Assembly: GCF_013215705.1 (NCBI RefSeq)
Contig: NZ_JABSQR010000013.1
Coordinates: 1 to 64,000 of the forward strand
Reading direction: 5' to 3'
DNA length: 64,000 nucleotides
From: Moritella sp.
GTDB taxonomy: Bacteria; Pseudomonadota; Gammaproteobacteria; Enterobacterales; Moritellaceae
This document shows positions 1-64,000 of the stretch, piece after piece. How positions within the stretch are numbered: the first letter of the stretch is position 1; each line of letters opens with the position of its first letter. The notes under the pieces are model-generated. The model made no database searches, had not been told where the DNA came from, and worked only from the letters and a program-made list of their open reading frames with translations. The position numbers and the translations under genes were made by a program.

Positions 1-408
1 TTTATCCCTTCATTTAATGAAGAGTAATCATGCAATAACTGAAAATATTTGGTAGGTGGGGTTAACTAAGCGTTTACTTATGTAATCTAGGTTTAGGCAT
101 TGTTTAAAGCATATGAGAACCCTAAGGTTGTACATAAGGTAGGTGTGTGTGTCTCCACTCCTTTAATCATAAGGCTTTCAAGACATCCATCCTGTGATTT
201 TATAAATATCTAGTTCATAAACTGGTTCACGAAAAAAAATTCAATTTTTTAGTACATAAACTTTTTTCCTTTTGATTCAATTGATCCTCATTTTACAGTA
301 ACAAATGCTTAAACCTACACTGTAATATATCCTTTGTTCTTGGCCTGCTGCGCAGTAATTTAAGCCAGGGTTTACTTACTCTCAAGCATGTAGCCATGCT
401 ATGGCTGT

Positions 409-635
409 GTTACTCAACTTAGCCATACTTTCTGGAATATAAACAGTTCCCTTTGATATTATACTCTATCAGGATTATGTCCACGAACGAGTTAATTCGT
501 CTAACTAACTCGAAATTGCCCGAAGTGTAGAGTTATTACTAACCCCCACATAAAATAGTCATATTGATTTTACATATATTTTGTTATCGAAAACCTAGCT
601 TCATATACAGATATAATAGGATTTAATCATTTTTG
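409..635 (+). repeat. Diverged copy of the recurrent A+B intercassette module
   Basis: Positions 409-488 resemble the A module found after the attC sites at 3599, 12828 and 18221 (shared blocks GCCATACTTTCTG, CCCTTTGA and ATGTCCACGAACGAG). Positions 500-635 resemble the B module at 10220 and 16163 (CTCGAAATTGCCC, then GTAGAGTTATTACT, then ATACAGATATAAT and TTTAATCATTTTT). The ATACAGATATAAT block contains a consensus -10 hexamer conserved between this copy and the one at 16163. A promoter role for the downstream cassettes is inferred only. Confidence 0.5.
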
Positions 636-864
636 GTGGGCATCGTGGGATTCTACTACCAAATAATCTTTATTTTTAACTTCCTTAAATAGTATAAACA
701 TGAAATATAACAACTTTATTTTTTGATTATGCATTTACACGGGTCTATATAAATATAATTCTTGTTTTTTCTTCGCTTTTATTTGATTTAGGGCATTTAA
801 TTGAAGTTATCTATTTGTAATAAATGACAAATTTGGTACTGTTTGATGATAGTTTAATTCACGT

Positions 865-882
865 TATACGGAATTCCGTATA
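865..882. promoter_or_regulatory. 18-bp perfect palindrome before first cassette gene
   Basis: TATACGGAATTCCGTATA is a perfect 18-bp palindrome ending 23 bases before the ATG of the GIY-YIG gene. A GTTAACC core-like heptamer follows at 890-896, where the first cassette would begin. It could be an operator or a structured recombination half-site. Neither is shown. Confidence 0.4.
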
Positions 883-905
883 CTAAGACGTTAACCGGTA
901 CGAGT

Positions 906-1373
906 ATGGAAAGTTACGAAACGCATTTCACTGGAAAAATACTGGAACGAGGTTTTTGGCTATATGTTTGGCGCATATCAGCTGGGCAGAAAACGGTTTG
1001 GTATGTCGGTCGTACAGGGGATAGCTCATCAGCAAATGCAGCATCACCATTCGGTCGTTTGAGTCAGCATTTAGATTTACGGCCATCTGCTAAAGCCAAT
1101 ATGCTAGCTAAGAACTTACGCAGTTCAGGTATGGTTCCAGAGGATTGTGAGTACAGGCTTTTAACATTAGGTCCTCTATTCCCGGAGCAAAATGATTTTG
1201 AAGCTCATAAGCCCTATCGAGATATTGTTGGTAAGTTGGAGGCCGAGCTAGCTTACAACTTAAGCCAAAGAGAGTTGTCGGTTCTTGGTTCGCACCCGAA
1301 GCGGGGTTCCTTTGATAAAGTTTTGTTTGCAGAGGCGCTTAAAAAAGTAAATGTATTTATCAAAAACGGTTAA
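906..1373 (+). CDS. GIY-YIG-like domain protein (cassette gene)
   Basis: A 155-residue protein with GIY-YIG endonuclease hallmarks. A WLYVWRI strand (about residues 18-24) stands for the GIY element, WYVGRTG (32-38) for the YIG element, then FGRLSQH (about 50-56) supplies the usual Arg/His-containing helix. A Glu in KLEAELAYNL (about residue 110) is a candidate metal ligand. GIY-YIG domains cut DNA in homing, repair and restriction enzymes; a single-domain cassette version could be a nuclease toxin or restriction-like enzyme, but its role is unknown. It is the first gene after the B module and is followed by an attC site overlapping its stop codon, the normal cassette arrangement. I am fairly sure of the fold and unsure of activity, because the first Gly of GIY is replaced. 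Confidence 0.6.
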   Translation: MESYETHFTGKILERGFWLYVWRISAGQKTVWYVGRTGDSSSANAASPFGRLSQHLDLRPSAKANMLAKNLRSSGMVPEDCEYRLLTLGPLFPEQNDFEAHKPYRDIVGKLEAELAYNLSQRELSVLGSHPKRGSFDKVLFAEALKKVNVFIKNG

Positions 1374-1421
1374 CAAGTCAAAGCACGCAGAGGTGGTAAA
1401 GCTGTGTTTGAGGCGTTAGGC
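1368..1421 (+). repeat. Integron attC site 1
   Basis: A TTAACAA inverse-core region overlaps the stop codon of the GIY-YIG gene, and a GCGTTAGGC core (GTTAGGC at 1415-1421) closes the site about 54 bp later. The internal arms are imperfect complements. This is the usual layout of a 59-base element at a cassette end. Confidence 0.7.
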
Positions 1422-1435
1422 TACTAGGGAAAGTT

Positions 1436-2005
1436 ATGAGTACAGCAGAGGTTATATCTGAAATTTTTAGCACTCGTGAGATCATATCTATTGTTGCCAT
1501 TTTTGTGGCTGTTATAACTTTTATTGTGACTAACGCTTGGAATTATAAAAACCATAAGAAAGATATAAAAAAGGATACGCTTTTAAAGGTGTCAGGGGCT
1601 ATTAATAGACAAACTCAGTTAATTATAAAAATGGCTGATGTTAATACTGAACAGACTGAAATTAATAAAGTACTCTCCGAAAACGAATTTATTTTTGGAC
1701 AAATGTTTACTGCTGCAAATGCAGAAACATCTAAAGTTGTCCTCGAGTACCTAGCAAATATAGCCGAAACTATCTTTGAAATAGGTTTACAAAAAGGTAA
1801 CCCTGAATGTGATCAACGTGAACTTTTTTCGTTCGCACTTTCTAAGCACACGGAGCACATGTTGAAAATGCCTAAAGTTATTTCTGTTATAAAAAAAGAA
1901 TTAGGAATAGCTGGAGGTGTTTTAGAGTTAGACAGTGCAATCAAAACAGGTTGTGATCTAATAAATAGTAAAATAAAACCACTATTGAAGAGTGCTGGTA
2001 ATTAG
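1436..2005 (+). CDS. Membrane-anchored cassette protein of unknown function
   Basis: A 189-residue protein I do not recognise. It has one strong transmembrane segment near the N-terminus (about residues 15-36, IISIVAIFVAVITFIV) followed by a basic stretch (KNHKKDIKKD) that should stay cytoplasmic. The rest is a helical soluble domain with several Glu/Lys-rich helices. It lies between two attC sites, so it is a complete cassette gene. N-terminally anchored helical proteins are common in integron cassettes and conflict systems, but no motif here fixes a function. Confidence 0.6.
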   Translation: MSTAEVISEIFSTREIISIVAIFVAVITFIVTNAWNYKNHKKDIKKDTLLKVSGAINRQTQLIIKMADVNTEQTEINKVLSENEFIFGQMFTAANAETSKVVLEYLANIAETIFEIGLQKGNPECDQRELFSFALSKHTEHMLKMPKVISVIKKELGIAGGVLELDSAIKTGCDLINSKIKPLLKSAGN

Positions 2006-2061
2006 CCTAACAACAATAAGAATAGGTGTCGCGCAACCGACACCTTATTCGGGTGTTAGAC
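2005..2061 (+). repeat. Integron attC site 2 (near-consensus)
   Basis: The inverse core GCCTAAC (2005-2011) fits RYYYAAC exactly and the core GTTAGAC (2055-2061) fits GTTRRRY exactly. Between them ATAAGAATAGGTGTCG pairs with CGACACCTTATTC around a short CGCAAC loop, giving the expected folded bottom-strand hairpin with one extrahelical region. This is the clearest attC in the window. Confidence 0.9.
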
Positions 2062-2078
2062 ACGGGAATCAAACAGAC

Positions 2079-2792
2079 ATGAGCAGAAACCTAATTTCAA
2101 AGTCACTAGCGAAGCCAACAAGGGAGCTTTTAACAGATGTTTCTGAGTTAGGGCTAGATGAGGTAATTGATAAAGTTAGTCGAGAGTCTGAACTATTGAA
2201 GCAGCTCCCTATAGTTAAGTGGCTGTTCATTGGTAATGATATAAGGTCTACGTTTCAGTCCGCTTTTTTCATAAAGAAGTATTCACAGTTTATTGGCAAG
2301 CTTTCTCATGCAAATATGTCAGAAGACGATTCTGAAAAGCTATTAGAACTCACGTTAGACGATGGCAAAATTGAAAAAATAGTAGACAACACCATTTTGT
2401 ACTTAGATCGATATCAAAATGAGCTAAAAGCTCAGCTCCTAGGTGAGCTATTTATCCAGACTTTCAAGAACAGGTCTTTCACTGCTAAGGAATACAACTC
2501 TCTAATGTTCAGTATCGAGTTGATACACCCTTACACTGGGATTGATACACTTGTTGAATTTTATGAGTACAAGGAAAGAATGGACGCAGAAAGTGATGAT
2601 AAAAAGAAAAGAGAGATATGGACGGAGGGCAGCAAAATTGACTATGCACCTTTATCTACATCTGGGTTATTGAAGTTGCCTGTAGGTGGCTCGATAATGG
2701 GAGATATAGGTGGTGCCTATCTTAATGACTTGGGCAGAAGGTTTTATGAGCTTGTAGTTTGCAATTGCAATGTTATCGACGACAATGCCTAA
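2079..2792 (+). CDS. Cassette protein of unknown function, 237 aa
   Basis: I chose the ATG at 2079 because the open frame extends back to 1992 only by reading through the attC site, which should not be coding. The 237-residue product is soluble, helical and charged, with a Gly-rich stretch near the C-terminus (LPVGGSIMGDIGGAYLNDLG, about residues 203-222). I recognise no catalytic motif. Its stop codon overlaps the next attC. It is translated from an unremarkable leader (AATCAAACAGAC) without a clear Shine-Dalgarno, which is common for cassette genes. Confidence 0.55.
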   Translation: MSRNLISKSLAKPTRELLTDVSELGLDEVIDKVSRESELLKQLPIVKWLFIGNDIRSTFQSAFFIKKYSQFIGKLSHANMSEDDSEKLLELTLDDGKIEKIVDNTILYLDRYQNELKAQLLGELFIQTFKNRSFTAKEYNSLMFSIELIHPYTGIDTLVEFYEYKERMDAESDDKKKREIWTEGSKIDYAPLSTSGLLKLPVGGSIMGDIGGAYLNDLGRRFYELVVCNCNVIDDNA

Positions 2793-2865
2793 CAAGCGGC
2801 AGCACTGCGACTGCTTTTACGCTCCTTCGTTGCTTCAAAGCGGCGCGTGAGCAGAGCGTTGGTAT
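2787..2865 (+). repeat. Integron attC site 3
   Basis: The inverse core GCCTAAC lies at 2787-2793. The right core GCGTTGG at 2856-2862 is degenerate. Arms AGCGGCAGCACTGC and GCGCGTGAGCAGAGC could pair imperfectly around a CTGCTTTTACGCTCC centre. Confidence 0.65.
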
Positions 2866-2876
2866 ATAGGAGTTTT

Positions 2877-3596
2877 ATGCAACAGGTTCTAAAAAATACT
2901 ATTGATTATTCAACAGATAAAGCAGTGTTGTTCCAATTCGAATCGAGAAGTAAGCTCGCAGCATACAGTATGGGAATTTACTGTACATTAATTGAATTAT
3001 CAGAATCTTTTCATACATTAATTCAAAGCCAAAATTATACAGGATCTCTGTCTATATACCGTTCATTTATTGAGAATTTCGTTGATTTAAAAAATCTTAA
3101 GTTAAACGGATTTTATGTCAACCAACTAGATCATGGTAGCTACGAGCAAGAGAAACGAATGCTTAAGGCTGCTAAACAAGGTAACGTTTATTTAACGTCT
3201 ATTGCTAAATATGCCGATGATAAAACTCCTAAAATTGAAGCAGAAATTAAGCTGTTAAAAGAAAGTAATGAGTTTAAGTTATGTAAAAATATCTATGAAA
3301 AATTTTGCTTAGCTGGCATGGAACAAGAATATAGAGGTTTATATCCAACATTAAGTGCAGAGTCGCATTGTAGTCTAGATGCTATATTTTCAAGGCATTT
3401 TGAATATGATCCAGCTAATAACAAAGTCAACTTGGTTATTCATAGCAAAGATAAAGATAATGATTACGAAATTTACATCGCTAATCTAGCTAATTATCTA
3501 ATTACCGCAGGAATACTGGTTGCCAATATATTAGAAGGTCAGCAACTAAATGAGTTCGTTCTAAAAAAAGAAGAAATTATCTCTGCGTTGGCGTAA
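2877..3596 (+). CDS. DUF5677-like (HEPN-related) cassette protein
   Basis: I place the start at 2877, where AGGAG (2867-2871) gives a good Shine-Dalgarno; the frame opens upstream at 2847 but only inside the attC. The 239-residue protein is all-helical and recalls DUF5677: an early helix with SIYRSFIENFVDL (R and E spaced as in that family) and a later LYPTLSAESHCSLDAI block. DUF5677 proteins are often grouped with HEPN-like helical proteins and occur in mobile islands. I see no canonical RX4-6H HEPN motif, so nuclease activity is not supported. Confidence 0.5.
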   Translation: MQQVLKNTIDYSTDKAVLFQFESRSKLAAYSMGIYCTLIELSESFHTLIQSQNYTGSLSIYRSFIENFVDLKNLKLNGFYVNQLDHGSYEQEKRMLKAAKQGNVYLTSIAKYADDKTPKIEAEIKLLKESNEFKLCKNIYEKFCLAGMEQEYRGLYPTLSAESHCSLDAIFSRHFEYDPANNKVNLVIHSKDKDNDYEIYIANLANYLITAGILVANILEGQQLNEFVLKKEEIISALA

Positions 3597-3598
3597 AC

Positions 3599-3694
3599 AT
3601 TTAACAAGGTATTTAAAACGGAACTAAAACAGTTGGTTAAGTTTCGCTACACATTATAACCAAGTTTTTTAGTCCGCTTAATGCGGCGTTAATC
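3599..3694 (+). repeat. Integron attC site 4
   Basis: The inverse core ATTTAAC (3599-3605) and the right core GCGTTAATC (GTTAATC at 3688-3694) bound a 96-bp site. Inner arms GGAACTAAAAC and GTTTTTTAGTCC, then GTTGGTTA and TAACCAAG, pair to form a long hairpin. It closely resembles the sites at 12828 and 18221. Confidence 0.85.
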
Positions 3695-3822
3695 TTAATT
3701 TGGCCATACTTTCTGTAATGCGATTCGAACTCTTTGAAGCATAAGCACTAAGCCAGTTTTGTCCATCAATGGCTTAGGATGATAGCTCTAAGCCGAAACT
3801 GCCCCAAACTGCGTTAGAGCAG
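3688..3822 (+). repeat. Recurrent A module plus short B-start hairpin
   Basis: The A module begins at the crossover position of attC 4 and runs to about 3772 (GCCATACTTTCTGTAATGCG, then TTTGAAGCATAAGC, then TTTTGTCCA). It ends in an 8-bp inverted repeat, CTAAGCCA (3749-3756) and TGGCTTAG, around a 14-base loop. A second hairpin follows at about 3785-3820, with arms GCTCTAA and TTAGAGC around GCCGAAACTGCCCCAAACTGCG; this matches the start of the B module. Other copies are at 409, 6004, 10220, 12919, 16163 and 18314. Confidence 0.65.
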
Positions 3823-3846
3823 AAGTTCACTAACAATGTCTGGTCC

Positions 3847-3998
3847 GTGTGTATTGAGAAAGATAGCCGGTGTTACCTTGAGTTTGACGCGGACATTTGG
3901 CAACGAAGTTTATTACTAGAGAAATATCTAAAGGTGATTATGAAAGCCTGAAATTGGATAAGACTCTATTTAAACTAGTAAGTAGAAAGGTTCATTGA
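3847..3998 (+). pseudogene. Possible gene remnant, frameshifted
   Basis: A short open frame from a GTG at 3847 (VCIEKDSRCYLEFDADIW...) stops after about 34 codons, but the +1 frame continues as KGDYESLKLDKTLFKLVSRK to a TGA at 3996. The two pieces look like one short coding region broken by a single indel near 3930. No family recognised. It may be chance. Confidence 0.2.
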
Positions 3999-4074
3999 TC
4001 TATCGTGCCACTATTTTAGTAAACCATGATATGGTTGCTAACCATATGTATTTGTTAATACCTGGAGTATAAAA

Positions 4075-5040
4075 GTGGAAAAGGTTAGGTATACCGTCAG
4101 TAATATTCTTCAGAATAAAACCAAGTTTTATTCTCTTACAATGCCAACAGATGTTTTATCTAAATGTTGCTTTGTTTCAAGTCGCGACGAAGATCCTATT
4201 ATGGGGTTTCAGCGTACCCTAGATGAAAAACGAGCTATGGAAATTGCCAATTATATTGATAATGAAGAAGGAACAATTCCATCTTCAATTATAATTTCAG
4301 CGCAAGATGTTGCTGATGTTGAAATTATTGGTAGAGGCCGAACTTTAGAATTTATGCCAGATCCAAAAGCTTTCCTTATTCTTGACGGTCAGCATCGCGT
4401 TTATGGTTTTTCTAAAGCTAAATCAATACTTCGCGTACCTGTGGTAATTTATGTTGGTTTAAGCAGGAAAGAAGAATCAAGATTATTCATAGATATTAAT
4501 TCAAAGCAAAAAGGTGTTCCTTCTGAGCTCTTACTTGATATTAAGCGAATGGCTGAATATGAAAATTCAACTGAAGAGTCATTACGTTCAATTTTTGACT
4601 TGTTTCACGATGATCCCAATAGTGCTCTATTAGGAAAATTGAGCCCTGCATCTAAGTCAAAAAATAAAATTAGTAGAGTTACATTTAACAGTTCTGTAAC
4701 TCCGGTTGCTCAATTTTTTGGGAATAGAGAAACAGAAGAGCTTTATGCCATTTTAAATTGTTACCTAAAGGCCTTTTTATATGGGTTCTTTAAGGAAAAT
4801 AATATTGAAGAACAATTGTGTAATTCTACTATTTTTAGAGCCTTATTTGCAGTATTTCCTGAAGTGGCCGCTAAATTAAAAGATCGTCATGGCCCTGATT
4901 ATACTGTTGATAATTACGATAGTGTTATGGCTGAAATGTTTAATAAAATTAACTTACAAAAAATTCGCAAGCCAGGTAGTTCTTATAAAGCAATTGCTAC
5001 ACACTTATCAAACTCGATGAAAAGTAACTTTACTCTATAG
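4075..5040 (+). CDS. DGQHR-domain protein (DndB-like)
   Basis: A 321-residue protein with the diagnostic LDGQHRVYGF block (about residues 103-112), followed by an FIDINSKQKGV segment (about 142-152). Both are characteristic of the DGQHR family, whose best-known member is DndB, the transcriptional/regulatory protein of phosphorothioate DNA modification. No dndA, dndC, dndD or dndE gene is nearby, so this is a stand-alone DGQHR protein, probably part of a two-gene conflict module with the HEPN-like gene 1 base downstream. The start is a GTG at 4075 preceded by CTGGAG at 4062-4067. It lies between A/B module copies and not directly after an intact attC. Confidence 0.75.
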   Translation: MEKVRYTVSNILQNKTKFYSLTMPTDVLSKCCFVSSRDEDPIMGFQRTLDEKRAMEIANYIDNEEGTIPSSIIISAQDVADVEIIGRGRTLEFMPDPKAFLILDGQHRVYGFSKAKSILRVPVVIYVGLSRKEESRLFIDINSKQKGVPSELLLDIKRMAEYENSTEESLRSIFDLFHDDPNSALLGKLSPASKSKNKISRVTFNSSVTPVAQFFGNRETEELYAILNCYLKAFLYGFFKENNIEEQLCNSTIFRALFAVFPEVAAKLKDRHGPDYTVDNYDSVMAEMFNKINLQKIRKPGSSYKAIATHLSNSMKSNFTL

Positions 5041-5041
5041 C

Positions 5042-5989
5042 ATGCAGATTATTACAGATGTATTAAGGGCACATTTGCTTCCAGGCTTAAGCAATGTAGA
5101 AGCAGTTCCTCATTTAACATTTAGGGGCTGGTTGGCAAAAAAAAGTTTCAAAATGACAGAGCCCCTTGAAAGCAAAGCTTTTAAATTAGATGTTTATAGC
5201 CATAGCGAGCTTCTGCTTCCCTACGCATACGACATTAACCGAATGGCTGCGTCATCAATCGAGAGTATGAATGGAATAACTCCAGAAAATGGACTACCTA
5301 AATCTACAGGTTGGCTAATTATTCGTTCTTACTATAGCGCCTATTTTGCTATGCATGCACTGCTGAGGTTATTTGGGATTAGCTGTAGCCAACTTGATAG
5401 TCATGAATCAAGAGCAGTTACAGATGTTGCTAGAATGTATTCACTCCAGAATGGAAATACAGCCTCTAGTGGATATTATCGGTGCCAATATGATTTCACC
5501 AGCTCAACTATTATATTTAAGCAGTTAAATAATACGCACCAAGATGTTTGGAAAACGTTTTATGAACTTTTAGACACGTTAGCTACAAAGGTATCGTCGT
5601 CTGATTTTCGAAAAAAAGACAGGGATATAACCGTAGATTTTCTCTTTAAATTACGAGAAGGTCTGTCGTGTCGCAATACAGTAAATAGTGGTAATTGGCT
5701 TTCACAAATAAGAAATGAAGTTAACTATACTCATTCAATGGGAGCTTGGTATCCATACGTTAATTCTTCCGATGAACATAATAAAATGTTTAGATTAACT
5801 AGTAACTGGAAGCAGACACCAACGGCAGATATTATTAACGATAACGTAGGAAAGTGCGATCAACTTTTGTTTGTTAGTACATGTGTCACAGTCGTTTCTT
5901 TATGTCACTCAATGATTTCCGATTTACATAATATTAATAGCAACATATTTCTTAAGCACGGTGCCATCAGACTAGTGAACCAAATATAA
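5042..5989 (+). CDS. HEPN-like protein paired with DGQHR gene
   Basis: A 315-residue helical protein starting 1 base after the DGQHR stop codon, so the two are almost certainly co-translated. A helix reading SYYSAYFAMHALLRLFGI (about residues 98-115) matches the YYxAFhAxxALL helix of HEPN proteins, and RNEVNYTH (about residues 223-230) fits the catalytic R-(polar)-X4-6-H motif of HEPN ribonucleases. I infer an RNase effector or toxin with DGQHR as partner or regulator. I know of no established system with this exact pair. The gene ends at a collapsed attC-like sequence. Confidence 0.6.
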   Translation: MQIITDVLRAHLLPGLSNVEAVPHLTFRGWLAKKSFKMTEPLESKAFKLDVYSHSELLLPYAYDINRMAASSIESMNGITPENGLPKSTGWLIIRSYYSAYFAMHALLRLFGISCSQLDSHESRAVTDVARMYSLQNGNTASSGYYRCQYDFTSSTIIFKQLNNTHQDVWKTFYELLDTLATKVSSSDFRKKDRDITVDFLFKLREGLSCRNTVNSGNWLSQIRNEVNYTHSMGAWYPYVNSSDEHNKMFRLTSNWKQTPTADIINDNVGKCDQLLFVSTCVTVVSLCHSMISDLHNINSNIFLKHGAIRLVNQI

Positions 5990-5991
5990 AC

Positions 5992-6085
5992 ACATAACGA
6001 AGCGTTAATATCATGTTGCTTTATATAATACGAACCATATTCTTTGAAGCATAAACTCTAAGCCGTTATGTCCACGAACGAGTCT
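5992..6085 (+). repeat. Collapsed attC-like site followed by A module
   Basis: ACATAACGAAGCGTTAATA (5992-6010) keeps both outer ends of an attC (TAACGA and AGCGTTAAT) but lacks the whole folded centre, as if it had been deleted. The A module follows at about 6004-6085 (TTCTTTGAAGCATAAACTCTAAGCC, ATGTCCACGAACGAG), the same position it takes after the full attC sites at 3599, 12828 and 18221. Confidence 0.6.
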
Positions 6086-6164
6086 GCCGACGTTGCTGAT
6101 TCTGATTTTGCCTCAACGTAACAGCCCTAATAGGGGATTTTAACGTTACTTAAGGCTCGCAGAG

Positions 6165-7541
6165 TCAATCCAAAAAAACTGAGAGCAGACGCTGTTTAAA
6201 TGTTCCCAACGTTAAAACGAAATCTTGAGTGTTGAATTTAGACTGGTTTATTCCGAGTCCCCAATCAATGTTTACGCCAAGCCTGTCTGCAGCCGAAGTT
6301 GAGTTTAATTTACCAGCACTAGAGCCACAGATATTGTCGATATCAAAAACCTGTTCAGTGCTACGATCTAATCGAATAACGGTATTATTGTCTGGCAGGT
6401 CTTCAGCTATACGCTCAGCAAAACATGATAACTGACTTTCTGCAATGGTATACAGCCATGCCTCTTGGTTCTCAGCGTCACTTATACGCAATATTCGACC
6501 TAATACCTGCCTGAAGTACAATTCGGTTTTAATGTGGCTTAAATGGCAGCACACTTGCAATCGTGGAATGTCAGTTCCTTCGGATACCATTCCAACACTA
6601 ACAATCCATTGTGTATCACTTGTTCTAAATCGCGTAATTTCATTAAGGGGATCATCGTGACGATAGGTAACGATCACACCTGATTGATTGAATTCATTTT
6701 GCAATAACAATAATAAGTCGTTGGCGTGCTCAACTGATGATGCAACAACAAGTCCACCTGCTCTCGGATTAACTTGTCTTATTTCAGCTAGTTTATGGCA
6801 ACTTAACCCTAATAAATACAGCATCGCTTCACGGTTGGTGATGATCGCTGAATAAGGGATAGATTCATTCATTAGTAGCTCTTGAATTGAATTAAAACAC
6901 TTGGCTTCTTCATTTGAGCTAGTGATACTTAAATCATCATTATCAACTAATACAATCTTTGGAGATCGGCAAACATGGTCTTTCACAGCTTGAGATAAAC
7001 CATAAATGTAATCACATTGGATTTCATCTTCGGGCTTAGAATATCGAGCGAGTGAAATGGGCTGAGCATCTGATCGCCATGGTGTCCCCGTTAGAGCTAA
7101 GGTGAAGGCTGCGTAATCTTGGATCTTAGTCAGTATTTCCATTCCCCAAGCATTTGCTTCAATAACACTGTTACCTGAGCAGTGGTGAATTTCATCGAAC
7201 ACAACTAATACACGATAACGTTTAAGTAGATCCCAAAACTCATCATTCATATACAACATGTTTTGATAAGTGTAAGAGCCACCAATTGAACCAACACCAC
7301 CATTAAAGGTACAGTTTAATCGCCAAGAGAATGTGCTTTTAATACTTTCTGCCACAGCTAAAGATGGAGAAAAGCATAAGACTAAATCTATGATGCCTTG
7401 TTTTTTTAATGATGATGCTATTTCAGCTGCCATTACAGTTTTACCTGCACCTGGTGTCGCCAAACACAAAAAATGAGGTTGTCCTGAAGTGAATTTATTT
7501 AATGCTGCATCTAAGCATTCTGACTGCCAATTTCTTAGCAT
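6165..7541 (-). CDS. SF2 DEAD/DEAH-type helicase
   Basis: A 458-residue superfamily 2 ATPase. Walker A is ATPGAGKT (about residues 28-35), motif II is VFDEIHHC (about 115-122), motif III-like is TGTPWRSD, and motif VI is QVLGRILR (about 340-347); GMVSEGTDIP is motif V. It is close to the minimal two-RecA-domain core, with only about 60 extra C-terminal residues, and resembles the restriction-type/UvrB-like DEAD helicases of phage-defence islands. It follows a winged-helix gene by 4 bases on the same strand and is probably controlled with it by the divergent repressor at 8211. Function beyond ATP-dependent nucleic acid translocation is not evident. Confidence 0.8.
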   Translation of the reverse strand: MLRNWQSECLDAALNKFTSGQPHFLCLATPGAGKTVMAAEIASSLKKQGIIDLVLCFSPSLAVAESIKSTFSWRLNCTFNGGVGSIGGSYTYQNMLYMNDEFWDLLKRYRVLVVFDEIHHCSGNSVIEANAWGMEILTKIQDYAAFTLALTGTPWRSDAQPISLARYSKPEDEIQCDYIYGLSQAVKDHVCRSPKIVLVDNDDLSITSSNEEAKCFNSIQELLMNESIPYSAIITNREAMLYLLGLSCHKLAEIRQVNPRAGGLVVASSVEHANDLLLLLQNEFNQSGVIVTYRHDDPLNEITRFRTSDTQWIVSVGMVSEGTDIPRLQVCCHLSHIKTELYFRQVLGRILRISDAENQEAWLYTIAESQLSCFAERIAEDLPDNNTVIRLDRSTEQVFDIDNICGSSAGKLNSTSAADRLGVNIDWGLGINQSKFNTQDFVLTLGTFKQRLLSVFLD

Positions 7542-7545
7542 TTTA

Positions 7546-8109
7546 TCATGCTGCCAGCTCTACGATGTTTAACACTTTTGTTAACGCATTCACTTTTCCA
7601 AGCAATTGAACAGAGCGTTCTCGGGTTTCTAGATAGAATGGTTTGAACAGATCATTTTGTTTCGGAAAGCGTTGCATTAAATCTTTAAATTCCTCGACCT
7701 CGCTTAATGAGATAGCAAGTTCTGCTTCATATGTTTTCTTTTCTTTAGATAATTCATAGCGGAAATCAGTACTACTTTCGTCTTTTTCGCTACGTAATGA
7801 TTTTACTTTAGGTTGCTGTGTTACAGGTACGTCAGTAATGGATTTCATCACAAAATCAGCAGTAATAAATGTTTCTGATTTGGTGTATCTGCTCTTTTTT
7901 ACTTCCGAATGAGTATGCTTTATTAGTAATTTCAGCTTGGTTAGTTTACAAATTACACGATAAATGCATTTACGAGTTTCAGTCTTATCATTAAAAAACT
8001 CTGACTCGTACATGAGCGCGTCTCTTATTTCTGAAACTGTAAAATTATTTATATTTACTACTATCAATAAATTATATACATCTGGATGCAGTGCTATAGC
8101 TCTCGCCAT
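7546..8109 (-). CDS. Putative winged-helix protein upstream of helicase
   Basis: A 187-residue protein. The first ~85 residues read as a winged-helix fold: the helix FTVSEIRDALMYESEF, then the TRKCIYRVICKLTKLKLLIKH recognition-helix region, then a basic strand. The C-terminal half is a long charged helix (SKEKKTYEAELAISLSEVEEF) that could be coiled coil. It is the promoter-proximal gene of a two-gene operon with the SF2 helicase. I infer a DNA-binding specificity or accessory subunit, or a regulator. The start codon is 24 bases from the first of three palindromic operators. Confidence 0.5.
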   Translation of the reverse strand: MARAIALHPDVYNLLIVVNINNFTVSEIRDALMYESEFFNDKTETRKCIYRVICKLTKLKLLIKHTHSEVKKSRYTKSETFITADFVMKSITDVPVTQQPKVKSLRSEKDESSTDFRYELSKEKKTYEAELAISLSEVEEFKDLMQRFPKQNDLFKPFYLETRERSVQLLGKVNALTKVLNIVELAA

Positions 8110-8132
8110 TATTAAAATCTCAAAACTAAAAA

Positions 8133-8199
8133 CTTAGGATTGCTAAGTATACAGTAATCAGTAAAACTTAGACAATCTAAGCTATTCAGGATTACTAAG
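8133..8199. promoter_or_regulatory. Three repeated operators in divergent promoter
   Basis: Three 15-bp imperfect palindromes share the form CTTAGxxxxxCTAAG: CTTAGGATTGCTAAG (8133-8147), CTTAGACAATCTAAG (8167-8181) and TTCAGGATTACTAAG (8185-8199). They fill the gap between the leftward winged-helix/helicase operon and the rightward XRE-type regulator gene. The layout (a strong distal site plus two adjacent sites near the regulator) suggests that the 8211 product represses both promoters. This is inferred from position and repetition. Confidence 0.75.
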
Positions 8200-8210
8200 A
8201 TGAAACACCT

Positions 8211-8525
8211 GTGGTCAGAGAAAACCCAATACCAACTCGCCTTAAACAAGCGCGTAAAAAAGCTAAAATTACCCAAAAGGATTTGGGGATTAAAATAGGC
8301 ATGGAACCAAGTTCGGCAAGTGGACGCATGAACCACTACGAAAAAGGCCGTCATACTCCAGACATCACCGCTTTGCAACGCATGGCTGATGAGTTAGGTG
8401 TGCCACTTAATTACTTCTTTTGTGAAGATGACAGTACCGCTGAGCTAGTGTGCTTGATTGATAAATTATCAGAAGATGAGAAGATATTATTGATTAGTAA
8501 GTTAACTAGTAATGTGTCCGAATAG
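8211..8525 (+). CDS. XRE/Cro-CI family transcriptional regulator
   Basis: A 104-residue helix-turn-helix protein: residues about 8-62 form the XRE domain (RLKQARKKAKITQKDLGIKIG as helices 1-2, ASGRMNHYEKGRHTPDITALQRMADELGVPLNYFF as helices 3-5). The last 35 residues are an acidic helix, likely for dimerisation. The start is a GTG at 8211; an ATG at 8200 is out of frame. Three palindromes directly upstream are its probable operators, so it should autoregulate and also control the divergent helicase operon, like the small repressors that keep defence genes quiet. Confidence 0.85.
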   Translation: MVRENPIPTRLKQARKKAKITQKDLGIKIGMEPSSASGRMNHYEKGRHTPDITALQRMADELGVPLNYFFCEDDSTAELVCLIDKLSEDEKILLISKLTSNVSE

Positions 8526-8646
8526 ACTATAGCTTAGGAAAAGAATAGTTTCGATATTCGATGCTTAAGTACTTTATCAAATGTTCTGGTGCCGACACAT
8601 TTCTGCAATGTGTACCGTATTGCTTAAGCTCCAAGGGCGTTAACTC

Positions 8647-8680
8647 AAAAGCCCTAGTTGATGTCGTGAGTTAGGGCTTT
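8647..8680. terminator. Bidirectional hairpin terminator between convergent genes
   Basis: AAAGCCCTA and TAGGGCTTT form a 9-bp stem around TTGATGTCGTGAG. It lies between the rightward XRE gene and the leftward 468-residue gene and has A/T flanks on both sides. The preceding 8598-8640 stretch (TTTCTGCAATG, GCTTAAGCTCCAAG, GCGTTAAC) loosely resembles the A module. Confidence 0.6.
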
Positions 8681-8699
8681 CTATTAAATTAAACACCGT

Positions 8700-10106
8700 T
8701 TAAACAGGGACGGGGAGTGAGCTTTTCTCAGGTTCTTTAAGAACAGGAGTGTACGCCAAATATATAGCTTTTTTCATGTCCGTAGAAAATAATGTTACAG
8801 GTCCGGCGTAAGTAAGTACGTTCAAAACCAATTTATGGAAAATGTCCAAACAAGCCAAGACCTCACCTCTTTTCTGTTGATCTTCTACACTATTCATTTT
8901 CTTCGAGGTTGGATGTGCGCTTCCGTTGCGAACTTTATTCCAAAGCTTTTTATCCTTTGCCCCCAAAACTTCTTCATTAATCAGAATCTCTAACGCCTTA
9001 GCTGCTGTAATATTCATCCAGTAAGACACACTTGATTTTAAGCGTTCCAAGTGTTTCTGTTCTATGTCCAAATCATCAAGGTTTTTCTTGATATCCGTAA
9101 TAGCTGAAACTAAATTTTGGTCTACACGGTGCATTTTGAAGTTAGGAATATAAATATCATTCAATATGCCTTCGATAGCAACAGCCAATACTAGCTCCGC
9201 AAGGTCATCAGTTGTATTGAATGCGCGCCAGACTCTTTCCCAATGATTGCTTAAACAGTTAAAGTAATGACGGTATTCTTTATGTAGCTTTAAAATTTTT
9301 TCAAATAGCTCAACACTATAATTACCTCTGCTGGGAGGTATTTGCACATTGCTCGGTATTGGATTACTTGAACGTTTATGGGACAACTGATTGTTGAAGC
9401 TTCTAATAATACATTTGTTTATGTGCCCTACATTTGTGAAAAGGATATAAGGTTGAATTAATGTTCCGCATGAAAAACCCAGATGGAATTTAAGGCACTG
9501 CTCTATCGCTTCTGGCTCACTCCCCCCAATTGCTTTGACAAACCTGTACTCAGATTCATTTACGATCCTGATCTCTGTGTTACCGATGTTAAAACTAAGC
9601 TCATTAAACCCATGCGATTCAGACTTTGTAGCAGATGACGTTGTGGTATTTGCTTTGTTATAAGGGATATCTATTTCTTGTTCGAATTCAAGATGTAGGT
9701 ATGTCTTTTCTACATCGCTATCTTGAATTTCTTCTGATTCAATAGATGAAAGAGGGATATACATAATTTTATTTTTCTGTATCCCAAAAGCAGATAGTTC
9801 TAACCGGAAACCTTGTGTTTTCCATGTTCGACCTGAAATGTCAACGATCTCAGCAAATAGCGTTTCCTCTAGATTTAATGAGTCTTTAGGAAATATTAGT
9901 GTTATATCTCCATTTGGTTTATGGCTATACTGAGTATCAGTACAGACGAACTCCATGTACAAGTTACCAAACTTATTTTGTTTTATTGTTCCATGTCCCT
10001 TTAAAGAAGGTCCATCTTCACTGTTCTGCCAAACATGAATCGATAAACAGTGAATCTCCATTTTCAACGTTCTGATCGTAGCTATAAACTCTTGACTGAA
10101 GTGCAT
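8700..10106 (-). CDS. ApeA-like HEPN ribonuclease candidate
   Basis: A 468-residue protein. The N-terminal ~230 residues are beta-rich (GHGTIKQNKFGNLYMEF, ITLIFPKDSL), like the N-terminal domain of ApeA-type proteins. The C-terminal half is helical and carries VRNGSAHP (about residue 400), which fits the HEPN RX4H catalytic motif with the usual Asn after Arg. ApeA is a known single-gene abortive-infection defence protein whose HEPN domain is an RNase. This protein is shorter than the ApeA I recall, so I call it ApeA-like. It stands alone on the minus strand between the XRE terminator and a B module. Confidence 0.6.
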   Translation of the reverse strand: MHFSQEFIATIRTLKMEIHCLSIHVWQNSEDGPSLKGHGTIKQNKFGNLYMEFVCTDTQYSHKPNGDITLIFPKDSLNLEETLFAEIVDISGRTWKTQGFRLELSAFGIQKNKIMYIPLSSIESEEIQDSDVEKTYLHLEFEQEIDIPYNKANTTTSSATKSESHGFNELSFNIGNTEIRIVNESEYRFVKAIGGSEPEAIEQCLKFHLGFSCGTLIQPYILFTNVGHINKCIIRSFNNQLSHKRSSNPIPSNVQIPPSRGNYSVELFEKILKLHKEYRHYFNCLSNHWERVWRAFNTTDDLAELVLAVAIEGILNDIYIPNFKMHRVDQNLVSAITDIKKNLDDLDIEQKHLERLKSSVSYWMNITAAKALEILINEEVLGAKDKKLWNKVRNGSAHPTSKKMNSVEDQQKRGEVLACLDIFHKLVLNVLTYAGPVTLFSTDMKKAIYLAYTPVLKEPEKSSLPVPV

Positions 10107-10219
10107 AATTTACCTATCAATAGACAAACATAATTTTTAATTATACCTATTTAATTCACTAATCAGTGTTTAAGGTATCAAAATACATCTTCTCATCCGA
10201 ATTAGCAGAGTTAAGATTA

Positions 10220-10765
10220 ACGCTCTAACTCATCATGTCCAGCATGGCTTGGTGCAATAACGCTAAGCCGCTTCTGCCCCAAAGTGAGTTAGAGCTTTGG
10301 CTCTCTCGCAATATACTCATATTAATTTTCCATACATTTGTTGATGTATTATTACTGTGGTGAAGTGAAAAAGAACTCCGTGTTAGCTAGCTAAAAAATG
10401 TCAGTTGTTCGATACATACATTAGGGCATGTTTCTTAAGTCAAAACTGGCTTTGCATACAGGCATAATGACATTGAATCATTTTTTGCTAAAAATGCGTT
10501 ACTTATATTACCAAACAGTCTCAGTTTCACTTTCTGTAAAAAGCTAATGTATTGAAATATAAAGCTTCTGTACTTTATCAAATTGACTTATAGATAGCCT
10601 TATAAATAAAAGTCTCAATTTTGCGGAATAAAGAGATCAAGTTCTGATTAAATAAAAGTATGTAACGCATTGATTTATAAGTTAGTTTAAATTGGTATTT
10701 AGATTTTTTCAGTCGTCTGAAAAAAGACTTATGAAGACGTCTGTATAATACACTGTTAACTGGCA
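10220..10765 (+). repeat. Full-length B module with hairpin at its left end
   Basis: This stretch aligns over nearly all its length with 16163-16650 (blocks TGCCCCAAAGTG, TCGCAATATACTCATAT, GAATCATTTTTTGCTAAA, CTCAGTTTCACTTT, TAAATAAAAGTCTCAATTTTGCGG, GACGTCTGTATAA). It opens with a 10-bp inverted repeat, GCTCTAACTC (10221-10230) and GAGTTAGAGC, nested around GGCTT/AAGCC. It ends near 10755 with a GTTAACT core-like heptamer, after which the next cassette starts. The 346 bases between the gene before and this hairpin hold nothing else I can name. A minus-strand frame over 10578-10850 is not conserved in the other copy. Confidence 0.75.
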
Positions 10766-10984
10766 ATTTATACTCGCAATAGTTTGAATTTTTGAGAGTT
10801 TTTAATACGAGAATTGAAAATATGTTAAAATAAGTATATGGTATAGACAAGTTTGTTTAGGTCAGCTTTAGCTGAGGTTACAATCGGTTGTTTTGTTGTT
10901 GGTCCTTACATCGCCTTACCCTGTTTTTTATTGCTAATTACTCTAGTTTATTTATTAGTTACAAAGACAAATAAGGAGGTTCCT

Positions 10985-11092
10985 ATGGAAAAAATCAACA
11001 ACTCAAGTAGCGTACTAACATCTCACCTAATCTCATCAACACTTGGGGTTTTCGGTGGTGTAATTGCCAACACAATGACCGTGTTGTCCTAA
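10985..11092 (+). CDS. Small membrane peptide, 35 aa
   Basis: I chose ATG 10985 because a perfect AAGGAGGT Shine-Dalgarno (10973-10980) precedes it. The peptide is polar at its start (MEKINNSS) and then hydrophobic, with LISSTLGVFGGVIANTM, so it is likely membrane-active or membrane-anchored. The same frame is open from a TTG at 10853, which would give a 79-residue form with an added transmembrane segment (IGCFVVGPYIALPCFLLLITLVYLLV). Both forms may be made, or the upstream part may be a leader. It is the first cassette gene after the B module and is followed by attC 5. It could be a small toxin, but no family is recognised. Confidence 0.45.
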   Translation: MEKINNSSSVLTSHLISSTLGVFGGVIANTMTVLS

Positions 11093-11152
11093 ACAAATTT
11101 CCCCTCTTACTTTTAAATCACCTTCGTTCTCAAATACAAGCCAGTTAACAAG

Positions 11153-11207
11153 TACTTTAAACGGAACAAAAAAAGTTGGCTATTGTTCGCTTAAGTGTGC
11201 GTTATCT
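11153..11207 (+). repeat. Integron attC site 5
   Basis: GTTAACAAGTACTTTAAACGG and CGCTTAAGTGTGCGTTATC carry the standard left and right ends, with inner arms AGTTGGC and GTTCGC around a short centre. The left end is nearly identical to that of the attC at 12828. Confidence 0.8.
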
Positions 11208-11233
11208 CACTTATTTACATTGGAGACCAAATT

Positions 11234-11998
11234 TTGTCGGGACAATCAAAAGGTACAGTTTATGCTCATGCATATTTCTCTGCTTCAGTAGAAAGAACGT
11301 TACAAGCTGATAATTTCGGCGATATATTTGCAGGTTTAACTAGTGTTGCTTTGACTGCATTTATGGTTGAGAGCTATTTGAATTACCTTTGTGAAAAGCT
11401 ATGCGATTTTGAGTCCAGAGCAGATGCGTTTTTAGATGATAACAATCATTTAGAAATTGACAAAAAGCTTAGGGAGCTTCCAAAGAATGATCTATCTCTT
11501 CATGTTAATTTAGCTGAAAATTTAGGTTACAAACAACAAACAGAAACAATAATAAACTCACTTACTTCTTCTTTAAGAAAGGCAAACCGCGCAGAATTTA
11601 AACTTGATTTTAATAAAGGAATGTCATTTTACGAATTAGAAAAGAAGTATAAGTTATCAACTAAAAATAAGTTAAAAGCTTTATTAAAAGCCTCTAATGT
11701 AGAGCAACCTAAACGCGATAAATTTGTGCAACAGTTTACGCAACTATTTGATGCGAGAAATGCCCTCGCACATGGCAGAACCGAAAATGTTTCTGAATCT
11801 TTTACTAAAGAACTTACTAACGATATCTCTAAATCTGTTCCTGCAATAACTGCAAGTTGGCAAGAGAGCTGTTCAATTAAAAAAGCAAATGAAATGTATA
11901 GTTCATCGAAGGAACTTGTGTCGTTTTTTAATGAGACGTTCTTAAAAGAGTTCTCGCCATTAAGTAACTTAAGTTCACAAATATCAGCCGTGAGCTAA
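11234..11998 (+). CDS. HEPN-domain cassette protein (RNALAH motif)
   Basis: A 254-residue helical protein. I use the TTG at 11234, preceded by TTGGAG (11220-11225); the frame opens at 11195 only within the attC. Near the N-terminus AFMVESYLNYLCEKL resembles the first HEPN helix, and LFDARNALAHGRTE (about residues 187-200) contains R-N-A-L-A-H, a textbook HEPN RX4H catalytic motif. A stand-alone HEPN protein of this size is most likely an RNase toxin or anti-phage effector; no antitoxin such as MNT is adjacent. Its stop codon is followed by only the left half of an attC. Confidence 0.65.
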   Translation: MSGQSKGTVYAHAYFSASVERTLQADNFGDIFAGLTSVALTAFMVESYLNYLCEKLCDFESRADAFLDDNNHLEIDKKLRELPKNDLSLHVNLAENLGYKQQTETIINSLTSSLRKANRAEFKLDFNKGMSFYELEKKYKLSTKNKLKALLKASNVEQPKRDKFVQQFTQLFDARNALAHGRTENVSESFTKELTNDISKSVPAITASWQESCSIKKANEMYSSSKELVSFFNETFLKEFSPLSNLSSQISAVS

Positions 11999-12023
11999 CA
12001 AGGCGTTTAAGCGGACTAAACGT
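11994..12023 (+). repeat. Half attC site
   Basis: GCTAACAAGGCGTTTAAGCGGAC reproduces the left end of an attC, but no right core or complementary arm follows before the leader of the next gene. Fusion of two cassettes by deletion of the right half would explain it. Confidence 0.55.
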
Positions 12024-12047
12024 CAATTTTAAATTGGAGTATATTTT

Positions 12048-12833
12048 TTGAGTGTAGGACAACAGAGTGGAATTGATACCACAAAAATAACAAAACCAAT
12101 TCAATTGCTGGCTGCCTGGTTGGTGGGATTGATTTTCGTCAACGGTATCTTTTTAACGACAGCAACTTCATTTGTAGAAACAGAGTGGTTAGCTGCTGTT
12201 TTAGTTATAGCCGCTGTTATAAACGTTCCTGTATTTTTGGTGTCAATATTTCTACTACAAACGAAATTCAGACCCGAGATGCAAGAGGACCATTATTACA
12301 ATGAATATATTAAAGATAAACTCGGGAGATTGAAATCAGAAAAGAAATTTTCGCCAGTAACTATTAATAACAATAACAATAACAATAATAATGATGAAGT
12401 TGTGAATGATTTTGAAGCCAAAGTAGATAACGAATGGGATGGAGTCAAATTATTATTTAACCCTCATTTAACTGGTTCAGATCTAGTGAAACAGTCTTTG
12501 CAATCAAATGACATACCAATTAATGCTGAGTTTGGTCATAAGGAATGGATTCCCGAGTTTGTTATTGGCATAGGTCGTTATTTAACTTATGAACAAATAG
12601 GAATGATTCTGAATGCTTTAAAAAACACTCCTGCGAATAGGGTTGGGTTTGTTAATGATGATGATGATATTTATGAATGGGATAGAACGGTACTTATTGG
12701 TTCCTACTACACGAATGCCCTTGATAAAACTTATTCAATCGATGCAGCTTTAGAAATTCATAAAAGTGTTGATGGTATAGCTCAGAAGTTCTACCAAAAA
12801 ATATTTGATAAACAACTTGATGAAGACGTTTAA
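12048..12833 (+). CDS. Two-TM cassette protein with poly-Asn linker
   Basis: A 261-residue protein starting at TTG 12048 (GGAG at 12036-12039). Two transmembrane helices lie at about residues 18-40 and 48-72, then a charged segment, then a run of nine Asn (about residues 103-111) encoded by AAT/AAC repeats, then a ~145-residue soluble domain with many aromatics and acidic residues (VNDDDDIYEWDRT). The 2TM-plus-cytosolic-domain layout recalls membrane effectors of anti-phage systems, but I recognise no sensor domain. The Asn run is a simple-sequence repeat likely to vary in length. A complete attC follows. Confidence 0.5.
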   Translation: MSVGQQSGIDTTKITKPIQLLAAWLVGLIFVNGIFLTTATSFVETEWLAAVLVIAAVINVPVFLVSIFLLQTKFRPEMQEDHYYNEYIKDKLGRLKSEKKFSPVTINNNNNNNNNDEVVNDFEAKVDNEWDGVKLLFNPHLTGSDLVKQSLQSNDIPINAEFGHKEWIPEFVIGIGRYLTYEQIGMILNALKNTPANRVGFVNDDDDIYEWDRTVLIGSYYTNALDKTYSIDAALEIHKSVDGIAQKFYQKIFDKQLDEDV

Positions 12834-12925
12834 CAAGTACTTTAAACGGAGTAAAACAGTTGGTTTTGTTTCGTTTCTAAACAAGTATAGCCAACCATTT
12901 TTGTCCGCTTAAGTGGGCGTTAATC
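12828..12925 (+). repeat. Integron attC site 6
   Basis: Inverse core GTTTAAC (12828-12834) and right core GTTAATC (12919-12925) bound 98 bp. Arms ACGGAGTAAAACAGTTGGTT and AGCCAACCATTTTTGTCCG pair with few mismatches. Very similar to the sites at 3599 and 18221. Confidence 0.9.
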
Positions 12926-12995
12926 TCAGCTTCGCTATACTTGTAGTAATGCGAAACATCCTCTCTGAAGCATAAGCTCTAAGCCATTTCTGTCC
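12919..12995 (+). repeat. A module copy after attC 6
   Basis: Starts at the attC crossover and reads through CTATACTTGTAGTAATGCGAAAC and GAAGCATAAGCTCTAAGCC to TTTCTGTCCAG. It matches the copy at 18314 best. No B module follows; the sequence passes into a recombinase remnant at 13085. Confidence 0.7.
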
Positions 12996-13084
12996 AGTTC
13001 TAAGCTCTGTACCTGTTCCATTCTATGTGAACATTCTATGTTCCATTCTACAATAATCATGACCATTATCAGTAATAGGAGGTC

Positions 13085-13680
13085 ATGATGATTGTAAAGA
13101 ACTCAAATCACGTACATGGTGCTAAGAAGCCATTTAGACTAGAAGAAATTTGGGGTATTCGAACCAGACTCCAAATTAATGATAATCCAATGCAACTAGC
13201 TCTCTTAAACTTGGCTATAGATAGCAAACTGCGTTCATGTGACTTACTTAGAATGAAAGTTGGAGATGTTTATTCCCAAGGTATCGTTCACGAGTACAGC
13301 TTAATCAAAGCAAAACAGGTAATGACGTTCAATTTGAAATAACACCTAGAAGTCAGCAAAGTATCTGTAGGTGGATCTGTTCGGCAAAACTGGGAACTGA
13401 GAGCTACCTATTTCCCAGTATTCGCAGAATAGGCCAACCGATTAGTTATTCTTATTACTCAAAAATTATCAAGTCGTGGGCGTTAAGCTTAGGGCTGGAT
13501 GATAACTTATATGGCACGCATTCGATGAGACGAACCAAAGCTACGTTGATATATGCACGTACTAAAAATATACGTGCAGTGCAACTGCTTTTAGGCCATA
13601 CAAAAGTAGATAACACAATTCGATACTTGGGCATTGAGATTGAAGATGTCCTGAAGTTATCTGAGGAAACGGATAGTTAA
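13085..13680 (+). pseudogene. Frameshifted tyrosine recombinase
   Basis: The first 77 codons read as the N-terminal part of a small tyrosine recombinase (AKKPFRLEEIWGIRTRLQ, LAIDSKLRSCDLLRMKVGDV, with the box I Arg in SKLRSCDLL), then the frame is lost. From about 13310 another frame continues to a TAA at 13678-13680, with HSMRRTKA (HxxR), LLLGHTK and the catalytic Tyr in TIRYLGIE. A single-base loss in the A-rich GCAAAACAGG region (about 13305-13320) explains it. The family is a common ~200-residue site-specific recombinase of proteobacterial mobile DNA. The gene is inactive unless frameshifting occurs. A GGCCTTCAAC/GTTGAAGACC hairpin follows at about 13690-13715. Confidence 0.8.
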
Positions 13681-13747
13681 ATTTAGTTCGGCCTTCAACC
13701 ACTATAGTTGAAGACCAAACATGCCCCAAAATGTATATGGAATCCAC

Positions 13748-13960
13748 GTATTTACAAAGCGACAAATCAATAAAGTTAAGATGCGTACGTATATTCGGCT
13801 TCTTCTTGAAGGAGCTACCTTCTAGCCTTTGATGTTTGCGCACCTACCGTCCTCATCGTGTTAACAGCTTTTTCAGCATTACAGAATGGTCAGGTTTTCA
13901 GTAGGTTGGTCTTACCTTTTATGCATCATCATTTTGTAAAATTTTAAATTATTGTGATCA
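13748..13960 (-). ncRNA. Candidate IS1111-type guide (seek/bridge) RNA region
   Basis: In IS1111-group elements the non-coding guide RNA lies between the end of the transposase gene and the nearby terminus. Here that interval is 213 bp and carries no credible gene. I have not identified the target- and donor-binding loops. The assignment rests on position and family knowledge only. Confidence 0.3.
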
Positions 13961-14991
13961 TTATGCTGCGAGTAAAATAGGTTTATATTCAGTTTCATAT
14001 CGAAGCATTGCCCATGCAGTTCTAACAATTTTGTTGGCCAGTGCTATGCACGTTTTCTTGAAGCCAATCAGTTCAACGGTCTTGCGTAACCAAGCATCTT
14101 TTTGCGTTCTCGGTTTTTCTGGTAACCTTCCAAGACACGACATTGCGCCAAGATACAGCAGAGACCGTAATTCTTTTACCCCTCCACACTTATCAATACC
14201 AATCATGAACACCTTGCCACCCGAACTATGTTGCTTCGGCGTTAGTCCAACAAACGCGGAAGCTTGACGGCCATTTTTAAATTGCTTTCCATCTCCTAAC
14301 GTTGTGTAAAGCATCGCTGCAATTGTTTCCCCAACACCTTCAATTTTCATCAACCTTTTGCACGGTTCAATTTGGCGTGTTAAAGCATTTTTCTCTTTTT
14401 CAAAATCCTTCAACTCATTTTTAAGCAGCTTGTATTGCTCCCAAAGGATAGCCATCACACCGATGACATTGGCAGAAATATTTGTTTCTCCATCTAAAAC
14501 AGTTTGAACTGATGCTTTCAACCCTTTTTCACCCTTGGGATTAGCAATTCCGTAACCCAGGAGTGACCCTCTAATGTGCTGACCAAGTGACACTAAGTTT
14601 CGAGATAGGAAACGACGGCTGCTTTCCAAAGATTGCATAGCCTGCTGTTCTAGGGACTTCGGTGGGCTATATTTGATACCAATTTGAATAGGGCATTTGC
14701 AATAGCAAGTGCATCATTTCGATCTGTTTTGTGTCCTTCCAAGTACCCTTTAACTTTTTTGGGATTGATGATCCGTACTTCATGCCCAAATTGCTCAGCG
14801 TATCTTCCCCAGTAATGGCAACCGCAGCAGCCCTCTACAGCAACGATCGAAGGCTTTGCCTTGGCTAAAAATTCTTTTGTTTTCTGATGATTTAGGGCTT
14901 TGTTACTAAGTAATTCACCATCAATGCTTATGTAGCATACTTGCAGTACATTTTTAGCTAAATCGATCGCGATGATATTTTTGGTTAACAT
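13961..14991 (-). pseudogene. IS110/IS1111 transposase, frameshifted
   Basis: The N-terminal part (14650-14991) carries the RuvC-like DEDD domain: IAIDLAK (first Asp), AVEGCCG (Glu) and HKTDRNDA (Asp pair). The C-terminal part (13961-14638) has the Tnp domain with HSSGGK containing the candidate catalytic Ser, and MKIEGVGETIAAML, a helix-hairpin-helix-like block. Around 14670-14690 the reading frame changes: the first frame ends ...FKLVSNIAHRSP, whereas the natural continuation GIKYSPPKSLEQQAMQSL is in another frame. Joined, the product would be about 340 residues, normal for the family. A decayed copy is more likely than programmed frameshifting, because IS110 transposases are normally a single frame. 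Confidence 0.8.
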
Positions 14992-15130
14992 AATAGAATC
15001 CTCTAAATCAAAAGCTCATCCATAAGTGTAGATGGGCGAAGGAGGTGTGGATTCCATACATCATGTTAGCGAGGGCTTTATTTTGCTATGCTGAAACTAA
15101 TCGAAACTAATCTAAACTCTATTTAACGAG

Positions 15131-15385
15131 ATGGCTATGAGCAATAAAATGCAACCAGACAAAAATTTAGTAGAAGGTTTGACACCCGACAATGCACACG
15201 GTGATGAGCTAACGTCTCTGTCACTCGCTGAGATAGTACTTAAAGCATCGACAAGCGACCATCAAATTGCGCTAAAAAGAATAGAAACACTATTTGATGC
15301 AGCACTCAATACGCCTAAAGGTGATGAGCTTGAAAGGCTGATCGTTTTTGTTGAAGCATATGAAAATGAGCATTACCCAATTTGA
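15131..15385 (+). pseudogene. Truncated HigA-type antitoxin
   Basis: Residues about 42-84 (ALKRIETLFDAALNTPKGDELERLIVFVEAYENEHYPI) match the N-terminal dimerisation part of HigA antitoxins, which normally continues into an HTH domain. Here the frame stops directly after HYPI, and the next bases (15390-15422) match the A/B module junction. The DNA-binding half and any HigB toxin are missing. Truncation by the repeat module is the simplest reading. Two direct repeats GAAACTAATC lie upstream (about 15093-15114) and may be old operator sequence. Confidence 0.6.
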
Positions 15386-15389
15386 ACTG

Positions 15390-15462
15390 ATCCAACTCAT
15401 TTATGTCCACCAATGGCTTAGGGTTTATCCCAAGATCTAAAAAGCCTCCAACTAGGAGGCTA
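15390..15462 (+). repeat. Partial A/B junction plus hairpin terminator
   Basis: CCAACTCATTTATGTCCACC and AATGGCTTAGGG (15393-15424) match the A-end/B-start sequence at 10224-10255 and 3755-3775. A strong hairpin follows at 15440-15462 (AGCCTCC, loop AACTA, GGAGGCT with A/T flanks), likely a terminator. Confidence 0.5.
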
Positions 15463-15492
15463 AAGACACTGATAACTACAACTTTAGTAAAC

Positions 15493-15663
15493 CTATCCCT
15501 GTAACTGCAACTTCTTATGGTGAAGCGAAGCCAGTACCATCTTACAGGCTACGTTGAATGATACATCCATACATTCTGAGACTGATTTATGAGAATTAGT
15601 TTTCTCAAATATACGCAACGCCATGTCGCAATTATCTTTACCATATTTATCTAATGAATCCAT
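15493..15663 (-). CDS. Possible small protein, 56 aa
   Basis: A 56-residue frame on the minus strand, start ATG at 15663 preceded by GGGAAG, stop at 15493. The sequence (MDSLDKYGKDNCDMALRIFE..., ending KKLQLQG) is helical and Cys-containing (Cys 12, 31 and 40) with ordinary amino acid composition. I recognise no family. It is the only plausible gene between the truncated antitoxin and the caspase cassette. Confidence 0.3.
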   Translation of the reverse strand: MDSLDKYGKDNCDMALRIFEKTNSHKSVSECMDVSFNVACKMVLASLHHKKLQLQG

Positions 15664-16162
15664 ATCTTCCCTAATACTTTACTCATACGATTTGAATATA
15701 GTATTAAAGTTTTAATCTAAGTTCAATCAACATAGCTACTTTTACAGCATGATCGGTTAAATGAATATTTAAGCGGTTACTTAGGATTGTCGAGTGGCTT
15801 TAAATTTAGTTGTTGTTTTTCCATATTCTGTTGTCACAACAGAAACGTATCTCACTTTTGCCCCTAAGTAGCTTAGAGTTGTTACTCACTTAAAATGTGA
15901 AAGTTTCGGTTTGCCATAGTTTTCATAATGTGAAAAATGGGGTAGGTTCTCACACAATTTACATAAATGAATCGAAAACGATGGCCAGTAATATTTAACC
16001 ACTTCACTATTTTTTATTATGGACGATGAAATAAAGACCGCCTATAAAAATTACAACTGAAACGGTGAGCATTATGCCGCCGAAAATTTGAATTGAATTC
16101 ATAAACCACCTGACCTTTATAGTTATAATTTAATATTATACATTCGATGCTATATAGAATCT
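15664..16162. other. Non-coding gap with a short B-start copy
   Basis: No gene seen. Positions 15850-15925 (CTCACTTTTGCCCCTAAGTAGCTTAGAG, TTGTTACTCAC, TTTGCCATA) are a diverged copy of the first part of the B module. The rest is AT-rich and unassigned. Confidence 0.45.
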
Positions 16163-16650
16163 AGCTAACTCGAAATTGCCCCAAAGTGGCTTAGAGCTGT
16201 TACTCAACCGCAATATATCCATATAGATTTGCCATACATTTTATGCATGATTGTTTTGAAAATGAACCTAGTGTTAGCTTGCCAAAGCAAGATCTCAATC
16301 GATTTATTCATGCGTTGTCCTTACGTTAAAACTAGCGTTGTATACAGATATAATGAAATTTAGTCATTTTTTGCTAAACATGGGTTACTTATATAGCCAA
16401 ATAGACTCAGTTTCACTTTTTGTAAAAAATTAATTTATTGAAATATATAGTTTCTGTTCGTAATCAAATTTATTTATAGAGACCTCTATAAATAAAAGTC
16501 TCAATTTTGCGGGGGGACGTGCTTAAAAGCTGACTATAAATAAGCATGTAATGCATTGATTTTAAAATTGGTTTAAGATGATTCTATGAATTTAAACAGC
16601 CGTTTGGAAAAGTACTTATAAAGACGTCTGTATAAACACGTTAGAAATTG
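16163..16650 (+). repeat. Full-length B module before the caspase cassette
   Basis: Aligns with 10220-10765 over about 480 bp. It carries the conserved TATACAGATATAATG block (16341-16355), a good -10 hexamer shared with the copy at 500-635, and ends at CACGTTAGAA, where GTTAGAA (16640-16646) resembles an integron core site. The caspase gene starts 32 bases later. Confidence 0.75.
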
Positions 16651-16677
16651 TGCCCCAGTGGCACCCTGGAGTCATAA

Positions 16678-18216
16678 TTGAATTTAGCAATAATCATAGG
16701 TGTTGAAAAGTATAAGTCATCAAGCTTTGATGACTTATTAGCCTGTAAAAATGATGCAAAAGTTATTGGAGAAGTTCTTAATGATGTAAAAGAGATTAAA
16801 GAAACTCTTTTTATCAATAACAATGAAGCAGGCTATGAAGTAAAAAGAAAAATATCTGACTTAGTTGAGAAATATAAAGGAGAAGATATTGATGAACTTT
16901 TCTTTTACTTTTCTGGGCATGGAGACAGATATGATGATGATTTCTTTTATCTACTGTCAGATTTTGATCTAACAAAAAGAGAAAGTACAGGGCTAAGAAA
17001 TTCTGAAGTTGATGATTGGATTAAAACCTTATCTCCTAAGTTATGTGTGAAAATCGTAGACGCATGTTTTAGTGGGACACAATATATAAAAAGTGAATCA
17101 AATACTGAAAGCGAACTTAAAAAGTCGGCTCAAAAATATGGTTTAAACGATATATATTTTTGGTTTTCATCTAGGGAAAATCAAACATCATTCGCAGGTA
17201 AAGAGTTTAGCCGATTTACAGAAAGTATTCTGACAGGCATTACAGAGCATAGCGGTGATGTTAGATATAGAGAAATAATGGCTTATGTAGCAGATGATTT
17301 TTCTAATAAAGGAGATTCTAAACCAATTTTTGTAACTCAAGCTGATAATATTGAAAAGTTTGGGCATGTAACAACAGCTACGCATAAAATAATTTACGAT
17401 GCGTTTGGCTTAGATGACTCTGATATTGAATCTTCTGAAACCGTTCTACAAACATCCATGAACGATAGCGATGTTAATAAAGACGAAGCTATTCTACCTG
17501 AGAAGAAAGAACTTTCGGTTTTTGAGTTAATTAAGATTAAATCAGATGAGATTTGTTTTAATGAAGAGGATTTACTCAAATTTATAGAGTCCTTTAATAA
17601 AAATATATCGGAATGGGATGATGATCTTCAAAGTGTTTATGAAATTGAAACTGAATTTGATCTGAGAATATACCAAGTTCCCAATAGAGCGAAAATTGGG
17701 ACTTGGTTAGATAAAAACAAAAGAAAAAATTATTTTTCCGAACCTACATATGGTGAAAACACTTATAAAGTAGAGGAATATAAAGCGCTCCCTAAAAAGC
17801 CAATTAAAAACACCATGGCTCTTGCTAGAGATATGGGTCTATGGGGTGATGAGGATGATACCGAGTATAAACTAGAGAATGTTACCAAAACTCATAAATA
17901 TATTGATGGTTTTGACTATACGCACTATTCTGAAAATAGAATATCTAAAGTATCTTTCAAACCAAAAGTAGAATTAGCACCACCACTTTCATTACACATA
18001 GTTCCAATTTATTCCAATAAACATATGGTGTTTCATGTTGCTTATGAGGTATTAAAAAGGAATGATTGGAAAAGCTTCTCACAGCCTAAGTGTACCAGTT
18101 GGAAAATGATTCAAACTAATATTGATTCCATTGAGGCACCTGTTTCTGCGTCTGATAAAATTCAAACTGAAGTTAAGTTATGGATTGAAGGGTTGTTTAA
18201 AAATAGTGTTGAGTAA
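16678..18216 (+). CDS. Caspase-like (C14) peptidase
   Basis: A 512-residue protein starting at TTG 16678 with TGGAG at 16667-16671. Residues 1-220 are a caspase/metacaspase p20 domain: LAIIIGVEKY opens the first strand, FFYFSGHGD (about residues 77-85) carries the catalytic His and VKIVDACFSGT (about 122-132) the catalytic Cys. The remaining ~290 residues are acidic, have no membrane helix, and are unrecognised; they may sense a trigger or bind a partner. Stand-alone bacterial caspases act as death effectors in several anti-phage systems. Here the gene forms a single cassette between a B module and an attC, so it is mobile as one unit. Confidence 0.8.
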   Translation: MNLAIIIGVEKYKSSSFDDLLACKNDAKVIGEVLNDVKEIKETLFINNNEAGYEVKRKISDLVEKYKGEDIDELFFYFSGHGDRYDDDFFYLLSDFDLTKRESTGLRNSEVDDWIKTLSPKLCVKIVDACFSGTQYIKSESNTESELKKSAQKYGLNDIYFWFSSRENQTSFAGKEFSRFTESILTGITEHSGDVRYREIMAYVADDFSNKGDSKPIFVTQADNIEKFGHVTTATHKIIYDAFGLDDSDIESSETVLQTSMNDSDVNKDEAILPEKKELSVFELIKIKSDEICFNEEDLLKFIESFNKNISEWDDDLQSVYEIETEFDLRIYQVPNRAKIGTWLDKNKRKNYFSEPTYGENTYKVEEYKALPKKPIKNTMALARDMGLWGDEDDTEYKLENVTKTHKYIDGFDYTHYSENRISKVSFKPKVELAPPLSLHIVPIYSNKHMVFHVAYEVLKRNDWKSFSQPKCTSWKMIQTNIDSIEAPVSASDKIQTEVKLWIEGLFKNSVE

Positions 18217-18220
18217 AAAT

Positions 18221-18320
18221 TTCTAACAAATAGCTTAAACGGACAAAAAACAGCTGGCTTTTGCTCGTCCCTCGCTAACTCTAGCCAGCTGTTTTATTGC
18301 CGCTTAGCAAAGCGTTAATC
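18221..18320 (+). repeat. Integron attC site 7
   Basis: Left end TTCTAAC (18221-18227), right core GTTAATC (18314-18320). Inner arms CAGCTGGCT and AGCCAGCTG pair perfectly around a ~28-base centre, and AAACGGACAA/TTGCCGCTT form the outer part. This is the last attC in the window. Confidence 0.9.
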
Positions 18321-18392
18321 TCAATTGAGAAACACTTTCAGTAATGCGAAACGTCCCCTTTGAAGCTTAAGTTCTAAGCCATTTCTGTCCAA
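18314..18392 (+). repeat. A module copy after attC 7
   Basis: Begins at the attC crossover and reads AAACACTTTCAGTAATGCG, CCCTTTGAAGCTTAAG, TTCTAAGCCATTTCTGTCCA, closely matching 12919-12995. It is the distal end of the cassette region; chromosomal genes follow. Confidence 0.7.
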
Positions 18393-18401
18393 TACAGAGT
18401 T

Positions 18402-18480
18402 ACAATATCAATCAATCACAATATCAATCATTCACAATATCAATCAATAATATTGTGAATCAATCAATAATATCAATTAA
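18402..18480. repeat. Short tandem and inverted repeats
   Basis: Three direct copies of ACAATATCAATCA lie at about 18402-18444, followed by AATATTGTGAATCAATCAAT, the inverse of the same unit (18448-18467). A hairpin can form. The cluster sits between the cassette region and the radical SAM gene. Confidence 0.6.
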
Positions 18481-18559
18481 CAAAAATGTGAACACCAAAA
18501 AATCGTAAATTAAGGCGTTATGATTTAAGATTGGGTTTTCATTTTAATGAGTTATCAAT

Positions 18560-19462
18560 ATGTACCCTATAGATTACATTGAACCAGTATTTCGGCCACC
18601 AAGCGAATGGAAGAGCTTAATTCTACAAGTAACTAATGGTTGCTCATGGAATAAGTGTTCGTTCTGTTCGATGTATGAAGGCGATAATAAAAAATTCACC
18701 CCTAAGAAAATTGAACAGATTGAGAAAGAAATTATAACCGTAGCTCAGTCAGGCCTCCCCACTGGTCGTGTTTTTCTTGCCGATGGCGATGCAATGATGT
18801 TGCCATTTAAACGCCTAAAAGAAATTCTTGAATTGATTAAACTTCACTTACCTCAAGTTACTCGTGTTTCTAGCTATTGCTTACCTCGTAACTTAACGAA
18901 TAAAACGGTTGAGCAGCTAACCGAGCTAAGATCACTGGGTCTTAAACTCATGTACGTAGGTTGTGAGAGTGGTGATGATGAGGTTTTAAAACTGATCAAT
19001 AAAGGCGAAACATACCAAAGTTCAGTTGTAGCCCTTAACAAAATCAAACAAGCCGGTATGAAAAGTTCTGTTATGATTTTAAACGGTTTAGGTGGCCCGG
19101 AATTTTCTGAACAGCATGCAATTAACTCAGCTCGCTTGATGAATGAAACCCAGCCAGATTACTTATCTACTTTGGTTGTAAGCTTTCCGTTCGGTGAAGA
19201 ACGATTTGCTGAAAATTTCTTAAAAGAAAATCGACAACCTTACCGCCAGTTACGCCAGCAAGAGTTGTTTAAAGAAATGGAAATACTTTTAACTAATCTG
19301 GAACTGGAAAAAACAATATTTCGTTCTGATCACGCTTCAAATTACTTGGTCTTAAAAGGCACTTTGGGACAGGATAAAGCACAGTTACTTGCAAAGGTTC
19401 AACTAGCGCAGCAACAACCGGGATCTATACCTTTACGCCAAGAGTGGCAGCGAGGACTGTGA
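18560..19462 (+). CDS. Radical SAM protein, chimeric at element boundary
   Basis: A 300-residue radical SAM enzyme. The cluster-binding region NGCSWNKCSFCSMYEG (about residues 27-42) has three Cys (C-x4-C-x2-C as read here), and VGCESGDDEVL (about 133-143) and MILNGLGG are typical later motifs. Substrate unknown. The gene is uninterrupted, but a second, diverged copy of its last 165 codons lies at 28476-28973, at the far end of the integrative element. I infer that codons up to about 131 are native and the rest came with the element, so insertion rebuilt a full-length gene. The short spacing from repeats upstream and the lack of an obvious Shine-Dalgarno make the start less certain. Confidence 0.8.
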   Translation: MYPIDYIEPVFRPPSEWKSLILQVTNGCSWNKCSFCSMYEGDNKKFTPKKIEQIEKEIITVAQSGLPTGRVFLADGDAMMLPFKRLKEILELIKLHLPQVTRVSSYCLPRNLTNKTVEQLTELRSLGLKLMYVGCESGDDEVLKLINKGETYQSSVVALNKIKQAGMKSSVMILNGLGGPEFSEQHAINSARLMNETQPDYLSTLVVSFPFGEERFAENFLKENRQPYRQLRQQELFKEMEILLTNLELEKTIFRSDHASNYLVLKGTLGQDKAQLLAKVQLAQQQPGSIPLRQEWQRGL

Positions 19463-19836
19463 CAAATAACGTGACAATATAATATTAATGATCCAAAACA
19501 TAAAAAATGTGATCTACATTCATTCATGAGGTTACCTAGCAAGTGGCCACTTATCATGTTAATAATTAATGTTTGAATTAATAGGCTAGCCGCGTACTTA
19601 TTTTTTATATTTAAAATAAGCACCTTGTTTCGCCTTTGGATCTAGATACGGCTCAGCAGTGAGTCGCATTTACCGCATACTATTACATTGTAATTCGCTG
19701 CGCGAAGCAGCGCCGCCATAGGCAACGACTTCCACTTTATCATCAGTTGGCGGCTTACATGCTCGCACACTCGCATTTTCATATTCAGCCTGCACTTACT
19801 GCTCTCTGACGTTTAAATCGAGTACGTAAGCAGACA
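19463..19836. other. Left terminal non-coding part of the element
   Basis: 374 bp without a gene. It contains a GC-rich hairpin CGCTGC-GCGAA-GCAGCG at 19696-19712, which may act in termination of the leftward operon or at the element end, and several short AT palindromes near 19555-19580 (TTAATAATTAA). Confidence 0.4.
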
Positions 19837-22137
19837 TCATTTTATTTCATCAAAAGATCTATCAACGCTAAACCCTGTCTGTATAGTTTTCCATTTGGGA
19901 TTTGCTTCTATCGCAGCATTAAATGCTTTTTTATCACCGACAAAAACAACGGTCTTTTTGGCGCGGGTCAATGCGGTGTACAACAAACTGCGCTCTAACA
20001 GATTCGACTTGGTGACGGCAATAATAACGCATTCAGCAGCACTGCCTTGGAAGCTATGTACGGTCAGTGCATAGCCAAGCATGATTCCGAGCTTAGCGAT
20101 AGCTTCGTTATCCAGTATACGTTGCTCTTCGCCGAACTTAAAAGTGTACGGCACTGTGGCAGAGAGCAGCTTGCCGAGACTACCATTGAACAGATCAAAG
20201 CCATTTCCGCCGACATCAGTCACATTTTTTCTGACAATAACAGGATCATTCTCATTGAGCCCCCAAGCTTTTAATGGCGGTGTTTTGTCTGTTGTCAGCT
20301 GTGATTGAAAATAGCTGTTGATATGATGAATAGACTGCACTATCGGTCCATAGGCGTTCGCACTTTTGCGATGCGTAGTGATCACCTGTGTTTTTTCTAA
20401 TCCAAGTTTATTAGCGACCTCAAAAATGACTTTCGCTAAGGAATGCGGATCGGTTCTATCGATAGTCGTTGGCAAGAAAAACACCCCATGTTGAGGGGCT
20501 GGAGCAGCTAAATCAAACGTAATCAGTTCAGGATCAACGCCTTGGCTAATACTGTCAGCAATCGCTGGTATACCCGTAGCAGCTGCGCTGCGATGGGCTT
20601 TGGTTAACTTGGCAATCGGCACGTGCTTGCTGTTGCATAATAAGTGAAATACTAATCCAGCACCTATGGGGGGAATTTGGTTCGGATCGCCGACCATCAG
20701 AATGCGGGCTGTTTCGGGCAATAGACGCAACAAACGATTCATTAGGGAAAGATCTACCATTGATGTTTCATCAATAATGATTAAACAGTCGGCAGGAAAC
20801 TCTTCTGGTTCACGATAAGGATTATTTTCTTTAGCTTCTTCCGCATTTTCGAACGGGAGTATATACCAATGAATTGTGCGTGATAGACAATCGATATCAT
20901 GATTTTCATTGTAACCGCGCATGACATCGGCAGCTTGACCAGAGAGGGCCATTTGAAACACTCGAATGTTTAGTGCCTGAGCTAGTCTTACCACACTTGA
21001 AATTACAGTTGTTTTACCCGTGCCAGCTCCACCAGTGATAACAGAAAGCTGCTGTTGAAATGGTAATTTGATCGCGTTTTTTTGCTCATCTGTTAATTCG
21101 AATTTGGTATTTGGCTTGCCCTTTTTCTTTGGGTTCTCAGCTATCGCGTAGACATTCTCTGCGTTACCAACCAGAAGATTGTCAAAAATACTGTCAACGC
21201 CATGTTTAATCATGTTAACAAAACGTTTTTCAAGCGTCGCTTCTGCATAAGCGACAGGTCGTGACTGTAACAAGCCCTCCGGGTTCTCCTGTAACGCGCC
21301 TGAGGTTAGTGTAAGGTCGATTGCTTGCTCTGCGACTGAACTATCGTTAAAATGGCGTTCAAGCGCACTTTGTAGCGTTTCACGCTCGATTGCAGTATGG
21401 CCATACTTGTCCAGCCGATAATTTAGAACAAAATCTACCGCGCCTTGTAGCCTACGTGGATCTTCAGCGGGATACTCCATCGCATTCGCCATTTTTTCAC
21501 AGCTATTAAATAACGATGTTGTGTTGCGATCATATGCTAAAATTTTGTAGCAATCGGTGTGCAGTACCTCAGGCAATGTTTCGCCATATTGGCGGATCAG
21601 GCGATTGCTCAGTCGTTTGCCGATTTGATGTTTTGCTAGTAATTTGATTGCTTCTAGCTCGCCGCGCAGCACTGCCCAGCTCCTAAAAACCAACTCAATG
21701 TTGTGAGTCAGGCGTCTGACTGCCAGTACTCGTATGCCATCGTGATCTTCCTTATCAATGAGTTGTCCCAGCTGATCTGGCCCTTTTGCTGCTTCGATTG
21801 CACTAAGCCATGTTTTTTCACCAATCCGCGTTGCCCCTTCACCCACCCGCAGTTGCGGGTGACGCACAATGTATTGCTTTAGACGCTCTCCCTCAACCTC
21901 GATAGGTTCGCCATGGCTTGCAATAATTTGGTTGATGTAGGATGGGTTGGTATCCCATTCGCCAGTGAAACGCCAATGTTCCCCTGATTGTGCAGGTCGT
22001 GCTAGCACATGTGCACGAGCGACAACTGAGTGTTGTACGCCGTTATACCAGCCATGGATGATTTGCGAACCACGGTTGCCAGGGTTTTGGCTCGTGATCA
22101 TTAATTCAATGTTGAATGGCTCAGGGTTGAGTCTCAT
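19837..22137 (-). CDS. RecD2-like SF1B DNA helicase
   Basis: A 766-residue ATPase. The N-terminal ~340 residues match RecD2 organisation, with an HhH-like segment (QIGKRLSNRLIRQYGETL). The helicase core has Walker A TGGAGTGKTT (about residue 370), Walker B IIIDETSMVD (about 455), GDPNQIPPIG (motif III), and late motifs TVHSFQGSAAE and YTALTRAKK. RecD2 enzymes unwind DNA 5' to 3'. The start overlaps the stop of the coiled-coil gene by 4 bases (ATGA type), so it belongs to the recombinase operon. It may assist processing or replication of the excised circle, or be cargo. The length is normal for RecD2. Confidence 0.8.
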   Translation of the reverse strand: MRLNPEPFNIELMITSQNPGNRGSQIIHGWYNGVQHSVVARAHVLARPAQSGEHWRFTGEWDTNPSYINQIIASHGEPIEVEGERLKQYIVRHPQLRVGEGATRIGEKTWLSAIEAAKGPDQLGQLIDKEDHDGIRVLAVRRLTHNIELVFRSWAVLRGELEAIKLLAKHQIGKRLSNRLIRQYGETLPEVLHTDCYKILAYDRNTTSLFNSCEKMANAMEYPAEDPRRLQGAVDFVLNYRLDKYGHTAIERETLQSALERHFNDSSVAEQAIDLTLTSGALQENPEGLLQSRPVAYAEATLEKRFVNMIKHGVDSIFDNLLVGNAENVYAIAENPKKKGKPNTKFELTDEQKNAIKLPFQQQLSVITGGAGTGKTTVISSVVRLAQALNIRVFQMALSGQAADVMRGYNENHDIDCLSRTIHWYILPFENAEEAKENNPYREPEEFPADCLIIIDETSMVDLSLMNRLLRLLPETARILMVGDPNQIPPIGAGLVFHLLCNSKHVPIAKLTKAHRSAAATGIPAIADSISQGVDPELITFDLAAPAPQHGVFFLPTTIDRTDPHSLAKVIFEVANKLGLEKTQVITTHRKSANAYGPIVQSIHHINSYFQSQLTTDKTPPLKAWGLNENDPVIVRKNVTDVGGNGFDLFNGSLGKLLSATVPYTFKFGEEQRILDNEAIAKLGIMLGYALTVHSFQGSAAECVIIAVTKSNLLERSLLYTALTRAKKTVVFVGDKKAFNAAIEANPKWKTIQTGFSVDRSFDEIK

Positions 22138-22697
22138 CCAAACACTCGTTTGAGCGATTTACGCTCTTGCTGATCGCCTTTAATGACACGTTTTTCAGCA
22201 TCTCTTGTCCGGATTACCGCAACGGTAAGCTTTGCTGTTAATGTAGTTATCTCTCCAGCTTGGCGTTGATTTTCATCGGTCAGAGCAGCAATTTTATTTA
22301 ATGCCTCTTTTAGCTTGTTATCTATATCGCTGGTACTACGTCGAGCATTATCAATACTTGACTGGAGGTGCTCACGAACCGTTTGTGTTTCATCTTTTTC
22401 ATCGGGATTAGACAGATCCTCGATACTTAATGCTTTAATCGCTGCATCAAGCAATTCACGAGCGTAAACACGCTTAAAAACTTGCTTGCCTTGAATGACT
22501 TTTGCAAGCCGTGCTAAATGGCTGAGGTTTGGCATCGCATCGCCGTTATCGTTAACACTATACGCGGGTAGCGGCTCCTTTTGTTCAGCGTAATGATGAA
22601 ACAGAGCTGTCAGCTTTTGCTTGTTATCCCAGTCGATTTCGATGCTTGATAAGCCAACTTGATCAAGCTCTGCATTTGTTAATTTTTTTTCAGCCAT
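22134..22697 (-). CDS. Coiled-coil protein of the integrative element
   Basis: A 187-residue protein, unrecognised. Residues about 100-175 form a long heptad-rich coiled coil (IDNARRSTSDIDNKLKEAL, ALTDENQRQAGEITTLTAKL) ending in a basic tail (KRVIKGDQQERKSLKRVFG). It starts 9 bases after the preceding small gene and overlaps the helicase gene, so it is expressed with the recombinases. It could be a DNA-bridging or partner protein; this is inference. Confidence 0.5.
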   Translation of the reverse strand: MAEKKLTNAELDQVGLSSIEIDWDNKQKLTALFHHYAEQKEPLPAYSVNDNGDAMPNLSHLARLAKVIQGKQVFKRVYARELLDAAIKALSIEDLSNPDEKDETQTVREHLQSSIDNARRSTSDIDNKLKEALNKIAALTDENQRQAGEITTLTAKLTVAVIRTRDAEKRVIKGDQQERKSLKRVFG

Positions 22698-22706
22698 GAC
22701 AGTCTC

Positions 22707-23135
22707 CTAAAATGGCACATCTTCCATTGGCATAAGAATATTCCGAATTAGCTCCTCAATTTTAACGGCCGATTGAGACTCCACGGTCTTAATGATTATA
22801 TCCAGCGCGGCGGTATTTGCACTTAGCTGCTTGGTGAGTTCGCTGTTCTGTGCAATGAGTTTTTGGTTGCGACCTTTGTAATACTCGACTGTACCGTATT
22901 TAGGTTCGTCTTTATCCATGTCGCTGTCAGACATTTGCAGAAAACGATACTCGGCTATCATGTCAGCCCGTGATGTTAGCGTGCTTAACTTACCTGTGAT
23001 CACGCCTTTAGCTATGAGCCTTTCATGTAATGTGACCGCTGAAATCGGGGCTTTCTCGATCCCCTGTGTTTGCATGATGTTTAACTCAGCCTCTATGGCT
23101 TTATCGAGTTTGATTGAACGAGCATTCTTAGCCAT
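22707..23135 (-). CDS. Small accessory protein, Srap-like position
   Basis: A 142-residue protein with a basic N-terminus and a likely helix-turn-helix-like region (APISAVTLHERLIAKGVITGKLSTLTSR, about residues 31-58), then a helical C-terminus (NQKLIAQNSELTKQLSANTAAL) that may be coiled coil. It overlaps the end of the IntB-like gene by 8 bases. The fourth gene of SE elements (srap) encodes a DNA-binding accessory of recombination; the name here follows position and size. It also resembles in outline the TnpC proteins of Tn554-type elements. Confidence 0.5.
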   Translation of the reverse strand: MAKNARSIKLDKAIEAELNIMQTQGIEKAPISAVTLHERLIAKGVITGKLSTLTSRADMIAEYRFLQMSDSDMDKDEPKYGTVEYYKGRNQKLIAQNSELTKQLSANTAALDIIIKTVESQSAVKIEELIRNILMPMEDVPF

Positions 23136-25551
23136 TCTTCACCTCTTCTTTCAATTTACGTTGATCTTGCGCAAAATTCTCGACTACGGTCTTTTTAGGT
23201 CCAGTCATATTTAGTCGCTTGGTCGTTTCAAAGACGCGGATAGGGATAAAACCACTAAAGTTTTCCGCTTTGCAAAGAACGATGTCCATCTGCGCTAAGT
23301 TGTGTTTTTCTATTTCAAAAGCTTCGCGTTCACGGCGAGATTTTAGCTTGCCTGATTGCGCTAATCGCGACATTTTATCGACATTGAGCGACAGGTTTTG
23401 ATGGGTCGATTGGATGCTATCTAGCTCTCCGGGGCGACCGGTAATGGTTAGATGAAAACAGCCCTCACCATCGAGGCAGCGCAGTTGTTTGTCACAGCCA
23501 TGAAGTGCCAGATTACGGGTGCAACCGCCATTAATGACAATATGAAAATTGCGCCCATGAACTTCAATAAACTCTTTGGCTGCTTGCAGGCCATCTTTTT
23601 GGCGAATTTCGTTAAAGTTATTCTGCAACTCACCCAATAGATTGTCCTGTTCAAGCGCTTCTTGCATAAATTCGACATGCTCAGCCGGTTTATTAAATGC
23701 ATGAGCGTCTTGTTGTACTGCAAGTTTTGTTGGTGTTGCCCCTATTGGTGCCACCCCCAGTTCTGCCAATAAATTGTCTTCAGGCTCGGGGGGAGCAACA
23801 ATTTCATTGGTCTGTTGTGCACGCACAGCCCTCTGGCGCATGCTCTCGGTGGATGTGCCCTGATATTTTGTCTTATCTTTCAAGCTCAGATGTTGATAAG
23901 CCCGGTTTTGTTCAATATCGCGACGACCGACGATAAGCGCCTGTTGGTGCTCTGCTACGTCAGCCAAGGCTAAAAAGGTATTTAATTGATGGCGAGGCAT
24001 ATGCGACTCAATCTTTATATTCGAGCCATCGTCTTCTTTTAGACCATAGCGACTAAAAATCGAGGCAAGGGGAGAGGTATTCTTGCGCAACAAGCCAAAA
24101 AAAATCGCCATAGATGAAGCGTTAAAAATCTCTGGGTACAGATGTGAAACGGTAGACTTGTCCGTAAGCGATGCCAATGCGCCACTCGGAGCAATGCAGA
24201 GCAACTCTGATTTTTTGATGGTAATGGTTTTCTTTCGCTTTCCATTGCCACCCATTTCGAAGCTAATTGATGTATAGTGATTATCTCCCTTCGACTGTTG
24301 ATAATAGCGATTCATGTCAGCGACGCGAAAAAGTTTTAGCAATGGCATATTCTGGAGTCTGCGCGTTATAGTAATTCTGGCCTGATCGACAATCGATCCG
24401 ACTGATAAGACCCCGGCTTTTTTTAACCGGCTAGTAAAATTTGTAATAACATTTTCATTTGGCTCTTTCACGTAGTTGACAAAGTGCTCATTAATGTCCC
24501 TAAAGGTCATTGTTTTGCTTTCCCATCTTATGGGCGCAGTCGGATTCTGTTCGAGCCATTTTAACTGCTCTCGACACGTTGCTGTCTGCTTATTGATAAA
24601 TTCGAATGCAGCGATGACTAGCGGGGCGCTGGTAGGATCTAACCATTTGTATGCGGCGATATGGCCTTTCTCGGGATAATAATGGATCCCCCAAATTAGT
24701 TGTGGTTCGAGTTCAGGTTTTCCATTGTCGTTCAGCACAACTTTGCCATCTTCATCTCGTTTCTCGACAAAAATCGGCTTACCTGTGGTTTCATTGATTT
24801 CAGCCACACTGATCAAGGCATCATGACGAACTCGCAATAGCTCGCCGATGCGAAAACCGGTCACCATCAAAATATGATAAAGGCGGAGAGCGACTTGCTC
24901 CCAGCTGTTGCTAGCATTGAGAGTTAACCAAGCGAGCGAATGAAGTGCTTTCATCGAGAGCAGCTTATCCTCACCGTCGCGCTCATTATCGTCAATCGAT
25001 TGCGCTTTTTTACGCCGTTGATTCAGCGCTTTCTGCTCAGTATTCGGTCTCTGTTTATGTGTATGGGTAAAAGTGATGCCAACGTGAATAATAGCCATCG
25101 CCTTGAGCTGCATTGTTTTTTTCAAACAGGAATTTAATAATTTGTATATGGTCATATAGCCGCTTGCAATCAGGTTTGTTTCTAGCTGCTCTAACACTGC
25201 ATCATCGAGCAGCCGTGGTTCGGCTGCGCCCTTTACGTGTAGTAGTGCCTGATGCAGATATTTCATGTCCTTAATATTTCTTTGAAGGGATGCAAATACC
25301 ATCTTGTGGACATTCATTGTGGTGACCGCTTTACACCAGTTGATATAATTTCTGTTATTGATGACGGAAGCGTTTATGTGTTTACTTTTTAATATTTTTG
25401 TAAAATGTAACGAAGCTGTTGGACTATTTCCGCTAAAGTCGCCTTCGGATGTCCAGATATCAGCGTCCCACGATTGCGCCGTGATTAGTGTCGCATAATG
25501 TTCTTTCGCCTGTTCAATGAACGCATTGAACGCATCAATATTGCTACGCAT
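23128..25551 (-). CDS. Large tyrosine recombinase, IntB-like
   Basis: An 807-residue recombinase, about twice the usual size. The catalytic domain shows box I Arg in VTGFRIGELLRVR (about residues 230-242), HMPRHQLN as HxxR (about 535), GRRDIEQ in place of the usual LGH, and the candidate nucleophile in NRAYQHLS (about 565). The ~240-residue C-terminal extension includes a Cys cluster, NGGCTRNLALHGC...RCLDGEGC (about 690-715), likely a zinc knuckle. It overlaps both neighbours by 8 bases, so the recombinase genes are translationally coupled. I take it as the IntB of an SE-type element. Confidence 0.75.
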   Translation of the reverse strand: MRSNIDAFNAFIEQAKEHYATLITAQSWDADIWTSEGDFSGNSPTASLHFTKILKSKHINASVINNRNYINWCKAVTTMNVHKMVFASLQRNIKDMKYLHQALLHVKGAAEPRLLDDAVLEQLETNLIASGYMTIYKLLNSCLKKTMQLKAMAIIHVGITFTHTHKQRPNTEQKALNQRRKKAQSIDDNERDGEDKLLSMKALHSLAWLTLNASNSWEQVALRLYHILMVTGFRIGELLRVRHDALISVAEINETTGKPIFVEKRDEDGKVVLNDNGKPELEPQLIWGIHYYPEKGHIAAYKWLDPTSAPLVIAAFEFINKQTATCREQLKWLEQNPTAPIRWESKTMTFRDINEHFVNYVKEPNENVITNFTSRLKKAGVLSVGSIVDQARITITRRLQNMPLLKLFRVADMNRYYQQSKGDNHYTSISFEMGGNGKRKKTITIKKSELLCIAPSGALASLTDKSTVSHLYPEIFNASSMAIFFGLLRKNTSPLASIFSRYGLKEDDGSNIKIESHMPRHQLNTFLALADVAEHQQALIVGRRDIEQNRAYQHLSLKDKTKYQGTSTESMRQRAVRAQQTNEIVAPPEPEDNLLAELGVAPIGATPTKLAVQQDAHAFNKPAEHVEFMQEALEQDNLLGELQNNFNEIRQKDGLQAAKEFIEVHGRNFHIVINGGCTRNLALHGCDKQLRCLDGEGCFHLTITGRPGELDSIQSTHQNLSLNVDKMSRLAQSGKLKSRREREAFEIEKHNLAQMDIVLCKAENFSGFIPIRVFETTKRLNMTGPKKTVVENFAQDQRKLKEEVKNG

Positions 25552-27040
25552 GTTGGCCTCCTTGACAGTTTCTGCATCGTGAAATCACGGCTTTCACTTG
25601 CTCCATGGTGCCTTCTAGCTGGGTCATAGCTGGATTCATTCCTGATTGATGGGTGCTATCTGAAATGGCAATGATTTTTGAGGCCTCAAACCGCAATGCC
25701 TTTAGCACCGAATTATGATGGCCATCTTCAAAGGGATGAAAGTCTTGGCAGCCATAGCAATTGTAAACTGGCACGTATTCACAGTCGGTAGCATCGCAGC
25801 CACCAATTCCTGTGGCCAGTTCATCACCGATGCGACCCAAAACTTCTTTGTCTTGCCAGTCGTCATCCAGGGCAAGATCTCCGGTCAATAAAGCTACCAT
25901 CGCCCCGTATGTGCCATTTCGACCCAGTGCTTTCTCACGCAATGCACTAATTGAAGGGCAGGCCGCAATATAGTATTTTGCTGCTAGAAGCGTGCTGTGT
26001 CCGAGCATATAGGCAATTTCTGATGCCGAGCTACCAGCCATGACCATGCGATGCGCCATATTATGACGAAAATCATAAGGCGTTTTGTGGGCATTTTCAG
26101 CCCCCCAACGAGCCAGTGTATTATTTATGCTCCGAGTCCCACGGATTTTCCTCCAATCAGAGCCATTTTCATTCTGTAGTAATTGCAATGATTGACTATT
26201 TTGTCGTGCAATGAGTGCTTGTATGGCTCTGCCCAGTTCAGGGCTAATCGCTAATTTATCGGTTCCTTTTTTATGTTCAGAAGGCTTGCCTTTTTTAGCC
26301 CAAGGTCGCAGTAATGAGAAGTAGTTGCCGACTGACTGAAAACTATCATTAAATAATCGAAACAACTGGATTGGACGTAAGCCTAATTCATAACAGAGTC
26401 TCAGGACAATAAAGTCACGTAGTTCGGTGTAGTTTAAGCGCGTCATGAATTGTGTATCATGGCTTGAATGAGTACGAATAAATTGTTCTTCTAGGGGGCT
26501 GAGTCGCACCTCCATGTCGTAATAGCCCCCGACGTTGACACTGGCTTCAGGCGCTTGTTGTTCGAGATCAAAAAGATCTTCAATATCCGTGCCGGGCGCA
26601 CCATGACTGATCAGGTAATTTGTTAGTCGCTTGATGATAGCAAAATCAGTTCGGTAGTAACCGCTCTTTGAATTGCGAGATAATTCCATTTTTTCATAGA
26701 GTTTGGGTAGTGTTAAATCATCAATCGTCCAAGCTCGTCTCTCAATCATTTTAAAATTTTGAACGCTAACAGCTATCGAATAACTCGATAGAAACTTAAC
26801 TATCAGCCATTTTACAATAGGTTGTATTTGTTCATCAACGCGACCAAAATTCATTGTATAAGGCAATCCACCTTCCCGAATAGCCCAGACATCTTCACTG
26901 GTGTCCAAATACGCGGTATCACCATGGCTCGCGGCGTGAAAATGAATATGCCGCTTATAGCGCAATTCTGATGCAAATGCAGCCCACTCAGCTGCCGTGG
27001 CATCAAACTTCCTGTTTTTATCAAATTTAACTGCTAACAT
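25544..27040 (-). CDS. Tyrosine-recombinase-fold protein, Tfp-like
   Basis: A 498-residue protein. YELGLRPIQLFRL (about residues 217-229) supplies the box I Arg, but the normal HxLRH is TPYDFRHN, so the first His of HxxR is replaced by Tyr; MLGHSTLLAAKYYIA (about 356-370) keeps the LGH and a Tyr. The C-terminus has two Cys groups, CDATDCEYVPVYNCYGCQDF and CRNCQGG, likely zinc sites. The altered HxxR and its position between two recombinases fit the tyrosine-recombinase-fold protein of SE elements, thought to assist rather than catalyse. It overlaps its neighbours by 7-8 bases. Confidence 0.7.
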   Translation of the reverse strand: MLAVKFDKNRKFDATAAEWAAFASELRYKRHIHFHAASHGDTAYLDTSEDVWAIREGGLPYTMNFGRVDEQIQPIVKWLIVKFLSSYSIAVSVQNFKMIERRAWTIDDLTLPKLYEKMELSRNSKSGYYRTDFAIIKRLTNYLISHGAPGTDIEDLFDLEQQAPEASVNVGGYYDMEVRLSPLEEQFIRTHSSHDTQFMTRLNYTELRDFIVLRLCYELGLRPIQLFRLFNDSFQSVGNYFSLLRPWAKKGKPSEHKKGTDKLAISPELGRAIQALIARQNSQSLQLLQNENGSDWRKIRGTRSINNTLARWGAENAHKTPYDFRHNMAHRMVMAGSSASEIAYMLGHSTLLAAKYYIAACPSISALREKALGRNGTYGAMVALLTGDLALDDDWQDKEVLGRIGDELATGIGGCDATDCEYVPVYNCYGCQDFHPFEDGHHNSVLKALRFEASKIIAISDSTHQSGMNPAMTQLEGTMEQVKAVISRCRNCQGGQHA

Positions 27041-28359
27041 TGATCTTTTCCTTGTAAAACATGACGCAGGTTGGCAGCATTTGCCTTGTCGGCCAAGAAC
27101 CGACGACCATAGTGATCGGGCATCTCACTCTTGATTGACCATCCGCCATTGACTCGAAGTAGATCTTTGGCATCGGTTATTGACATCTTTTGTTCGTCCA
27201 CTAAGTGATAGAGTTGTGAAACAGCCCAAGTATGTCGAAGTTTATGCGGGTGACATGACGTCATATATTCCATTGATTTGAGATCGGCAATATCTGAGAA
27301 GTGTTGATGCAATGCTTTGGTGAGTCGTTCAAATATTTTGTTAAGCATGCGTAGGGTCAGTGGTTTTGGAGACTGTGTTGACAAAAACAGGATCGAGCTA
27401 TCACAGTCTTCATGTTCTTCAGAGCCATCACTCTTTGTAATAAGTTTTAAACGAAGCTTATTTACATAGAAGCAGAGATAGTCATAGTGATCTTTCGTTA
27501 TTTTCAGGGTGCGATGAGAAGTCTCGGTTTTTATAGAGCCTTCAACATTTTCTTCATCATCACAGTTGGTCACAGTAATGTAATAACTTGTCACTCCGTT
27601 AAGGTTATGGATCGACGGTTTAAATGAATCAGTCTCAAGCAGGTTTATTTCTCCTCTGCGCAGACCGTATTCGAGCGCAAGAGTACAGATCAAATAATTT
27701 CGAAAGCTCACTCTTAAACTTGAAAATGGATTTAATTTATTAGGTTTTGCGGTGGTGGTCGGGCGAATAATCTTTAAGAATGCGGCACACTGGAACAGGG
27801 TCAAACTTTTATACTCTTCTTGAATAGCAGTAGCACTACGCTTTGATCCCGATGCAGTGAGCTCTTGTTGCTTGTCTCGGAGTAAAAAGCTAATCTTTGT
27901 CTGCTCATGTCCGATATATTTTGGCACAAAAGTATTGTTGTATTTTGTTGTAGTGTATCGGTTATTAAGATAGCGAAGAAATTGGAAAACATCGCTGATA
28001 CGAAGTCTACTCGTAGATACTGCAATCGCATTAGCATTAGTGCCAAATGAGACAATGTTCCCCCCTTTTTGCCCCACATCCAGATATGATGAAAAGCCAT
28101 CGAGCTCACTGATCACACCTCGCATGCCATTGCGTTCGAAAAAGAAATCGAACGAATCATTGTGTTTACGCTGAATATATTCGTAAAACTGACAGATTGC
28201 AGTCATGTGACGATGCTGAGTCGAAGATGCCCTTTTATTTAGTCTGAGGCTAGAGTAAATCATGGCATACAATGGCGTTAAGCAAGTGTCATAATCGAAG
28301 ATTGTCCAGCATTGCCTGTCAAAATATTCAGATTTATAGCTAATCAAATTATATTGCAT
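27034..28359 (-). CDS. Tyrosine recombinase, IntA-like
   Basis: A 441-residue recombinase and first gene of the operon. The catalytic set looks complete: box I Arg in LEYGLRRGEINLL (about residues 226-238), the Lys region SIKTETSHRTLKI, HxxR in HPHKLRHTWAVS (about 370), NGGWSIKSEM with Trp at the fifth position and the nucleophile Tyr in DHYGRRF (about 418). The N-terminal SAM-like core-binding domain precedes it. It starts 117 bases from the right boundary of the element, the usual place for an integrase near its attachment site. Confidence 0.8.
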   Translation of the reverse strand: MQYNLISYKSEYFDRQCWTIFDYDTCLTPLYAMIYSSLRLNKRASSTQHRHMTAICQFYEYIQRKHNDSFDFFFERNGMRGVISELDGFSSYLDVGQKGGNIVSFGTNANAIAVSTSRLRISDVFQFLRYLNNRYTTTKYNNTFVPKYIGHEQTKISFLLRDKQQELTASGSKRSATAIQEEYKSLTLFQCAAFLKIIRPTTTAKPNKLNPFSSLRVSFRNYLICTLALEYGLRRGEINLLETDSFKPSIHNLNGVTSYYITVTNCDDEENVEGSIKTETSHRTLKITKDHYDYLCFYVNKLRLKLITKSDGSEEHEDCDSSILFLSTQSPKPLTLRMLNKIFERLTKALHQHFSDIADLKSMEYMTSCHPHKLRHTWAVSQLYHLVDEQKMSITDAKDLLRVNGGWSIKSEMPDHYGRRFLADKANAANLRHVLQGKDQC

Positions 28360-28475
28360 TGCATTGACGATCCTTGCTAAATATTATGTACTAAACATAG
28401 GTTCTCTGCTTGTTTATGCCAATGTAAAAATGTAATACATCTTAACTTTGTGAACTAAAAAACGGGTTCCTCCCC

Positions 28476-28973
28476 TATGTCGGTTGTGAAAGTGGTGATG
28501 ATGAAGTATTAGCGTTAGTTGAGAAAGGCGAAACTTACGCTTCACAACTCGATGCGTTATACAAACTTAAAGGCGCAGGCATTAAAACCTCGGTGATGAT
28601 ATTAAATGGCTTAGGTGGCACCGAGTTTACTGAGCAGCATGCATTAAATTCAGCCCGCTTAATGAACGAAGCACAGCCTGATTATTTGTCCACATTAGTC
28701 GTGTCTTTTCCATTAGGACAAGCTAAGTTTGCTAAGAATTTTGTCAATGGTTTCCAGTTACCTGATCAGCATGGGTTATTTTTGGAAATGCAAATGTTGT
28801 TAGAAAATCTAGACCTGAAGCATACCGTATTCAGATCTGACCATGCTTCTAACTACTTGTCTTTGAAAGGGACGTTAGGGCAAGATAAAGCACAATTATT
28901 AGCGCAAGTACGTGGGGCAATTGAAACCCCAGAACAAAGCAATCTGCGTAAAGAATGGCAGCGCGGGTTATAA
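28476..28973 (+). pseudogene. Displaced 3' end of the radical SAM gene
   Basis: Reads in one frame from 28476 (YVGCESGDDEVLALVEKGE...) to the stop at 28973 (...LRKEWQRGL), 165 codons that align throughout with codons 132-300 of the intact gene at 18560, with many substitutions. The 5' part and start are missing. It is what remains of the host gene's original 3' half beyond the inserted element. The internal ATG at 28593 could start a short product but has no sensible role. Confidence 0.85.
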
Positions 28974-29272
28974 CTATTCTCTTTTCAACAATATAATTAT
29001 TATTTGTTAACAGTATAACTGTCATATTTTCAACATTTAGCGCTGCTATTATCACAGTAATTTAGAAAAAGTAGCAGACAAGATGACAACCAGAAAGGGC
29101 AGTGCTATGGTTGCTAAGGTTATATTTTAATAATTATTACCTTATGATTACTAACTGTTTGATAGTTTTTGTCTATTAAAACGATTGGCTCAAACAATTG
29201 GTTTAAGATTATATTTAATGTGAAAATTATGCCGCAAATAAGCGGATATTTAATTAATTTTAGGAGATTAAA

Positions 29273-29875
29273 ATGGTTTTAGTAGGACGTCAAGCACCTG
29301 ATTTTACAGCTGCAGCAGTACTAGGTAACGGCGAAATCGTAGATAACTTTAACTTTGCTGAATTCACTAAAGGTAAATCAGCGGTTGTATTTTTCTACCC
29401 ACTTGATTTCACATTCGTTTGCCCATCAGAGCTAATTGCTTTTGATCACCGTCTAGAAGAATTCCAAAAGCGTGGCGTTGAAGTAATCGGTGTTTCAATT
29501 GATTCACAATTCAGCCACAACGCATGGCGCAACACTTCTATTGAAGATGGCGGTATCGGTCCAGTTAAATACCCACTAGTAGCAGACGTTAAACACGATA
29601 TTTGTCAAGCATATGGTGTTGAACATCCAGAAGCTGGTGTGGCTTTCCGTGGTTCTTTCCTAATCGACACAAACGGTGTTGTTCGTCACCAAGTTGTTAA
29701 CGACCTTCCTTTAGGCCGTAATATTGATGAAATGCTTCGTATGGTTGATGCACTAAACTTCCATGAGAAAAATGGTGAAGTTTGTCCTGCACAATGGGAA
29801 GCTGGCAAAGAAGCTATGGAAGCATCTCCAGAAGGCGTTGCTAAATACCTAAGCAAAAATGCTAAAGGTCTATAA
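29273..29875 (+). CDS. 2-Cys peroxiredoxin (AhpC/TSA family)
   Basis: A 200-residue typical 2-Cys peroxiredoxin that reduces hydrogen peroxide and organic peroxides in the cytoplasm. The peroxidatic Cys is in PLDFTFVCPSE (about residue 50) and the resolving Cys in GEVCPAQW (about 169). The C-terminus ends in LSKNAKGL, without the YF tail of over-oxidation-sensitive forms. A good AGGAG Shine-Dalgarno (29262-29266) precedes the ATG. The ~300-bp upstream gap is AT-rich and should hold its promoter. A hairpin terminator follows. Gene length and codon use are normal. Confidence 0.92.
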   Translation: MVLVGRQAPDFTAAAVLGNGEIVDNFNFAEFTKGKSAVVFFYPLDFTFVCPSELIAFDHRLEEFQKRGVEVIGVSIDSQFSHNAWRNTSIEDGGIGPVKYPLVADVKHDICQAYGVEHPEAGVAFRGSFLIDTNGVVRHQVVNDLPLGRNIDEMLRMVDALNFHEKNGEVCPAQWEAGKEAMEASPEGVAKYLSKNAKGL

Positions 29876-29912
29876 TTTTCACTTAACTTATTAAGTAAAA
29901 ATTTAGTCTAAT

Positions 29913-29945
29913 AAAAAAGCCAATCTCATCGAGATTGGCTTTTTA
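29913..29945 (+). terminator. Rho-independent terminator after peroxiredoxin
   Basis: AAAAAAGCCAATCTC, loop ATC, GAGATTGGCTTTTTA: a 9-bp stem GCCAATCTC/GAGATTGGC with T-runs on both strands, so it can also serve the convergent cheX gene. Confidence 0.9.
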
Positions 29946-29976
29946 GTATTTAATTTTAAATAACGTTTAAATTGTC

Positions 29977-30441
29977 TTAACCATCAAAGCATATTTCAAT
30001 CGAGGCATTGCCGAACGGACTAGTTAGTGGCAGTAATAATTTTGGCCCTTCAGATTTATGCGTAATGGTATGATCTTTACCTGATACCACGATCGGTGTC
30101 GACATATCAAAATCAAACCCTTTTTCAGCTAAAATACGTTTAGCTCCGCCAGTCACCATATTGGTGATCTCACCCACCATATCAATGACTTCAGCATCAA
30201 TTTTTGCTGGTTTCTCACCCAGCATATTCTGCATGATGGCTAATGCCAATGATTCATCAAATGTCAGTGCAAATGAACCTTTAGCTTGGGTTGACATCAT
30301 CCCCATAATACCGGAAATATCACCTTTGGCTTTATCATCTTTTTTGAGTCTTGGCTTACCGGGAGTTAATTCCACTTGTGCCATGGTACTTAATACATTT
30401 AATAAAGATGAGATAAATGGATTGATAAACTCTACACGCAT
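29977..30441 (-). CDS. CheX-family chemotaxis protein
   Basis: A 154-residue CheC/CheX-type protein. The conserved EITNMVTGGAKRIL (about residues 90-103, with E-x2-N) is the CheX phosphatase helix, and GIMGMMSTQAKGSFALTF is the preceding strand-turn. Such proteins dephosphorylate CheY-P or related receivers. It follows zur on the same strand with a 24-base gap, although no functional link is known. Confidence 0.8.
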   Translation of the reverse strand: MRVEFINPFISSLLNVLSTMAQVELTPGKPRLKKDDKAKGDISGIMGMMSTQAKGSFALTFDESLALAIMQNMLGEKPAKIDAEVIDMVGEITNMVTGGAKRILAEKGFDFDMSTPIVVSGKDHTITHKSEGPKLLLPLTSPFGNASIEICFDG

Positions 30442-30465
30442 AGTTTGTTATTCCTGAAAATTTAA

Positions 30466-30915
30466 TTATTCACGACAATCAGCACAGATACCGTGTGCTT
30501 CAACTGTCTTCGTCGTAATGGCAAAACCATGTTCATCGGCAAGTGATTGTAGCAACTCTTCTATTTCGGCATTATGCAATTCAATAACGCTACCACAGCT
30601 TTTGCATAAGAGTAGTTGTGAAGGATGCTTTTCACCAAAGTGAGGGCATAAAATAAAGGCATTACTTGATTCTATTTTATGGATAAACCCTTCTTCGAGT
30701 AAAAAATCGAGTGCGCGGTAAACCGTCGGTGGTTTGGCATTCGGTTCTAATAGCTGCAGCTGAGCAAGCAGATCATAAGCGCTGATCATGGCGTTGTGCT
30801 GTGCCATTAACAGAAAAATTTGTTGCCTAATTGGGGTGAAGCGAACTGCACGGGTAATACAAAGCTGCTGCGCTCTGTAGAGTAAATTGTTCGCTGAATC
30901 TGTCATCGGAACCAT
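30466..30915 (-). CDS. zur: Zinc uptake regulator Zur (Fur family)
   Basis: A 149-residue Fur-family repressor. The winged helix is in residues about 20-85 (FTPIRQQIFLLM, PPTVYRALDFLLEEGFIHKI), followed by the metal-binding C-terminal domain with CPHFGEKHPSQLLLCKSCG (CxxC structural zinc site) and a terminal HGICADC (second CxxC). The Cys pattern and lack of the Fur His-rich tail favour Zur. It senses zinc and represses uptake genes. I do not see a clear Zur box in its own upstream region. Confidence 0.85.
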   Translation of the reverse strand: MVPMTDSANNLLYRAQQLCITRAVRFTPIRQQIFLLMAQHNAMISAYDLLAQLQLLEPNAKPPTVYRALDFLLEEGFIHKIESSNAFILCPHFGEKHPSQLLLCKSCGSVIELHNAEIEELLQSLADEHGFAITTKTVEAHGICADCRE

Positions 30916-31254
30916 TCAAATAGCTGAGAAAGGATAATGCTAACACATTGAGGTGATTTTTCTAATCAGCAATGCAGAGAAAGTGAGTTTATTCATATAA
31001 GCAAACAACCGGGATGACAGATCCAGTTTGTTTGCTGAATATATTTTTCGCTAAACAACAGCGTCTGAATTACTGCATAGTTACAAAGGTGAATTAAAAA
31101 TAGGAGCGTAAGATCTTTATTTTTGAAAGTGCAGCCCGCAAGGTGTATGATCGCCCCCTTGTTTTTCATCGTCGCGGCTTCGCTGCCGCACGAATTTGAA
31201 AGCAGCTAACGTAATTCAGCGCACTTACGCATCCAGATAAGAGATAATAAAGCA
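30916..31254. other. Divergent promoter region of zur and dusA
   Basis: 339 bp between divergent genes. I see no gene and no confident operator. It should hold both promoters. Confidence 0.4.
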
Positions 31255-32247
31255 ATGACCAAGCCAGTTACCACCAGTGTTCATGCCCCTGGGCGTTTTT
31301 CGATTGCCCCTATGTTGGATTGGACAGACCGTCATTGTCGTTACTTCCACCGCTTGTTAACCAAAAATACCTTGCTGTACACCGAAATGGTAACCACAGG
31401 TGCGATCATTCACGGTCGAGGTGATTATCTTGCCTATAACAAAGAAGAGCACCCTGTGTCGTTGCAGTTAGGTGGCAGTAATCCTATCGATCTGGCTCAA
31501 AGTGCGAAGTTGGCACAAGAGCGTGGTTATGATGAAATTAACCTGAATGTGGGTTGCCCATCTGATCGCGTGCAGAGTGGTAAATTTGGTGCCTGTTTAA
31601 TGGCTGAACCGACGCTGGTGGCGGATTGCGTAAAAGCCATGCAAGACGTGGTTGATATTCCGATTACGGTTAAAACCCGCATTGGTATTGATGACCAAGA
31701 CTCGTATGAATTTCTTCAAACCTTTATCGACACCGTGGCGGCTACGGGTTGTAATGACTTTACTTTGCATGCGCGTAAAGCCTGGTTAAGCGGATTAAGC
31801 CCGAAAGAGAATCGTGAGATCCCAGAGCTTAATTATCAACGTGTTTATGATATTAAACAGGACTTCCCAGCGCTGTTCATTGCTATCAATGGTGGTGTTA
31901 AAACATTAGCAGAAACGCAATTACATCTCGGCCATGTGGACGGCGTGATGATGGGGCGTGAAGCGTATCATAACCCTTTTTTATTGAGCCAAATTGATGA
32001 GCTGGTTTATGGTGGCGAGAAGTCGATCCATAGCCGTCACGATTACGCTGAAATGATGCTACCGTATATTGATAATCATATTCGTAATGGTGGCAGTTTA
32101 ACGCATATTTATCGCCATATGCTTGGGCTATTCCTTGGATTGCCGGGAGCAAGAGCGTGGAAACGTCACCTCAGCGAGCAAGGGCATAAAAAAGGCGCGG
32201 GTGTTGAGGTTGTAGAAGCTGCATTACTGTTAGTGCCTAAATGCTAA
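31255..32247 (+). CDS. dusA: tRNA-dihydrouridine synthase A
   Basis: A 330-residue flavin enzyme that reduces uridine 20/20a in the tRNA D-loop. It opens with [20 protein letters not shown] (FMN-binding start of the TIM barrel), has [20 protein letters not shown] (about residues 96-115) with the catalytic Cys, and INGGVK and [13 protein letters not shown] for FMN phosphate binding. These are DusA signatures, and length is typical. A hairpin terminator follows at 32315. Confidence 0.95.
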
Positions 32248-32617
32248 AATTATAGGTCCTAAAAGTTAAAATATAGTGTGAATATGCTGATTTAAAGATT
32301 AAAGGAAAAGCCATAAAGCTTATTATAGTTATTTATAATAAGCTTTTTTTGTATATAGATAGAATCAATTGTCAGAAGGTGATCACTTATTAATGAGTGA
32401 TGCTCGTTTGAGTTAATTTATTCAGGTAGTATGAATTTTCTAATACTAACGAATTAATAACATAATTTTTACAAAACGGTCATGATTCTAATTTCAAGGC
32501 CGATACGTTATTAGAGAATTTAAGGATGTTGTCCGATCTATAAGTTAGATCACAAGGACGGAATTGGTATTGTAATCACATTACCAAGCTAACTTACAAA
32601 CGCTACAGAGGTATGAA
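32248..32617. other. dusA terminator and chemoreceptor promoter region
   Basis: A strong terminator lies at 32315-32350 (AAAGCTTATTATA / TATAATAAGCTTT, then T-run). The remaining ~270 bp is AT-rich, without a gene, and should hold the promoter of the chemoreceptor gene. Confidence 0.6.
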
Positions 32618-34237
32618 ATGGGACTTTCCACCCAACTAAAAATCAAGCATAAGATCGGCATTCTTTCGGCAGTTGTTGTCGTCAGTTTTTTAACTTATCT
32701 TTTCGCCAACATTCTGGTGGTGAAAGAAAATAAAGAACGGTTATTACAACTGTCTGCAATTTATTATCCAGTACTTGAAGCTGCCACGATCAGTAACAGT
32801 AAGATTGCCGAGTTAACTCAAGCAATTGAAACATCCGTAACCATTGGTGATGAAGATATGCTGCTAAGTGCTGATGAAGTATATGCTGATCTCATTAGTC
32901 AATTAGACATAATTAATTCTATTCACCCTGATAAACGCAGCGAGTTATTGTTAATTAAGGCGGAAGCTAAAGAGTATTATAATTCTGCGAAATATCTAGC
33001 TAATGGTTTGATTAACGGCACCATTTCCATGGATGACTTATCTGTGTTAGCAGAGAAGAACCGTTTTATATTAGAAAAATTGTTAGCTGATCTAGGTCAG
33101 TTTAAACAAGACAGCCAAGCTGACTTCACGGCCTTGATTGAAACGTCATTAGCGAGCTCTGATACGAGTCGTAATCGCGGTGTGATGTTAGCTGTCGGTG
33201 TGATTATATTAGTACTAGCGGTATGTTATTGGTTGACGGTATCGATCACAGGCAGTATTCGTAAAGTATCTGATTCATTAAAAGAGATCGCGCAAGGCGA
33301 CGGTGATCTTACGGTCCGTATTGATTATGTAAATAAAGATGAAGTGGGTGAGCTGGTACATTGGTTTAATCTGTTCTTAGACAAACTTCATGGCAGTATT
33401 AGCGAAACCATTCAATCGATCGATTCGTTATCACAAGCATCGACGCAATTAGCGACATCAAGCAGTACTTCTAAATCTCGAATTCAAGAGCAAAGTCAGT
33501 CGATTGATCAGGTATCTCGCTCGATGAACGAAATGTTTGAGACTGTCAGGCATATTGCTGATTATGCGTCTAATGCTTCGGCAGAAGCAAGCAGTGCAAA
33601 CCGCGAAGCTGAGACTGGTACTGTGGTTGTTAAAAAGACTATCGAAGCCATACACGAACTGGCTGATGAGGTGAAAACAGCGTCACAAGTAATCGACGAA
33701 TTAGACGCTCATACTAGCAATGTTGGCGTGATCCTCGATACTATCCGTAGTATCGCTGATCAGACCAATCTGTTAGCCTTAAATGCAGCCATTGAAGCGG
33801 CACGTGCGGGTGAACAAGGACGAGGTTTTGCAGTCGTTGCAGACGAAGTTCGGACTTTAGCATCTCGCACACAAGATTCAACCCAAGAGATCCAACAAGT
33901 ATTGGAAGAATTGCAACGTGCTTCTCGAGGCGCTGTGGAAGCAATGCAACGTGGGATGAGTAAAGCGGATATTGGCGTAGAGCGATCATCTAGTGCTGGC
34001 GATTCTCTAACAAACATTTCGGGTAAAGTTCAAGCCATCAATATCGTCAACGAGCAAATTGCATCAGCGACGGAAGAACAGGCTCAAACATCAAAACTGA
34101 TACATGGTTATATCGATGAAACTCATTCGATAGCAACACAAGTATCTAAAGATACCGAAGTGCTTGACGAGATAGCGCAAGCTATTGAAGTTGCTACACA
34201 AAAGCTAAGGAAAGCAACAAATCAATTTAGTGTGTAG
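32618..34237 (+). CDS. Methyl-accepting chemotaxis protein
   Basis: A 539-residue inner-membrane chemoreceptor. TM1 is at about residues 12-32, a ~155-residue periplasmic helical sensor follows, TM2 is at about 190-210, then HAMP ([23 protein letters not shown]), then the signalling domain with the conserved hairpin [20 protein letters not shown] (about 378-397). It signals to CheA/CheW. A porin gene starts 51 bases downstream and two small periplasmic binding-protein-like genes follow, so the receptor may report on a ligand taken up or bound by these proteins. That link is inferred from gene order. Confidence 0.9.
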
Positions 34238-34288
34238 TAAGTAACTATAATTTGCTTGCTGCACGAAATTTCTAAGGAGAGAAATTTT

Positions 34289-35620
34289 ATGAGCAAGCAA
34301 ATTGCTATTATTACTATTGATGGATCAAACATTGTATCAACAGTTAGAGCAACCCTATTACAGAAAACCACCGCAACATTATCTTTAGCTGCTTGTATTT
34401 CAGCAGCGTTATTCTCGTCATATACCGCCGCAGAACAATTACGCCGTGTGCAATTACTGGAAGAACAAGTATCTGTACTTGAAGAGCAGCAAGCTGAAAC
34501 AAATCGTGTTAACAATGTCACCGTGAATGGCTTTTTCACCTTAAGTGCAGGCATGGCATCAAATGATGCTGGTTATGCTGGCTATGAAAAAACGCTAGAT
34601 TACGTACCTGAAACCAAAGTCGGTCTGCAAGCTGCATTTGAAGTAACAGAGAATACTTTTCTAATTGCGCAACTGGTTGCTCGTGCTGAACAACACTGGC
34701 GTCCAGAAATGGAATGGGCCTTTTTAAGTCATACCTTTGATAACGATTTAACCGTGCGAGCGGGTCGTTTACGTGTGCCTTTGTATATGTATTCAGATTA
34801 TTTAGAAGTTAACTTTGCACAGCCTTGGTTACGCCCACCAGAAGAAATTTACGCGGTTGTTCCAGTAAGCTCATACGAAGGTATCGATTTTGTCTATACT
34901 ATTCCGTTTGATGAAGCAGACTGGCAATTTCAGGGATTTACCGGTGTTGGTTCCGATCCCGATGAAGAAACAGAGTTTGGTACCGATGTTGAATATGATG
35001 ACGTAATGGGACTCTCGACAACCTTCAGCTATAACAGTTTTAGTGTTCGCGCTAGTTATGTGTTGGCCACCCTAAATTCGGGTCAAGGTTATGTACCGGG
35101 GACAGCCCTTGAGACAAAGCTAGTTAACTTCACTGACTCTGATGCTAGCTTTCTTGGCCTTGGTGCCAGTTATGACGATGGCGATTTACTGGTTGTAACG
35201 GAATGGACTCGATCTAAAGTTGATGGTAGTGGTTTAGCTACCTCCGCTACTAACTATTCCGGTAATTGGCAAGATGTTGACTCTGCTTATATTTCTATGG
35301 CTTATCGCGTTGGTAATATAACTCCTTATGTCACTTATGCCATTATGGAAACCACCGATGACGATGAACGTGCAAGTGCAACAGAAGGCAGTATTGATCC
35401 AGAAAAGATTTATAATACTTACAACCAAGCTATTTTTAATGCGAAGCGTTCTACCTATAGTGCCGGCTTTCGTTATGATATAAACGCTAATATGGCGCTT
35501 AAATTTGATGTTACTTACAGTGATGACTTTGCCAATACTAGCGGTGGCTTAACGGGCAATGTGTCACAAGCTGAAGAAGATACCTTGGTTTACACCACAT
35601 CATTGAACATGGTGTTTTAG
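34289..35620 (+). CDS. Outer-membrane porin-like protein 1
   Basis: I use ATG 34289 because AAGGAG (34274-34279) precedes it. The 443-residue product has an unusually long, basic N-region before a signal-peptide core (LSLAACISAALFSSYTAA), then a short coiled-coil segment (RRVQLLEEQVSVLEEQQAE), then a beta-barrel with alternating aromatic strands (VNGFFTLSAGMA, VRAGRLRVPLYMYSDYLEV) ending in Phe, the usual outer-membrane assembly signal. The coiled-coil-then-barrel layout resembles trimeric OprP/DcaP-type porins. A close paralogue is at 36991. Confidence 0.75.
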   Translation: MSKQIAIITIDGSNIVSTVRATLLQKTTATLSLAACISAALFSSYTAAEQLRRVQLLEEQVSVLEEQQAETNRVNNVTVNGFFTLSAGMASNDAGYAGYEKTLDYVPETKVGLQAAFEVTENTFLIAQLVARAEQHWRPEMEWAFLSHTFDNDLTVRAGRLRVPLYMYSDYLEVNFAQPWLRPPEEIYAVVPVSSYEGIDFVYTIPFDEADWQFQGFTGVGSDPDEETEFGTDVEYDDVMGLSTTFSYNSFSVRASYVLATLNSGQGYVPGTALETKLVNFTDSDASFLGLGASYDDGDLLVVTEWTRSKVDGSGLATSATNYSGNWQDVDSAYISMAYRVGNITPYVTYAIMETTDDDERASATEGSIDPEKIYNTYNQAIFNAKRSTYSAGFRYDINANMALKFDVTYSDDFANTSGGLTGNVSQAEEDTLVYTTSLNMVF

Positions 35621-35627
35621 GGAGAGG

Positions 35628-36044
35628 ATGATGAGAACTCTACTTAAAGGTGCATTATTGTCGTTGATGTTAATAGGGAACGCACAGGCTGAGGTAGTGG
35701 TGATCGTCAACCTGTTAGGTCCGGATTATTTATCACCAACGCAAGTGCGCAAACTGTATTTAGGGAAGAGTAAACATCTTCCCGGTCAAGGCAAAGCATA
35801 TATCATAGATATGGCTGGTGATAGTGACATTAAGCGTGAATTCCATGAGAAGGTCACGCATAAAAGTGCTTCACAGCTACAAGCTTATTGGTCGCGTCTT
35901 ATTTTTACCGGCAAAGGAAAACCGCCGCGTACAGTACGTACACCTGAATTGATATTGTCGTTGGTTGGCAGTAATGAGAATGCGATAGGTTACATTGACG
36001 AATTGTTAGTGAATGATCGCGTCAAAATTGCTTACCGACCTTAA
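35628..36044 (+). CDS. Small PBP-like periplasmic protein 1
   Basis: A 138-residue secreted protein (signal peptide to NAQA, about residue 21) of the phosphate-ABC-transporter-substrate-binding-like group, only a single lobe in size. Conserved blocks are LYLGKSKHLPG, REFHEKVTHKS, AYWSRLIFTGKGKPP and AIGYID. It starts 7 bases after the porin stop, with GGGAGAGG as Shine-Dalgarno. Paralogues follow at 36110 and 38169. I infer a periplasmic phosphate- or anion-binding accessory of the porin or chemoreceptor. Confidence 0.7.
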   Translation: MMRTLLKGALLSLMLIGNAQAEVVVIVNLLGPDYLSPTQVRKLYLGKSKHLPGQGKAYIIDMAGDSDIKREFHEKVTHKSASQLQAYWSRLIFTGKGKPPRTVRTPELILSLVGSNENAIGYIDELLVNDRVKIAYRP

Positions 36045-36109
36045 CGCTATCCCCACTTAATGCCGAGCTGTTGGGTGGGGAATTGATTACAAATTTCATG
36101 GAGGAAAAA

Positions 36110-36526
36110 ATGCAGAGAATGATCAAGGGCATACTATTTCTATTACCATTTTTTATTTCATCAGTGATGGCTGAGATAGTGGTGGTCGTTAATCCATTAG
36201 GTCCTGATGAATTTACCCGCATTCAGGTCAAAAAGTTATATCTTGGCCAGGCTAAAAAATTACCAAATGGGAACTTAGCGAAAATATATGAGTTACCAAA
36301 GCAATCAAGATTACATAAAGACTTTCATGCTTTAGTGACTGGCCGTACTCCGGCACAAGTCAATGCGTATTGGTCTAAAAATGTGTTTACGGGATTAGGT
36401 CAAAAGCCAGAAGTTGTTTCTTCTACACAGTTGTTACGGCGTAAGATTGCCCGTAATAAAAATGCGATTGGTTATTTAGATATTGCTGAAGTCGATGATT
36501 CCGTGAAAATAGTATATCGCCCATAA
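36110..36526 (+). CDS. Small PBP-like periplasmic protein 2
   Basis: ATG 36110 is chosen for the GGAGG at 36101-36105 and because the 138-residue product then equals its paralogues in length; the frame opens earlier at 36071. The signal peptide ends near SVMA. It shares LYLGQAKKLPNG, DFHALVTGRTPAQVNAYWSKNVFTG and AIGYLD with the other two. It is the most diverged of the three copies. Confidence 0.7.
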   Translation: MQRMIKGILFLLPFFISSVMAEIVVVVNPLGPDEFTRIQVKKLYLGQAKKLPNGNLAKIYELPKQSRLHKDFHALVTGRTPAQVNAYWSKNVFTGLGQKPEVVSSTQLLRRKIARNKNAIGYLDIAEVDDSVKIVYRP

Positions 36527-36990
36527 TTAATGACGTTTATAAACAAGAGTCACAGCGCTATTAAGGTGATAAATAACCCCTATTATAATGCTATTGGCTC
36601 ATTGCTTTTCACTATCCAGATAGATTATCTCCTCTCTTCTTCCAACTACGATTTATAAGTAAATCCAATGCGTTACTAGGGTCATAACGCTACACAATCA
36701 AATAGGATATGCATCTTTATTGTATACGGTTGATTTATATTATATTAGGTATTTACAAAGAGATCAAAACTGTTAATAAAAAGTGTCATAGTAGTTAAGC
36801 TCAACAAAGAACAGTTACATTGCCGTAACAAATTGTCATAGTGTGATCTGCGTCGCTAAAATAAAATACGTAAGCATGAATAATACCATCATACTAATCT
36901 ATTAGTGATTAACCGTAAAAATACAACATGTATGACCAGTTTTGAATGAATACAAAATGGACTAAGTGTTTTAGAATAAGGAAATTTTAG
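36527..36990. other. Intergenic region before second porin
   Basis: 464 bp, AT-rich, no gene seen. It should hold a separate promoter for the second porin unit. AAGTGTCATAGTAG (36780-36793) and AAATTGTCATAGTG (36829-36842) share TGTCATAGT as a short direct repeat 51 bp apart, which could be regulatory. Confidence 0.4.
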
Positions 36991-38157
36991 ATGAAAAAAG
37001 CATTTATAATGCTACCTCTTGCCGTTGCTTGTGCGTCACAATTTGCGATGGCTGCAACAACTGATTCGCAGCGTCTTGCGCAACTTGAGCAAGAATTAGC
37101 TATTTTACAAGAAGCGAGCTCTTATGATTCGCTATCTGATCGGATGTCTATCAATGGCTTTTTCACTGGTAAAGTAGGTGTAGCTAGTAACGATGCTGGA
37201 TACAATGGATACGATAAAGATGCTGATTTCTCTGAAGGCAGCAAGCTTGGTCTGCAGGGTACGTTCGCACTTACAGAGCAAACAAACATTGTTGCTCAGT
37301 TAGTTGCTCGTGGTAATGATGATTGGTCTACTGAAATGGAATGGGCATTTTTAAGCCATGATTTTGATAATGGTTTTACTGCGCGTTTCGGTCGTTTGCG
37401 TGTGCCTCTGTACATGTATTCAGATTACCTAGAAGTGGGTTACGCACAACCTTGGGCTACACCTCCAGCAGAACTTTATAGTGTTGTTCCATTATCATCT
37501 TTCGATGGCATTGATGTTATTTATGATATGGAATTAGGTGAAGTAGCTGTAGCACTACAAGCAAGTTACGGTCATTCATCACGTGATGCGGGTGCCCTTG
37601 GCGATGTTGATTATAGCGATGTACTCGGTGCTTCAGCATTGTTCTCTTATGAGGAATGGGAATTTCGTGCCACATACTATCAAACTCAGCTAAATACAAC
37701 TTCACCATCGACAGTAGCTCTACCGTTAGTTTTTGATAAAGCAGACAGTTATTTTGCTGGTGTTGGCCTGAGCTATGATAACGGCACTCTATTCGCCATT
37801 TCTGAGTTTGCCGTTTCTGACGTAGAAGGTCAGTATTCTGATACTCAATCTGGTTATATTACGCTTGGCTACCGTATTAATGATTTCACACCTTATGTGA
37901 CTTATGCTTTTCTTGAAACGACTGATGATAGTGAACGAACTGAACCTGCAGATGCTCTGGCAAAAGCTTTATTTGATTGGCAGCGTACCTCATACAGTGT
38001 TGGTACACGTTATGATATTAATTCGAACTTAGCACTAAAAGCAGATGTTACTTATGCGACTAATTTTGGTGATACCTCGGGTGGTATGTCTCCAAATATA
38101 GTTGCTAATAACGATGATACATTGGTTTATACACTTTCATTTGATGCAGTATTTTAA
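36991..38157 (+). CDS. Outer-membrane porin-like protein 2
   Basis: A 388-residue paralogue of the 34289 product. It has a standard signal peptide (to AMA, about residue 21), a coiled coil (SQRLAQLEQELAILQEA), then barrel strands with the same FGRLRVPLYMYSDYLEVGYA block and a C-terminal Phe. Relative to paralogue 1 it lacks the long N-region and some extracellular loop sequence. A small PBP-like gene follows after 11 bases, so the porin-plus-PBP unit is duplicated. Confidence 0.78.
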   Translation: MKKAFIMLPLAVACASQFAMAATTDSQRLAQLEQELAILQEASSYDSLSDRMSINGFFTGKVGVASNDAGYNGYDKDADFSEGSKLGLQGTFALTEQTNIVAQLVARGNDDWSTEMEWAFLSHDFDNGFTARFGRLRVPLYMYSDYLEVGYAQPWATPPAELYSVVPLSSFDGIDVIYDMELGEVAVALQASYGHSSRDAGALGDVDYSDVLGASALFSYEEWEFRATYYQTQLNTTSPSTVALPLVFDKADSYFAGVGLSYDNGTLFAISEFAVSDVEGQYSDTQSGYITLGYRINDFTPYVTYAFLETTDDSERTEPADALAKALFDWQRTSYSVGTRYDINSNLALKADVTYATNFGDTSGGMSPNIVANNDDTLVYTLSFDAVF

Positions 38158-38168
38158 GGAGAACTTTG

Positions 38169-38582
38169 ATGAAACTATTAGCTAAAGTTGCCTTAACAGC
38201 AGCATTAATCTCGGGTGTAGCACAAGCAGGTGTTGTGGTTATTGCTAACCCAACGGGCCCTGATGCATTGTCGAAAGCACAAGTATCTAAACTGTATTTA
38301 GGTAAATCTAAAAAGTTACCAAATGGCGTGAAAGCTCAAGTCTTTGAGCAAGCTGTAGGCAGTGCTATTCGTGGTGAATTCCACGCGGGCGTGACTGGCA
38401 AAAGTGATTCTCAGCTACAAGCTTATTGGTCACGTTTAATATTTACCGGTAAAGGTAAACCGCCAAAAACAATTGGCTCATCTTCTTTGATCAAAAGCCA
38501 AGTCGCATCGCATGCGAATGCGATTGCTTATATTGACTCTTCAGAAGTTGATGACACGGTAAAAGTGGTGTTTACACCTTAA
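38169..38582 (+). CDS. Small PBP-like periplasmic protein 3
   Basis: A 137-residue paralogue starting at ATG 38169 with AAGGAG at 38157-38162. Signal peptide to AQA. LYLGKSKKLPNG, GEFHAGVTGKSDSQLQAYWSRLIFTGKGKPPK and AIAYID are conserved with the 35628 product. A terminator follows. Confidence 0.72.
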   Translation: MKLLAKVALTAALISGVAQAGVVVIANPTGPDALSKAQVSKLYLGKSKKLPNGVKAQVFEQAVGSAIRGEFHAGVTGKSDSQLQAYWSRLIFTGKGKPPKTIGSSSLIKSQVASHANAIAYIDSSEVDDTVKVVFTP

Positions 38583-38600
38583 TATTACTGTTTTGTTGTT

Positions 38601-38630
38601 AATGCCAAACCTTAGGTTTGGCATTTTTTT
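38601..38630 (+). terminator. Rho-independent terminator
   Basis: AATGCCAAAC, loop CTTAG, GTTTGGCATT, then a T-run: closes the second porin/PBP unit. Confidence 0.92.
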
Positions 38631-38703
38631 TGGGTAAAATTTAATGGCATGAATATTAAAACCAGAGTATTCTTCATACATCATAACTAAAGAGATTAAC
38701 CTA

Positions 38704-39066
38704 GTGGATTTTGAAAAAGAATTTGCCGAGCTGAAAGTCGAAGCCGAAGAGATCATTGATAACTTATTAGAAGATGGCAGTGATCCTGATGCTGTATATT
38801 CTATTGAACATCACTTTGCTGGGGATGATTTTGCACAGTTAGAAAAAGCGGCTATTGCAGCGTTTAAACTGGGCTACGATGTCTCTGATCCTGAAGAAGT
38901 TGAACTAGAAGACGGTCAAACCGTATTTGCGTTTGACTGTATTGTTGAAACGGAACTGGATATCGATACCATCACGCGTGATATCGAAGCCTTACTTAAA
39001 ATGTCTATCGAACAAGATGTTACCTACGACGGTTGGGGCACTTACTTCGAAGACGATGCATCATAA
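38704..39066 (+). CDS. rraB: Regulator of RNase E activity B
   Basis: A 120-residue very acidic protein starting at GTG 38704. It matches RraB throughout: EFAELKVEAEEIIDNLLEDGSDPDA near the N-terminus, IEHHFAGDDF, and the closing DVTYDGWGTYFEDDA. RraB binds the C-terminal half of RNase E and limits mRNA decay. Its end overlaps the convergent GGDEF/EAL gene by 6 bases. Confidence 0.88.
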   Translation: MDFEKEFAELKVEAEEIIDNLLEDGSDPDAVYSIEHHFAGDDFAQLEKAAIAAFKLGYDVSDPEEVELEDGQTVFAFDCIVETELDIDTITRDIEALLKMSIEQDVTYDGWGTYFEDDAS

Positions 39067-41178
39067 TGTCGGCAAAGACATATTTTTTTCTGCAGGTTGT
39101 AGATAAGTAATATTATTGTGTGTGACATGATGTTGTTCATACCACACACAAAATTGGTCGCTCGGTAACGGGCGGCTAAATAAATACCCCTGAAATTGAT
39201 CACACTGCTGGGCTTGTAGCCATTTCATTTGTGATTCTTTCTCGACCCCTTCTGCTGTTACGGTAATATTTAACTCTCTTGCTAAGCTGATCACCGAGCG
39301 GGTGATAGCGGTTGTGGTTTTATCTAATTCAAGTTCATCAACAAATGATTTATCAATTTTTAGTTTATGAGCCGGCATATTTTTCAAATAAGACAACGAG
39401 CAATAACCCGTACCAAAATCATCGATAGACAAGCGTACCCCAAGGTTAATCAACTCTTCTAACATATGCCCCGTGGTATGATTTGATTCCATTAAGGCAC
39501 TTTCTGTCACCTCAATTTCAAGTCGGTGTGCAGGGATGTCATAATAGTCAATGTAATATTTTATTTTACTGATCAGCTGCGGATCATTAAATTGAATCGG
39601 CGATAAGTTTACCGCCATGAAGATATCGATACCTTGTGCTCGCCATCGTGAGAGTTGCTGACAGGCTTTTTCTAATACAACTTCACCCAGTTGTCCTATC
39701 AGGTTATTTTTTTCGGCAAGCTCAATAAATTTAATTGGCATGATAAGCCCTTGTTCAGGGTGATGCCAACGAGCGAGAGCCTCGACCCCGAGGACTGCTT
39801 TGCTGTTTGCATCGACAATCGGTTGGTAATATAAGTCGATGGCTTTGTTATTAATGGCGTGTTTTAAATCGTGGATTAAGCGTTTTTCAGCTTCGGCATG
39901 TGCTTCTAATACGGGATCAAATAAAGTGTAATATTGTTCGGTATGTTTACGCGAACGTGATAGCGCCAGTTCGCTGCAAGTGAGTAACTGGTTGGTCTCT
40001 TGTACTGTATTCGGGTAGTTTGCTGCGCCGATACATATCGCTAAATCAATGACATGACCTTGAATCGCTATTTGCATATTGAGTTTATCGATTAATTTAT
40101 CACACAGGTAATTAAGCTGATCCGGGGAGCTGGCTTGATTTGTCAGGATCGCAAAACGATCACCCTGGATACGCGCTAGGAACGCATCTTCAGGGACTAT
40201 TTTTTTGATCTGTTCACCGACATAGATCAGCACTTGATCGCCAATCTCGGTACCATAATTACTATTTAGCTGGCCGAGTTTTTTGATATCAATAAGCAGT
40301 ATGCCCCAATGCGAATCCTGGTCGATGTCTTCCAAGGATTGCAGGAAAGTCGGACGGTTAAGTAATTTAGTCAGTTGATCATGCTTGGTTAGCGTGGCTA
40401 TTTTTTCTAAGGTATTACGGCGTTCTTTAATGTCGCGAGAGATACTGACGGTACCGACTAATGTGTTATTTTGAATGACGGGATGTTTGTGTACATCAAC
40501 ATAGATTTGTCGGCCGGCTAACTCAAATTCTATTTTGTAGTTAACACTTTTATAATTTGATTTTAGCTGGGTATCATAATCAATACTGACTTGTGCTGTT
40601 GCCGCTGGCAGTATCTGTTCAATGGTTTTTCCAATAATGTCGGTTTTTTTCTTTTTCGCTAATTTGAGTGCGGCGCGGTTACATTCAACGATACGACCTT
40701 CCATGTCTTTGTAAATAACAGAGTCGGGCAGGGCATCAAAAATAGAATTAAGTAATGCGGTTTTTTCTTGCAGTTTTTGTTCTGAGCGAAATTTACTTGA
40801 TACATCAATGGCAATCCCGAGTAAGCCAATTGTTTTACCTGCGCGGTTTTTCAACGGGATCTTGGTGATCTCAAATTGTTGATGACCGTGAATAGTTTCC
40901 AGCGTCATGGCTTTAGCGATGACACTGCGACCGTGTATTAGTGCTTCTTGATCGGTTTGATAAAGCTCTTCAGTAGGCAGCTGCTTTTCTTTAAAGGCGG
41001 GTTTAAGTTGAGCATCGGTTTTACCAATAATGAACTGTTCTGATGGTAAATCAAATAATGATAAACAATGTTTATTACAGCCGAGGTATTGTCCGTGAAT
41101 ATCTTTCCAAAAGATACCTATTGGCAGATGCTGAATTGCATTAATCAATATATGATTCAGATAATTCTTGCTACCCAT
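39061..41178 (-). CDS. PAS-PAS-GGDEF-EAL c-di-GMP enzyme
   Basis: A 705-residue cytoplasmic protein. Two PAS domains (about residues 8-125 and 135-255; GIFWKDIHGQYLGCN and SVIYKDMEGRIVECNRA) are followed by a GGDEF domain whose signature is reduced to ARIQGDRFA, so it is probably not a cyclase, and an EAL domain with intact GVEALARWHHPEQG, NLSPIQF, DDFGTGYCSLSYL and KIDKSFV. It should act as a c-di-GMP phosphodiesterase tuned by the PAS sensors. No membrane helices. Confidence 0.88.
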   Translation of the reverse strand: MGSKNYLNHILINAIQHLPIGIFWKDIHGQYLGCNKHCLSLFDLPSEQFIIGKTDAQLKPAFKEKQLPTEELYQTDQEALIHGRSVIAKAMTLETIHGHQQFEITKIPLKNRAGKTIGLLGIAIDVSSKFRSEQKLQEKTALLNSIFDALPDSVIYKDMEGRIVECNRAALKLAKKKKTDIIGKTIEQILPAATAQVSIDYDTQLKSNYKSVNYKIEFELAGRQIYVDVHKHPVIQNNTLVGTVSISRDIKERRNTLEKIATLTKHDQLTKLLNRPTFLQSLEDIDQDSHWGILLIDIKKLGQLNSNYGTEIGDQVLIYVGEQIKKIVPEDAFLARIQGDRFAILTNQASSPDQLNYLCDKLIDKLNMQIAIQGHVIDLAICIGAANYPNTVQETNQLLTCSELALSRSRKHTEQYYTLFDPVLEAHAEAEKRLIHDLKHAINNKAIDLYYQPIVDANSKAVLGVEALARWHHPEQGLIMPIKFIELAEKNNLIGQLGEVVLEKACQQLSRWRAQGIDIFMAVNLSPIQFNDPQLISKIKYYIDYYDIPAHRLEIEVTESALMESNHTTGHMLEELINLGVRLSIDDFGTGYCSLSYLKNMPAHKLKIDKSFVDELELDKTTTAITRSVISLARELNITVTAEGVEKESQMKWLQAQQCDQFQGYLFSRPLPSDQFCVWYEQHHVTHNNITYLQPAEKNMSLPTL

Positions 41179-41375
41179 AACCTATCACTCCATTCCTTGG
41201 TGTCGACATTCTATAGCTAAGCTGTTTTTTTTATAACGACAACTTACTGTTATTTACAAATATGTTACATCTTATCGCACGGGATGGAAATATTTTTTCA
41301 AAAGATGGATGAGTAATTGTGATGTCTATTTACTATTTACTCGAAATGAAAAGCAACTTATTAGAAACGGCAAAT

Positions 41376-41409
41376 AAAAAAGGGAAAACTGATTAATCAG
41401 TCTTCCCTT
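41376..41409 (-). terminator. valS terminator
   Basis: AAGGGAA-ACTGAT and ATCAGT-TTCCCTT form a long stem 33 bases beyond the valS stop codon, with a T-run on the minus strand. Confidence 0.88.
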
Positions 41410-41441
41410 GTTGATAAGGTCGATTTTAACGATTAAATCGA

Positions 41442-44303
41442 TTAAATCGATTCAATTCGTGCTTTTTGTGCTTTAAATTTAGCGATCGTATTTTCAAATT
41501 CCGCTTGTTTCTCACGTTCTTTGGCGATAACAGCTTCTGGCGCTTTGCCAACGAATTTTTCGTTGTTTAGTTTGCCGGCAACACGGTCCAAGTCTTTTTG
41601 CACTTTTTCCATTTGTTTGTTGATACGCGTAATTTCAGCATCTTTATCGATTAGACCAGCCATTGGAATTAATATTTCCATGTTGCCTAATAGTGATGTT
41701 GCTGAGATTGGCGCTTCTTCATCTCCGCTAAGAATAGTGATTGCTTCTAGTTTTGCTAGTGAGCTAAGGAACTGTTGGTTTTCGTCGAGACGACGTTGCT
41801 CTTCAGTGCCTACATTTTTAAGCAAAATTGAGATTGGCTTGCTTGGGCTGATGTCCATTTCGCCGCGGATGTTACGGATAGCGATAATGAATTGTTTAAC
41901 CCACTCCAGATCTTGCATTGATTGGGCATCAACTTTAGCCGCATCATGCTCAGGGAATGCCTGTAGCATGATCGTTGCGCCTTCTGTGTACTTACCAGCA
42001 AGTGGAGCCACACGCTGCCAGATTTCTTCAGTGATGAATGGCATGATAGGGTGCATTAAACGTTGTAACGCTTCTAGGATCGTTACTAATGTATAACGCG
42101 TCGCACGCAGTTGTGCTTCAGTGCCGTTGCCGAATACTGGCTTCGTTAATTCTAAGTACCAATCACAGAATTGATTCCAAGTGAATTCGTAAGCGATGTT
42201 AGCTGCAAGATCGAGACGGTAAGTATCAATCGCTTCACGGTATGTTTTGATGGTTTCTTGGAATTGACCTTGGATCCAACGATCCGCTAGGCTGAATTCC
42301 ATGTCGCCGCCATTTTGGCCACAATCATGTTCTTCTGTGTTCATTAATACGTAACGGCTAGCGTTCCATAGTTTATTACAGAAGTTACGGTAACCATCAA
42401 GACGTTTCATGTCCCAGTTAATGTCACGACCAGTCGATGCCATTGCTGCTAATGTGAAACGCAGTGCGTCAGTACCATGAGCTTCGATACCGCCTTCAAA
42501 TTCTTTACGCGTGGCTTTTTCAATCTTCTTAGCCAGTTTTGGCTGCATCATGTTGCCAGTACGTTTTTTTACTAGCGACTCAAGGTCGATACCGTCGATC
42601 ATGTCGAGTGGATCAAGTACGTTACCTTTTGATTTTGACATTTTATCGCCAGCTTCATCACGTACTAAACCAGTCACATAAACTGTTTTGAATGGTACTT
42701 GTGGTTTGCCGTTTTCATCTTTGATGAAGTGCATAGTCATCATGATCATACGGGCAACCCAGAAGAAGATGATGTCGAAACCGGTTACCAGTACATCACT
42801 TGGGTGGAATACTTTTAGATCTTGGGTTTGCTGTGGCCAGCCTTGCGTTGAGAATGTCCAAAGCGCAGATGAGAACCAAGTATCAAGTACATCGTTGTCC
42901 TGACGTAATTCGACTTCTGGACCAAAGTTGTTTTCTGCACGAACTTCTGCTTCGTCACGACCAACGAATACGTTGCCTTCGTTATCATACCAAGCTGGAA
43001 TACGATGTCCCCACCAAAGTTGACGCGAGATACACCAGTCTTGTACGTCGTTCATCCACGAGAAGTACATGTTTTCGTATTGTTTTGGTACGAATTGGAT
43101 CTCGCCGTCTTTTACTGCGTCAGTGGCTACTTTCGCCATTGGACCAACACTTACATACCATTGGTCTGTTAGTAGTGGCTCGATAACTACGCCACTGCGA
43201 TCACCGTAAGGTACTTGCAGCGTATGTGGTTCAATTTTGTCTAATAAACCAAGTTCTTCAAATTTAGCCACGATTGCTTTACGGGCAGCAAAACGTTCCA
43301 GGCCTTGGTATTCAGCAGGGATCACGAAGGTTAGTTCGGTGTTCTCGGTGCCGTCTGAGTTGATGATTTCCGCTTCTTCACGGATATCTGCGTTTTCAGT
43401 TAGGATGTTGAACATCACTAGGTTGTGACGCTTACCAACTTCGTAATCGTTAAAGTCATGCGCTGGTGTGATCTTCACACAACCAGAACCTTTTTCCATA
43501 TCCGCGTAATCATCAGCAACGATCTTGATGCGACGACCAACGATAGGCAGAATAATTTCTTTACCTACCAGCGCTGCATAGCGTTCGTCTTTCGGGTGTA
43601 CTGCAACTGCAGAGTCACCGAGCATAGTTTCTGGACGTGTGGTTGCTACAATGATGTAATCTTTACCGTCAGCGGTTGTTGCGCCATCTGCTAGTGGGTA
43701 GCGGAAGTACCACATGCTGCCTTGTTTTTCTTTGCTCTCAACTTCAAGATCAGAGATGGCAGTGTGGAATTTTGGATCCCAGTTCACCAAGCGTTTGCCG
43801 CGGTAAATCAGGTCTTCTTTAAATAAACGCACGAATACTTCTTTTACTGCTTCAGACAGACCGTCATCCATTGTAAAACGTTCACGATCCCAATCTACCG
43901 ATGTGCCTAAACGACGCATTTGACGGGTAATGGTACCGCCTGATTCGTTTTTCCAGTCCCAGATCTTGTCGATAAACGCATCACGGCCATAATCGTGACG
44001 TGTTTTGTCTTCTTCAGCGGCGATCTTACGTTCAACAACCATTTGTGTCGCGATACCAGCGTGATCGGTACCCACTTGCCATAGTGTATTTAGACCTTGC
44101 ATACGCTTGTAACGCGTTAGTGCATCCATGATCGTTTGTTGGAAGGCATGACCCATGTGCAGGCTACCAGTGACATTTGGCGGTGGGATCATGATGCTGT
44201 ATGCATCTTTAGTTAGATCGCCGTTTGGCTTGAAGTAACCTTGCTCTTCCCAGTTTTGGTAAAGTGCTTGCTCAATGGCTTGGGGATTGTATATTTTTTC
44301 CAT
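41442..44303 (-). CDS. valS: Valyl-tRNA synthetase
   Basis: A 953-residue class I aminoacyl-tRNA synthetase that charges tRNA-Val. [15 protein letters not shown] (about residues 41-55) carries the HIGH-type motif (HMGH), [11 protein letters not shown] (about 553-563) the KMSKS loop, and the editing domain and C-terminal coiled-coil arm ([20 protein letters not shown]) are present. Length is normal. holC lies just upstream on the same strand, the standard pepA-holC-valS order. Confidence 0.97.
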
Positions 44304-44336
44304 AGGTCTGCTTTCTAATTCTCAATGGTTGATTGA

Positions 44337-44780
44337 TTATTCGGCGTTCACAGTTAACAGTTGTAACCCTGTTTGACGATAATGTTTGTAACGCTCACGA
44401 GCTTGTTGTTTTAAACCGTCTTGATGCGGTACAAAATCGATAATCTGATTAAAGTTGACTGCAAATTGTGGTGTCTGGTCGTGTAGGTTGATGAGTACCT
44501 GATAGCGATGGCGAGGTGGTTGAAAACCGATTTCAACGGGCGCGCCATTACGTGGACCTTCACCTTGTAAGTTATGTGGTACAAAACTGCTCGCATCTAA
44601 TTGCCAAAGGTATTCGTCAACCTGATTGGCTGCCGATTCATCGTTGGTGTGAATATAGACGCGTTGTCCTTGCTGATAAAACTCACCAGCCAGTTTACAG
44701 GCAAGTTCATGATGTAGTGGCATACTCGCCTCAACGTCATTCTTAGGGTCTTGCATGATATAAAAAGTGACTTTTTTCAT
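44337..44780 (-). CDS. holC: DNA polymerase III chi subunit
   Basis: A 147-residue protein when started at ATG 44780 (MKKVTFYIM), which matches the E. coli HolC start; the frame runs 12 codons further upstream without support. HELACKLAGEFYQQGQRVYIHTND, DEYLWQLDASSFVPHNL and GAPVEIGF are HolC features. Chi links the clamp loader to SSB. It is 33 bases upstream of valS. Confidence 0.9.
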   Translation of the reverse strand: MKKVTFYIMQDPKNDVEASMPLHHELACKLAGEFYQQGQRVYIHTNDESAANQVDEYLWQLDASSFVPHNLQGEGPRNGAPVEIGFQPPRHRYQVLINLHDQTPQFAVNFNQIIDFVPHQDGLKQQARERYKHYRQTGLQLLTVNAE

Positions 44781-44949
44781 CTGTAGTTTTGCGCCAATGA
44801 CTGAGTCATTTACCAATTATAAATATAACAGCACATAGTATCACAAAGGATAGTGATGAAAAATAGAGTTGTCGGCGGGAATACTGTGTTTTGTGTTATT
44901 TACGGGAATTAATACTAACCCAAGTCTGTTCCTTGTGTTGAGGGAGATG

Positions 44950-45270
44950 TTAGAGGGTTAGCTCAACCTCATTGATCTGAATTGTCGGTTCGATGTTCGT
45001 ATAATTTCTTACATCATCTTGTAATTTTTCAGCGTGAGGAATAAAGGCAGCCATGAAATTTTCTAAAGTATCGAAATAATAATGGCACATTGCGACATAA
45101 GTTGAGTCGATAGTGTTAGATATATCGATACCTCGTTCTACTTTTACGCCTTTAAATCCTTCTGCGTTTGATAATATTTCAATCGACATTGGCATATGGA
45201 TATTAAGATAATAGTCAAAATCGAAGTGGTAATCGTCCATTTTTTCATAAATACTAGCGATGTTTATCAT
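44950..45270 (-). CDS. EthD-domain protein
   Basis: A 106-residue dimeric ferredoxin-like protein of the EthD type: FDYYLNIHMPMSIEIL matches the YY-x2-HxP signature, and YVAMCHYYFDTLENFMAAF the second half. EthD family members occur beside oxidative enzymes, and role is unknown here. It is inserted between pepA and holC, which are usually adjacent, and has its own leader of ~220 bp from pepA. Confidence 0.7.
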   Translation of the reverse strand: MINIASIYEKMDDYHFDFDYYLNIHMPMSIEILSNAEGFKGVKVERGIDISNTIDSTYVAMCHYYFDTLENFMAAFIPHAEKLQDDVRNYTNIEPTIQINEVELTL

Positions 45271-45440
45271 GATGTAACCTTAATATCCTTATTAATGGCA
45301 TTAGTATAAATCGTTATACTTTTTGTGTACTGATTACCATACGCTAACTTTATCGGATAACCATTTTAGAAACCTTTAATTAAGTATTTTTTCATACTAA
45401 AGTTGATTAATAAAGTGGGGCTTTAGATAAATAGTGAAAT

Positions 45441-45467
45441 AAAAAAGGCCGCTACAGCGACCCTTTA
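45441..45467 (-). terminator. pepA terminator
   Basis: GGTCGCT-GTAGCGGCC stem 23 bases past the pepA stop with a T-run on the minus strand. Confidence 0.75.
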
Positions 45468-45489
45468 GATATTGATAATATGAAATTAA

Positions 45490-47013
45490 TTAAGCTTCGT
45501 CAGCTTGTTGCACTTCATTTCGTTCTGTACGGTTAAGTAAGAATTGTGTCAGCATCGGCACCGGACGACCTGTTGACCCTTTGTTTTTACCACTTACCCA
45601 AGCAGTCCCGGCGATGTCTAAATGCGCCCAGTTATACTTCTTCGTAAAGCGTGATAAGAAACAGGCGGCTGTGATGGCACCGCCAGCAGGACCACCGATG
45701 TTGGCTAAATCAGCAAACGGACTTTCAATTTGTTCTTGGAAGTCATCGGTAATTGGTAAACGCCATGCTTTATCTGCGGCTTGATCCGACGCATTTAATA
45801 ATTCATGTGCAAGTGGGTTATGTGTCGACATTAACCCTGTGATGTGACGACCAAGTGCCACAACACAAGCACCTGTTAAGGTCGCTACGTCAATTACCAA
45901 TTCTGGGTCAAAACGTTCAACATAGGTTAATACATCACATAACACTAAACGGCCTTCAGCATCGGTATTGAGTACTTCAACTGTTTGTCCCGACATGGTA
46001 GTGATAATGTCACCTGGACGGTAAGCGTTGCTACCTGGCATGTTTTCACAACCCGCTAGAATACCAATAACGTTAATTGGTAAGTCTAGTTTAGCCAGTG
46101 ATTTCATGGTACCAAGTACGCCTGCCGCACCACCCATGTCATATTTCATTTCGTCCATGCCTAAGCCTGGTTTCAATGAAATACCGCCTGAATCGAAGGT
46201 CAGGCCTTTACCAATGAGTACGATTGGTTTAGCGTCAGGATTAGGGTTACCTTGGTAATGAATAATCGACATCTTAGCTTCATTTGCTGAACCTTGTGAT
46301 ACCGCAAGGTAAGAGTCCATTTTTAACTCTTTCATTTCCGGCTCACCTAAGATCTGTGTGGTGATCTTGTCACTTTCATCAGAAAGTTGGCGTGCTTGAT
46401 TAGCCAGGTAAACGGGATTACAAATGTTTGGCGGCATGTTTGCTACGTCTTTACACAGACGCATACCACTGGCTACAGCTAAACCGTGGGCAATGGCTTT
46501 TTCACTGGTTGGTAAATCACGACGTGACGTAACGTTGAATACCATTTTACGTAATGGACGACGGGTTTCTTCTTTATTGCTTTTTAGCTGATCGAAACGG
46601 TAGCGACTTTCGCGAGCTGTTTCAACCGCAAAGCGGATCTTCCAGTAGGTATCGCGCGCTTTTACATTCAGCTCTGGTAAGAAACAAACCGCTTCCATAG
46701 AACCGGTTTCGTTCAAGGTATTCATTGTTTTGGTGATAATTTGCTTGTACTGACGCTCATCTAATTCACGTTCTTTACCACAGCCAACCAATAATACACG
46801 TTCACTAAGTACATTTGGTACATGATGCAGCAACAATACTTGACCTGGTTTACCTTCGATATCACCGCGACGTAGTAGGGAACTTAAATAGCCATCACTA
46901 ATCTTATCGAGTTGCTCTGCTGCAGGTGATAAACGACGTGGTTCAAATACTCCGACAACAACACAAGCGCTGCGTTGTTTCTCAGGGCTACCACTTTTTA
47001 CATTGAACTCCAT
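45490..47013 (-). CDS. pepA: Leucyl aminopeptidase PepA
   Basis: A 507-residue M17 aminopeptidase. Metal and active-site blocks are [16 protein letters not shown] (about residues 268-283, Lys and Asp), [13 protein letters not shown] and [14 protein letters not shown] (about 349-362). In E. coli PepA also acts as an accessory DNA-binding protein in Xer recombination and pyrimidine regulation. It is divergent from lptF across 193 bp, the classical arrangement. Confidence 0.97.
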
Positions 47014-47206
47014 GGACTCTCCGGTTTCCTAAAGACAAAATCAAATATTTATAACATAATAGGGGTTATACGTATTTAGTTAATCAAAAACTAACATTTT
47101 CAGATAAAATGGGTGTGCAGTTAACTATTTAAACTGCATTTGTAGCTGAGTTTACCTAATTATGAGCTGCATTTCATACAAAACATTAGTCTAATATAGG
47201 TTTTAA

Positions 47207-48325
47207 GTGATAATTTTCCGATATTTATTTGCTGAGACAGTGAAATCACAAATTGCTGTTTTATTCATCTTATCACTTATCTTTGTGAGCCAGCAGTTTG
47301 TTGCGCTGCTTTCAAAGGTAATGACAGGTGCTTTACCTGCTAATTTAGTGATGGAGATGTTGTTGTATACCATGCCTGCGTTAGGTACATTAATTTTACC
47401 CGTGAGTTTATTCATTGGTATTTTGTTTGCGCATGGGCGGTTGTATGCCGAAAGTGAAATGGTGATCTTAACGGCTTGCGGTTATACCCCAAGTCGCATA
47501 CTGATGTCGTCGTTATTATTATCTTCTGTGACGATAGGTCTGGTGGCTTTTAATGCGTTTATCTATGCCCCAACTGCTGAAGAAGGCCGGGTGCAATTAT
47601 TAGAAAATGTCGATGCGGATGTCGGTTTAGCGACCCTGAAACAAGGGCGCTTTGAGTCGCTAGATGGTGGCCTCGCGGTGGTCTATGTTGAGTCTTATGA
47701 TAGTGATAAATCGCTGCGTAAAATATTTATTGCTAAATCACCTTCGCAGGAGGGAGAGCGTCCTTCTATTGTGTTAGCAGATAAAGGTAACGTAGAGTCT
47801 GACGACAACGGCTCACAATGGTTGAAGCTAAGCCAGGGTCTGCGTTATGAAGGTGAATTTTCACAACGTGATTTCCGTATTGTTGATTTCAGTGAGTACC
47901 GGGTATTTATTCAGGAGCAAGACGTCAGTGAACGTGGCCGTAAAACCAAGGCTCTGCCAACCTCTGCATTATGGAATTCGAATGAGTTTGAACACAAGGT
48001 TGAGCTGCAATGGCGTATCGCCCAAGTTGTCGCGATCCCATTGCTGACGTTATTAGTGGTGCCACTGGCGATGGTTAATCCCAGACAGGGGCGTTATGCG
48101 AAATTATTCCCCGCGTTATTAATGTTTTTAACTTACTTTATGTTATTAAGTGCCGCTCGTTCTGCCATTCTCGATGAAAAATTACCGTTAGCATTCGGTT
48201 TCTGGAGCGTGCACCTCGGGGTGCTGACTTTAGCTATTTGGTTTAATTTAGCTAATTTCTCTTGGTATCATCGTCTGGTACAGAAAATGAAAGTTCGTTT
48301 TTATCGAGGTAACAGCAGTGATTAA
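47207..48325 (+). CDS. lptF: LPS export permease LptF
   Basis: A 372-residue inner-membrane component of the LptB2FG transporter that extracts lipopolysaccharide for export. Six transmembrane helices (three at each end: about 10-30, 50-75, 100-120 and three from about 270-355) surround a periplasmic jellyroll domain. The start given is a GTG-type codon immediately after TTTTAA; the N-terminus MIIFRYLFAE matches the family. The end overlaps lptG by 8 bases. Confidence 0.95.
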   Translation: MIIFRYLFAETVKSQIAVLFILSLIFVSQQFVALLSKVMTGALPANLVMEMLLYTMPALGTLILPVSLFIGILFAHGRLYAESEMVILTACGYTPSRILMSSLLLSSVTIGLVAFNAFIYAPTAEEGRVQLLENVDADVGLATLKQGRFESLDGGLAVVYVESYDSDKSLRKIFIAKSPSQEGERPSIVLADKGNVESDDNGSQWLKLSQGLRYEGEFSQRDFRIVDFSEYRVFIQEQDVSERGRKTKALPTSALWNSNEFEHKVELQWRIAQVVAIPLLTLLVVPLAMVNPRQGRYAKLFPALLMFLTYFMLLSAARSAILDEKLPLAFGFWSVHLGVLTLAIWFNLANFSWYHRLVQKMKVRFYRGNSSD

Positions 48326-49385
48326 AATTTTAGATATCTATATTGGTAAGGCTATTTTATTTGCCACTATGATCTGTTTATTTACCTTGGTGGGTTTATC
48401 GGCGGTGATCAAATACGTCGAACAATTAAGAGCTGTCGGCCGCGGTACCTATGGTTTATTTGAAGCATTAATGTTTGTGATGCTGAAAATGCCGCGTGAA
48501 ATTACGATATTTTTCCCGATGGCTGCCTTGTTAGGGGCGTTAATTGGTTTAGGGGCCCTCGCCAGTTCGTCTGAATTAGTGGTCATTCAAGCTGCGGGTC
48601 AATCACGTTTTAAAATTGTACTTTCAGCAATGAAAACCGCGATCCCGATGATGATTGTTGTGATGCTAATGGGTGAATATGTTGCCCCTTATACAGAGCA
48701 GAAAGCGGCGGAATTACGTGGTGAAGCAACCTCTGGTCAATCGATTATTCGGGCGCAAAAAGGGGTCTGGGCAAAGGATAAAGAAAACTTTATTAATATA
48801 GGTAAAGTGAATAATGGCAGTGAATTACATGATGTAACGATTTATGAATTTTCTGAAAGTCAGCGTTTAGTTAAAACGACCCAAGCGCGTAAAGCGATTT
48901 ATACAGACAAACACTGGGAGTTAACCGGAATTCGAATCACGCACTTCGAGAGTGACAGTATTACCGTGACGAAACAGCCTAAACTGCGTTGGGATTCTAC
49001 ACTGACACCAGAAAAATTAGATGTTGTGACGATTGATCCTGAAGATTTATCAATATCAGGACTGTACTCTTATATTACTTATTTAGACAGTAATAAGCAG
49101 GATGCAGGCAGTTATGAGTTAGCCTTCTGGCGTAAAATATTCCAGCCGTTATCGATCGGTGTGATGGTATTGTTGGCGTTGTCTTTTGTATTTGGTCCGC
49201 TGCGAACGGTGACCATGGGCGCGCGTATCTTGATGGGCGTGGTTGCTGGTTTTACTTTCTATCTTGCCAGTGAAACTTTTGGGCCGATTAGCTTAGTATA
49301 TTCGCTACCGCCGTTTCTTGGGGCGGTGGTCCCCAGTGCCATTTTTACCTTGATTGCGATTGTGCAGTTAAGGAAACATGGTTAA
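48318..49385 (+). CDS. lptG: LPS export permease LptG
   Basis: A 355-residue partner of LptF with the same 3 TM - periplasmic domain - 3 TM plan. KILDIYIGKAILFATMI, MPREITIFFPMAALLGALIGLG (coupling helix region) and the final FLGAVVPSAIFTLIAI are typical. Starts inside lptF, so the two are co-translated. Starts with GTG. Confidence 0.95.
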   Translation: MIKILDIYIGKAILFATMICLFTLVGLSAVIKYVEQLRAVGRGTYGLFEALMFVMLKMPREITIFFPMAALLGALIGLGALASSSELVVIQAAGQSRFKIVLSAMKTAIPMMIVVMLMGEYVAPYTEQKAAELRGEATSGQSIIRAQKGVWAKDKENFINIGKVNNGSELHDVTIYEFSESQRLVKTTQARKAIYTDKHWELTGIRITHFESDSITVTKQPKLRWDSTLTPEKLDVVTIDPEDLSISGLYSYITYLDSNKQDAGSYELAFWRKIFQPLSIGVMVLLALSFVFGPLRTVTMGARILMGVVAGFTFYLASETFGPISLVYSLPPFLGAVVPSAIFTLIAIVQLRKHG

Positions 49386-49435
49386 CGTGAGTATTTTACG
49401 ATACCGATGATAATGTAGCGTCGGTGAATAGATAT

Positions 49436-49466
49436 AAAAATGGCAACCAAATTGGTTGCCATTTTT
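49436..49466. terminator. Bidirectional terminator between lptG and RDD gene
   Basis: AAAAATGGCAACC, loop AAAT, GGTTGCCATTTTT: strong stem with A/T runs both sides between convergent genes. Confidence 0.92.
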
Positions 49467-49514
49467 GTTTCGATTTATCGACTTAGCGTTAGGTTCCAAA
49501 CACAGTTAAATCGA

Positions 49515-50072
49515 TTATTTTTTCTGTTTTAGCTTGTCGGCATAACGTAATAACGAACCGTTTTGATCTTTGCTTAAACGTAATACATTACAGTTCGACC
49601 AGTGATCTTGAAAGGCGCGATTCTTCATGTCAAACGGCACTTGTAAGTTACCCAAACCACAGGCTGCAGTGGCAAGACGGATAAGTGCTTGGGTTAAGCT
49701 GATCGCACTGCCATCGGCATTTTGTACGCGTAAACGCCACGCACGCATACCAACTGTTTGACCGCCGTGAGTCCAGAACCACAGATAAAAGCTACATACC
49801 GAGCCCCATACCAGCAGTGCAAACCAAATTTGGTTGCCGGCATACGCCGCCGTATCAACATAACGACCGGCAATATCGACAATACCGGACGCAATTAATG
49901 CTTCTGAAATGCCAAGTCCGACGGCACTAGAAACCGCCGCGATACCAATAACAATCAATGCGTCATACACCAGCGCACCAATACGCGGGCCAAAAGTGGC
50001 AATTGATGCGGTTTCGCCTGCTTCGGTTGTCGGTGTGTGTTTTGGTTTTCTGAGTTTGTTTTTCTTCGCCAT
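49515..50072 (-). CDS. RDD-family membrane protein
   Basis: A 185-residue protein from the ATG at 50072 (MAKKNKLRK); the frame extends 18 codons upstream. After a basic N-terminus come TM helices with the RDD pattern: GPRIGALVYDALIVIGIAA (Arg, Asp), a second TM near residues 85-105, and TVGMRAWRLRVQN. RDD proteins are found near lptFG in many gammaproteobacteria. Function is not established; some act in ion or redox processes. Confidence 0.8.
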   Translation of the reverse strand: MAKKNKLRKPKHTPTTEAGETASIATFGPRIGALVYDALIVIGIAAVSSAVGLGISEALIASGIVDIAGRYVDTAAYAGNQIWFALLVWGSVCSFYLWFWTHGGQTVGMRAWRLRVQNADGSAISLTQALIRLATAACGLGNLQVPFDMKNRAFQDHWSNCNVLRLSKDQNGSLLRYADKLKQKK

Positions 50073-50339
50073 TATGAATCCAGCCATGTCTTCAGGGTTA
50101 TCTCGAAAGTGGAAACAGTGTAGCAAAAAAAGTGAGTATTAGTCGTGTTAAATAGTCAGTGCTGGTGGATATCAACCGACATACAGTAAGCGTAATCGTA
50201 CTGATATTTAAGGTATTGAGTATTTGTGACACCTTAGTATCAAGTTTAAGTTGCACTTTGCTTTAATTTTGAACAGTTGATTTACGATCATGAAAAACGG
50301 CTTGCTTGGCATCGTTTGCTATGTATAATGTTGACCTAT

Positions 50340-50424
50340 GCCCGAGTGGTGAAATCGGTAGACGCGGTGGATTCAAAATCCTCTTCCGAAAGGAGTGGCG
50401 GTTCAAGTCCGCCCTCGGGCACCA
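50340..50424 (+). tRNA. tRNA-Leu (CAA)
   Basis: An 85-nt tRNA including encoded CCA. Acceptor GCCCGAG pairs with CTCGGGC; anticodon loop TTCAAAA gives CAA; the variable arm is long (CTCTTCCGAAAGGAGTG), as in class II tRNAs; T-arm GGCGG-TTCAAGT-CCGCC. A terminator-like hairpin follows at 50439-50460 (AGCCTCAAC/GTTGGGGCT). Its 3' part is the attachment site of the island to the right. Confidence 0.95.
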
Positions 50425-50467
50425 TATTTAAGTAATAGAGCCTCAACGAAAGTTGGGGCTTTGTTGT
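50371..50467 (+). repeat. attL-side direct repeat of the island
   Basis: 97 bp identical to 63254-63350. It covers the last 54 nt of the tRNA from the anticodon loop onward, plus 43 bp downstream including the hairpin. Beyond it the two sides stay similar but diverge. Confidence 0.9.
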
Positions 50468-50624
50468 TTCTAGCACAATAAAAAGCTTAAGCTCACTTCC
50501 CTTAATTCATATTTCTTAGAATACACCCTAATAAATTAGCCTTATTACCCCTTAGAAACTTACTCCTGTCCATATCCGGTACTTTCGCATGCAGAATCTG
50601 TGCGCAAGGCAATCTCACGCACTC

Positions 50625-50972
50625 CTAATGGATCCAACACTGTTCTGTACTTTGAGGATTGTTAGTTTCGCTGGTGGTTGTCTCAGGCAGTATTAGCATG
50701 TCAACAGGTTGGGTGGCATTCCGGTACTTTACGGTCCATTTCTTGTCCTTTGGAGTTGGTATGCGTAATTTGGTGGATTCATTACTGGTGAAGGTTACAG
50801 TGTTATTTTTTCGTAATTGGTAAATGTGATTAGTGCCTATGCCATATGGGGTTGTGGCGTGTGTGTAACTTGCTCGTAGGGGATAGATAACAAATAACAC
50901 GCACTTATCATCAATACTAATATTTAGCGGGGGCTCCATGAACATTATATCGCCTGAATTTAATAGCTCCAA
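50625..50972 (-). CDS. Conserved left-end protein of the island family
   Basis: A 115-residue protein, unrecognised. CVLFVIYPLRASYTHATTPYGIG and YQLRKNN recur in two further degenerate copies in this window (near 58.3 kb and 63.5-63.8 kb), and KKWTVKYRN in the latter. Recurrence at the left end of related elements suggests that it travels with the integration module. No membrane helix. Confidence 0.5.
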   Translation of the reverse strand: MELLNSGDIMFMEPPLNISIDDKCVLFVIYPLRASYTHATTPYGIGTNHIYQLRKNNTVTFTSNESTKLRIPTPKDKKWTVKYRNATQPVDMLILPETTTSETNNPQSTEQCWIH

Positions 50973-51135
50973 TACGAGTTTGATTATCCTACCTCAATAG
51001 AATAAAGACAATTCAATTCATGGTTATCTTTTGAATTGTGATTGACCATTTCATTCAAGAGGTATAGCATGAATCATAAGTCGAAACATACTTGTCTTTG
51101 GCTTTGTCATTTAATTATTACTTAGAGAGGGTAAC

Positions 51136-51636
51136 ATGAAAAATGTAGTTATAACCCATACTTGCAGGGGATTCTTCAGGCTTCTCAGTGACGGGGGGTG
51201 TGGCGCATGGACTGTAGGTTATAAGCCAGCAAAGAACATTAGGTATGTTGTGTGTTCGCAAAACTTGAGTCTAAAGCGTAAAGGAAAAGATTGGGGGGAA
51301 GCAACTCATAAGCACAATGAAATTATCATGATTGGTAAAGTCAGTGAATTAGTTGAAGTGCCTACCCCTGAAGGTGAGAAAACACGCTATCGCTTTATGT
51401 TTTCTGAATATTGCGATAGCGTTAAATTAGCTGATATGTGGTTTGGTGGTCAGTTTTCTGTGAATTATTTTACACAGGACGATTCTCGCTTATCGGGTAT
51501 TGATTTTGATAATTTAGATTTTAAACCTATGCCTACTCGTGAAGAATTAACCAAGACAGTTACGTTAGATGAAGTTAAAACGATTGTGTGTGACCACTTA
51601 AATATTAAAAAGGAGAACTTAATTATTACAATTTAA
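51136..51636 (+). CDS. Island protein of unknown function, 166 aa
   Basis: A soluble 166-residue protein with AGAGAGGG as Shine-Dalgarno. The first ~110 residues look beta-rich (YKPAKNIRYVVCSQN, RYRFMFSEYCDSVKLADMWFGGQFSVNYF), the end helical. It lies between the left-end gene and the integrase. No family recognised. Confidence 0.5.
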   Translation: MKNVVITHTCRGFFRLLSDGGCGAWTVGYKPAKNIRYVVCSQNLSLKRKGKDWGEATHKHNEIIMIGKVSELVEVPTPEGEKTRYRFMFSEYCDSVKLADMWFGGQFSVNYFTQDDSRLSGIDFDNLDFKPMPTREELTKTVTLDEVKTIVCDHLNIKKENLIITI

Positions 51637-51740
51637 AAGTAATCTTGTTCATGCACTTATGGTTAATTTATTGCATTTCATGCGTATCTAACCCATCTTC
51701 AAGAATATATTAATACCTTATAAATCAACGAGGTATTAAT

Positions 51741-52958
51741 ATGACCATCCATAACACACCTAACAACCCCAATCCCATCACCACCAAGAAATTCAAATTC
51801 ACCAATGCCAATCTAAAATCCCTACCATCCAATCCTGCAAATTCATCATCAACAGAACTAGAAGTATCTGATACCGAAATCATCGGCTTGAAATGCCTAT
51901 CCGGTAAAACAGGTAATAAACGATTTCTATTACGCTATAAATTTAACAGCCGTAAATGCAGTATCACCATCTGCAGATTCCCTGATATTGATATTAACCA
52001 AGCCAGAAAAGTAGCGCGTAAGTATAAAGGTATGATCGCTGATGGTGTTGACCCTAAAGCGCAACGTGACAATGCTACTGAGTACCCAACAGTTAAATCA
52101 TTCTTCTACGATACCTACTTACCACTGGCAAAGCGCAGAAAGAAAACATGGAGTATTGATGAGAAGCGATTCCGTAAACACTGTAATGCTATTGCCAATA
52201 TCAAATATAACGAGCTAACAGTTAGCCATGTAATGAAGCTCCACTTAACCATGAGTGAAACTAAATACAAGGATGAACTATACGCACCAGCCAGTTGTAA
52301 CCGTGTATTAGCCTTGCTCAAAACAATGGGTAAGTTGGCGCATAGTATGCTTGATATAATCAATGTGGCCGATAGGGTGTCGTTACTGCCCGAGAATAAC
52401 GCTCGTACTAGATACTGTGATATTGATGAAACTAAACGTATCATCAAAGCTGCTAGAGCCTATCCTCAGAAAAGCATTGGTAACTTCATTGCATTGCTAC
52501 ATTTGATTGGCTGTCGAGAAGGAGAGCTACGTTTCAGAACCCACTCTGATATTAGCTACGAGAAACGCACTCTCACTATCCCTCGCACAAAGAATGGTAC
52601 TTATCACATTATTTATCTATCCGACCTCATGATAGAGATCCTGCAAGCTATCCCTAAAATCTCGGGCAATAATTACGTATTTCCAGCACCACATAAAAAG
52701 GGCAAACCAATCGGTGCGCCTCGTTACTCTTTCGATATTATTAAACGAATAGCAAAGATAGATAATCCTGATGAAGTGTTATTACACACCGCTCGTCATT
52801 CGGTAGCGAGTAACCTGATCTCTAACGGTGTTGATATCAGTGCTGTTCAGAAATTATTAAATCATAGAGACATATCTAGCACCTTACGTTATGCAAAATT
52901 AAGCGAAGGTAAACAACGTGAAACCGCATCGATGATATCGAGTATGGTAGGAGGTTAA
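51741..52958 (+). CDS. P4-type tyrosine integrase
   Basis: A 405-residue integrase. The N-terminal arm-binding domain has the DUF4102 style (FPDIDINQARKVARKYKGMIADGVDPKAQRD). Catalytic residues: Arg in LIGCREGELRF (about 253), HTARH as HxxR (about 348), NHRD for the LGH region and Tyr in STLRYAKLS (about 383). Integrases of this type use tRNA 3' ends, in agreement with the tRNA-Leu site 1.3 kb away. Confidence 0.92.
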   Translation: MTIHNTPNNPNPITTKKFKFTNANLKSLPSNPANSSSTELEVSDTEIIGLKCLSGKTGNKRFLLRYKFNSRKCSITICRFPDIDINQARKVARKYKGMIADGVDPKAQRDNATEYPTVKSFFYDTYLPLAKRRKKTWSIDEKRFRKHCNAIANIKYNELTVSHVMKLHLTMSETKYKDELYAPASCNRVLALLKTMGKLAHSMLDIINVADRVSLLPENNARTRYCDIDETKRIIKAARAYPQKSIGNFIALLHLIGCREGELRFRTHSDISYEKRTLTIPRTKNGTYHIIYLSDLMIEILQAIPKISGNNYVFPAPHKKGKPIGAPRYSFDIIKRIAKIDNPDEVLLHTARHSVASNLISNGVDISAVQKLLNHRDISSTLRYAKLSEGKQRETASMISSMVGG

Positions 52959-53033
52959 TAGCGTAATAAAGCAAGGCTTAATTATATATAAATATCATGA
53001 CTATTGATTGTTAACCTATGGAGAATACAACCA

Positions 53034-53414
53034 ATGAAAGTGATTAAGAACTTCAACCTTGTTAATGAGCTAACCCTGCCTGAACAAGTTAAAACCGCAT
53101 TACATTCTGAGCTAATCATCCCGTTTGATGGTTGCTTAGATGCAACTGCTGACTTCTGGAATGAATACGATACCTTTCTTATTCTGCTAGAAGAGGGTGA
53201 TGTTGATAGTTCGTTGAGTGAAGCCGAGGATAATATCCAATATTTCATTCAACGCGTGATAGATAACCCTGAGTTTGTCGTGTTGTTGAATGATGATACC
53301 TGTCCATATCTATTGGCGTTATCAGTCATTACCGATGCAGGTGGTGGTTGCTATCTATTAGCACCATTAACATCTAAAACAACTGCTGCCACGACATTAA
53401 GCAAGGTGCTTTAA
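53034..53414 (+). CDS. Acidic island protein, 126 aa
   Basis: Start at ATG 53034, with GGAG at 53020-53023; the frame opens at 53004. The 126-residue acidic protein (LILLEEGDVDSSLSEAEDNIQYF) is unrecognised. It is followed by two more genes of similar style, possibly one transcription unit. Confidence 0.5.
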   Translation: MKVIKNFNLVNELTLPEQVKTALHSELIIPFDGCLDATADFWNEYDTFLILLEEGDVDSSLSEAEDNIQYFIQRVIDNPEFVVLLNDDTCPYLLALSVITDAGGGCYLLAPLTSKTTAATTLSKVL

Positions 53415-53472
53415 CCTGCAATAACTACCTATATTACCAATCTAATTACCCATCATTATTTAAGGATTTTCT

Positions 53473-54069
53473 ATGAGCCGTAAAACTAACAACACCAATA
53501 AAGCTGCCGATGTAAAAGTTGAAGACAACAATGTTGATACCACTGTTGTAGTTGATGATACTAATGTCGATAACACATCAGTTGAATTAACCAATGAACA
53601 AGTAAGTGATGTACCAACAGATAAAGTTGTTGAAGATAAGCCAACTAGTAAGAAGGCACTAGCTGAAGATAAACATGACCATTTCAGCAATATTGTATTA
53701 TCAGGTAAAGGTAAGAAACTAAGTCCTAAAACAACTAACCATGTTTTCTTTGATGTGGCAGAGCATGATGAAGAAGGCGAGTTGTATATCCGACTTAGCG
53801 GCAATGAAGGTGGTGGGTTGCATTCTAAAGAATGGATTAACTTGTCTAAGTTGTTTGCCATCCTGGATGAGCAAGTTGATAAGCCATTTAAAAGTACCGC
53901 ACTTAAACCTGCATTTAAAGGTGCTAGTGCCAATAATGCTGGCTTCCTTGCTGGTGTATTACGCAGTGATGATATTGGTTTGATTATTCAATCTGGCACT
54001 AGCGTATTTCTTCATGTATTAGCTGCTGACTATGAGGATAAGAAAGCCAAGTTGTTAGCATTAACTTAA
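53473..54069 (+). CDS. Island protein with acidic disordered N-terminus
   Basis: A 198-residue protein. Residues 1-75 are Asp/Val/Asn/Thr-rich and likely disordered; residues about 76-198 form a compact domain (KTTNHVFFDVAEHDEEGELYIRLSGNEGGGLHS) ending in LLALT. No family recognised; a DNA- or ligand-mimicking acidic tail is possible but speculative. Confidence 0.5.
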   Translation: MSRKTNNTNKAADVKVEDNNVDTTVVVDDTNVDNTSVELTNEQVSDVPTDKVVEDKPTSKKALAEDKHDHFSNIVLSGKGKKLSPKTTNHVFFDVAEHDEEGELYIRLSGNEGGGLHSKEWINLSKLFAILDEQVDKPFKSTALKPAFKGASANNAGFLAGVLRSDDIGLIIQSGTSVFLHVLAADYEDKKAKLLALT

Positions 54070-54148
54070 TCCACGCTGCTAATTCACCACTTACATACCT
54101 CAGAACCTCACTAAACCTAATCCCGCAAACTTACTAACGGAACTCATT

Positions 54149-54571
54149 ATGAAACTGGACTTTGATTCGGATAGCTTCCTCGTGCCTGTAACACCAGACC
54201 TGATGAACTTACTTGCCAAGATTGCCCAAGAACAAGACATACCAACAGGTACTAGCACCATCGTATTTAACTTTAGAGATAGTGCTTACAACAGTGAAGA
54301 TGGTGGTTTTCATCCTGTTGAAATTAGTATCACAAGCCATAACGGACTGTGGCAATTTGATTACATCACCTCGTTCAGTTACCAAGGCTATCACTACCCT
54401 GAGTTGGCTAAAGAAATTGATTTCGATATGCGTAATGGAACTGGCATGGTGTATCCATTATCGATGCGCTCTTTACATGAAGTTATGGATTTCTATCCAA
54501 CGTGGGAGATGAACTTTATTGAGTATCAAGATTTTGGTGCATTTGATGAAGTTAAAATCAGCACGTTTTAG
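54149..54571 (+). CDS. DUF2787-family protein
   Basis: A 140-residue protein resembling DUF2787, common in Vibrionaceae islands: FHPVEISITSHNGLWQFDYITSFSYQG, then YPELAKEIDFDMRNGTG (the PELxKExDFD block). Function unknown. It ends the first gene group of the island. Confidence 0.7.
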   Translation: MKLDFDSDSFLVPVTPDLMNLLAKIAQEQDIPTGTSTIVFNFRDSAYNSEDGGFHPVEISITSHNGLWQFDYITSFSYQGYHYPELAKEIDFDMRNGTGMVYPLSMRSLHEVMDFYPTWEMNFIEYQDFGAFDEVKISTF

Positions 54572-55229
54572 CCAATAAAAAATAAGCCGTAATAGTGTTT
54601 TAACTTGTCTGTACCAAGGTCAGAAAAAAGTCACGTTATGGACAGGAGGAGAAGTAACAACTTAGCAGGTTTAATCAGGCAGTACCCATCGTGTCTTACG
54701 CAGTAAGGTGTGATGGGTATTGCCATACTATCTTATGATTTTTTAGCAAAGGATACTTAATCCTTTTACAGAAAACGGCTGTTTCAGTTGGTAATGGTTG
54801 ATGCTTAATGAAGTAAAAAATACTATCGAAAATAATCACCCCATTGCTCGATAGGCAATAGGGTAGGTGGCTTAAATTAATGTAATTGGGGTAATGAAAC
54901 ATTAAAAATTAGAACAGTAATTTACTGATGAAAATCTAATATATATCCCTATATATTAAACCTGCTAAAGCGCAGTTATTATTATGTTTAGTAACTACGG
55001 GTGAAAAACAAGCCCATTTTGAACCTTTCGATAACCCGTATCGGTTTACAGGTGGATGAATTTTAAGTATCTGGTTAGCTTATATCAGCAACTTTGATTT
55101 TAGCTAACTATGTCAATTTAAAGTAGGTTCTACCCAGCACTGAAGTTAAAAACCAACAGTATGCAAAATAAGATAATAAAGTTTAGCTGTGATTTATATC
55201 GGACTAACACCAACCTTAAACTTACAGCG
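54572..55229. other. Non-coding gap with a large hairpin
   Basis: 658 bp without a convincing gene. TACCCATCGTGTCTTAC (54685-54701) and GTAAGGTGTGATGGGTA (54705-54721) form a 17-bp near-perfect stem, a terminator or structured RNA. A minus-strand frame over 54696-54902 covers part of this hairpin and is not credible as a gene. Confidence 0.5.
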
Positions 55230-56111
55230 TTACATCATCTTGACGCGCTCTAATGACGCGTACAAATCGCGGATAAGTTCATGCTTTAGACTCACTGGTG
55301 ATAACACTTCAACATGGGGCATCCAAGCCTTCAAAATAGGAATTACATCGTGTAATCGTGTTACCTGACTGCTAATCAGCAATGAACCATCATCCATTTC
55401 TTTCAACACCTGAATGTTAGGCAGTAAATCACCATCAAGAAAGCGAGAGGCCACATGAGCATCAACTTGGATTAATACATCTGACTTGTCGATTGATAAC
55501 CACTGCATTCCCTGCCTAATGATTTCATCTTGGATATTAGCTTGCTGTTTATATTTATCGTCACTGAGTTGAAACTGTGAAATATAGGCAATTCTGAATG
55601 AATGTAGGTTGCTGTGATAGACAGCTGCGAGATACCAGATACCTCTGTCATTCACTAAGCGGTAGGGCTGAACCTGTTCAAGTAATTTACCTTTATATGT
55701 AAACGAAATCTGTCGCTGTGAGCTAATAGCACTAGCCAATACATCAAACAAATCAGTAAAACTTGAGACATCCTCAATACGTACATTCTTGAATAGGAAC
55801 GTTGGCATATCATTGGTCTCCCAGTTGTTCATGTTGAGCTTAATCGGGATGAATGATTCTAATCCAGTGTTCTGTATTAGCTTATTCATGTTATTTGATG
55901 ATTGCTGTCTAACACTGCTCATATCAAGAAAGTAGCAACCATCTTCACGAATCAAAGGCAGATAGGATAGCCTTTCAAAGTCACGCCATATCGTTCTTTC
56001 ATGGACATTAAATTCAGCTTCCAAATCTTTTAGGTATAAGTGCTCTCCCGCATTTAAACGGGCAAGGATAGTACCTAATCGCTTGGCTAATTTCTCATTC
56101 TTACTTTTCAT
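55230..56111 (-). CDS. WYL-domain transcriptional regulator
   Basis: A 293-residue regulator. Residues about 8-65 are a winged helix (LKDLEAEFNVHERTIWRDFERL), residues about 125-200 the WYL domain (RQISFTYKG, QPYRLVNDRGIWYLAAV, HSFRIAYISQF), then a C-terminal WCX-like extension. Such proteins (for example BrxR, CapW) repress defence operons and sense nucleic acid ligands. Two repeated TGTCAGTC sites lie directly upstream, between it and the divergent small-gene run starting at 56332. Confidence 0.85.
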   Translation of the reverse strand: MKSKNEKLAKRLGTILARLNAGEHLYLKDLEAEFNVHERTIWRDFERLSYLPLIREDGCYFLDMSSVRQQSSNNMNKLIQNTGLESFIPIKLNMNNWETNDMPTFLFKNVRIEDVSSFTDLFDVLASAISSQRQISFTYKGKLLEQVQPYRLVNDRGIWYLAAVYHSNLHSFRIAYISQFQLSDDKYKQQANIQDEIIRQGMQWLSIDKSDVLIQVDAHVASRFLDGDLLPNIQVLKEMDDGSLLISSQVTRLHDVIPILKAWMPHVEVLSPVSLKHELIRDLYASLERVKMM

Positions 56112-56144
56112 TTAACTAGATTAAACCGCTGTACTGGCAGGTGG

Positions 56145-56275
56145 TGTCAGTCGTTATTATTTCCAGTACAAATCCATCAGGTTAGCGGTATTGCTATAGC
56201 TTTCATCGAGTAGAAGCCACAAGGCTTATAACGATAATCAACAATTTATTCTGTGACTGACACAACCTGTCAGTC
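56145..56275. promoter_or_regulatory. Candidate operators of the WYL regulator
   Basis: A perfect inverted repeat GACTGACA-N5-TGTCAGTC lies at 56255-56275. A second TGTCAGTC half at 56145-56152 with an imperfect partner (ACTGGCAG at about 56133-56140) lies near the WYL start codon. The pair brackets the divergent promoter region, as for autoregulated BrxR/CapW-type genes. Confidence 0.7.
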
Positions 56276-56331
56276 GAGCATTTCATAATACCCATCAATT
56301 GATTTAAATATTAAAACAAAGGAAAACCTAA

Positions 56332-56619
56332 ATGAAAAAACAGCTTAAAAAATCAATCCAATTACTAACTCTATGTTGCCTATTTTCATCAACTACGGCA
56401 TTAGCTGGCGGCACTATGGGCGGTAATCCGGGCGACCTTTCTAAGATGAAACCGTTATTAGAAGCAAACTGGAATGGTAAGTCAGGCATCCAACATACAT
56501 CTTCGTATGGTGTGATTGTTCAATGGAAAGCTGATGTGTGCGGCACGTTAAATGGTCACATCACTGATACAACCAAATGCACTAAAACGATAAACGTAGT
56601 TAATTCAACTAATCAATAA
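56332..56619 (+). CDS. Small secreted protein with two cysteines
   Basis: A 95-residue protein with a clear signal peptide (KKSIQLLTLCCLFSSTTALA, cleavage near residue 25). The mature part is short, Gly-rich at its start (GGTMGGNPGDL), with Cys 75 and Cys 87 that may form a disulfide. AAAGGAAAA precedes the ATG. Target unknown; the first gene opposite the WYL regulator. Confidence 0.55.
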   Translation: MKKQLKKSIQLLTLCCLFSSTTALAGGTMGGNPGDLSKMKPLLEANWNGKSGIQHTSSYGVIVQWKADVCGTLNGHITDTTKCTKTINVVNSTNQ

Positions 56620-56635
56620 ACACTAATAGGGAAAT

Positions 56636-56740
56636 ATGATGACAATCAAAAAAATATTAACAGTAGTAACAACATGTCCAGCCTGTGGTCAACGTGCTTA
56701 CGATGATGGTAGCTGCCAAGTCTGCGGTCATTCTCACTAA
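56636..56740 (+). CDS. Tiny zinc-ribbon protein, 34 aa
   Basis: MMTIKKIL then CPACGQRAYDDGSCQVCGH: two CxxC knuckles 10 residues apart, a complete minimal zinc ribbon. TAGGGAAAT gives a weak Shine-Dalgarno. It sits 16 bases after the secreted protein gene. Such tiny ribbons may bind nucleic acid or protein; role unknown. Confidence 0.55.
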   Translation: MMTIKKILTVVTTCPACGQRAYDDGSCQVCGHSH

Positions 56741-56756
56741 TCAGGAACGAGCTAAC

Positions 56757-56918
56757 ATGTCATTATTTAAAAAGTTGAGTAGTAACTTAAAGCTATGGAC
56801 TTGCCATAAATGTAATAAGAAAACAGAAGTTACTGGTGGTACATCATGTAACAAATGCGGTAAGTGGGTATGTAATTCACATAAAGCATCTGGTGGAGTC
56901 TGTAAGGGCGGTTGCTAG
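56757..56918 (+). CDS. Small Cys-rich zinc-binding protein, 53 aa
   Basis: Starts at ATG 56757 after AGGA; the frame opens earlier at 56685 but overlaps the previous gene. Four Cys in CHKCNKK...CNKCGKWVC and further CNSH and CKGGC make at least one zinc site. Co-transcribed with its neighbours by spacing (16 bases). Unrecognised family. Confidence 0.55.
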   Translation: MSLFKKLSSNLKLWTCHKCNKKTEVTGGTSCNKCGKWVCNSHKASGGVCKGGC

Positions 56919-56949
56919 CCTAAATTTAATAAATAACAACACTTAACAC

Positions 56950-56982
56950 AGCGCCATATCAGCAATGATATGGCGCTTTTTT
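56950..56982 (+). terminator. Rho-independent terminator
   Basis: AGCGCCATATCA, loop GCAA, TGATATGGCGCT, then a T-run: a 12-bp perfect stem. Confidence 0.92.
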
Positions 56983-57008
56983 ATATCTGAAACAAAGAAG
57001 GAAATATT

Positions 57009-57095
57009 ATGCCTGTTGCAGCTTTTTCCAATCCAATATTTGGTATTGGATTCATCATCGGCTATGCCATCTATAAAGAATTAAACAAGGAGTAA
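57009..57095 (+). CDS. Membrane micropeptide, 28 aa
   Basis: MPVAAFSNPIFGIGFIIGYA... ends in YKELNKE: one hydrophobic helix and a charged tail. AAGGAAATATT precedes the ATG. The next micropeptide gene begins 4 bases later and its Shine-Dalgarno lies in this gene's last codons. Confidence 0.45.
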   Translation: MPVAAFSNPIFGIGFIIGYAIYKELNKE

Positions 57096-57099
57096 CACC

Positions 57100-57204
57100 A
57101 TGCCATTACCATTGATTTACTTAGGATGTGGACTGATTTCGGGGTTCTTATTTGCCGCGAATGAAACTAAGATTACAAGTAACTATAAATCTAAACGTGC
57201 TTAA
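57100..57204 (+). CDS. Membrane micropeptide, 34 aa
   Basis: MPLPLIYLGCGLISGFLFAA then a polar basic tail (NETKITSNYKSKRA). AAGGAG (57087-57092) is an excellent Shine-Dalgarno, which supports a real gene. The pair with the previous micropeptide is translationally linked. A strong terminator follows. Confidence 0.5.
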   Translation: MPLPLIYLGCGLISGFLFAANETKITSNYKSKRA

Positions 57205-57243
57205 TGAACATTGTATCTGTTTGGATATTATGACGTAATGAAA

Positions 57244-57288
57244 AAAGTCATTTCCCAGTCGGATTTGGGAAATGACTTTATTTTTTTT
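57244..57288 (+). terminator. Rho-independent terminator
   Basis: AAAGTCATTTCCCA, loop, TGGGAAATGACTTT, then TATTTTTTTT: a 14-bp perfect stem 40 bases after the micropeptide genes. Confidence 0.93.
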
Positions 57289-57423
57289 CTAGGTGATTCT
57301 ATTAATATAAGGGGTCGTTGCTTAACTTCGTTAACCCCCTCACCCCTTATATTAATGCCTATATTAGTGAATAAATTACCCACTAATACAGACATACCAA
57401 TAAATCACACTCAATACCCGCTA

Positions 57424-57678
57424 TCAACCATCACCTCTGATTTTAGCAACAGTGTAATCAAACTCTTCAATAACCTTACGACAGCCCCAGTTAGGTTTAT
57501 TAGATAAACATACGATGAAGTGAGCGCGGATCCCACAGATATCTGGTATAGCGCCGTGCATCATTTCAATGTCATGTGCGATGGCATCAAATTCTGAGAT
57601 TCTAGCTGCTTTTCCTTGATTGGCCTTTAAAATTACACGCGCCTTAAATTTTTCAACAAATAAATTAAATGTACTCAT
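57424..57678 (-). CDS. Island protein of unknown function, 84 aa
   Basis: An 84-residue basic protein on the minus strand with AGGAAATACAAA before the ATG. ARISEFDAIAHDIEMMHGAIPDICGIRAHFIVCLSN is its most regular part. Unrecognised. It is isolated between the micropeptide terminator and the non-coding region with long inverted repeats. Confidence 0.45.
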   Translation of the reverse strand: MSTFNLFVEKFKARVILKANQGKAARISEFDAIAHDIEMMHGAIPDICGIRAHFIVCLSNKPNWGCRKVIEEFDYTVAKIRGDG

Positions 57679-57866
57679 TTTGTATTTCCTGTATGTATGG
57701 AATAGCCTTTTCGATGAAAGGTTATGATTATTAAAATTATATTAATTTTTTGTTGATTCCATTTCGTATAAAAATCGGGGTTTAGACTCGTTTATCTGCG
57801 CTGGAATGAATGGGGTAGCGCAAGAGGTGTTAATGCAAGCCCTTGTTTTAACTTCGTTAAACCCAA

Positions 57867-58199
57867 GGTCTTAGATATTTATATGGGTAAGAGATAATGC
57901 GCAACCTCATCCAGTGATATTAAACCAGTAATCAAGAACCTTAATTCATCACGAATACCAGAACTTACCCATCATATTAGAGCGCTTAATTTTCACTGGT
58001 TTTATTAGCCATCAAGATACAACCCAACTATCCCCACCAGATTAAGCAGTGATAAATCATAAAAGAATCTCAGACCTAATTTGTCACGAGTAATCGGGTA
58101 AGCAATCTCTGCGCAACTATCAATGCTTAAAATCAGGAGGGTAAATGTAATCTTGAATGGGATGCGCAATATCTCTTACCCATATGAATATCTAAGACC
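57867..58199. repeat. 40-bp inverted repeats 253 bp apart
   Basis: GGTCTTAGATATTTATATGG (from 57867, continuing GTAAGAGATAATGCGC) is the near-perfect complement of 58160-58199, with about three mismatches in 40. The bases between carry a second, weaker internal copy. Candidates are a mini-transposable remnant, an origin structure or a long hairpin RNA. Confidence 0.75.
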
Positions 58200-58269
58200 A
58201 ACCTCTCAGCCCTTTTACCACGGGGGTTCTATCATCGACCACTGTGCGCAGAGTAGGCAATAAAATCGC

Positions 58270-58391
58270 AATGATTAACAGGTTCGGTTATTTTTTCGTA
58301 ATAGATAAAACGCATAAAGCCTTACAAGATAGGGCATTTGATAAGGTGTGTGATTAGCACGTAGGGGATAGATAACAAGTAACACACACAT
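58270..58391 (-). pseudogene. Fragment of the left-end gene family
   Basis: From ATG 58391, MCVLLVIYPLRANHTP then a diverged stretch and YLLRKNN match the 115-residue protein encoded at 50625-50972. The C-terminal half is missing. It marks an old element junction inside the island. Confidence 0.6.
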
Positions 58392-58859
58392 GGCTTACTA
58401 TAATGGCGCTACATAGTTTTAATTATAGTCATTAAGCTGTTGTTATAAAATGATTCAAGGCTAAATTTCCCATCCTGATAGTGTCTTTGATATTACACAT
58501 ATGATAACCGCCATAATTAAATTAAGAATAACGGCAATGTATCCCTTGCTACAATCAAGTTCTGAAATTTAGAGTAAGTATCTGATTTGGAGTTAAGTAT
58601 CGGGTTAAGGCTAAACTATTACCCGGGTAATATAGTTATAAAATTCATCATCAAATGTTCTTGTATAATTCTGTGACATGCTTACCGGCACTGAATAAAG
58701 CTGAATAACAAGGCTAACTTCTCCCCATCCTCTTAACCCTCGAATTGTGAATACCCTCGGTATAATCTGTTTCAGTGCCTGCCTGTGGTGCTCAACAGGG
58801 TGATCGCGTTGTGGTTCTAGTCCAAAATTTATTTGTGAACGTGTGACAAAACTTGGCGA

Positions 58860-58873
58860 GTGATTCGAATCAC
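58860..58873. promoter_or_regulatory. 14-bp palindrome upstream of 89-aa gene
   Basis: GTGATTCGAATCAC, a perfect palindrome 35 bases before the ATG at 58909, in operator position. Confidence 0.45.
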
Positions 58874-58908
58874 TGTAAGTGCTTAATTAGGTGTGTCACT
58901 GAGCGACA

Positions 58909-59178
58909 ATGTTCCATAACGATACTCTATACCCATCAGCTCGTCACTTGTTACTGGCGAATCCTGAACTGGTTGCTGGTGGTAATATTGATAATATGGT
59001 TGCATCATTGAATCAACAAGCCCGTAGAGCGAAGGCTAAGGATGGAAATCAGTGGCTCTCGTTGAATGAAGTTAGTGTGAAACTGGGCGTTGATAAGCTG
59101 TGGTACATGGATGAATTTGGTGCTTGGGTTGATACGGTGAGTAATGCTGGAATGGCTGAGATGTTTTACTGTTATTAG
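58909..59178 (+). CDS. Island protein of unknown function, 89 aa
   Basis: An 89-residue helical protein (LNQQARRAKAKDGNQWLSLNEVSVKLGVDKLWYMDEFGAWV) whose middle could be a helix-turn-helix, though it is not a clear match. A perfect palindrome lies upstream. It precedes the GapS6-like genes by ~250 bp of AT-rich DNA in which I see nothing else. Confidence 0.4.
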   Translation: MFHNDTLYPSARHLLLANPELVAGGNIDNMVASLNQQARRAKAKDGNQWLSLNEVSVKLGVDKLWYMDEFGAWVDTVSNAGMAEMFYCY

Positions 59179-59432
59179 TTGTGATGCCTTTGTTTTTTTA
59201 TCTACAGATTGTTATTCAAATAAATTTAACCAATTTTGATGTCTGTGGTATGGAGTTTGTGATTATTCACTGAGCTTAAACACGCTGTATTTTCGATTGC
59301 TTAGTCTTAGTTCTGTGAAGCTGATGTATTAATAATGTTAAAGATCAATAAAATCAGTTGAATATGAGTGTAAAGTAGACCATTGTTATCAACCTAGTGT
59401 GTTGTTAACAAGTAGAAAATAAAGAGGTTAGT

Positions 59433-59759
59433 ATGAATTTTTTGAGTAGTACAATTCTATCAGGAATACTCTATGATGGATTTAAAACTGGGGCTAAGTT
59501 AACGGTTTCTTTTCTTAAAGAGAACTTGCAAGGATGGCTGTTTGATGACGCCATGCTGGAGCAACTGGCTAGAAACTTACAAGCTCTAGAGTTAGAAGAA
59601 TTAGCTGACTATAGAATTGAAAAAAAAATAAATGAGTCTCCTGAAATTTTAGAATGTATACGGGAAATAAAATCTAATCAGAATATTGACTCAGTGATAC
59701 AGAGCCATACAGGATCTGGAGATAACGTTGTGGGTAACAAAACTGTAAATAATAATTAA
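59433..59759 (+). CDS. GapS6a-like small protein
   Basis: A 108-residue protein with AAAGAGGT as Shine-Dalgarno. A hydrophobic/amphipathic start (FLSSTILSGILYDGFKTGAKL) leads to a helical body, then a C-terminal tail HTGSGDNVVGNKTVNNN (about residues 92-108). The same HTGxGDNV block occurs near the N-terminus of the very large protein encoded 2 bases downstream. Small-plus-giant gene pairs of this kind are annotated as GapS6a/GapS6b, an anti-phage system from Vibrio mobile islands; I assign it from memory of size and order and could not test it. Confidence 0.5.
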   Translation: MNFLSSTILSGILYDGFKTGAKLTVSFLKENLQGWLFDDAMLEQLARNLQALELEELADYRIEKKINESPEILECIREIKSNQNIDSVIQSHTGSGDNVVGNKTVNNN

Positions 59760-59761
59760 TT

Positions 59762-62700
59762 ATGACAATGCAAAATCACTCAGATAGTGGTGAATACGCT
59801 ATGACAAAACAAACTCATACAGGACTTGGTGATAATGTCGCTCGTGATAAGTACGAGAATATTATTCGTAGTGTCCAAGCCAGAGATTTAAAAAGCGTAG
59901 TTGATAACATCATGCGTGATGTTTGTTATCGAGATACAGATAAGGCTATGGAAAAGCTGAATATTCTGAGTGATATTGACTCACTTGAAAGTGACGTAAG
60001 AGCATTGTTAAGTGCTATTCAAGTGAAAATAGATTTGGTTAATGGTTCTGTTCCATCAGCAAAACAGGAACTTTTGAGTTTACTTAAGAGTAAAACCTTG
60101 CCAAACGATGTTCGTGATGTCGTAACTTCAATTCTCATTGATTTGGAATCTCGAACGAACCCTGTTTCAGCAAGGGAGAGATATGATGCCCTTGAGGCTG
60201 ACAGTGTATATATTGATGAAATATTTTTTGAACGTATTGCTTTGAAGATAGAAATCCAAGACTGTTTTGATAGCTCTAAAAGGTATGATTTTTTAGAGCA
60301 AGAACTATCAGGTTTAATACGAGGGGCGTTTAGAGTTCAAGACTTTGGGCTAGCTGTTGAGATAAGCCGTTTCTTGGATGAACATTTCCCATCTAAAAAT
60401 GCATATACTCTTTTACTTTATAGTGAAAGTTGTCTTATTGTGACTAAAAATCAATATAAGCATTATTTGTCATTTGAAAAACAGGATAAAGAGGTTGTCG
60501 ATAGGCTTGTAGCTAAATTGTTGGGTTGTATTGAGGAAGGTGATGATAGGCATATAGCTATTCTAATAAATCTTCTAAATATTACTTTTTTCTTGGATGG
60601 GCGAATCGTTGAGCTAGGGCAAAATCATATAGAAAGAATTCGTAATATGGATGGGGTGTGTGCTAGTACTATAGAAGAGATCTCATCGACAGCTCCTTTC
60701 CCGTATACTCGTTTTGAATTAACATCTGATTCTCTTGGCATCAAAGATTTTTCAAATCTTCATTTTGCCATAGACAATGGTCTAATTAAGTTTTCTGCTG
60801 TGAATGATTGGTTAGATAAAGGGGGGAGTATTCAAACTGGACATGACTATTTGAATACGTTCGCTGAATTACAGTTAACAGCACTGTTATGCTCTAATTA
60901 TAATAAGCAGGATTTACAATCATTAGGTAGTAAAGCTCAAGATTTTTTCGAGTTGGATATTGACCAGTTTATGAGGTTAAATCTCTTTGCTGTAAAGAGA
61001 TTATGTGAAAGATTTATCGAACTAGAGTTACCTCTCTATGCTGTTCAGTATTTGAGTCCTTTTATACCTGATAAGTCTTGGGTATCTCCGATCTTCCTAT
61101 GCTACCTGGATGCTTTGTTTGCGAGCGAAAAGTATGACTTGTTTTTTTTGCAAATTAAACATCTGTCCTCTGAAGACAAAACAGAACAAATTTGGATTCA
61201 AGAAGCACTATTGTATGAGCGAATTAAAGAATTTAAGTTATCTATTATATCAATTAGAGCTGCTATTGAACTAACCCCTTGTGATTCATATGCTTGGTAT
61301 CTGTTACTATTTATTTTACGAAGTAGTGGTGTATCACTAGATGTTCTAAAAGATACCGTATTTGAAATTCCTGAAGGTGTTTTCTCTACTTACCATGAAT
61401 CAAAAATGCATTTAGTTAATGAAATCGCAGCTTTTATTGACAATAATCTTGCTGATAGAGTATTAGTGGATTGGTTTGCTCAAGAACCCGATAAAGTAGC
61501 AACACCATTAACACAAGTTCATGCCAATTCATTATCTAACCGCTTTGAGGTGACGAGTAATCCTTACATACCAAAATATTGCTGTGATGGTGTTACATAT
61601 ACCGATGGCTTCGATAAGTTTACTCGAATACTTGTTAGAGATGTTGATACGAGTCATTCATGTTTACTAGACGTTGACTCTCCTACGGGACAACTTCTTG
61701 TGGGCTTGCAGGTGGGGGAAAGTATTAAAGATGGGAGCGTTGGTGAAATTACATTACTTGAGCGCTTGTCCCCTTTTGTAGCTGCATTTAGAATGGCATC
61801 GGAGCTAAGGCATAAAGGAAATGATGGTACAGATGTATTTAAAATTTTCACGATGCCGAAAAATGAAAAAGATTTTCTTCCTTATATAGAAAAGATTATT
61901 AGACGCTATACCCCTGAAGATAAAGAGCCGAATTCAGCATTACAAAACCCCAATATACCTTTGGTCATGAAGGGGCACTTCACTAATCCGGAGAGTCCTA
62001 TTAAAGGAGCTTTAAAGCATCTAACATCAATGGATTCAACACAATATATGAATTTATTCGATAAAGGGGTTGGGATACCAGATAAGGTAGTTGTAGATAT
62101 ATATACAGCGGTGTATTTTGCTTTGGTAGGTTTAGCTTCAAATTTTAATAAGCTATCTATTGACATAATTTTATCGCAGCGTACTAAACACTCTTTAGAA
62201 CTTTGGATTAAGGATATTCTCAGAGAAGACTATCTATCATTAGACATAAGTGATCGAGGTCTTCATCGATATACATCAGAAGATATAAGAAGAGATTCAC
62301 TAGGGTTCATTCAAGAGCTTCAGGCATTGCTACAGTTTTCTAAGGTTGAAGCTCTCAAACCATTAGACACACCTGATAATTTGGTGAAAATTAGAGGTAT
62401 TATTGATGAAACGGTTTATTCGACATTTCAACTTTCCGTTGCTAACTCGATCCCTTGGTTATGTGTGGATCAGCTTATGTGTATTTTGGCCCATAAATCA
62501 GGATATTTAGTGGCAAATACAAATACTATTATAATTGAGTTACTTAATAGCTTGTCGTTGGAAAGTAAGAAAAAGAGCATTCAGTTTAATTTATTAACTG
62601 GTGCCCCTGTACCTATATTGTATGACGATATTGCTGAATTGAGTCGTTCATCTGATAATCATGATGTGTATTTGGTAGCTAAATTTATAGAAAAATACGG

Positions 62701-63067
62701 CGTATCGTTTGAGTCACCAGAGGTATCACTTAGTTTCTTAACTGAAATAGTAGGAAGAGTGACTGTTAATGCTTACTTAGAAGGTGGGATATTGAGTGGG
62801 GGTAGGAGTCGTGACCCTAGTTATGCTGGGTTTGCTGAAGATGTCTTCAATTATTGTTGTCGTGTAGCCATCACTGCTTTAGTCGGTGATACAGCTGAGC
62901 AAAGACTCGCCTTATTCATATCAAATGTGTTGCATGAATTTGGTCGAGTTCGTCGTTATACGGCTCTACTCGAAAAGTTAACATCAACTTTTGCCACTGG
63001 ACATTTTTTAGATATACAGGAAATAAATAGGATATTTGAAAGATGTTCTTTGAAATACGTGTATTAA
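59762..63067 (+). CDS. GapS6b-like giant defence protein
   Basis: A 1101-residue protein starting 2 bases after its small partner; an ATG at 59801 is an alternative start that keeps the shared motif. THTGLGDNVARDKYENI (about residues 18-34) mirrors the partner's C-terminal tail. Residues about 40-600 are helical, TPR-like solenoid (YAWYLLLFILRSSGVSLDVL). A beta-containing centre (about 600-720) has SPTGQLLVGLQVGES and ITLLERLSPF. Residues about 890-1000 (GYLVANTNTIIIELLNSL...) could be a PIN-like nuclease fold, a weak guess. No transmembrane segment or NTPase motif is seen. A small sensor plus large solenoid effector is the likely architecture. Confidence 0.5.
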   Translation: MTMQNHSDSGEYAMTKQTHTGLGDNVARDKYENIIRSVQARDLKSVVDNIMRDVCYRDTDKAMEKLNILSDIDSLESDVRALLSAIQVKIDLVNGSVPSAKQELLSLLKSKTLPNDVRDVVTSILIDLESRTNPVSARERYDALEADSVYIDEIFFERIALKIEIQDCFDSSKRYDFLEQELSGLIRGAFRVQDFGLAVEISRFLDEHFPSKNAYTLLLYSESCLIVTKNQYKHYLSFEKQDKEVVDRLVAKLLGCIEEGDDRHIAILINLLNITFFLDGRIVELGQNHIERIRNMDGVCASTIEEISSTAPFPYTRFELTSDSLGIKDFSNLHFAIDNGLIKFSAVNDWLDKGGSIQTGHDYLNTFAELQLTALLCSNYNKQDLQSLGSKAQDFFELDIDQFMRLNLFAVKRLCERFIELELPLYAVQYLSPFIPDKSWVSPIFLCYLDALFASEKYDLFFLQIKHLSSEDKTEQIWIQEALLYERIKEFKLSIISIRAAIELTPCDSYAWYLLLFILRSSGVSLDVLKDTVFEIPEGVFSTYHESKMHLVNEIAAFIDNNLADRVLVDWFAQEPDKVATPLTQVHANSLSNRFEVTSNPYIPKYCCDGVTYTDGFDKFTRILVRDVDTSHSCLLDVDSPTGQLLVGLQVGESIKDGSVGEITLLERLSPFVAAFRMASELRHKGNDGTDVFKIFTMPKNEKDFLPYIEKIIRRYTPEDKEPNSALQNPNIPLVMKGHFTNPESPIKGALKHLTSMDSTQYMNLFDKGVGIPDKVVVDIYTAVYFALVGLASNFNKLSIDIILSQRTKHSLELWIKDILREDYLSLDISDRGLHRYTSEDIRRDSLGFIQELQALLQFSKVEALKPLDTPDNLVKIRGIIDETVYSTFQLSVANSIPWLCVDQLMCILAHKSGYLVANTNTIIIELLNSLSLESKKKSIQFNLLTGAPVPILYDDIAELSRSSDNHDVYLVAKFIEKYGVSFESPEVSLSFLTEIVGRVTVNAYLEGGILSGGRSRDPSYAGFAEDVFNYCCRVAITALVGDTAEQRLALFISNVLHEFGRVRRYTALLEKLTSTFATGHFLDIQEINRIFERCSLKYVY

Positions 63068-63253
63068 CTTGATTGATATTAAATTTAATTTTTTTGCCAA
63101 GTATTTGCTGGAATTAAAAAACGAAAAAATATTTTGTAAATGTCATTCCTGTGCGCATCAGTAGCTAAATAGATCCAACACAATCCCAAATAATGGACAA
63201 GAATATCCAACAAGATCCTAGTGTTTATAATCACTGCAAAGGCATCTCAAGGA

Positions 63254-63350
63254 ATTCAAAATCCTCTTCCGAAAGGAGTGGCGGTTCAAGTCCGCCCTCG
63301 GGCACCATATTTAAGTAATAGAGCCTCAACGAAAGTTGGGGCTTTGTTGT
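63254..63350 (+). repeat. attR-side direct repeat with tRNA-Leu 3' fragment
   Basis: 97 bp identical to 50371-50467, including 54 nt of tRNA-Leu 3' end with CCA. The 5' half of the tRNA is absent, so this is an attachment-site duplicate, not a gene. The preceding ~190 bp after the GapS6b-like gene hold nothing recognisable. Confidence 0.92.
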
Positions 63351-63489
63351 ATCTAGCACAATCAAAAGCTTACCTCGTATTCCCTTACGTTATATCCTTA
63401 AAAATACTCTCTAATAAACTCACGTTATTACCCTTGGAAAATTTACTCCTGTCCATATCCGGTACTTTCGCATGCAGAATCTGTGCGCA

Positions 63490-63779
63490 AGGTAATCTAA
63501 CTGAATCCAACACTGTTCTGTACTTTGAGGTTTGTTAGTTTTGCTGGTGGATGTAAGTGCCAGTATTAGCATGGGAGTCGGTTGGGTGGAGTTCCGGTAC
63601 TTTACGGTCCATTTCTTGTCCTTTGGAATTGGTATGCGTAATTAAGTTGATTTATTAATAACTAATGTAGCTGCGTCATTTTTTCGTAATTGGTTATTGC
63701 TGTAAGTACCTATGCCATATGGTGTTGAGGCATGTGTGTAATAAGCACGTAGGGGATAGATAATAAGTAACACACACAT
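63490..63779 (-). pseudogene. Decayed copy of the left-end gene, next element
   Basis: From ATG 63779, MCVLLIIYPLRAYYTHAS and TPYGIGTYSNNQLRKN align with the 115-residue protein of 50625-50972. An in-frame TAA after INKST interrupts it before LRIPIPKDKKWTVKYRN, which is still conserved; the end also differs in frame. Together with ~430 bp of surrounding similarity it shows that the DNA right of the attachment repeat is the left end of a second, related element. Positions 63780-64000 show no gene. Confidence 0.75.
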
Positions 63780-64000
63780 TACTCACCAGTTGTCAGCAGA
63801 CTTAAAATCTTGGGCTAAATCGCAAAAGTAATATTGATCATTTTTTGACTGTAATAATAATGAGTATTACTTCCTAATATTTATCGCGGCTATTTATTGC
63901 TGGTTAGTACAGCTACAAATTGTGCCTCCAAATTTAAATTGATGCTAGTTTATTTTTATATGTGTAAAATTTTTTCGTTTCTTGATTCATATAGAAAAGC

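Follow-up and report, generated by a model that had tools for sequence, protein, structure and literature searches.

Islands that split conserved genes

Integrative elements usually limit the damage they do by entering at the ends of genes, by using tRNA genes, or by donating a new tail to the gene they enter. The recA mobile element (RME) of Vibrio cholerae S24, about 33 kb long, splits recA and carries a complete, divergent recA of its own (PMC4405046). In Vibrio splendidus, an element in mutS supplies the interrupted gene with a new promoter and start (PMC5296598). Among the closest described systems are the GInts, genomic islands defined by the genes ginABCD that make up the Tn6571 and Tn6488 groups of the Tn554 family (PMC5385486). 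All four genes are needed for excision and integration, a circular form is among their traits, and the islands are flanked by direct imperfect repeats of 10 to 17 nt. GinA and GinB match the phage-integrase catalytic domain; GinC is usually annotated as hypothetical, and its first catalytic arginine was reported missing from the GInts studied (PMC5385486).

Here, we describe an island at the start of a Moritella contig, within a window (the whole stretch of DNA analyzed) of 64,000 nucleotides. The reading we favor, at a probability of roughly 0.6, is that a GInt-type island splits the reading frame of a conserved radical SAM gene and makes good the loss by bringing a divergent ortholog as replacement.

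Boundaries of the island and the gene it splits

Where does the island begin and end? It occupies positions 105 to 28475 (28,371 bp), with an ambiguity of 2 bp owing to a shared TA. The right junction, 28475/28476, falls between codons 130 and 131 of a resident radical SAM gene, in phase 0. The orphaned 3′ remnant of that gene, from codon 131 to the stop, follows on the plus strand (28476 to 28973), and beyond it the collinear chromosome continues. Across codons 131 to 295 (28476 to 28970), the remnant agrees with the intact gene of the congener G003 at 478 of 495 nucleotides and 161 of 165 residues. The left junction is 104/105, distal to the first recombinase gene (intA/ginA). On its host side, codons 122 to 130 of the resident gene are found on the plus strand at 78 to 104, and positions 78 to 106 match intact G003 at 28 of 29 bases. 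When 78 to 104 is joined to 28476 to 28700, the product aligns without a gap to the uninterrupted G003 gene (247/252, 98%); exact excision rebuilds the resident gene as it stands in G003. The empty site, with the island absent, would read TTTAGGCATTGTTTATGTCGG. The contig breaks at an insertion sequence, whose end makes up positions 1 to 77; the identical 77 bp recur where contigs C4 and C7 end, with a 92% version at C5.

The end of the island farthest from the recombinases (105 to 905) is AT rich, with a G+C content of 31.6%, the host flank having 39.5%. At the island ends, direct att repeats of at least 80% over 10 to 17 nt are absent, a threshold that weaker repeats would escape. For terminal inverted repeats of 13 to 19 bp, the best candidate matched at 10 of 13 positions and lay at unequal distances from the two ends. 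Within the island, no further junction with host DNA came to light, and an Rfam scan of 1 to 30000 returned no match.

An earlier note, made from the sequence of the window, had begun the element at 18953, between two copies of the radical SAM 3′ half. Both copies are real, the right one being the orphan at 28476 to 28970. The two can be aligned from 18953/28476 and are about 70% identical as protein (115/165), but the left one belongs to a complete gene, at 18560 to 19462, inside the element. Likewise, the right limit is genuine, but the left one lies 18.8 kb further left than proposed: there is no host junction at 18953 or between 19462 and 19837, and homology to the cargo gene of the sister species G008 runs uninterrupted from 18498 to 19487. 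The note had suggested comparison with genomes lacking the element to fix attB; the intact G003 gene matches 78 to 104 plus 28476 onward. It had also named the observation that would count against it, an uninterrupted relative whose 3′ half resembles the left copy. The congeners were searched for such a case without success; in the 3′ half they agree with the right remnant (161/165 residues for G003), and the right piece is therefore the resident gene. A tree of 54 rows agrees, placing the right remnant within the congener group with support of 100/100.

What has become of the rest of the resident gene? Its native 5′ end, 36 codons long, is on contig C18, starting at 94910. This fragment ends after codon 36, cut by a second, different element that we call X, so that the resident gene of this host has been cut by both the island and X. 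Only the left end of X was found in the host genome, at the end of C18, and codons 37 to 121 were not found in the host assembly in a search run without a positive control. Both insertion points are in conserved coding motifs, with codons 36/37 just after the cysteines of CX4CX2C and codons 130/131 at YVGCESGDD.

The recombination module

Between the two radical SAM copies, as the earlier note had recognized, lies a four-gene recombinase module. It forms an operon on the minus strand, running from 28359 to 22707, in which neighboring open reading frames overlap by a few bases or nearly so. In the ginA and ginB positions are tyrosine recombinases of 441 aa (27034 to 28359; PF00589, E = 2.1e-6) and 498 aa (25544 to 27040; PF00589, E = 1.8e-8). 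The ginC position is held by a large recombinase of 807 aa (23128 to 25551) that, unlike the first two, has no family match; its residues R234, H517, R520, and Y552 are invariant in an alignment of five relatives. The ginD position encodes a small protein of 142 aa (22707 to 23135). Each of the three recombinases is linked by hhalign, at 99.9% probability, to the trio on the Pseudomonas aeruginosa plasmid NZ_CP095921. Four related loci have the identical four-gene order, the recombinases of these relatives sharing 22 to 33% identity with those of the island and the small protein, where found, 34 to 41% with the fourth gene. No close relative of the trio appeared when genome contigs were scanned with a DNA pattern for the second recombinase, as far as that pattern could reach. 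By its organization, we call the island GInt-type.

The gene order had previously been likened to the intA-tfp-intB-srap of SE elements. Order and sequence instead fit a GInt-type trio with its small protein, and membership among the SEs fails on the single SE core compared, that of pMT14: the island core shows no blastp similarity to it, and hhalign probabilities do not exceed 2.8%.

Cargo and the foreign radical SAM gene

The remaining contents of the island are a mosaic with attC-like sites and IS110-family open reading frames. Adjoining the recombination module on the minus strand are a 187-aa protein with no family match (22134 to 22697) and a RecD2-like SF1 helicase of 766 aa (19837 to 22137; TIGR01448, E = 6.8e-93, below the curated cutoff). 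Further left, a caspase-like protein (Peptidase_C14, EACC1-associated type) is encoded on the plus strand at 16678 to 18216 and is followed by an attC-like site. A module at 6165 to 8525, consisting of a ResIII-type helicase (minus), a 187-aa protein (minus), and a helix-turn-helix (HTH) protein (plus), is common to element X of G008 at 89.7% nucleotide identity over 2,347 bp. As an observation in its own right, the attC-like sites resemble an integron cassette array, with no integrase inside the island.

Another cargo gene, on the plus strand at 18560 to 19462, encodes a complete radical SAM ortholog of 300 aa, the presumed replacement copy. Overall, it is 95% identical in amino acids to a cargo copy in G008 and 84% identical to the ortholog in G025. 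Taking residues 1 to 38, 39 to 130, and 131 to 300 in turn, identity is 100, 89, and 96% to the G008 cargo copy, 92, 82, and 83% to G025, and 78, 60, and 69% to the resident gene of G003. The left 3′ half thus came with the element, as the earlier note had held, being 96% identical to the G008 cargo copy versus 69% to the G003 resident. Its claim that the 5′ half is native fails on the same comparison (78/60% to the G003 resident versus 100/89% to the G008 cargo copy). In the tree, the cargo copy pairs with that of G008 (100/99) inside a group of Psychrobium/Colwellia-type genes (96/91). By identity and phylogeny, both halves of the left gene, which the note had proposed to compare, side with the G008 cargo copy. 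Judged from these sequence comparisons, the cargo gene is foreign along its entire length and of the Colwellia/Psychrobium lineage.

Across 990 bp, a stretch that takes in some 60 bp before the start, the two cargo copies share 87.8% DNA identity. Inspected by eye, this upstream block recurs in G115 and is not apparent before the resident gene. Their dN/dS is about 0.05 (dN 0.028, dS 0.60), a ratio indicating that purifying selection acts on the cargo copy. At both insertion points, the bases of the cargo copy differ from those of the resident gene.

Is a radical SAM gene of this kind simply common freight? In the Colwelliaceae, it sits in ordinary and varied chromosomal neighborhoods. Orthologs of at least 60% identity occurred in none of 72,556 plasmid records and in 1 of 50,697 phage records; because of this near absence, the gene is not usual cargo, and the idea that it is generic plasmid or phage freight found no support. 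Within the order, 52 of 395 genomes have an ortholog-grade copy (a hand count from a table). Two clear ortholog-grade copies were present only in the Moritella genome studied here and in G008, and these are the two in which an element has split the resident gene; a further genome, G358, has one complete copy plus a fragment at a contig edge.

A second element at the same gene

The complete genome of G008 has an element of the X type. Resident codons 1 to 36 are followed by about 20 kb of X and then by codon 37 onward, the same position as the C18 break in our host. X encodes two tyrosine recombinases, of 463 aa and 1,401 aa (PF13009), between which and the island trio no similarity is detectable at the hhalign level. 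Its cargo includes a CBASS-like set (a DncV-like cyclase with patatin, ThiF, and JAB proteins) and an OLD-like ATPase. X also carries its full radical SAM gene, 95% identical to the cargo copy in the window, in the opposite orientation. The replacement gene has probably passed between elements at a shared hotspot. The two genomes share other cargo at 90% identity and are therefore not fully independent cases. In G014, which belongs to another family, truncation of the resident gene falls at the X codon, and no replacement was found.

Explanations for the split gene

On the favored reading, a 28.4-kb GInt-type island integrated site specifically between codons 130 and 131, splitting the chromosomal radical SAM gene, and a complete ortholog from the Colwellia/Psychrobium lineage, with its own upstream region, came as part of the cargo. 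The copy would be expressed and would restore the lost function. The different DNA at both insertion points may spare it from the recombinases. Loss of the island would then cost the cell the gene, since the cargo copy is the only complete one found. The rescue reading draws on the exact restoration of the resident gene when 105 to 28475 is removed and on a cargo gene that is full length, foreign throughout, and held at a dN/dS of about 0.05. It also draws on the two clear copies in just those two sampled genomes whose resident gene is split, the retained upstream block, the scarcity of orthologs on plasmids and phages, the differing bases at both insertion points, and the RME as precedent. 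A bolder form of the idea, which we offer tentatively, is that elements of unrelated classes circulate one shared, divergent rescue ortholog of a common target. They would cut this target where its codons are most conserved; the rescue copy, with other bases at the two cut sites, would escape them, making insertion nearly cost-free and the island hard to lose. Such a system would be a natural counterpart of cleave-and-rescue systems.

Against rescue, the gene may be dispensable, because in G014 it is cut short at the X site and no replacement turned up. Might the ortholog then be a mere passenger, taken up by chance or through homology-driven capture at a shared hotspot by a real GInt-type island, with no compensating role? 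We think this rather unlikely, though it deserves serious weight. Cargo modules common to both elements, the mosaic character of the cargo with its attC-like sites and IS110-family frames, and the survival of G014 with a truncated gene all fit a passenger. The low dN/dS between the two cargo copies and the near absence of orthologs from plasmids and phages speak against it. Moreover, measured against the remnants, the cargo gene is placed differently in each element and its orientation is reversed between them, for which reason simple homologous exchange with the remnants is an inadequate account.

The mosaic and the lack of a direct att repeat of at least 80% at the ends could also suggest that several events in the gene and beside it, such as insertion of a smaller recombinase element, insertion sequences, cassette capture, and deletions, built the 28.4-kb stretch, which would then be a composite and no single mobile unit. 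We regard this as improbable: exact, gapless restoration of the gene is what one integration would leave, an AT-rich end away from the recombinases agrees with the GInt layout as published (PMC5385486), and no second host junction turned up inside. Least credible of all is the model that the earlier note had put forward, in which an SE-type element at 18953 to 28473 donates a 3′ half and leaves a working, chimeric host gene. The left gene is indeed intact, its alignment to the right remnant does start at 18953/28476, and the cassette does have homologous stretches on both sides. Yet the left gene is equally foreign in both halves, the host sequence continuing at 28476 sits at 78 to 104, the native 5′ end is on contig C18, and the island core shows no similarity to the SE core of pMT14. 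The segment identities, the rejoined junction, and the tree together rule out a donated C terminus; the element brought a whole foreign gene, and its junction is at 104/105. Gene halves that flank recombinase genes are, as a caution, no proof of a donated tail.

Comparison with known systems

How does the favored reading, a gene split by a GInt-type island and replaced from its cargo, sit among described elements? With the SEs, the island shares four core genes at one end, several tyrosine recombinases, and a site preference. It differs in lacking sequence similarity to the SE core compared, in a second protein that is a Phage_integrase match rather than Tfp, and in that the 13- to 19-bp imperfect terminal inverted repeats C and C′ of SEs were not found. 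SEs are further marked by a strand-biased circularization that leaves no empty site. The likeness to GInts goes deeper: two integrases, a large divergent recombinase, and a small protein form an operon at one end, with a large and varied cargo, an AT-rich opposite end, and site-specific insertion into a protein-coding gene. The window island nevertheless sits in mid-gene, away from any gene end, and brings along a full ortholog of the gene it splits; its third recombinase retains the first catalytic arginine, and no clear direct att repeat accompanies it.

The mutS element of V. splendidus resembles the island in that it interrupts a conserved protein motif, in a housekeeping gene, and makes up for the break, though it does so with a new promoter and start for the interrupted gene, in contrast to the separate full copy seen here. 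As for the RME, a conserved gene split in its middle and a complete, divergent copy within the island are common to both, a functional analogy only. The RME sits in recA, uses a phage integrase and a XerS-like protein, and has 9-bp terminal inverted repeats (PMC4405046). Rescue was tested for the RME (PMC4405046), whereas for the window island we infer it.

The principle of a split gene accompanied by a divergent replacement is thus already known from the RME of V. cholerae. A literature search of incomplete coverage turned up no comparable example, either among GInts or for this radical SAM gene. As far as can be told, what is new is the GInt-type carrier, the mid-gene target, and one replacement common to two unrelated elements. 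If the copy does rescue function, mobile DNA can swap a core gene for a distant ortholog and, in doing so, become hard to lose. The precedent set by the recA island is widened to take in an element of GInt type and a gene that has no known role in repair.

Element X

The resident radical SAM gene is the target of a second element, the two-recombinase element X, which inserts between codons 36 and 37. In the sister species G008, it runs from position 6064 of L021 to about position 11290 of L022; in the window's own genome its left end lies on another contig, C18 (L023, 11018-13243). Its ends are short terminal inverted repeats (TAGTTGGGG...), and its recombinases are a 463-aa tyrosine recombinase and a 1401-aa one (PF13009) that has 82-aa repeats at its N terminus. 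CBASS-like cargo is also aboard. In G014, a genome from another family, the resident radical SAM gene is truncated exactly at the X insertion point (L106, around 1667), and neither the 5' part nor a second copy of the gene was found there. A full-length ortholog (61% identical) is encoded in one phage record, that of Pseudomonas phage Y13 (H106, OQ572414.1, 4000-4878), which is unannotated.

Island cargo

What else does the GInt-type island carry? Defense-like matches on the plus strand are a DndB/DpdB-like protein (4075-5040), a HEPN-like protein (11195-11998), and a caspase-like protein (16678-18216), and an IS110-family transposase (PF02371) is present as two minus-strand ORFs (13961-14991). 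The island also contains four attC-like sites, three complete and one shortened, all on the plus strand (3600-3693, 11144-11206, 12829-12924, and 18222-18319), each following a cargo gene or a gap. Hairpin z-scores for the complete sites are -3.7, -1.9, and -4.3. Together, the sites look like an integron-cassette array lacking an integrase.
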